Positions 1 through 25,029 of a DNA stretch of 25,029 nucleotides are shown piece after piece. The position numbers and the translations under genes were made by a program. How positions within the stretch are numbered: the stretch's first letter is position 1; each line of letters opens with the position of its first letter. Under the pieces are notes generated by a model. It saw only the letters and a program-made list of their open reading frames with translations, did no database searches and was not told where the DNA came from. The stretch covers positions 1-25,029 of IMG/VR virus record IMGVR_UViG_3300042924_007202. One strand, written 5' to 3'. Source of the stretch: a virus.

Positions 1-2
1 AA

Positions 3-1860
3 CAAAATACCACAGGAGCTAAAAATACTGCAGTAGGCTTGAACGCTCTTTTAAATAATACAGGAGGTTTTAGAAATACTGCAATGGGGCAAAGTGCTTT
101 ACAGCAGAATACAAATGGATCAAGCAATACTGCTATAGGATATCACGCCTTGATTGCAAATTCAACAGGAAGCCTTAATACCGCAATGGGATGTGGGGCG
201 TTAAGAAATAATAATGCAACTGCTATAACAGCAGTAGGATATAGAGCACTATACTCCAATACAACTGGAGCACAAAATACTGCAGTTGGGGCCAGAGCAT
301 TAAGACAAAATACAATAGGAAGTAGTAATATTGCTGTTGGAACTTATGCTTTATATAGTAATACAGGAGGAGTCTGTAATATCGCGGTAGGTAGAAACGC
401 TCTTTTATTTAATCAAGTTGGGTCACAGAACGTAGCTATAGGTACTGACGCCTTGTTTGCTAGCGTCGGCAACAACAACGTAGCAATAGGTTGGGAAGCC
501 TCAAGAAATAATACAAGTGGATCACTTAACATAGCCTTAGGGAGTAGAACATTAAGAAATAATACAATAGGAAACTGGAACACTGGATTAGGAACTTATG
601 CTTTATATTGTAATACAACAGGAACAGGTAATGCTGCAGTAGGAGGATTATCATTGTTTTCCAACACAATAGGAGCAAACAACACAGCAGTTGGATTTTG
701 TGCATTAAGAAGTAATACAATAGGTGGTAGTAATACATCTATTGGTTATAATGCATTAAGCTGTAATACTACAGGTACTTTAAATGTTGCTATAGGTACT
801 CGTGCTTTATTACTCAATACAATTGGTTGTACTAACGTTGCTGTAGGTGATAGAGCTTTATGTTCTAACGTTAGTGGTAATAGAAATGTGGCAATAGGAC
901 AGGAGGCAATGCGTTTTAATACAGCTTCGAATAATACAGCTGTTGGGTACTATGCATTAAGAAGTAATACTACAGGGACTTGTAATACTGCTATTGGAAA
1001 TGGAGCAATGCAATGTAATACAATATCCGACAACAATACTGCTGTAGGTACTAATGCATTGTTTAATAATACTACAGGAACGGGTAATACTGCCGTAGGA
1101 AGAAGAGCACTAGAAGCAAATACTACCGGTAGATACAATGTTGGTATGGGAGTTAACTCTTTAGTGTTTAATACTACTGGTTCTTGTAATACTGGTCTTG
1201 GATTATCAGCGTTACAAAGTAATACAACAGGATATGCTAATACTGCAATAGGATTTAGTTCTTTATGTGTCAATACTACTGGATTTTATAATGTAAGTAT
1301 AGGATTTAATGCTGGAAGTGGTAGTTTAGGGACATGTCAAAACGTTATCATTGGAGCCAAAGCAGGTTTGGGAACCGCAGGTAACTCAAATGTTGCTGTA
1401 GGATATAATTCTTTAAGATGTAACATAGCAAACGCAAACGTAGCAGTTGGAGGTAATTCGATGAGAAATAATACTACTGGAGCGGCAAACGTAGCTATTG
1501 GTTTCGATGCAATGTCACAGAACACTATAGGTGCCGGCATCACAGCAGTTGGGGTCTGTGCGTTGAGAAATAATACAACTGGTTATGGAATGACGGCCGT
1601 AGGATACAGAGCAGCACCATCATCAACATGTCGTTTTATTACTGCAATAGGATTTGGAGCTTTATGTCTTGCTACTGCGGCTTGTCACAATACCGTCGTA
1701 GGCGCATTAGCAGGAAGAAACGTCACCACAGGTATTGCAAACATTGCTGTAGGATATTACGCTTTAGGTAAAAGTACAACTGGTAGTGGAAATACCGTTT
1801 TAGGTCACTACGCGCAGGCTTCAATAACAGCAGGTGTAAATAACACCATAGCCGTGGGTT
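3..1860 (+). repeat. 51-bp coding repeat array of first fibre
   Basis: Degenerate tandem array with a 51-bp (17-residue) period, consensus NTAVGxxALxxNTTGxx, with occasional shorter or longer units. DNA copies have diverged although the Asn, Gly and hydrophobic positions of the protein repeat are kept, which indicates selection on protein structure. Confidence 0.85.
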
Positions 1861-2351
1861 GTTGCGCATGTACTTCAGCAACAACAGGCCATTCAGTTTG
1901 GGGTAACTCATCAAACAATACTTGCAACTGTGTTTATGTGGCATGGTCTACTGTTTCCGACTGTAGAGACAAAACCAACGTTCAAACATTACCATCCAAA
2001 TTAGGTTTAGATTTAATCAAGAAACTACGTCCCGTATCCTTTAACTGGGACCATAGAGATACTTACGTTAGAGAATGTAGCTATGAGTATGGTACAAAAG
2101 ACGGTAACTTAGTAGGAACAAAAGAACATTACGGTCTAATTGCCCAAGAATTAAAATCCGTACTAGAAGAATTAGATGTTAAATTTGATGGTTTAGGACA
2201 TGATGACGATAAAGATGCTTATCGAGTTACATACGAAGAATTAATTCCATCAATAATTAAATCAATACAAGAACAACAATCACAAATAGAGTCTCTTAAA
2301 TCTGAAAACGATGAATTAAAGTCCATACTACAAAGAAATAATATAGTATAA
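3..2351 (+). CDS. Tail fibre protein, 17-residue repeats plus S74 chaperone domain (5' partial)
   Basis: Probable receptor-binding or tail-fibre protein. The reading frame is open to the window edge and the repeat pattern continues upstream of the first possible TTG at 39, so that codon is not the real start and the 5' end is missing. The body is about 36 copies of a 17-residue unit of the form NTAVGxxALxxNTTGxx, the kind of repeat expected to form a beta-roll or triple-beta shaft. The last 131 residues match the peptidase S74 intramolecular chaperone family: SDCRDKTN at the cleavage-site position (Ser codon at 1956), then FNWDHRD, HYGLIAQEL and a C-terminal coiled coil. In known members this domain trimerises the fibre and then cuts itself off before the Ser. 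Cysteines recur in the repeats, which is odd for a virion shaft. The C-terminal domain is nearly the same as that of the next gene. Confidence 0.85.
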   Translation, partial: QNTTGAKNTAVGLNALLNNTGGFRNTAMGQSALQQNTNGSSNTAIGYHALIANSTGSLNTAMGCGALRNNNATAITAVGYRALYSNTTGAQNTAVGARALRQNTIGSSNIAVGTYALYSNTGGVCNIAVGRNALLFNQVGSQNVAIGTDALFASVGNNNVAIGWEASRNNTSGSLNIALGSRTLRNNTIGNWNTGLGTYALYCNTTGTGNAAVGGLSLFSNTIGANNTAVGFCALRSNTIGGSNTSIGYNALSCNTTGTLNVAIGTRALLLNTIGCTNVAVGDRALCSNVSGNRNVAIGQEAMRFNTASNNTAVGYYALRSNTTGTCNTAIGNGAMQCNTISDNNTAVGTNALFNNTTGTGNTAVGRRALEANTTGRYNVGMGVNSLVFNTTGSCNTGLGLSALQSNTTGYANTAIGFSSLCVNTTGFYNVSIGFNAGSGSLGTCQNVIIGAKAGLGTAGNSNVAVGYNSLRCNIANANVAVGGNSMRNNTTGAANVAIGFDAMSQNTIGAGITAVGVCALRNNTTGYGMTAVGYRAAPSSTCRFITAIGFGALCLATAACHNTVVGALAGRNVTTGIANIAVGYYALGKSTTGSGNTVLGHYAQASITAGVNNTIAVGCCACTSATTGHSVWGNSSNNTCNCVYVAWSTVSDCRDKTNVQTLPSKLGLDLIKKLRPVSFNWDHRDTYVRECSYEYGTKDGNLVGTKEHYGLIAQELKSVLEELDVKFDGLGHDDDKDAYRVTYEELIPSIIKSIQEQQSQIESLKSENDELKSILQRNNIV

Positions 2352-2407
2352 ATCTATTTAGTAATAAACTAAGAATAGTTAATTTCAATACAAACAGGTT
2401 CCATAAA

Positions 2408-5400
2408 ATGATTACACGTATAAGTACATATTCCCAAATAAAAGGTGTTAGTGTCTCGAATCCTTGTTTAGTTGCAACTGTTGGGTCGATTACTCTTAGT
2501 GGTACTCAGACCATAGATGGAATATCTGTAAACAATGGTGACAGAGTTTTGGTTAAGAATCAGAGTCCATCATCAGAAAACGGGATTTATATTGTAAGTG
2601 GAGGAACTTGGAGTCGGGCGGTAGATATGTCAATTGATAGTGATGTATTTCAAGGTCTTCAGGTGTTTGTTAATTCTGGAACTACTACTGGAGACAGAGT
2701 ATTTGTTTTGAACACTCCAAATCCAATTGTATTAGGAACGAGTGGTTTAATTTTTGGTTCTTCCACTTCATCAACTGGAACATCAGGGACAAGTGGAACA
2801 TCAGGGACTAGTGGAACATCAGGAACTAGTGGGGGAACTGGAAGTGGTGGTACTAGTGGAACAGATGGTACAAGCGGAACTTCAGGAACAAGCGGAACTT
2901 CAGGAACAAGCGGAACATCTGTAGCCGTATCGGGTACAACAGAATATATTGTCAAATTTACAAGTTCAACCACAATCGGGAACAGTTCAACTTGTCAACA
3001 GGCAAATGGCGACTTATTAGTTAATAATAATGTTAGCGTTGGTATGGGTGGTGGAAGTATTACGTCTAATACTAGAGTGGGTAGCAATGCTCTTAGTTGT
3101 AATACAACAGGTGCAGGAAATTCAGCAGTAGGTTCAAGCGCCCTTACATATAATACAACCGGAAGTAATAATTCAGCATTGGGATGTTTTGCACTTCGTT
3201 GTAATACTACCGGTAACGCCCAAGTAGCGATAGGAACAGACGCATTATGTTGTTCAAACTTTGCATCAACTTCCGCAAATGCCAACGTAGCGGTAGGATA
3301 CAGAGCATTAAGATCTAATACAACAGGAAACAGTAATACAGCAGTTGGAACTAGGACATTAGAGTCAAATACTATAGGACGTGGTAATAGTGGAATAGGA
3401 CTAAGATCATTACAAGCAAATACTTTTGGAAACAATAATACCGCACTAGGAGCTGGATCAATGCAATGTAATACTGGTGGTTATAGAAATACCGCTATAG
3501 GAACTTGTACACTTTATGCAAATACCACAGGAAATGATAATATTGCAATTGGTTATCTTTCACTTTGTAATAATACAATAGGTTGTCGCAATGTAGGAAT
3601 AGGATGTGCAACTCTTTGCGGTAATACTACAGGATCCCGTAATATCGCAATAGGAAATAATGCTTTACAGTCTCAAACCTCAGGTCAAAATAATGTTGCA
3701 ATTGGGTACTTAGCATTGACCACTAATACTATAGGATCAAACAATACCGCCTTAGGTACTTGTTCAATGCGTTTTAACACTACAGGTAATCGAAATACTG
3801 CTGTAGGTCAACTTTCTCTTTATCAAAATACAATAGGGACAGATAATGTTGCTATTGGAAGAAGATCCTTACAAAACAATACTACAGGAACGTTTAATAC
3901 ATCAATAGGAGTCCAATCCCTTGTATGTAATACTTCAGGTTGCCGCAATGTAGCAATAGGAAGTTACGCATTGTATAACAATACTTCAGGAATTCGTAAT
4001 GCTGCAATAGGTAATGCCGCACTTCGTGCTAACACTACTGGAGGATATAATACCGCAGTAGGTAATTATGCACTTTGTGCTAACACTGTTGGATACCGTA
4101 ATGTTGCGGTGGGTAATTGTGCCCTTGTTTCTAACACTAGTGGATTTTGTAATACTGCTGTAGGTAATAACGCACTTCGTAGTAATACAACCGGTAACAA
4201 TAATATCGCCGTAGGTAGTTATGCACTTCGTAATAATACTTTTGGATCATCTAACGTTGCTTTAGGGTACAATGCTTTATATGCTAACACCACTGCAATT
4301 CAAAATACTGCTGTAGGATTTTGTTCAATGAGAAATACTACTATTGGTTCATATAATACCGCAACAGGATTTTGTTCACTTTTTGGTAATACCACAGGAA
4401 TTTCTAATGTTGCAATAGGTTTTCGAACGCTTCAACAAAACACAACAGGATGTAATAATACCGCAATAGGTACTCAAGCAATGCAATTAGGCACAACAGG
4501 ACAGTCTAATGTTGCTGTAGGTCATCTTGCACTTCGTTGTAATAATGGGTCCAATAATACTGCAATTGGAAGTAATTCACTTGCTTGTAATACGACAGGA
4601 GAATGTAACACCGCAGTAGGTAATTCTTCACTTAGTTGTAATACGACAGGAATATGTAACATCGCAGTAGGACATTGTTCCCTTTTAGTTAATACAACAG
4701 GATCCAATAATGTGGCACTAGGTAGTCTTGCACTTCGTTTTAATACAACGGGAGGTTGCCAAGTGGCTATAGGAGCCGATGCATTACGTTACTCAAACTT
4801 TGCATCAACTTCCGCAAATGCCAACGTAGCTGTTGGATACAGAGCATTAAGAGCTAATACAATCGGAACAAGCAATACCGCTTTAGGCACTAGAACACTC
4901 TTATCTAATACAACAGGTGCAAACAACACCGCAGTAGGTGATGATGCACTTTTAAGTAATATAGTAGGTTCTAATAATACAGCGTTAGGGTATCAAGCAT
5001 TGATGTTCAACACAACATCAAATAACACAGCGGTGGGTTATTGCGCATTAAAATGTAATACTACTGGTGTAGGTAATATTGGATTAGGGGATAGAGCATT
5101 ATCTTTAAACACTACTGGTGCTAATAATACAGCTGTCGGTAGGATCTCTTTATACAGAAACACAACTGGTATTGCCAATACGGGATTGGGATATGGTACA
5201 TTAGTAAATAATACTACTGGAGTTTGTAATACAGCAGTAGGATTTAATTCATTAAGATATAATATTTCAGGTACTAGAAACACAGCAGTAGGTAATAACT
5301 CATTAATATTTAATACTACGGGTAATAATAATACCTCAGTAGGTTTTTATTCTTTGTTTTCAAACACAGCATCAAACAACACAGCAGTTGGTTACTGTGC

Positions 5401-6139
5401 ATTAAGATATAATACAACAGGAAATAGAAACGTTGCTGTAGGTACTTTGGCATCAAGATGTAACACAACCGGAGGTTATAATGCAAGCCTTGGGTATGGG
5501 GCTTTATCTAGTAGTAATACTGGTTTCTCTAATACTGCGGTAGGATTTTGTGCGTTGTTTAGTGCTAGCGGAGGTGCGAGTTGTAATACGGCGTTAGGAT
5601 TCAATGCTCAACATCTTAACGGTAATTCTAATACAATTGCGGTAGGATTTTGTGCGGTCACTAATACAGTTAGTAATCACACAGTATGGGGTAACTCAGC
5701 AAACAACGTCTGTAATTGTGTTTACGCAGCATGGTCAAACGTTTCCGACTGTAGAGACAAAACCAACATCCAAACATTACCTTCCAAACTAGGTCTTGAT
5801 TTAATCACAAAACTACGTCCTGTATCCTTTAACTGGGATCATAGAGACACATATGTTAGAGAATGTAGTTATGAGTACGGACAAAAAGATGGTAACTTAG
5901 CAGGAACAAAAGAACATTACGGTCTAATAGCACAAGAACTTAAATCAGCACTAGAAGAATTGGATGTTAAATTTGATGGTTTAGGACATGATGATAATAA
6001 AAATGCCTACCGTCTAACATACGAAGAACTTATCGCACCAATCATCAAAGCAATACAAGAACAACAAATTCAAATCGAATCTCTTAAATCCGAAAACGAC
6101 ACAATCAAATCTGAAATTGAAATATTGAAACAAAAATAA
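2408..6139 (+). CDS. Long tail fibre protein with collagen-like tract, 17-residue repeats and S74 domain
   Basis: Complete fibre protein of 1243 residues. Residues about 18-75 are a domain common at the start of phage fibres (GDRVLVKNQ, then NGIY and TWSRAVD). Residues 124-171 are collagen-like Gly-Thr-Ser triplets with one interruption. From about residue 220 to 1080 there are about 50 copies of the 17-residue NTAVGxxALxxNTTG unit. The final 131 residues form an S74 intramolecular chaperone with predicted self-cleavage before Ser1113 (SDCRDKTN). Its C-terminal domain is the same length as, and nearly identical to, that of the preceding gene, so the two probably arose by duplication or exchange domains by recombination. 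The gene sits 56 bases after the first fibre gene, in the same direction. No Shine-Dalgarno sequence is visible before the ATG. The N-terminal domain suggests this protein attaches to the particle on its own. Confidence 0.88.
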   Translation: MITRISTYSQIKGVSVSNPCLVATVGSITLSGTQTIDGISVNNGDRVLVKNQSPSSENGIYIVSGGTWSRAVDMSIDSDVFQGLQVFVNSGTTTGDRVFVLNTPNPIVLGTSGLIFGSSTSSTGTSGTSGTSGTSGTSGTSGGTGSGGTSGTDGTSGTSGTSGTSGTSGTSVAVSGTTEYIVKFTSSTTIGNSSTCQQANGDLLVNNNVSVGMGGGSITSNTRVGSNALSCNTTGAGNSAVGSSALTYNTTGSNNSALGCFALRCNTTGNAQVAIGTDALCCSNFASTSANANVAVGYRALRSNTTGNSNTAVGTRTLESNTIGRGNSGIGLRSLQANTFGNNNTALGAGSMQCNTGGYRNTAIGTCTLYANTTGNDNIAIGYLSLCNNTIGCRNVGIGCATLCGNTTGSRNIAIGNNALQSQTSGQNNVAIGYLALTTNTIGSNNTALGTCSMRFNTTGNRNTAVGQLSLYQNTIGTDNVAIGRRSLQNNTTGTFNTSIGVQSLVCNTSGCRNVAIGSYALYNNTSGIRNAAIGNAALRANTTGGYNTAVGNYALCANTVGYRNVAVGNCALVSNTSGFCNTAVGNNALRSNTTGNNNIAVGSYALRNNTFGSSNVALGYNALYANTTAIQNTAVGFCSMRNTTIGSYNTATGFCSLFGNTTGISNVAIGFRTLQQNTTGCNNTAIGTQAMQLGTTGQSNVAVGHLALRCNNGSNNTAIGSNSLACNTTGECNTAVGNSSLSCNTTGICNIAVGHCSLLVNTTGSNNVALGSLALRFNTTGGCQVAIGADALRYSNFASTSANANVAVGYRALRANTIGTSNTALGTRTLLSNTTGANNTAVGDDALLSNIVGSNNTALGYQALMFNTTSNNTAVGYCALKCNTTGVGNIGLGDRALSLNTTGANNTAVGRISLYRNTTGIANTGLGYGTLVNNTTGVCNTAVGFNSLRYNISGTRNTAVGNNSLIFNTTGNNNTSVGFYSLFSNTASNNTAVGYCALRYNTTGNRNVAVGTLASRCNTTGGYNASLGYGALSSSNTGFSNTAVGFCALFSASGGASCNTALGFNAQHLNGNSNTIAVGFCAVTNTVSNHTVWGNSANNVCNCVYAAWSNVSDCRDKTNIQTLPSKLGLDLITKLRPVSFNWDHRDTYVRECSYEYGQKDGNLAGTKEHYGLIAQELKSALEELDVKFDGLGHDDNKNAYRLTYEELIAPIIKAIQEQQIQIESLKSENDTIKSEIEILKQK
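2777..2920 (+). repeat. Collagen-like Gly-Thr-Ser triplet repeat
   Basis: Six GTS triplets, a short interruption (GGTGSG), GTS, GTD, then six more GTS triplets. At DNA level this appears as 18-bp near-perfect tandem repeats alternating two synonymous GTS spellings. It joins the N-terminal fibre domain to the beta-repeat shaft. Confidence 0.85.
3068..5650 (+). repeat. 51-bp coding repeat array of second fibre
   Basis: About fifty 17-residue units (NTAVGxxALxxNTTGxx) encoded by diverged 51-bp repeats. Two places deviate in the same way, with an inserted SNFASTSANAN segment, and mark an internal duplication (3254 and 4793). Confidence 0.85.
5744..6139 (+). repeat. Duplicated S74 chaperone-coding segment (partner at 1956-2351)
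   Basis: This 396-bp segment encodes a 131-residue domain that aligns without gaps to the one at 1956-2351. It shares long stretches of identical DNA, for example around the cleavage site and the FNWDHRD motif. The pair is a likely target for homologous recombination between the two fibre genes. Confidence 0.8.
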
Positions 6140-6227
6140 ATTCAATAATCAATTTGATATAAAAACATTTAAATAAAAATATATATTAATCAATCTTGCA
6201 GTATTTATAAATTAAACAAGGAAAACA

Positions 6228-7577
6228 ATGGCATGTAGTAAATATACACTCACGAACACTGGTTCAACAATAGTTAACTTCAGTTATAGAAGATGCGACG
6301 ATTCATTTTGGGACTACCAAGTTGAATTAGCTCAGAATGAAACAAAAAATATTTGGGTTATCGATGGAACTTATACAGTAGCCTCATCATTCAGAGGGTC
6401 TATTGTCTTGGCTAATGCCGGTTCATTTCCTCCAACTTCTGTAACACCAACAAATACTCCAACGCAAACACCAACCCCTACTAATACTACAACACCAACA
6501 AATACGGCGTCTAATACACCAACTCCAAGTGTGACTGCTACGGGTACTGGAACACCAACTCCTACACCTACAAATACTGGAACAGGTACACAAACTCCTA
6601 CACCAACTAATACTGCAACTCAGACTCCTACGCCAACTAATACTGGAACTCAGACTCCTACACCAACTAATACTGGAACTCAGACTCCTACACCAACTAA
6701 TACTGGAACAGGTAGTACACCAACTCCTACACCGACAAATACCGGAACTCCAACTCAAACAGTAACTCCAACTAACACTGGTACTCCAACACCTACTCAA
6801 ACACTAACTCAAACTCCAACTAATACTGGCACTCCAACACCTACTGCAAATAACACATTTACAGTATATTCAGGATTAACATCTGATGCTGCATGTGGAC
6901 AATATTTCTCAACAGTAGTTGTTTACGGTAATAATTCACAGTTTGATTTGTCAAGTCAATTCTCAAACATTTCTACATTCCCACCATCAATCAGTATGAC
7001 AGGATTCATCCAAAATAATGGATTTGTTTTTGAATTAGATTCAAACGGATTTGTCCTAGGATTTGGAACTTTATGTTCAACTTTAACTCCAACACCAACA
7101 AATAGTTCAACACCTACTGTAACTCCAACAAATACCGAAACTCCTACTGTAACACCAACAAATAGTTCAACACCTACTGTAACTCCAACAAATAGTTCAA
7201 CACCTACTGTAACTCCAACAAATACCGAAACTCCAACTCAAACAGTAACTCCAACTAACACCGGTACTCCAACACCTACTGTAACCTCAACAAATACACC
7301 ATCACCGACTCCAACGTTTGGATATTATACTTATAGTTTAGGTACAGGTGCAACCGCAAATGATGCTTGTGTTGATTTTAGTGGTTCACCTAACACAATT
7401 TATGGTACGGTAGCAGGTGGACCTGGTCCTAATGCTGGTGAATTTTTATACACAACTCCAGGTAATCCTCCGACTAATCCAGTCGCTAATGGATATTACT
7501 CAAACGGAACTGCAGTTTTCATAGTGTCGGGAGGTTTGGGACAGATAACATCTGTAGACCCTAATGGATGCCTCTAA
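6228..7577 (+). CDS. Thr/Pro-rich (mucin-like) probable virion protein with two Cys-containing modules
   Basis: Not a recognised family. It has 449 residues and a clear modular build. Residues 1-70 form a compact N-terminal domain shared with the next gene (58 of 70 residues identical by my count). Residues 71-207 are a Thr/Pro-rich linker of TPTPTNTGT units, 208-284 a small globular module, 285-363 a second Thr/Pro linker, and 364-449 a second module. The two modules look related: both have a D-A-x(0-1)-C stretch, a VYG or IYG motif, a G-F/Y-x-x-N segment and a C-terminal Cys. The gene has one of the few evident Shine-Dalgarno sequences in the window, AAGGA five bases before the ATG. Its place after the fibres suggests a surface or tail accessory protein. 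The linker is rich in possible O-glycosylation sites and lies upstream of a glycosyltransferase operon. Confidence 0.7.
   Translation: MACSKYTLTNTGSTIVNFSYRRCDDSFWDYQVELAQNETKNIWVIDGTYTVASSFRGSIVLANAGSFPPTSVTPTNTPTQTPTPTNTTTPTNTASNTPTPSVTATGTGTPTPTPTNTGTGTQTPTPTNTATQTPTPTNTGTQTPTPTNTGTQTPTPTNTGTGSTPTPTPTNTGTPTQTVTPTNTGTPTPTQTLTQTPTNTGTPTPTANNTFTVYSGLTSDAACGQYFSTVVVYGNNSQFDLSSQFSNISTFPPSISMTGFIQNNGFVFELDSNGFVLGFGTLCSTLTPTPTNSSTPTVTPTNTETPTVTPTNSSTPTVTPTNSSTPTVTPTNTETPTQTVTPTNTGTPTPTVTSTNTPSPTPTFGYYTYSLGTGATANDACVDFSGSPNTIYGTVAGGPGPNAGEFLYTTPGNPPTNPVANGYYSNGTAVFIVSGGLGQITSVDPNGCL
6438..6848 (+). repeat. Thr/Pro-rich coding repeat
   Basis: Short-period coding repeat giving [10 protein letters not shown]-type units, some near-identical 30-bp copies in tandem at about 6600-6710. 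A second tract of the same kind lies in this gene at 7083-7319. Confidence 0.8.
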
Positions 7578-7587
7578 ATAGATAAAA

Positions 7588-8727
7588 ATGGCGTGTAGTA
7601 AATATGTACTCACGAACACTGGGTCAACAATAGTTAACTTCAGCTATAGAAGATGTGATGACACCATTTGGGATTATCAAGTTGAATTATTCCCAAATCA
7701 AACTAAAAATATATGGGTTATTGATGGTACCTATACTGTGGCATCAGCATTTAGGTCAGTCATATCATTAGTGAATGAAGGTTCATTCCCTCCAACTTCT
7801 GTAACACCAACAAATACTCCAACGCAAACGCCAACCCCAACTAATACTACAACACCAACAAATACTCCGACTAACACTCCAACTCCGAGTGTTACTGCTA
7901 CGGGGACTAGTACTCCAACACCTACACCAACAAATACTGGAACAGGTACTCCAACACCTACGCCAACAAATACTGGAACAGGTACTCCAACTCCAACACC
8001 TACACCAACAGAAACCCCAACTCAAACTGTAACACCAAGTACAACCGCAACGCCAGGACTAACTCCTACTGCAACTGAAACCCAAACACCAACTCCAACT
8101 CCAACACCTACTAACACTGAAACTCCAACTCAAACACCTACACCAACAAATACTCCGACTCCAACCAATACTGAAACACCAACAGAGACTCCAACTCCAA
8201 CAAACACTGAAACCCCAACTAACACTCCAACACCTACTAACACAGAAACTCCAACAAATACTCCAACAAATACTGAAACTCCGACAGAAACTCCAACTAA
8301 TACTCCTACTCCAACTAATACCGAAACTCCAACAAATACTCCTAGTGAGACTCCAACTAACACCCCTACAAATACCGAGACTCCAACTAACACACCAACA
8401 CCAACAGCAACACCTCCGAATACATTTACTGTAACTAATAGTGGTGCGTCAGCTTATATCATAAACGGACAATCAAATCCAACATTAACTGTAACTGAAG
8501 GTCAAACTTACACATTTAATATTGCAGCAACTGGACATCCGTTTTGGATAAAAACAACACCAGTGACTGGTACAGGTGATGCATATAACGATGGTGTAAC
8601 AAATAATGGAATCGACAATGGTACAATTACTTTTGTTGTCCCTTATAACGCACCATCCACACTTTACTACATCTGTCAAATCCACGGATCGATGCAAGGT
8701 ATAATTAATATAATTGATGTACCATAA
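7588..8727 (+). CDS. Thr/Pro-rich probable virion protein with C-terminal cupredoxin-like domain
   Basis: Paralogue of the gene just upstream, 10 bases away. Residues 1-70 match its N-terminal domain, and 71-277 are an unbroken Thr/Pro/Asn/Glu linker. Residues 278-379 form a different domain that resembles a cupredoxin: a beta-rich segment with GHPFWIKT (His317), then [10 protein letters not shown] (Cys363, His366, Met369). A His, Cys, His, Met set with Cys-x2-His close to Met is the type 1 copper ligand pattern of plastocyanin-like proteins. Cys-to-Met spacing is shorter than in plastocyanin, so copper binding is probable but not shown. I know similar domains from marine phage structural proteins, where their role is not established. 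The gene is last before a strong terminator, so it is probably co-transcribed with the fibre region. Confidence 0.72.
7798..8418 (+). repeat. Long Thr/Pro/Asn/Glu coding repeat
   Basis: About 207 residues of [15 protein letters not shown]-like sequence encoded by short imperfect repeats (such as CCAACTAATACT). It is a probable extended stalk or glycan-bearing linker. The antisense strand is open in places only because of this simple sequence. Confidence 0.82.
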
Positions 8728-8767
8728 AAATTGTGTTTTACTTCAAAAGAAGTTAAAAATTATATTC

Positions 8768-8798
8768 AAAAACCCTCTACTTATCAGAGGGTTTTTTT
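8768..8798 (+). terminator. Intrinsic terminator after structural gene block
   Basis: An inverted repeat with core CCCTCT/AGAGGG, extended by five A-T pairs to an 11-bp stem, has a 7-base loop (ACTTATC) and ends in a run of seven T. It lies 40 bases after the cupredoxin-like gene and before the glycosyltransferase operon, so it separates the two transcription units. Confidence 0.9.
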
Positions 8799-8822
8799 AT
8801 TTTATAGTAAAATATAAATCAA

Positions 8823-10085
8823 ATGAAAATTTTTATTCAGATAGCTTCTTACAGAGACCCACAGTTGGTTCCAACCCTTAAAGATATGATTGCAAATGCA
8901 AAAAAACCAAAGAATTTGGTTTTCGGTATCGCAAGACAATTTAGTGAATCTGACGGATTCGATAATTTAGATGAATACAGGAAAGATAAAAGATTCAAAA
9001 TCTTGGATATTCCATATCAGGAATCTAAGGGAGTTTGTTTTGCCAGAAATCTTACCCAACAATTATATGATGGTGAAACATACACCCTACAAATTGATTC
9101 TCACATGAGATTCATTAAGGATTGGGATGATGTGTTAATTAAGATGATTAAAGGGTTACAAAAGGATGGATATAAGAAACCTTTACTAACAGGTTATGTG
9201 CCGTCATTTGACCCTGAAAACGACCCAGCAGGTAGATCACAAGACGCTTGGAGAATGGCATTCGACAGATTTATTCCTGAAGGAGCGGTATTCTTCTTGC
9301 CTGAAACAATTCCAGGTTGGAAAGAAATGACAAAACCCGTAACCTCAAGATTTTACTCAGCTCACTTCTGTTTCACTTTAGGTCAATTCTCAACTGAAGT
9401 ACAACACAATCCTGAATACTATTTCCACGGAGAAGAAATCTCTATCGCAGCAAGAGCATACACTTGGGGTTATGATTTATTCCACCCACACATTCCTGTC
9501 GTGTACCACGAGTACACTCGTAAAGGTCGCACTAAGCAGTGGGATGATGACAAGACATGGGGAGATAAAAACAAACACTCTCACCTAACAAATAGAAAAC
9601 TATTTGGTATGGATGGTGAAACTCAAGAAGGACATGACGGGCCGTACGGATTTGGTACTGTTAGAACTTTAAGAGAATATGAAAGATATGCGGGTTTATT
9701 ATTTGAAAAAAGAGCGGTTGACCAACACTGTTTGGATAAAAACTATGCACCTAGTCCTGTAATTGAAGATGAAGAGGAGTGGAAAAAAAGTTTCTCAACA
9801 ATATATAAACATTGTATTGATATTGGATATTCAAGTGTGCCTGAAAAAGATTATGATTTTTGGGTGGTTGCATTCCACGGTCCAAATGATGAAACGATTT
9901 ACCGAAGAGATGCCGATAAAAATGAAATTGCTGGATTTATGAGAGACCCTGACAAATATTGTAAAGTTTGGAGAGAATTCCCAACAACAATTTTACCATC
10001 ATATTGGGTTGTATGGCCTCACTCAGAATCTAAAGGTTGGTGTGATAGGCTAACTGGACAACTAAACCATAATATCGTGTCTTAA
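8823..10085 (+). CDS. GlcNAc-transferase-like glycosyltransferase (PF11397-type)
   Basis: Probable cytoplasmic GT-A glycosyltransferase of 420 residues. The N-terminus (FIQIASYRDPQLVPTLKD) and the metal-binding-type motif LQIDSHMRF at about residues 89-97, followed by WDD, match the family that includes the Skp1 hydroxyproline GlcNAc-transferase of Dictyostelium (Pfam Glycosyltransferase, GlcNAc). Family members use UDP-GlcNAc and some modify proteins. Here donor and acceptor are unknown. It is the first gene of a five-gene operon and starts 25 bases after the terminator. No Shine-Dalgarno sequence is present, and an AT-rich AAATATAAATCAA precedes the ATG. The next gene starts one base after its stop. 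Confidence 0.82.
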   Translation: MKIFIQIASYRDPQLVPTLKDMIANAKKPKNLVFGIARQFSESDGFDNLDEYRKDKRFKILDIPYQESKGVCFARNLTQQLYDGETYTLQIDSHMRFIKDWDDVLIKMIKGLQKDGYKKPLLTGYVPSFDPENDPAGRSQDAWRMAFDRFIPEGAVFFLPETIPGWKEMTKPVTSRFYSAHFCFTLGQFSTEVQHNPEYYFHGEEISIAARAYTWGYDLFHPHIPVVYHEYTRKGRTKQWDDDKTWGDKNKHSHLTNRKLFGMDGETQEGHDGPYGFGTVRTLREYERYAGLLFEKRAVDQHCLDKNYAPSPVIEDEEEWKKSFSTIYKHCIDIGYSSVPEKDYDFWVVAFHGPNDETIYRRDADKNEIAGFMRDPDKYCKVWREFPTTILPSYWVVWPHSESKGWCDRLTGQLNHNIVS

Positions 10086-10086
10086 T

Positions 10087-11040
10087 ATGAGTAAAAAATT
10101 AATAATACATCAACCTACAAATCACTATAGCAACAGATATAAGTATTATAATGTTTTTTTTGATAACTTAGTAAAAAAATTGTCAGAAAAAAATGAGGTT
10201 ATTGTTGATAGATATTATAAAAACGTTCATAGAGGACGTGTTAATGTTGAGTTAGGATGGCATGAAGACCAAGATTTTTTTGTCGAAATGCAAGATTGTG
10301 AAATGATTATAGAAGACTATGACACCAAAGAAACTCAAATTCTAAGTGTGTCTGATGACTTAACTCCCACTTCATTAAATCTTCAGTCCTATGACAACAC
10401 AAAAAAAATATTTATATCTCAGTTCGTACGAAATAAGGTATATCATCATGTTGCCAAAGAACACCAACACAAGTATTTCCCATGGATTTATTTCCCGTCT
10501 AATGAATACGATTTAGAATCGTTTTATCAAAAAAGACAAGAAATAACACCTAAGGACGATAGAATGTATTTTAGAGGAGAGACTTTTAGTAGAACAATTT
10601 TGAACCACTTTACTCCTGATGTATTTTATGGCGGCAATTCCATTGGAGGATTTGATACATATGTAAATGAACTCATTAAATTCAAATTAGGATTATCAGT
10701 TGCTGGCCGAGGTGAGATGTGTTATAGAGATATTGAATATATGGGACTTGGTGTTCCATTCATTAGATTTGAATACACAACCGAGTTTTTCGAACCACTA
10801 ATTCCAAATGTTCATTACATTTCCGTTGACAGACCTGATGATTTATTTGATTGGATGAAGTTGGATAGACTCGGTGAAAAACATCACGCGGAGTTAATTA
10901 TTAAAAGATACTTGGAAGTAAAAGACGACGATGAATTTTTGAACTTTATTTCCAAAAATGCCAAAGAATATTACAATAAATATTTGAGTCCATCATCGAG
11001 TGTGGACTTTACAATCAAAATGTTAGGTTATGAAGTTTAA
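10087..11040 (+). CDS. Putative glycosyltransferase of GT-B-like type
   Basis: Protein of 317 residues with no motif I can assign firmly. The C-terminal half contains KLGLSVAGRGEMCYRDIEYM followed by GLGVPFIR. This resembles the nucleotide-sugar-binding region of GT-B enzymes, including the family 90/exostosin kind, where a Gly-rich segment and a conserved Arg/Glu lie in a helix-loop before a valued substrate pocket. It sits between two clear glycosyltransferases and its end overlaps the next gene by 11 bases, so translational coupling is likely. Operon position is a main reason for the assignment. It could be an accessory protein rather than an enzyme. Confidence 0.55.
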   Translation: MSKKLIIHQPTNHYSNRYKYYNVFFDNLVKKLSEKNEVIVDRYYKNVHRGRVNVELGWHEDQDFFVEMQDCEMIIEDYDTKETQILSVSDDLTPTSLNLQSYDNTKKIFISQFVRNKVYHHVAKEHQHKYFPWIYFPSNEYDLESFYQKRQEITPKDDRMYFRGETFSRTILNHFTPDVFYGGNSIGGFDTYVNELIKFKLGLSVAGRGEMCYRDIEYMGLGVPFIRFEYTTEFFEPLIPNVHYISVDRPDDLFDWMKLDRLGEKHHAELIIKRYLEVKDDDEFLNFISKNAKEYYNKYLSPSSSVDFTIKMLGYEV

Positions 11041-11764
11041 TGAAATACCTAAGTTTGTGGTGAACTTAGAAAGAAGACCCGACCGATTAGAATCAATCAA
11101 ATCAGAGATGGAATACATTGGTTGGGATTATGAATTATTTCCCGCAGTCGACACAAACTCACATGTTGGATGTTCATTATCACACATCGAAATTATAAAG
11201 TTGGCTAAAGAAAGAAATTATGAGTGTGTATTAGTTGTTGAGGATGATTGTTCGGTGATGCCATACGCAAAGTCTCTACTTGAAAAAATTGAAGTTGAAC
11301 TTGATAACTTGGAATTTGGTGTAATCAATTTGGCTCCAACATTGAACAGACCTGTGTTGAAACATGATACTCTTGAAACATTGATAGACATAACAAATTT
11401 GCCACCCTGTCTACCACACCATAGAGATATATTCGCGACTAACATGATACTATATCATCAATCAATATACGATGATTTGTTGGAATTAGAAGAACCTAGT
11501 AAGTTAGGATATTATGCTATAGACGACTTTATATTCAAGTTTATTTCTTCAAAGAAACAAAGTTATATTCCAATTTTACCCATTGGCCCACAGCATGGTG
11601 GATGGTCCGATGTTTCCAATGGCCAATACAATAACTTTTATGTACAAACATATAATTGGAATGGATATTGCCCATTTAAAATTCCTGGTGAGTTTTTGGA
11701 CCAACAGAGAAACGAAGAACTTAAACGAAAAAAAGAAATGAAAGATTTTTATTATGTCAGTTAA
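11030..11764 (+). CDS. Glycosyltransferase family 25 protein
   Basis: Protein of 244 residues matching family 25 (LPS/LOS galactosyltransferases and procollagen galactosyltransferases). Visible motifs are FVVNLERRPDRLESI near the start, GCSLSH at residues 47-52, and CVLVVEDD with the acidic cluster at 71-73. This is the usual order in Glyco_transf_25 domains. It lacks a membrane segment, so it should act in the infected cell's cytoplasm. The start overlaps the previous stop by 11 bases (ATGAAGTTTAA) and its end overlaps the following start by 11 bases. The acceptor could be a virion protein, host glycan or modified DNA. The sequence does not decide between these. Confidence 0.85.
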   Translation: MKFNEIPKFVVNLERRPDRLESIKSEMEYIGWDYELFPAVDTNSHVGCSLSHIEIIKLAKERNYECVLVVEDDCSVMPYAKSLLEKIEVELDNLEFGVINLAPTLNRPVLKHDTLETLIDITNLPPCLPHHRDIFATNMILYHQSIYDDLLELEEPSKLGYYAIDDFIFKFISSKKQSYIPILPIGPQHGGWSDVSNGQYNNFYVQTYNWNGYCPFKIPGEFLDQQRNEELKRKKEMKDFYYVS

Positions 11765-12635
11765 ATTTATAACCGCAATTTATAATGATTTATATGGTAC
11801 TGAGTTCGGTGGAAGAATTGGACGAGCAGGTCATTATAGACGAAGTTTATTATCTTTATTAAAGATGACAGACGCAGACTTTCTGTGTTATACCTCACAG
11901 AGAGAGTTAGAATCTTTAGAACAATATTATTACGAAGAATGTTCCATCTCGAGAGAAAAACTCAAATTCCAAGTGTTTGATATTGCAGATACAAAGTTTA
12001 GAGATATTATCAATCAACATAAAAATCTTGAAGTAACCAAACAAAGTGATAGATGTGTTGAAATTCAATTCAGCAAATTTCATTGGTGGTGGAATGAAGA
12101 CAAGTCGTATGACTACTACTATTGGATAGACGCAGGTTTATCTCATTGCGGTTTATTTGCACAGAAATATTTGGGTACAAGTGATTATTATGCTCAAAAT
12201 TATGAATGTAGTTTATTTAATAATTTATTTTTACAGAACTTAATAGATAAGACTGGTGATAAATTTTTGTTAGTCGGTAAAGACAATGTTAGACATTTTT
12301 GGGCCGGTACCGTACACCCTAGATGGTATACTGAGTTTGATGCAAGCATTCACGTGATTGGAGGTATTTTTGGTGGACGTAGAGATTTGTGGGATAATGT
12401 TGTAACCTTGTTTGAAAACTATCTCGAGAATATTATTGTGACTGATAAAAGTATTCCACATGAAGAAAACGTAATGTCATTAATGTATTTCAACAACAAA
12501 GAGTTATTTGAATTAATCAAATTCGACCATTGGTGGTGTAGAGATAACGCACCAAGAGAAATCCCCGATAACTTTTTTGATAACTATATAAGCTTTAATA
12601 AAATATTTGAAGAATTAAACGGAATTTATGAGTAA
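11754..12635 (+). CDS. HtrL/YibB-like putative glycosyltransferase
   Basis: Protein of 293 residues. It begins with VKFITAIYNDLYG and carries YYYWIDAGLS at about 121-130 and VIGGIFGGRRDLWDNV further on. This layout (start strand, aromatic-WIDAG motif, G-G-x-F/G-G segment) matches HtrL/YibB-type proteins (PF09612), some of which are lipooligosaccharide glycosyltransferases. WIDAG occupies the place of the DxD metal motif. It is the fourth gene of the operon, overlapping its neighbours by 11 and 8 bases. It looks related to the N-terminal half of the next gene (WIDGG there), suggesting an ancient duplication within the operon. Confidence 0.7.
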   Translation: MSVKFITAIYNDLYGTEFGGRIGRAGHYRRSLLSLLKMTDADFLCYTSQRELESLEQYYYEECSISREKLKFQVFDIADTKFRDIINQHKNLEVTKQSDRCVEIQFSKFHWWWNEDKSYDYYYWIDAGLSHCGLFAQKYLGTSDYYAQNYECSLFNNLFLQNLIDKTGDKFLLVGKDNVRHFWAGTVHPRWYTEFDASIHVIGGIFGGRRDLWDNVVTLFENYLENIIVTDKSIPHEENVMSLMYFNNKELFELIKFDHWWCRDNAPREIPDNFFDNYISFNKIFEELNGIYE

Positions 12636-14304
12636 TATAACATTAGTAACAGGAATTTGGGATATCGGTAGAGATGAACTTAAGGAAGGTTGGAGCCGAC
12701 CGTTTCAACATTATTTGGATAAATTTGAACAACTATTAAAAGTTGAAGAAAACTTAATAATATTCGGTGACGAAGAATTAAGATCTTTCGTAGAAACAAG
12801 AAGAAACCCTGAAAACACACAATTTATCACCCGACCACTAAGTTGGTTTACCAACTCAGAATTTTTTCCATTAATTCAAAAAATTAGAACGAATCCAGAA
12901 TGGTATAATCAGTCGGGTTGGTTAAAAGAATCCACACAGGGTCGTTTGGAAAACTATAATCCATTGGTCATGTCAAAAATGTTTTTGTTACATGATGCCA
13001 AAATTATGGGTAGATTTGATTCCGAATATATATTTTGGATTGATGGAGGATTAACAAATACCGTTCATCCAGGTTATTTCACCCACGATAAAGTATTGGA
13101 TAAATTAACAAAATATGTTTCAAAGTTTTCATTTATATCATTTCCTTACGATGCAGAAAAAGAAATTCATGGGTTTGAATATTCTAAGTTAAATTCAATC
13201 GCAGGAGATAAAGTTAATAAAGTTGCAAGAGGAGGGTTCTTCGGTGGACCCAAACACACAATTAGTGATGTAAATGGAATTTATTATGGACTGTTAAAAA
13301 GTACATTAGAAGAAGGATACATGGGTACTGAAGAATCTATATTCAGTATTATGTGCTACAAACATTCTGACCTATTCAATTATTTTGAAATCGAATCCAA
13401 TGGATTAGTTGGTAAATTTTTCGAAGACTTGAAGAATGATACCCTGAAGGCTAAAAATGAAAGTTCTGTTCAAGTTGTTAATAATTTGGATACAAACAAA
13501 GTAGGTCTCTACGTAATCACGTTCAATAGTCCAAAACAATTTAAGACTTTAATTGATTCTATGTTGGCGTATGATAAAGATTATATTAACAAGACAACTA
13601 AGTTTTTGTTAGATAATTCAAGCGACTTGTCAACTACCGCGGAATACTCGGAGATTTGTAAAGAATTTGGATTCGAACACATTAAAAAAGATAATTTGGG
13701 AATATGCGGGGGTAGACAATGGATTGCAGAACACTTCCAAAATGAAACAGATTTGGATTATCATTTGCTATTTGAAGATGATATGTTTTTTTATCCAAAC
13801 GAAGGTAAAGTTTGTAGGAATGGATTCAATCGGTACGTTCCAAACTTATATAGTAAGTCGTTAGAAATTATTAAAAAAGAAAACTTTGATTTTTTGAAGT
13901 TAAACTTCACAGAATTTTACGGTGATAATAGTGTGCAGTGGAGTTGGTACAACGTGCCACAACATGTTAGAACAGAATTTTGGCCAGATAAACCTAGATT
14001 ACCTGAAATTGGATTAGACCCTAATGCACCTAAAACACAATTTAACTCAGTGTTATCTCATAAGGGAGTTCCTTACGCTAAAGGTGAAATTTACTACTGT
14101 AATTGGCCTCAGATTGTTAGTAGAATTGGAAACCAAAAGATGTTTTTAGATACAACATGGGCACATATTTTTGAACAAACCTGGATGAGCCACATGTATC
14201 AATTGGTAAAAAAAGGAGAATTGTACCCTGGATTGTTATTACTAACACCTACAGAGCATAACCGTTTTGACCACTATTCTCGTGATTTAAGAAAAGAGAA
14301 CTAA
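12628..14304 (+). CDS. Two-domain glycosyltransferase: HtrL/YibB-like fused to GT2-like
   Basis: Protein of 558 residues with two glycosyltransferase-like halves. Residues 1 to about 265 resemble HtrL/YibB proteins: ITLVTGIWDIGR at the start, YIFWIDGGL at 134-142, then GGFFGGPKH. From about 291 a second domain begins with VGLYVITFNSPKQFKTLIDS, followed by KFLLDNSSD, NLGICGGRQW (357-366) and LLFEDDMFF with the acidic motif at 383-385, which is the normal GT2/GT-A arrangement. Fusion of two transferases suggests two sequential sugar additions, which is inference. It is the last gene of the operon. Its TAA overlaps by four bases the end of the oppositely oriented HNH gene. A 14-base palindrome lies right after the stop. 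Confidence 0.75.
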   Translation: MSNITLVTGIWDIGRDELKEGWSRPFQHYLDKFEQLLKVEENLIIFGDEELRSFVETRRNPENTQFITRPLSWFTNSEFFPLIQKIRTNPEWYNQSGWLKESTQGRLENYNPLVMSKMFLLHDAKIMGRFDSEYIFWIDGGLTNTVHPGYFTHDKVLDKLTKYVSKFSFISFPYDAEKEIHGFEYSKLNSIAGDKVNKVARGGFFGGPKHTISDVNGIYYGLLKSTLEEGYMGTEESIFSIMCYKHSDLFNYFEIESNGLVGKFFEDLKNDTLKAKNESSVQVVNNLDTNKVGLYVITFNSPKQFKTLIDSMLAYDKDYINKTTKFLLDNSSDLSTTAEYSEICKEFGFEHIKKDNLGICGGRQWIAEHFQNETDLDYHLLFEDDMFFYPNEGKVCRNGFNRYVPNLYSKSLEIIKKENFDFLKLNFTEFYGDNSVQWSWYNVPQHVRTEFWPDKPRLPEIGLDPNAPKTQFNSVLSHKGVPYAKGEIYYCNWPQIVSRIGNQKMFLDTTWAHIFEQTWMSHMYQLVKKGELYPGLLLLTPTEHNRFDHYSRDLRKEN

Positions 14305-14915
14305 GATAAAATTTTATCACTTTTTTTCAAATTATCTTCAGCCCAAAGTGGCTGAAGATTTGTATAGTGATATAAATCATAAATTTCTTTTTTAGTGTTT
14401 GCGGATGACAACGGTTTTATATGGTCTAAATGCCAACCATAATACCCGTAATTATCCCAAGACATGTTTTCAGTGAACTTGCTCTCAATATATTTCATCA
14501 AAAAATCATAATCACAACCGACCAAATTAATGGTTCTCGGGTTGTCATATTTTTTGTTCATTAGTTCATTTATTCTTGACCTCAAAGAATTTTTAATTTT
14601 ATTTTTTGGGTTTAAGTTATAATTATTTATATAGGTTCTTCTATGTTCTTTATTTTTTTCTAACCATTTTTTGAAAGTTTCAGGATTTTTTTCCCTATAA
14701 ATTCTACATTTCTCTTTGTTAATTTCAGGGTTTTCCTTCCTGAATTTTTTAGATTTTTCAGATATAATTTCGGCATTGTTTTTTTTATATGTAGATGAAT
14801 TTGTATCCATACATTTTTTACATTGTCCCCTATATAAGTTTGAGTATTTATTTTTTTTGTAAAATTCACAAACATCTTTTTCAACCTTACACTTACTACA
14901 AATCTTTTTTTCCAT
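14301..14915 (-). CDS. HNH endonuclease, probable free-standing homing endonuclease
   Basis: Protein of 204 residues. The N-terminus has a CxxC...CxxC zinc-finger pattern (Cys6, Cys9, Cys32, Cys35) and the middle is a Lys/Glu-rich helical linker. The C-terminus is an HNH nuclease: WHLDHIKPLS (His162, Asp164, His165), TNLQPLW with Asn186, then EDNLKKSDK with Asn195. This matches small phage HNH endonucleases that spread by cutting uninfected copies of their insertion site. It faces against the glycosyltransferase operon, as expected of an inserted mobile gene. Its ATG lies inside the end of a small ribbon-helix-helix gene (20-base overlap), so the two are translated together. The operon structure, not an upstream ribosome site, appears to set its translation. 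Confidence 0.88.
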   Translation of the reverse strand: MEKKICSKCKVEKDVCEFYKKNKYSNLYRGQCKKCMDTNSSTYKKNNAEIISEKSKKFRKENPEINKEKCRIYREKNPETFKKWLEKNKEHRRTYINNYNLNPKNKIKNSLRSRINELMNKKYDNPRTINLVGCDYDFLMKYIESKFTENMSWDNYGYYGWHLDHIKPLSSANTKKEIYDLYHYTNLQPLWAEDNLKKSDKILS

Positions 14916-15051
14916 AATATTCTTTCAGTAATTTTTCGATTAAGGTAGATTTTTTTATTTTTTCTTTAACCATTCGGTCAAAAATTTCGGGGTCTAAACT
15001 AATACCAAATTTAACTTTTCGGTCTTCTTCTAATTTTGTAGGTCTTGCCAT
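14896..15051 (-). CDS. Small ribbon-helix-helix DNA-binding protein (51 aa)
   Basis: Short gene encoding 51 residues, starting MARPTKLEEDRKVKFGISLD and continuing PEIFDRMVKEKIKKSTLIEKLLKEYY in two pieces of the usual ribbon-helix-helix (CopG/Arc-type) shape: a beta strand (KFGISL), helix A (PEIFDRMVKEK) and a Ser/Thr-led helix B (STLIEKLLKEYY). Such proteins are dimeric repressors. Its end overlaps the HNH start by 20 bases in another frame, so one transcript and coupled translation are expected. The simplest role is repression of its own promoter and hence of the endonuclease. A perfect inverted repeat upstream is a possible operator. The start has the ATATTTATA element four bases before the ATG, like several other genes here. 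Confidence 0.8.
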   Translation of the reverse strand: MARPTKLEEDRKVKFGISLDPEIFDRMVKEKIKKSTLIEKLLKEYYGKKDL

Positions 15052-15077
15052 ATAGTATAAATATCTGATGAATGATT

Positions 15078-15090
15078 AAAGTTTCACTTT
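15078..15090. promoter_or_regulatory. Possible operator between divergent genes
   Basis: Perfect inverted repeat AAAGT-TTC-ACTTT lying in the 81-base gap between the leftward ribbon-helix-helix gene and the rightward BppU-like gene. It is about 27 bases upstream of the small regulator's start, so it could be its binding site. Short AT-rich repeats arise by chance, so confidence is low. Confidence 0.25.
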
Positions 15091-15132
15091 TATTAAACAA
15101 ATATACGATATATTTATTAATAAAGAAAATTA

Positions 15133-15510
15133 ATGGAGTTCTATATTAAGAAAAATGCAACTTTACCAGTTTTGAAAATGCAAATCGTCCGTGACGGTAG
15201 AGCAGGTTACCAACAACTCATGGAAGACCTTGAGGTCTCGACTATATTTTTTACCATGATTGATGTGGAAACAGGTATTCCTAAAATTGTTTCTGCACCT
15301 TGTGAAATCGTTAATTTAATTTTACCTTTGGGGGCAGCACCTGAGTACTATATTTATTTCAAGTTCACCTCAAGAGACACAAATACCCCTGGCAGATATC
15401 AGGGTCAATTTCTCATACGTAACGATGAGGGTAGTTTAATTCTTCCAATTAGAGAAGAACTTTACATTAACATTCAAGATAGTTTTATTTCCGAAACTGC
15501 TTGTTGCTAA
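15133..15510 (+). CDS. Small structural protein, BppU N-terminal-like fold (putative)
   Basis: Protein of 125 residues, probably beta-rich. It follows the pattern of the BppU-type N-terminal domain of baseplate proteins: a start like KKNATLPVLKMQIVRDGR, a central TIFFTMIDVETG strand pair, then FKFTSRDTNTPGRYQGQFL and a closing LPIREELYINIQDSF strand. The DT-x-x-PG-x-Y-x-G-x-F part is the most telling. It ends in SETACC, two adjacent cysteines that could be used for disulphides. No Shine-Dalgarno sequence is visible, and AATAAAGAAAATTA precedes the ATG. It is followed by a promoter for the polymerase. The structural role is inferred from fold-level resemblance only. Confidence 0.55.
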   Translation: MEFYIKKNATLPVLKMQIVRDGRAGYQQLMEDLEVSTIFFTMIDVETGIPKIVSAPCEIVNLILPLGAAPEYYIYFKFTSRDTNTPGRYQGQFLIRNDEGSLILPIREELYINIQDSFISETACC

Positions 15511-15511
15511 T

Positions 15512-15539
15512 TTGACAAGACACTAATTTCTTTTATATT
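15512..15539 (+). promoter_or_regulatory. Sigma70-like promoter for DNA polymerase
   Basis: TTGACA at 15512-15517 and TATATT at 15534-15539, separated by 16 bases, close to the bacterial sigma70 consensus. Predicted transcription start is about 15546, giving a leader of about 60 bases before the polymerase ATG. It is the clearest host-type promoter in the window, consistent with early expression of a replication gene. Confidence 0.6.
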
Positions 15540-15562
15540 TATAGACGATGAGTAAGGTAAAC

Positions 15563-15578
15563 TTCACGTTAGTGTGAA
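15563..15578 (+). promoter_or_regulatory. Leader hairpin upstream of DNA polymerase start
   Basis: TTCAC and GTGAA can pair over a 6-base loop (GTTAGT), 27 bases before the polymerase ATG. T4 gp43 is known to repress its own translation by binding a hairpin with a 5-bp stem in its leader. The similarity of stem length and place suggests the same role here, but the loop sequence differs and this is inference. A nine-codon open frame (15548-15577, MSKVNFTLV) ends inside this hairpin. Confidence 0.35.
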
Positions 15579-15605
15579 AGCCAATAAACCACTCGTATAT
15601 AGACA

Positions 15606-18395
15606 ATGTTTACAGAACAAGAAATTGAATCGTTCCTACACGGAAACGATCCCGAAGAATTTATAGTCGCAATCGAATTCGACTACGCTTCCAACTCCAT
15701 CTACAAAATCAAAGAAATTCCTGGCAAAGGTAAAGAAATTCGTAAGGATACATTCACCCCATTCGCATGGGTTGGTGATTTACGAGACATCAACTTTTAT
15801 GGCGGTTCAAAAGCCGCTCAGAAGGAAGCCATGACCAAACATGGTATCATGATTGAAAAACTTGACACACACGGTAATGAAAGATTAGAAAGAGGTATGA
15901 CCTTTATGGTTAAATCTCTGAAAGGATATCGTGAGCTTATTCAATTTTTTAGAGAAGGTGGATGTGACCCATGGGGTGAGAGAACAAAAGAAAAAATAAT
16001 GATTCTATCTCCTGTTGAACAATATCTTGTTTCGAAAGAAAAAAGATTATTCAAAGGATTTGAAGATTATAATCAAGTAACACGTTTGGTATTTGACTTG
16101 GAAACGACCGCATTAGAACCTAAGGACGGTCGTATATTCATGATTGGAATCAAAACCAACAAAGGGTACCATAAAGTAATTGAATGTATCGATGAATCTC
16201 AAGAAAGAGGTGCCATCATAGAGTTTTTTAATATTATTAATGAATTGAAACCAAGTATTATTGGTGGATATAATTCTGCAAACTTCGACTGGCATTGGAT
16301 ATTCGAACGATGTAAAATCTTAAACATTGACCCAAAGAAGATTTGTCGTTCATTACACCCCGACCACTCATTCACAAGGAAAGAAGGTATGTTGAAACTT
16401 GCTAACGAAGTTGAGTTGTATACTCAGACTTCCATTTGGGGATATAATGTGATTGATATCATTCACGCGGTACGTAGAGCACAAGCAATTAACTCAAGTA
16501 TTAAGTCTGCAGGTTTGAAATATATTACACAGTATATCAATGCTGAAGCTCCTGACCGAGTTTATATTGACCACTTGGACATTGGTCCATTTTATGCAAA
16601 GAAAGAAGAATTTTGGTTGAATACCCAAAACGGTAACTACCGTAAGGTTGGACAAGACCCAAAGATAGATGAGATTTGTGAAAGTAGGGATGATGTTTAT
16701 ATCAAAGTTACTGGTGATAATTTGGTGGAACGATATCTTGACGATGACTTGGACGAAACCTTGAAAGTTGACCAAGAATTCAATCAAGGTTCATTCTTAC
16801 TTGCCGCGATGATTCCAACTACCTATGAGAGAGTATCCACTATGGGTACCGCAACCTTGTGGAAGATGTTGATGATGGCTTGGTCATATAAACATAACAT
16901 TGCAATACCTGCCAAGGAATCCAAGACTGACTTCGTAGGAGGTCTCTCACGACTACTTAAGGTGGGATATAGTAAGGACGTACTCAAGCTTGACTTCTCG
17001 TCTCTATACCCCTCCATTCAGTTGGTACATGACGTATTCCCTGACTGTGATGTAACGGGTGCGATGAAGGGTATGTTAAAGTGGTTTCGAGATACTCGTA
17101 TCAGATATAAAAACTTGGCGGAACAATACTACGAAACAGATAGAAAAAAATCCGAGTCTTACGGTAACAAACAATTACCTATTAAAATCTTTATTAACTC
17201 GATGTTTGGAGCCTTGTCAGCACCTCAGGTTTATGCTTGGGGTGACATGTATATGGGTGAACAAATTACTTGTACGGGAAGACAATACCTTCGTCAAATG
17301 ATTAAGTTCTTCATGTCAAAAGGTTATGTTCCATTGGTAATGGATACTGACGGTGTAAACTTCTCTACACCCGAGGATGCTAAGAATAGAGTATATATTG
17401 GACGTGGTTTGAATTGGAAGGTTAAGTTGGGTAAAGAATATTTTGGACCTGAAGCAGATGTTGCAGAATACAATGACATCTTTATGAGAGGAGAAATGGC
17501 TTTGGATACGGATGGTGTTTGGCCATCATGCATTAACTTGGCTCGTAAGAACTATGCGGTTATGGATGCGAAGGGTAAGATTAAACTTACAGGTAACAGT
17601 ATCAAGTCAAAAAAACTTCCGATTTATATTGAGGAGTTTTTGGATAAGGGTATTAAGTTATTATTACAAGGGAATGGTAAAGGGTTCGTTGAATATTACT
17701 ACGAGTACCTTCAGACGATATATGACAAGAAGATACCTTTATCTAAAATCGCACAGAGAGCTAGAGTTAAGTTGGGTATCGATGAATACAAGAAACGATT
17801 AACGACCAAAACTAAATCGGGTAATAGTATGTCTCGTATGGCACACATGGAATTGGCGATACAAAATAATTTAAATGTGAATTTAGGTGATGTGATTATG
17901 TACGTTAATAACGGTACAAAGGCTTCTCAAGGTGACGTTCAAAAGATGACGGTGAAACAACTAAAAGATCTGAATGCTGCGAATAAACTCCAAGACCCGA
18001 AGTCCCATGAAGTTAAAGATGGTGTTGTGGTTAATTGTTATATGTTGGACAAAGATATTTTGAGTAATGACCCTACTTTAACTGGTGATTACAATGTGCC
18101 GAGAGCGGTAGTAACCTTTAACAAACGAATCGAACCTCTAATGGTTGTGTTTCAAGATGAAGTAAGAAACGGATTAATTGTGAGTGACCCCGAAAAACGA
18201 GGAATCTTTACAACGTCTCAATGTGAATTGATTAATGGACACCCATTGTCTAATGGAGACCAAGATAGATTACAAGAAGACGTGTTAGATATTACTGAGT
18301 TGGAACTAAAGTATTGGGAAAAAAGAGGGTTAAGTCCTTACTATATGTACGATTTAGCCGAAGAAGGTTGGGAGGAAAAACTTATGACTGTTTAA
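15606..18395 (+). CDS. 43: Family B DNA polymerase with 3'-5' exonuclease (T4 gp43-like)
   Basis: Replicative DNA polymerase, 929 residues against 898 in T4 gp43, with all catalytic motifs in order. The exonuclease has Exo I FDLETT (Asp164, Glu166), Exo II NSANFD (Asp228) and Exo III YNVID (Tyr280, Asp284). The polymerase has motif A LDFSSLYPS (Asp463), motif B KIFINSMFG (Lys527; Phe where Tyr is usual) and motif C MDTDG (Asp580, Asp582). Both activities should therefore be intact, and no intein or split is seen. It has its own sigma70-like promoter and a structured leader. The stop overlaps by 14 bases the end of a convergent small gene. It stands alone among structural-type genes rather than in a replication cluster, which is unusual for T4 relatives. 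Confidence 0.97.
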   Translation: MFTEQEIESFLHGNDPEEFIVAIEFDYASNSIYKIKEIPGKGKEIRKDTFTPFAWVGDLRDINFYGGSKAAQKEAMTKHGIMIEKLDTHGNERLERGMTFMVKSLKGYRELIQFFREGGCDPWGERTKEKIMILSPVEQYLVSKEKRLFKGFEDYNQVTRLVFDLETTALEPKDGRIFMIGIKTNKGYHKVIECIDESQERGAIIEFFNIINELKPSIIGGYNSANFDWHWIFERCKILNIDPKKICRSLHPDHSFTRKEGMLKLANEVELYTQTSIWGYNVIDIIHAVRRAQAINSSIKSAGLKYITQYINAEAPDRVYIDHLDIGPFYAKKEEFWLNTQNGNYRKVGQDPKIDEICESRDDVYIKVTGDNLVERYLDDDLDETLKVDQEFNQGSFLLAAMIPTTYERVSTMGTATLWKMLMMAWSYKHNIAIPAKESKTDFVGGLSRLLKVGYSKDVLKLDFSSLYPSIQLVHDVFPDCDVTGAMKGMLKWFRDTRIRYKNLAEQYYETDRKKSESYGNKQLPIKIFINSMFGALSAPQVYAWGDMYMGEQITCTGRQYLRQMIKFFMSKGYVPLVMDTDGVNFSTPEDAKNRVYIGRGLNWKVKLGKEYFGPEADVAEYNDIFMRGEMALDTDGVWPSCINLARKNYAVMDAKGKIKLTGNSIKSKKLPIYIEEFLDKGIKLLLQGNGKGFVEYYYEYLQTIYDKKIPLSKIAQRARVKLGIDEYKKRLTTKTKSGNSMSRMAHMELAIQNNLNVNLGDVIMYVNNGTKASQGDVQKMTVKQLKDLNAANKLQDPKSHEVKDGVVVNCYMLDKDILSNDPTLTGDYNVPRAVVTFNKRIEPLMVVFQDEVRNGLIVSDPEKRGIFTTSQCELINGHPLSNGDQDRLQEDVLDITELELKYWEKRGLSPYYMYDLAEEGWEEKLMTV

Positions 18396-18717
18396 GCCCG
18401 TCACTAGAAAGGATATACCAATTTCCACCAACAAATCTGAATTCGATACAAGCAAACTTATCAACAACAACCTCATCATATTCTTCGTCGATTAAACCGA
18501 CATCGGGAAGTATGGTGAGGTTGGTCATTGATTTAACCACGACGTGGTCTGTATTTGTTGAATCCAAAATAATTACTGATTGAGCAACACCCCTAACAAT
18601 AATACAACTTTCCCCGTTGGTTCTATATGTAGTTTCTGAAACCACAGAAATTTCTGAAGTGTTTATAACTTCACCTTTTATTATTCTTCTTGAAGGTATT
18701 GATTTTACTATTCCCAT
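18382..18717 (-). CDS. Small probable virion protein
   Basis: Protein of 111 residues, mostly beta-type sequence (SCIIVRGVAQSVIILDS, then HVVVKSMTNLTILPDVG) ending FRFVGGNWYILSSDGLKQS. Endings of the type GNWYILSSDG occur in small structural proteins of marine T4-like phages, as I recall, but I cannot name a family or a position in the particle. It begins four bases after the stop of the gp13-like gene and is probably the last gene of that leftward operon. It overlaps the end of the polymerase gene tail to tail by 14 bases. There is no room for a terminator between the two. Confidence 0.6.
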   Translation of the reverse strand: MGIVKSIPSRRIIKGEVINTSEISVVSETTYRTNGESCIIVRGVAQSVIILDSTNTDHVVVKSMTNLTILPDVGLIDEEYDEVVVDKFACIEFRFVGGNWYILSSDGLKQS

Positions 18718-18721
18718 AAAA

Positions 18722-19849
18722 TTAAATTACGTATATTTGTCGAGGCATTGCTCGGAACTTCATTTGTTTATTTAAGTTCTCTGCGATTAACGCTTCTCTC
18801 TCCATTACTTTTTCAGGTCTTAATCTTGTTAACCAACCTTCAGCTCCAATTAATTCTTCAATCAATTTAGTTTTTTCATCTTTAGCTTCAGTTAACAAAC
18901 TCTGATAGTCCATGATTATTTCACTATCAGGTGTCTTAAGGTTACCTGAGTATTTCCCTCTCACTCTAGCCAAAGTTTCTTTGCAATATGCGGTGAACCA
19001 TCTTCTCACCCACTGTTGACCTGGTACATTTATGTCTGTCCAAGTAAGTTCTTCGATTGGTACGTCTGTAGGAAGTTTGATAATATCAGGATTGTTTTTT
19101 AAACAATCGGCTCTACTATCAGGTTCTACATCATAATACCAATACCATACTGCTTTACCAACATACATACTGTAGTTATTCCAATTGAATCTTCCTCCAG
19201 GAGTGTTATATAAGTGGATAAGTCTTTTTCCATCAGGAAGACCAGTGATTCTATAGGTTAAGGAACCTCCTAAGATTCTGTTTAGAATATTGGCTTCTTG
19301 CATTCTAATTAAGTAGTCAAATCCTGACATCATAAAGTATGACCCTTGATATCCCATTTGAGCGTAACCGGCTTCATTAGCCCCTAATCCGATACCTCCA
19401 AATCCGAATCCTCCAACTCCCCCTAATCCAAAGGCCGTCCAAGGTTGGTTAGAAAACCATAATAATTCGTTGATTTCTCGTCCCGCAGGGATTTCATAAG
19501 TTTGTGTGTTAGCGCTTAAAATGAAATAATCTTTTTTTAGAACCCAAGGACCTGTGGTTTGTAGACCCACAATTTTGGAATATGAGTAACTAAATTGTTG
19601 TTCGAAATCCATAGTTCGAGTTACCAAAGCTCTGGCAACCGACCTTTCGTTCATATTCAAGTTTACGAGATTAACCCACTGTGAATCGATTAACCATTGT
19701 AAGATATATTCTTCATAATCCCCGATGGCCAATTCCATTAGTGAATCCAACATCTCATCTTCAAGTTCTACACTTCTAAGAGGTGCACCTAATTGGTGTT
19801 TAATTCTAGTGTATATCCTACTTCGTTCTGGTTCTGGTATTGCTGACAT
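18722..19849 (-). CDS. Probable neck / head-completion protein, gp13-like
   Basis: Protein of 375 residues. The N-terminus is helical and rich in acidic residues, and the middle is a Gly-rich loop (141-170, FGLGGVGGFGFGG). The C-terminal part (about 235-340) reads YYDVEPDSR, then INVPGQQWVRRWFTAYCKE, RVRGKYSG, TPDSEIIMDYQSLLTEAKDE and KTKLIEELI. This order matches the C-terminal half of myovirus gp13 neck proteins, which have a YDDRWLKRYATALIK block, W/GxNLxKFxG, a Gly-rich hairpin, then a Glu-rich helix. T4 gp13 is 309 residues, and the extra length is in the Gly-rich middle. This is a remembered pattern match, so moderate confidence. It heads the leftward pair with the small 111-residue gene. 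ATATTTATA lies four bases before the ATG. Confidence 0.5.
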   Translation of the reverse strand: MSAIPEPERSRIYTRIKHQLGAPLRSVELEDEMLDSLMELAIGDYEEYILQWLIDSQWVNLVNLNMNERSVARALVTRTMDFEQQFSYSYSKIVGLQTTGPWVLKKDYFILSANTQTYEIPAGREINELLWFSNQPWTAFGLGGVGGFGFGGIGLGANEAGYAQMGYQGSYFMMSGFDYLIRMQEANILNRILGGSLTYRITGLPDGKRLIHLYNTPGGRFNWNNYSMYVGKAVWYWYYDVEPDSRADCLKNNPDIIKLPTDVPIEELTWTDINVPGQQWVRRWFTAYCKETLARVRGKYSGNLKTPDSEIIMDYQSLLTEAKDEKTKLIEELIGAEGWLTRLRPEKVMEREALIAENLNKQMKFRAMPRQIYVI

Positions 19850-19873
19850 ATAATATAAATATTCACAAAATGT

Positions 19874-21412
19874 TTATTCGATGTCTAACTTCAAAGCATC
19901 GAGTGGGAATACATAGTTTCCATCCACAATTTTTGGTTTTTTATTAAAAATCAAAACATTTTTACCTTTTTGAAAAATCAATAAGTCGGTTGAATAGTTT
20001 TTAACATGTGCGGTCCCGAGGAGTGTTATCGTTCCACTTTTTTCATCAACTATTTTTTCTCTGAAGGGTTTTACTTGGGCAGTCTCAGTTTGGTCATCAC
20101 TTGTAAGTCTAAGGTCAATACCACGTAAAGCATCATCTTTACTACCTAATCCCCCAACCACTTCTACTTTCACTTTTTTTCCGAAAAACCTCCTCAACAT
20201 CGCGGCGACAATTTCTTCTCTTTTATTACCCGAATAATTTCTTTCTTGTAAAGTTTTCATGATGTTTATAAAACTTGAACTTTCTAAGTTGAATATTCTA
20301 AATTTATAATAATCTAATGCTGCAACAAATCTTTCAACTTCACTTAATTGTTGTTCGGGAGTTTTTCCTACGAACGATATTGGTTTTTTTCCTTTGATTG
20401 TTTTGATTACTTGATTTATATCATTAAGTAAAATACAGAATGTAGTGTAGTTTGTATTCAGTTTATTGATAATCGATCTTCCTTCGGACTCTAAATTAAA
20501 AATTCCTGATAATTCACCTGCGGGTGGATTGGCAACATACAAATCACTAAATACCTCCATCAATATTCTATTGATAGCTGAGCTATATTTGCGTTTAATA
20601 CCCTCGTTAGTGTTGAACAAGGTTCTGTAAAATTCGTTATCCGTTGTACTACAAGACTCTGACTTTGCTTCCGATAAAAGTTTTTTGAATTGTACGGATT
20701 CCAAAAGTTTTGTTTCTGTTTTCATTTCATAAAGTTTGGAAACAAAATCCCAATTCACAACTTTCCAAAAGTTAGAAATATATTCATCTCTTTTGTTTTT
20801 ATACTTGAGATAATATGCATGTTCCCACAAGTCTAATCCTAATAATGGGAAACCTCCACCTTCAATAATGTTCATTAAAGGGTTATCTTGATTTGGGGTG
20901 GACATAATTTTTAAACTATTTCTACCTGTCAAAACTAACCAAACCCACCCTGAACCAAATCTTTCTTTGGCAATCTCTTCGAATTTTTTCTTGAAAAAAA
21001 TGAAACTTCCAAACTCCTTGATTATTTTTTTCTGTAAATCCCCTTTGAGTCGTTTGGGTTCAGGTGTTAACATGTTCCAAAACAATGCGTGGTTAAATGC
21101 ACCACCAGCATTATTCCTGATTGTTTTGTCAAATCGACTTATTGTTTTGATTATTTGTTCTAACTCTAAATCTCCATATTTTTTCTTGGAGAGAGCATCA
21201 TTCAATTTATCAACATACCCTTTATAATGTTTGTTGTAATGGAAATCCATTGTTTCAGGGTCAATAAATTGTTTGAGGGCTGAGTAGGAATAAGGTAGTT
21301 TTTCTATTCCGATTTTTTTCATTTCTGTGATTAACAACTCTTTTTCTCTCGTTACTTTTTGTTCCACAATTTGTAATTCAAGTTGATGAATCTTCGTTTG
21401 TATTTTACTCAT
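19874..21412 (-). CDS. Mn/Fe-type superoxide dismutase fused to a long C-terminal region with nuclease-like motif
   Basis: From the ATG at 21412 it is 512 residues; a TTG at 21448 would add 12. Residues 1-36 look coiled coil. Residues 38-228 are a full Fe/Mn superoxide dismutase: LPYSYSALKQFID, metal ligands His58 (FHYNKHY), His108 (FNHALFW), Asp194 and His198 (DLWEHAYY), plus RFGSGWVWLV and STPNQDNPLM. Gln175 in the last motif is the usual sign of a manganese enzyme. Ordinary enzymes are about 200 residues. Residues 230-390 are helical with no match I know. Residues 391-512 show a helix with Glu399/Glu400, then RGIDLRL (Asp433) and AQVKPF (Gln446, Lys448), the E...D...QxK layout of a PD-(D/E)XK nuclease fold. 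Neighbours are probable virion genes, so it may be a virion protein. No Shine-Dalgarno sequence is visible at either start. Confidence 0.88.
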   Translation of the reverse strand: MSKIQTKIHQLELQIVEQKVTREKELLITEMKKIGIEKLPYSYSALKQFIDPETMDFHYNKHYKGYVDKLNDALSKKKYGDLELEQIIKTISRFDKTIRNNAGGAFNHALFWNMLTPEPKRLKGDLQKKIIKEFGSFIFFKKKFEEIAKERFGSGWVWLVLTGRNSLKIMSTPNQDNPLMNIIEGGGFPLLGLDLWEHAYYLKYKNKRDEYISNFWKVVNWDFVSKLYEMKTETKLLESVQFKKLLSEAKSESCSTTDNEFYRTLFNTNEGIKRKYSSAINRILMEVFSDLYVANPPAGELSGIFNLESEGRSIINKLNTNYTTFCILLNDINQVIKTIKGKKPISFVGKTPEQQLSEVERFVAALDYYKFRIFNLESSSFINIMKTLQERNYSGNKREEIVAAMLRRFFGKKVKVEVVGGLGSKDDALRGIDLRLTSDDQTETAQVKPFREKIVDEKSGTITLLGTAHVKNYSTDLLIFQKGKNVLIFNKKPKIVDGNYVFPLDALKLDIE

Positions 21413-21452
21413 GTTTGGCTTTTGTATTTTTGGTATGTTTAACACCAAATAT

Positions 21453-21460
21453 TATTTATA
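21453..21460 (-). promoter_or_regulatory. T4 late-promoter-like TATAAATA
   Basis: A perfect TATAAATA, the T4 late promoter -10 element, faces leftward 40 bases before the ATG at 21412 and four bases before the TTG at 21448. If it is a promoter, transcription would start near or just after the TTG and so favour the ATG at 21412. If it is a start-associated element like those before neighbouring genes, it would instead favour the TTG. Confidence 0.4.
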
Positions 21461-21470
21461 TCGTTAACAA

Positions 21471-23063
21471 TTAAGTTCCAACTGAAAGGTTTTTCAATGT
21501 TTTACCAAGTGGATTTAATAATGAAGAACTTCCTTGCGTTGAGATTAGCGATGCAATATTTTTTCCTGTACCTACCGATAAGTCCTTCGCTTTACTTGTT
21601 GCGGTTACATTCCCTCTTAACAAATCTGTTCCTCTTTCAACCGGAGTATATTTTCCACCAGTAACTTTATCCGTATGACTTTTAAGTTTACTTCCCGTCA
21701 CGTAAAGACGATAAAGATCTCCCATTTTAGTTCCAAATTTTACATCTATGGCATCCAAAGCGTATTGAGTTGGTTTCTGTTGAAGATACTCTTCAGCATA
21801 TTTTTGAGCTGCTTTAATTTGTGCTTGTGTAACTGTTTCACCAGCCATTTTTGTAAGTTCTTGTTCAGATTTTTTAGCAAGTTCTGCGAATATTCTACTT
21901 TCTAATTTATCGGGTAATACCTTACCCACTGCGGCGACCCCTTTAGCAACTAAAGGAGCGGCTTTTTGTCCAACCATTTCTGCAAGTACTTCTATAATTG
22001 CTTTCCCGATTGAAATAACATCATCAACAAGGTTTGCCGCCCAAGTAATTCCCATTTTGTCTTTCATGAATTGAACTGCAGGTTGTAAAAAACCTGACAA
22101 ATTAACAATTCCTTTTTTTAAAGGTTCCAACAACGGTTTTAAATATGGAGATACTGATGTCCCAAATTTTACAAAAACTTGTTTAAGAGAAGTTGCTCCA
22201 GCCCCAACAAATTTCCCCAATACTTTACCAATTGTTCCAGCGGTTAACATACAAATCAAATCAATAACTAAATTTGTTAATGAACCAGGTTTTTTATTTA
22301 CAAAATATTGATATGCGTCATATAACGCCATGATGCCCCACACAACTTCAGTGGCTATTGCACCATATCCTGTAAAAGAAAGTGCAATTTGTATTGCAGT
22401 TCCTACATAACTTAAAAGAGCCTTTCTAATGTTTTCAAATATAGCATCTATACCCATCTTGTTGAGATGGTCTACGGCAGTTTTTAATTTTGATCCGGCA
22501 TAAATTTGTTTTCCTGCCTGAACATGTGCGTCTACAACTTGGCCTGCAACTTTTTTTGATGTATCATAAACTTGGCTTGCGGCATTACTGGCGGCTTGTT
22601 TTGTTGTGTTGTAAGCTTGTCCCGCAGCATCGTATGCTTTCTGAAAATATCCTGTTGGGTTAAACGATTGTTCTGAAATAATACCATTGTCAAACATTAA
22701 TGATTTAACTAAAAAATTGTTGAATATAGTAATATGTTCCGAAAAACTTATTTCAGATTCAACGATAACCATTTTGGTATTAGTTAAATAATTTTCATAA
22801 ATTACATCATTGTGAGAGAAAAGGGATGATACATAATTATCTTGTATTTTTTTTAAATAATTTATTCTTTGGTTATTTTCAATCATCGAAATATGATGTA
22901 AATGAACTTGTTTTTGAAAATTTAACTCATCAATGAATTTATTAACTAAAGAATAAACCGATAAATTATCCATATTTTCCAAATACCGTTTGGGGATGAG
23001 TGACTCATGCATTAAACGAATATTCTTCTTTTCAGACTCCGATATGGATATTATATTTTTCAT
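21471..23063 (-). CDS. Large probable virion/internal protein with hydrophobic segments
   Basis: Unrecognised protein of 530 residues. Residues 1-130 are helical and charged, starting with ISESEKKNIRLMHES, a type of N-terminal motif I have seen on several phage proteins and that may target them to the prohead. ISE at 129-131 before QSFNPTGYF fits the (L/I)xE rule for T4 prohead protease cleavage. After it the sequence changes to Ala-rich amphipathic helices (135-200). Long hydrophobic segments follow at about 215-255 and 264-290, with a further one at about 345-385. This is like pore-forming or membrane-penetrating proteins. LSVGT occurs twice near the end. It sits 22 bases before the superoxide dismutase fusion gene, in the same direction. 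A role as an ejected internal protein is inference. Confidence 0.6.
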   Translation of the reverse strand: MKNIISISESEKKNIRLMHESLIPKRYLENMDNLSVYSLVNKFIDELNFQKQVHLHHISMIENNQRINYLKKIQDNYVSSLFSHNDVIYENYLTNTKMVIVESEISFSEHITIFNNFLVKSLMFDNGIISEQSFNPTGYFQKAYDAAGQAYNTTKQAASNAASQVYDTSKKVAGQVVDAHVQAGKQIYAGSKLKTAVDHLNKMGIDAIFENIRKALLSYVGTAIQIALSFTGYGAIATEVVWGIMALYDAYQYFVNKKPGSLTNLVIDLICMLTAGTIGKVLGKFVGAGATSLKQVFVKFGTSVSPYLKPLLEPLKKGIVNLSGFLQPAVQFMKDKMGITWAANLVDDVISIGKAIIEVLAEMVGQKAAPLVAKGVAAVGKVLPDKLESRIFAELAKKSEQELTKMAGETVTQAQIKAAQKYAEEYLQQKPTQYALDAIDVKFGTKMGDLYRLYVTGSKLKSHTDKVTGGKYTPVERGTDLLRGNVTATSKAKDLSVGTGKNIASLISTQGSSSLLNPLGKTLKNLSVGT

Positions 23064-23066
23064 ACA

Positions 23067-23074
23067 TATAAATA
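23067..23074 (-). promoter_or_regulatory. TATTTATA element before start codon
   Basis: On the minus strand TATTTATA stands three bases before the ATG of the 530-residue protein. The same octamer stands four bases before the starts at 15051 (15056-15063), 19849 (19854-19861) and, on the plus strand, before the ATG at 15548 (15536-15543). Function unknown; promoter or translation signal. Confidence 0.4.
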
Positions 23075-23112
23075 TAATGTGGTTGAATTAATTTTAATTC
23101 ACTATAAATAAT

Positions 23113-23140
23113 ATGAAATCAGTTTATTTTCTGATTTCAT
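23113..23140. terminator. Hairpin at 3' end of SNF2 helicase gene
   Basis: Perfect 10-bp inverted repeat ATGAAATCAG/CTGATTTCAT with an 8-base AT loop that contains the helicase stop codon. A second palindrome (GAATTAA-TT-TTAATTC) follows about 20 bases on. No T run follows on the minus strand, so it may protect the 3' end or act as a weak or processed terminator. Confidence 0.45.
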
Positions 23141-24875
23141 TTATCCTTTTCAAGATTTCTTCGGCCATATCGGAGGAATTAAGGTTGTCCCCCATCACAG
23201 TTGCAATCACTTGTTTTTTATTATTTAATATGTCATAAATAACCCCTTCAATTGTGTTTTCGAATATTGGGTAATAAACCAAGACATTATTTTTTTGTCC
23301 ATATCTGTAAGCTCTATCCTCCGCTTGTGCGTGGTCTGATGGTAGGAATGATAGGTCATTCATGATTACCGCTTCTCCTGCAGTCAAGGTCAAACCAACT
23401 CCAGCTGCTTTAATGTTCCCGACAAATACTTTGACCTTATCACTTTCTTGGAAATTGTCAACACTGTGTTGTCTTTCAGGTTTGGACATAGATCCATCAA
23501 CTTTGACTGCCGTCTTTCCGAAATGTTGACAAATTTTATTTAGGGAGTCGGTGAAGTTACAGAAGATGATTACCTTCTTACCTTGCTCAATAATGTTTTC
23601 AGCAATTTCAATTGTCTGAAGTATTTTTTCATCCGCAATAATTTGTCGTACTTTGGTAAGTTTGGTGAATTGTACCGTCAATGATTTGGATTCTTCAGGG
23701 TTTTTATCATACCAATCATAATACTCCCCCATAACTTCTTCATACGCTTTGGATTTTAATCTAAGATAAACGGGGGTTATAATTTTTTCGGGTAAGTCTA
23801 ATACGTTTTCTTTGAGTCTTCGTAATACAAGACCTGTTGTTCTGTCCCTTAATTCTTCCAAATTGGATGAACCTGTTACATTCCAAACTTTACGTCCCCC
23901 AACATTAAATTGATATCCACTACAATATCTGATAGCATAAGCCATCCAATTTTTTGCAACGGGTGATTCAATAAGATGTAATAAGTTGAAGTAATCCATT
24001 GGTCTTGATGTCATTGGAGTACCAGTCAACAACCACAATCTGTCAACATTTTTTGCGATGTCGTTTATTAGTTTTGTTCTTTGGGCCGTAGGATTTTTGA
24101 TATAGTGAGCTTCGTCAACGACCACCAAATCAAAATTGGCAGCAATAACTTGCGATTCATCTTTTTTCTTAGTGTCATGAAAGTTTTTGATAATGTCGTA
24201 GTTTATGATTACAAAATCGTGTTCGGTACTAAAAGTTTTCCCTTCCGATATGAATATCGATCTGTCCGAGTAATTTTCTATTTCTCGTTTCCAGTTAATT
24301 TTAAGAGTTGCGGGACAAATAATAAGAATCTTTTTTGCTCCCGTCTCTAACGCCGCAATGATAGTAGAGGTAGTTTTCCCCAAACCCATATCATCGGCAA
24401 GAATAAATTTTTTATTCTCTACAAGTTTTTGAATTGATTCTTTTTGATGTTGGAGTGGAGGTCTGTGTGAATATTTGTCGTAATCAATTACAACATCCTT
24501 AACTGAATTATCTTTGATGATTGCTGCTTTGGGTAACCAAAAATCGTGGAATTCTTCGTGTTCAAGTACTTTACCCCAAATGTGGAATGCCTTTTCTGTG
24601 TCACACAATAATTTTTCAACCCATACTTTTTCGGGAATTACGGTGTACAATTTATCGTCAGCTAACTTCTTGGCAAAATACGCATCGAGTATTACCCACT
24701 TTTTAGCAACCTTAGGTTGAGTGTTATGGTTATTTATAATGTAATCCGATTGGCTTCTTGTTGGATAGAACCTTTTGTTTAATTGAGACTTCCTTTTTAG
24801 TTCAAGTAAATAATTGTTTCCTCCTTCATAAGATTCCAATAGGGATAATGCTTTTGATTCTAAACTTATATCCAT
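23124..24875 (-). CDS. SNF2-family DNA helicase/translocase
   Basis: Protein of 583 residues with the full set of SF2/SNF2 motifs: LQHQKESIQ (Q-like motif, 141-149), DDMGLGKT (Walker A, 161-168), DEAH (254-257), LTGTPM (283-288), KVIIFCNFTDSL, then GVGLTLTAGEAVIMNDLSF and QAEDRAYRYGQ (arginine fingers 521/524). It should translocate on double-stranded DNA using ATP, in replication-fork or recombination work like that of T4 UvsW or SMARCAL1-type enzymes. The precise role is not shown. The N-terminal 130 residues are a separate domain I do not recognise. It is convergent with nothing, being the first gene of the leftward block, and divergent from the partial gene at 24969. No Shine-Dalgarno sequence is present; CTTATAG lies directly before the ATG. 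Confidence 0.93.
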   Translation of the reverse strand: MDISLESKALSLLESYEGGNNYLLELKRKSQLNKRFYPTRSQSDYIINNHNTQPKVAKKWVILDAYFAKKLADDKLYTVIPEKVWVEKLLCDTEKAFHIWGKVLEHEEFHDFWLPKAAIIKDNSVKDVVIDYDKYSHRPPLQHQKESIQKLVENKKFILADDMGLGKTTSTIIAALETGAKKILIICPATLKINWKREIENYSDRSIFISEGKTFSTEHDFVIINYDIIKNFHDTKKKDESQVIAANFDLVVVDEAHYIKNPTAQRTKLINDIAKNVDRLWLLTGTPMTSRPMDYFNLLHLIESPVAKNWMAYAIRYCSGYQFNVGGRKVWNVTGSSNLEELRDRTTGLVLRRLKENVLDLPEKIITPVYLRLKSKAYEEVMGEYYDWYDKNPEESKSLTVQFTKLTKVRQIIADEKILQTIEIAENIIEQGKKVIIFCNFTDSLNKICQHFGKTAVKVDGSMSKPERQHSVDNFQESDKVKVFVGNIKAAGVGLTLTAGEAVIMNDLSFLPSDHAQAEDRAYRYGQKNNVLVYYPIFENTIEGVIYDILNNKKQVIATVMGDNLNSSDMAEEILKRINEIRK

Positions 24876-24968
24876 CTATAAGAAAAATATTTAGTTAAAA
24901 TATAGTTATAAACTGAGTATTTATCAATATAGGTTATATTACCCTTTTCATAATTAAACAAATATATA

Positions 24969-25029
24969 ATGGGAGAAAAATTAGTTCCAATAACAAGATT
25001 AGGTAAATTTTTTGGGTCTGAGGATTATG
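24969..25029 (+). CDS. Unrecognised protein, N-terminus only
   Basis: An open frame from ATG to the window edge gives MGEKLVPITRLGKFFGSEDY. It is the start of a rightward gene divergent from the SNF2 helicase, with a 93-base AT-rich gap between them that must hold both promoters. Too short to assign. A structural protein is possible from context. Confidence 0.5.
   Translation, partial: MGEKLVPITRLGKFFGSEDY

Follow-up and report, generated by a model that had tools for sequence, protein, structure and literature searches.

A superoxide dismutase joined to a repeatedly exchanged, predicted PD-(D/E)XK nuclease half in T4-like phages

Introduction

Superoxide dismutases (SODs) encoded by phages have been described as antioxidant auxiliary genes that contribute to phage-mediated ROS defence (PMC6802176). 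In a 25,029-nucleotide stretch of viral DNA (positions 1 to 25,029 of IMG/VR record IMGVR_UViG_3300042924_007202, referred to as the window), one gene continues from an SOD into a long C-terminal half, for which an initial annotation of the sequence had proposed a PD-(D/E)XK-like signature. The gene unites an antioxidant enzyme with a predicted DNA-cutting domain in a single protein of a widespread lineage of aquatic T4-like phages, and close relatives have replaced the cutting half, a pattern shared with inter-microbial weapons. If the functional reading preferred below is true, phage SODs read as host-sparing antioxidants could here serve competition or genome processing and might be redox-controlled. 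Because nature provides a series of near-identical SODs with different nucleases, this reading is directly testable.

Results

The fusion gene and its distribution

At the level of sequence, the gene is a fusion with two intact catalytic sets, fixed in one T4-like clade directly before the neck gene, and its residues ~241-512 have been exchanged repeatedly; we are highly confident of this anatomy and of the exchange, taken jointly. The initial annotation had placed the gene at 19874-21448. The frame 21448-19874 on the minus strand is indeed uninterrupted, and the 512-aa numbering of that annotation was kept; the upstream TTG start at 21448 found no support, and the alignment of relatives begins at the ATG at 21412 (Table 1).

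Table 1. Features of the fusion locus in the window
Feature	Position	Strand	Remarks
SOD-nuclease fusion gene	19874..21412	-	512 aa + stop; Met1 invariant in 142/142 relatives
N-terminal helix, residues 1-35	21308..21412	-	outside the SOD fold; E30, K32, I34 and G35 invariant
Mn superoxide dismutase domain, residues 36-230	20723..21307	-	ligands H58, H108, D194, H198, with Y66 and Q175
Middle (linker) domain, residues 231-378	20279..20722	-	helical; of no known family; invariant cysteines C254 and C326 (142/142)
Predicted PD-(D/E)XK nuclease domain, residues 379-512	19877..20278	-	E399, D427, D433, Q446 and K448 invariant
Exchangeable cassette, codons ~241 to stop	19874..20692	-	identity to relatives whose SOD is nearly identical falls from ~0.9 to ~0.5
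Neck / head-tail adaptor protein (phrog_211)	18722..19849	-	invariably the next gene after the fusion
111-aa protein	18382..18717	-	same operon, conserved synteny
530-aa protein	21471..23063	-	separates the fusion gene from the helicase in the window and a few relatives (e.g. L491)
Late-promoter-like operon motif, TTATTTATA	23103..23111	-	in the window, upstream of the inserted 530-aa gene
SNF2-type helicase	23124..24875	-	adjoins the fusion gene on its upstream side in most relatives

A search of viral metagenomes for the same fusion, as the initial annotation had suggested, recovered full-length copies from dozens of independent IMG/VR contigs, so the fusion is no assembly artefact. All nuclease-domain matches in these scans (190/190) sit in a protein that also bears the SOD, and no stand-alone nuclease was found among them. 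Scans were additionally anchored on the neighbouring neck gene in order to avoid picking loci by the motif under test. At 159/159 neck-anchored loci the dismutase-nuclease gene lies directly before the neck gene (one copy being a 107-aa piece), with neither an empty site nor a stand-alone SOD form among them. Conservation was assessed on 142 distinct full-length proteins, 72 of which came solely from the neck-anchored, motif-blind scans.

No description of an SOD-nuclease fusion was found in the literature searched, in line with the initial remark that no characterised protein with this pairing is known. The best match in the viral structure library BFVD, A0A6J5L953 from an uncultured Caudovirales phage, apparently represents an earlier deposit of this fusion under a dismutase name, since its 501 aa align over 489 columns at 51% identity; the name, "superoxide dismutase", covers the dismutase alone and refers to neither a nuclease nor exchange. 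Other phage-encoded SODs (jumbo phages PA5oct, Vibrio phage 2.275.O) likewise place an SOD in a phage genome, but in the phage SOD records matched only the SOD part aligned, and none covers 80% of the fusion query. BFVD A0A8D9CCA0, 1113 aa long and from an uncultured marine phage, aligns with the model over 557 columns (17% identity, E 4e-15) and is a possible distant, larger relative. The 103-kb "Bacteriophage sp." record MW462191.1 (L192) carries an SOD, a class C beta-lactamase and a Tet(X4)-named gene; it is probably a mislabelled bacterial contig, because the 23 kb read hold solely bacterial-looking genes, and several further SOD matches in the phage collection likewise look bacterial.

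A conserved dismutase domain

Residues 36-230 matched the Pfam families Sod_Fe_C (4e-39) and Sod_Fe_N (2e-22) over cut-off, the closest PDB sequence match was the Sphingobacterium MnSOD (4e-59), and the NCBIfam MnSOD equivalog model reached 4e-59, yet stayed under its curated cut-off. The four metal ligands, the tyrosine and the Mn-type glutamine are invariant in 142/142 relatives, which agrees with the intact Mn enzyme proposed initially, and the domain looks catalytically intact. Pairwise dN/dS medians (SOD 0.039, middle domain 0.114, nuclease domain 0.142) indicate purifying selection on all three parts and mark the SOD as the most conserved. A purely structural use of the dismutase fold, raised as an alternative in the initial annotation, is disfavoured because all catalytic residues are invariant and the SOD dN/dS is ~0.04.

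The bacterial SODs nearest to this domain are overwhelmingly from Bacteroidota. Compared with bacterial MnSOD (SodA) of the Bacteroidota type, it has the complete set of metal ligands and the Mn-type Gln, and its identity to these enzymes, mostly from Bacteroidota, is ~45-57% across the domain; the fusion differs by an N-terminal helix of 35 residues, a nuclease half of 280 residues and its place in a phage neck operon.

A predicted PD-(D/E)XK fold in the C-terminal half

For the C-terminal half (residues 231-512), no match over cut-off was obtained in Pfam, PHROGs, NCBIfam or PADLOC, the sub-threshold matches being DUF6602 (weakly, best E 0.0016) and PADLOC PD_DExK (0.02). A search of 50,697 annotated phage records at E 10 and a profile search of PDB sequences both came back empty, and bacterial genomes yielded no nuclease relative. 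In a full-length model, pLDDT is ~90 or above over most of the nuclease domain. A PDB fold search with this model gave SOD alone among the matches listed; therefore, the C-terminal half was folded separately with AlphaFold2 (pLDDT 91.7, pTM 0.85). The top Foldseek PDB match of this second model is the PD-(D/E)XK enzyme I-Ssp6803I (prob 1.00, E 7.7e-3), followed by archaeal Hjc resolvases and, lower, RecU, at modest E-values of which none is ≤ 0.001. I-Ssp6803I is reported to be the first PD-(D/E)XK homing endonuclease (PMC1995217). Among the BFVD matches are Holliday junction resolvases as well as a PD(D/E)XK endonuclease. The C-terminal half has the fold and the E...D...QxK arrangement in common with I-Ssp6803I, Hjc and RecU, but without a significant sequence match, and here it is joined to an SOD.

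The residues E399...D433...Q446-x-K448, together with D427, are invariant in 142/142 proteins and belong to the nine invariant columns among the 134 of the nuclease domain; if all columns were alike, chance alone would place the four catalytic columns among these nine in roughly one case in 100,000. The PD-(D/E)XK-like C-terminus of the initial annotation was thus borne out in both fold and full catalytic set: the separate model matches PD-(D/E)XK enzymes rather than a fold without the nuclease core, and none of the 142 relatives lacks Asp433 or Lys448. Taken together, model and conservation support a PD-(D/E)XK fold, and nuclease activity is predicted.

Five residues of the middle domain are kept across all 142 proteins, and two of them are cysteines, C254 and C326; 122/142 proteins have no further cysteine. 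This invariant pair is a point beyond the initial annotation. It is attractive to suppose that the two residues form a disulfide or a redox switch fed by dismutase-derived H2O2.

Exchange of the nuclease half behind a constant dismutase

The main new result, which also goes beyond the initial annotation, is that sequence comparison reveals the C-terminal part to be a swappable cassette with at least seven types among the 142 proteins. Between types, nuclease domains are ~25-46% identical and SOD domains ~72-100%. Phages whose SOD proteins are 99-100% identical have nuclease halves just 25-40% alike; for example, the SOD proteins of L485/L491 and L026/L035 are identical to two decimals and their nuclease domains 26%, and the window and L560 share 99% in the SOD and 38% in the nuclease. 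The middle and nuclease domains move together as one cassette (residues ~241-512), with an identity correlation of 0.94 between them versus 0.54 between SOD and nuclease. Correspondingly, DNA identity is ~0.9 through the SOD, drops near gene nt 720, stays at ~0.5 to the stop and recovers at the neck gene. Where the nuclease half was swapped for a 25-40% identical version, the neck gene is ~80-98% similar; therefore, the cassette is not coupled to the neck protein.

The two large types (4 and 5) interleave, with nine changes on the SOD tree and eleven on the neck tree. Holding one type as a single clade was rejected by AU tests (p 2e-4 for the SOD tree, 2e-70 for the neck tree), and the SOD and neck trees are accordingly incongruent with cassette type. 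By these phylogenetic comparisons, the nuclease half has been repeatedly swapped behind a kept SOD in related phages.

A constant N-terminal part with exchanged nuclease C-termini is likewise found in polymorphic toxin systems. In contrast to these, the constant part here is an enzyme encoded by a phage, and there is no adjacent immunity gene: the gap between fusion and neck gene is mostly 15-36 nt, which leaves no room for one downstream, and the upstream gene is not type-specific. Scans with Pfam, NCBIfam and PHROGs detected no secretion, trafficking or prepeptidase domain in the fusion.

Genomic context, phage lineage and host

At nearly all loci, the order is helicase, fusion gene, neck gene and 111-aa gene, with the DNA polymerase on the opposite strand. 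The virion-gene neighbours described initially hold for the neck connector (phrog_211); on the other side lies the SNF2-type helicase, separated in the window by the 530-aa gene. This inserted gene is not tied to one cassette type. The assignment to T4-like (Far-T4-like) myoviruses rests on two long relatives with a T4-type Gp23 major capsid gene (E 1e-62 and 7e-63), the window ending short of the capsid gene. Because no SOD-nuclease fusion was found near the neck gene at 80 neck loci of related T4-like phages, the fusion looks like an acquisition within its own clade. The neck protein encoded next to the fusion is distantly related to that of a Flavobacterium phage; this and the Bacteroidota affinity of the nearest bacterial SODs make a Bacteroidota host likely. 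The gene preceding the neck gene in Flavobacterium phage immuto was considered as a counterpart and is unrelated.

Late expression of the fusion gene is supported by a promoter-like motif, the evidence being one 182-kb genome and an upstream alignment of relatives. In this genome, TATTTATA stands upstream of 28/163 genes (2.2 expected) and its reverse complement upstream of 8. Carriers include the portal, the tail tube and a baseplate wedge gene; the motif is absent from the DNA polymerase, helicases and ribonucleotide reductase, and also from the capsid gene. TTATTTAT lies 26-30 nt before the fusion ATG in 68/68 relatives examined. In the window, the 530-aa gene separates the conserved motif from the fusion gene, the latter having its own TATAAATA at 21460. 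In many relatives, the motif is part of a conserved inverted repeat (GGATTATTTATAT...ATAATCC) ~30 nt before the ATG (L034 upstream of 6001), which is absent in the window's own subclade. A search for a prohead-protease or targeting signal found (L/I)(T/S/N)E weakly enriched near N-termini (p 0.013, for a motif chosen after looking), and this signal was given no weight.

Discussion

Proposed function of the fusion protein

The reading that we prefer, tentatively and at a little less than an even chance, is that of a late bifunctional protein with a conserved SOD base and a diversifying DNA-cutting payload. Residues 36-230 would be an active MnSOD, probably a dimer or tetramer like other MnSODs, joined through the helical middle domain with its cysteine pair to the PD-(D/E)XK payload. 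The nuclease would cut DNA late in infection, perhaps from rival phages, from other mobile DNA or from the host, with a target or specificity that may differ between cassette types. Such type-specific action on foreign or host DNA would account for diversification of the payload but not of the SOD and neck genes. The dismutase, in turn, could limit superoxide damage around the phage DNA and supply an oligomeric base, and the H2O2 that it forms may operate the cysteine pair as a switch. In its strongest form, this would be a redox-coupled polymorphic weapon, in which SOD-derived H2O2 switches a sequence-selective nuclease via Cys254/Cys326, cassette exchange sets its specificity, and competitor or host DNA is destroyed; this extended version we consider improbable.

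The foremost alternative, which we regard as unlikely but rank ahead of the remaining ones, is a packaging or head-completion nuclease, with the C-terminal domain resolving or trimming DNA at the portal and the SOD oligomer setting the stoichiometry. Such an action on portal DNA has been proposed for T4 gp4 or gp49. Three observations are consistent with such a role: the fusion always adjoins the neck gene and carries the late-type motif, Hjc Holliday junction resolvases are among the best fold matches, and T4 endonuclease VII has no match over cut-off in five relatives. The T4 head-closure protein gp4 provides a fourth, as it is the product of a late gene of the neck/head-closure module, matches PHROG endonuclease models and has a PD-(D/E)XK-like signature (YRSxxE...D...EIK; T4 gene 4, L278:2889-3338). 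However, gp4 has no SOD and shows no detectable profile similarity to the fusion in hhalign (prob ~0.2-0.3%), homology to gp2 was likewise not found, and to our knowledge gp4 is not known as an exchanged cassette; a phrog_218 search was silent, as were its controls. The T4-like outgroups examined, moreover, have no fusion near the neck gene, phrog_1035 endonucleases are present in three of five relatives, and swapping the nuclease half beside a similar neck protein would be odd for a portal partner. Since the neck gene and the SOD stay constant while the payload changes, we prefer the diversifying DNA-attack role over packaging, and place the two readings that follow behind both.

Quite improbable, in our view, is a plain antioxidant auxiliary gene with a dead nuclease fold at the C-terminus, there just to anchor the enzyme or bind DNA. 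ROS-defence genes, superoxide dismutases among them, are frequent in freshwater phages (PMC6802176), and the SOD is the most conserved part of the protein; however, no stand-alone SOD form occurs at the locus, and the invariance of E399, D433, Q446 and K448 across types just ~25-46% identical argues for a working nuclease. Least probable of all is a homing-type self-spreading cassette, which would cleave the alleles of different types and be copied into the cut site, flanked by the conserved SOD and neck gene: the homing endonuclease at the top of the fold matches, the sharp cassette limits and the conserved flanks speak for it, but homing nucleases usually occur as free-standing genes or inside introns or inteins, whereas this one is an obligatory half of a conserved enzyme, no empty site was found at the 159 neck loci, and the middle domains of all types are homologous and share both cysteines.

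Further genes of the window

An Endonuclease VII/HNH-like gene (14301-14915, minus strand; phrog_1035, E 3e-18) sits between glycosyltransferase-like genes and a 125-aa gene before the DNA polymerase; it is probably a free-standing mobile endonuclease, because it is absent there in the 182-kb relative. At 3-6139 (plus strand), two very long frames with degenerate NTAxG-type repeats and C-termini resembling an intramolecular chaperone (Peptidase_S74-like) domain are likely tail fibres. Two adjacent proteins at 6228-8727 (plus strand) have a common N-terminal half and long TPTPTNT repeats, which also occur in late-motif genes of the 182-kb relative.
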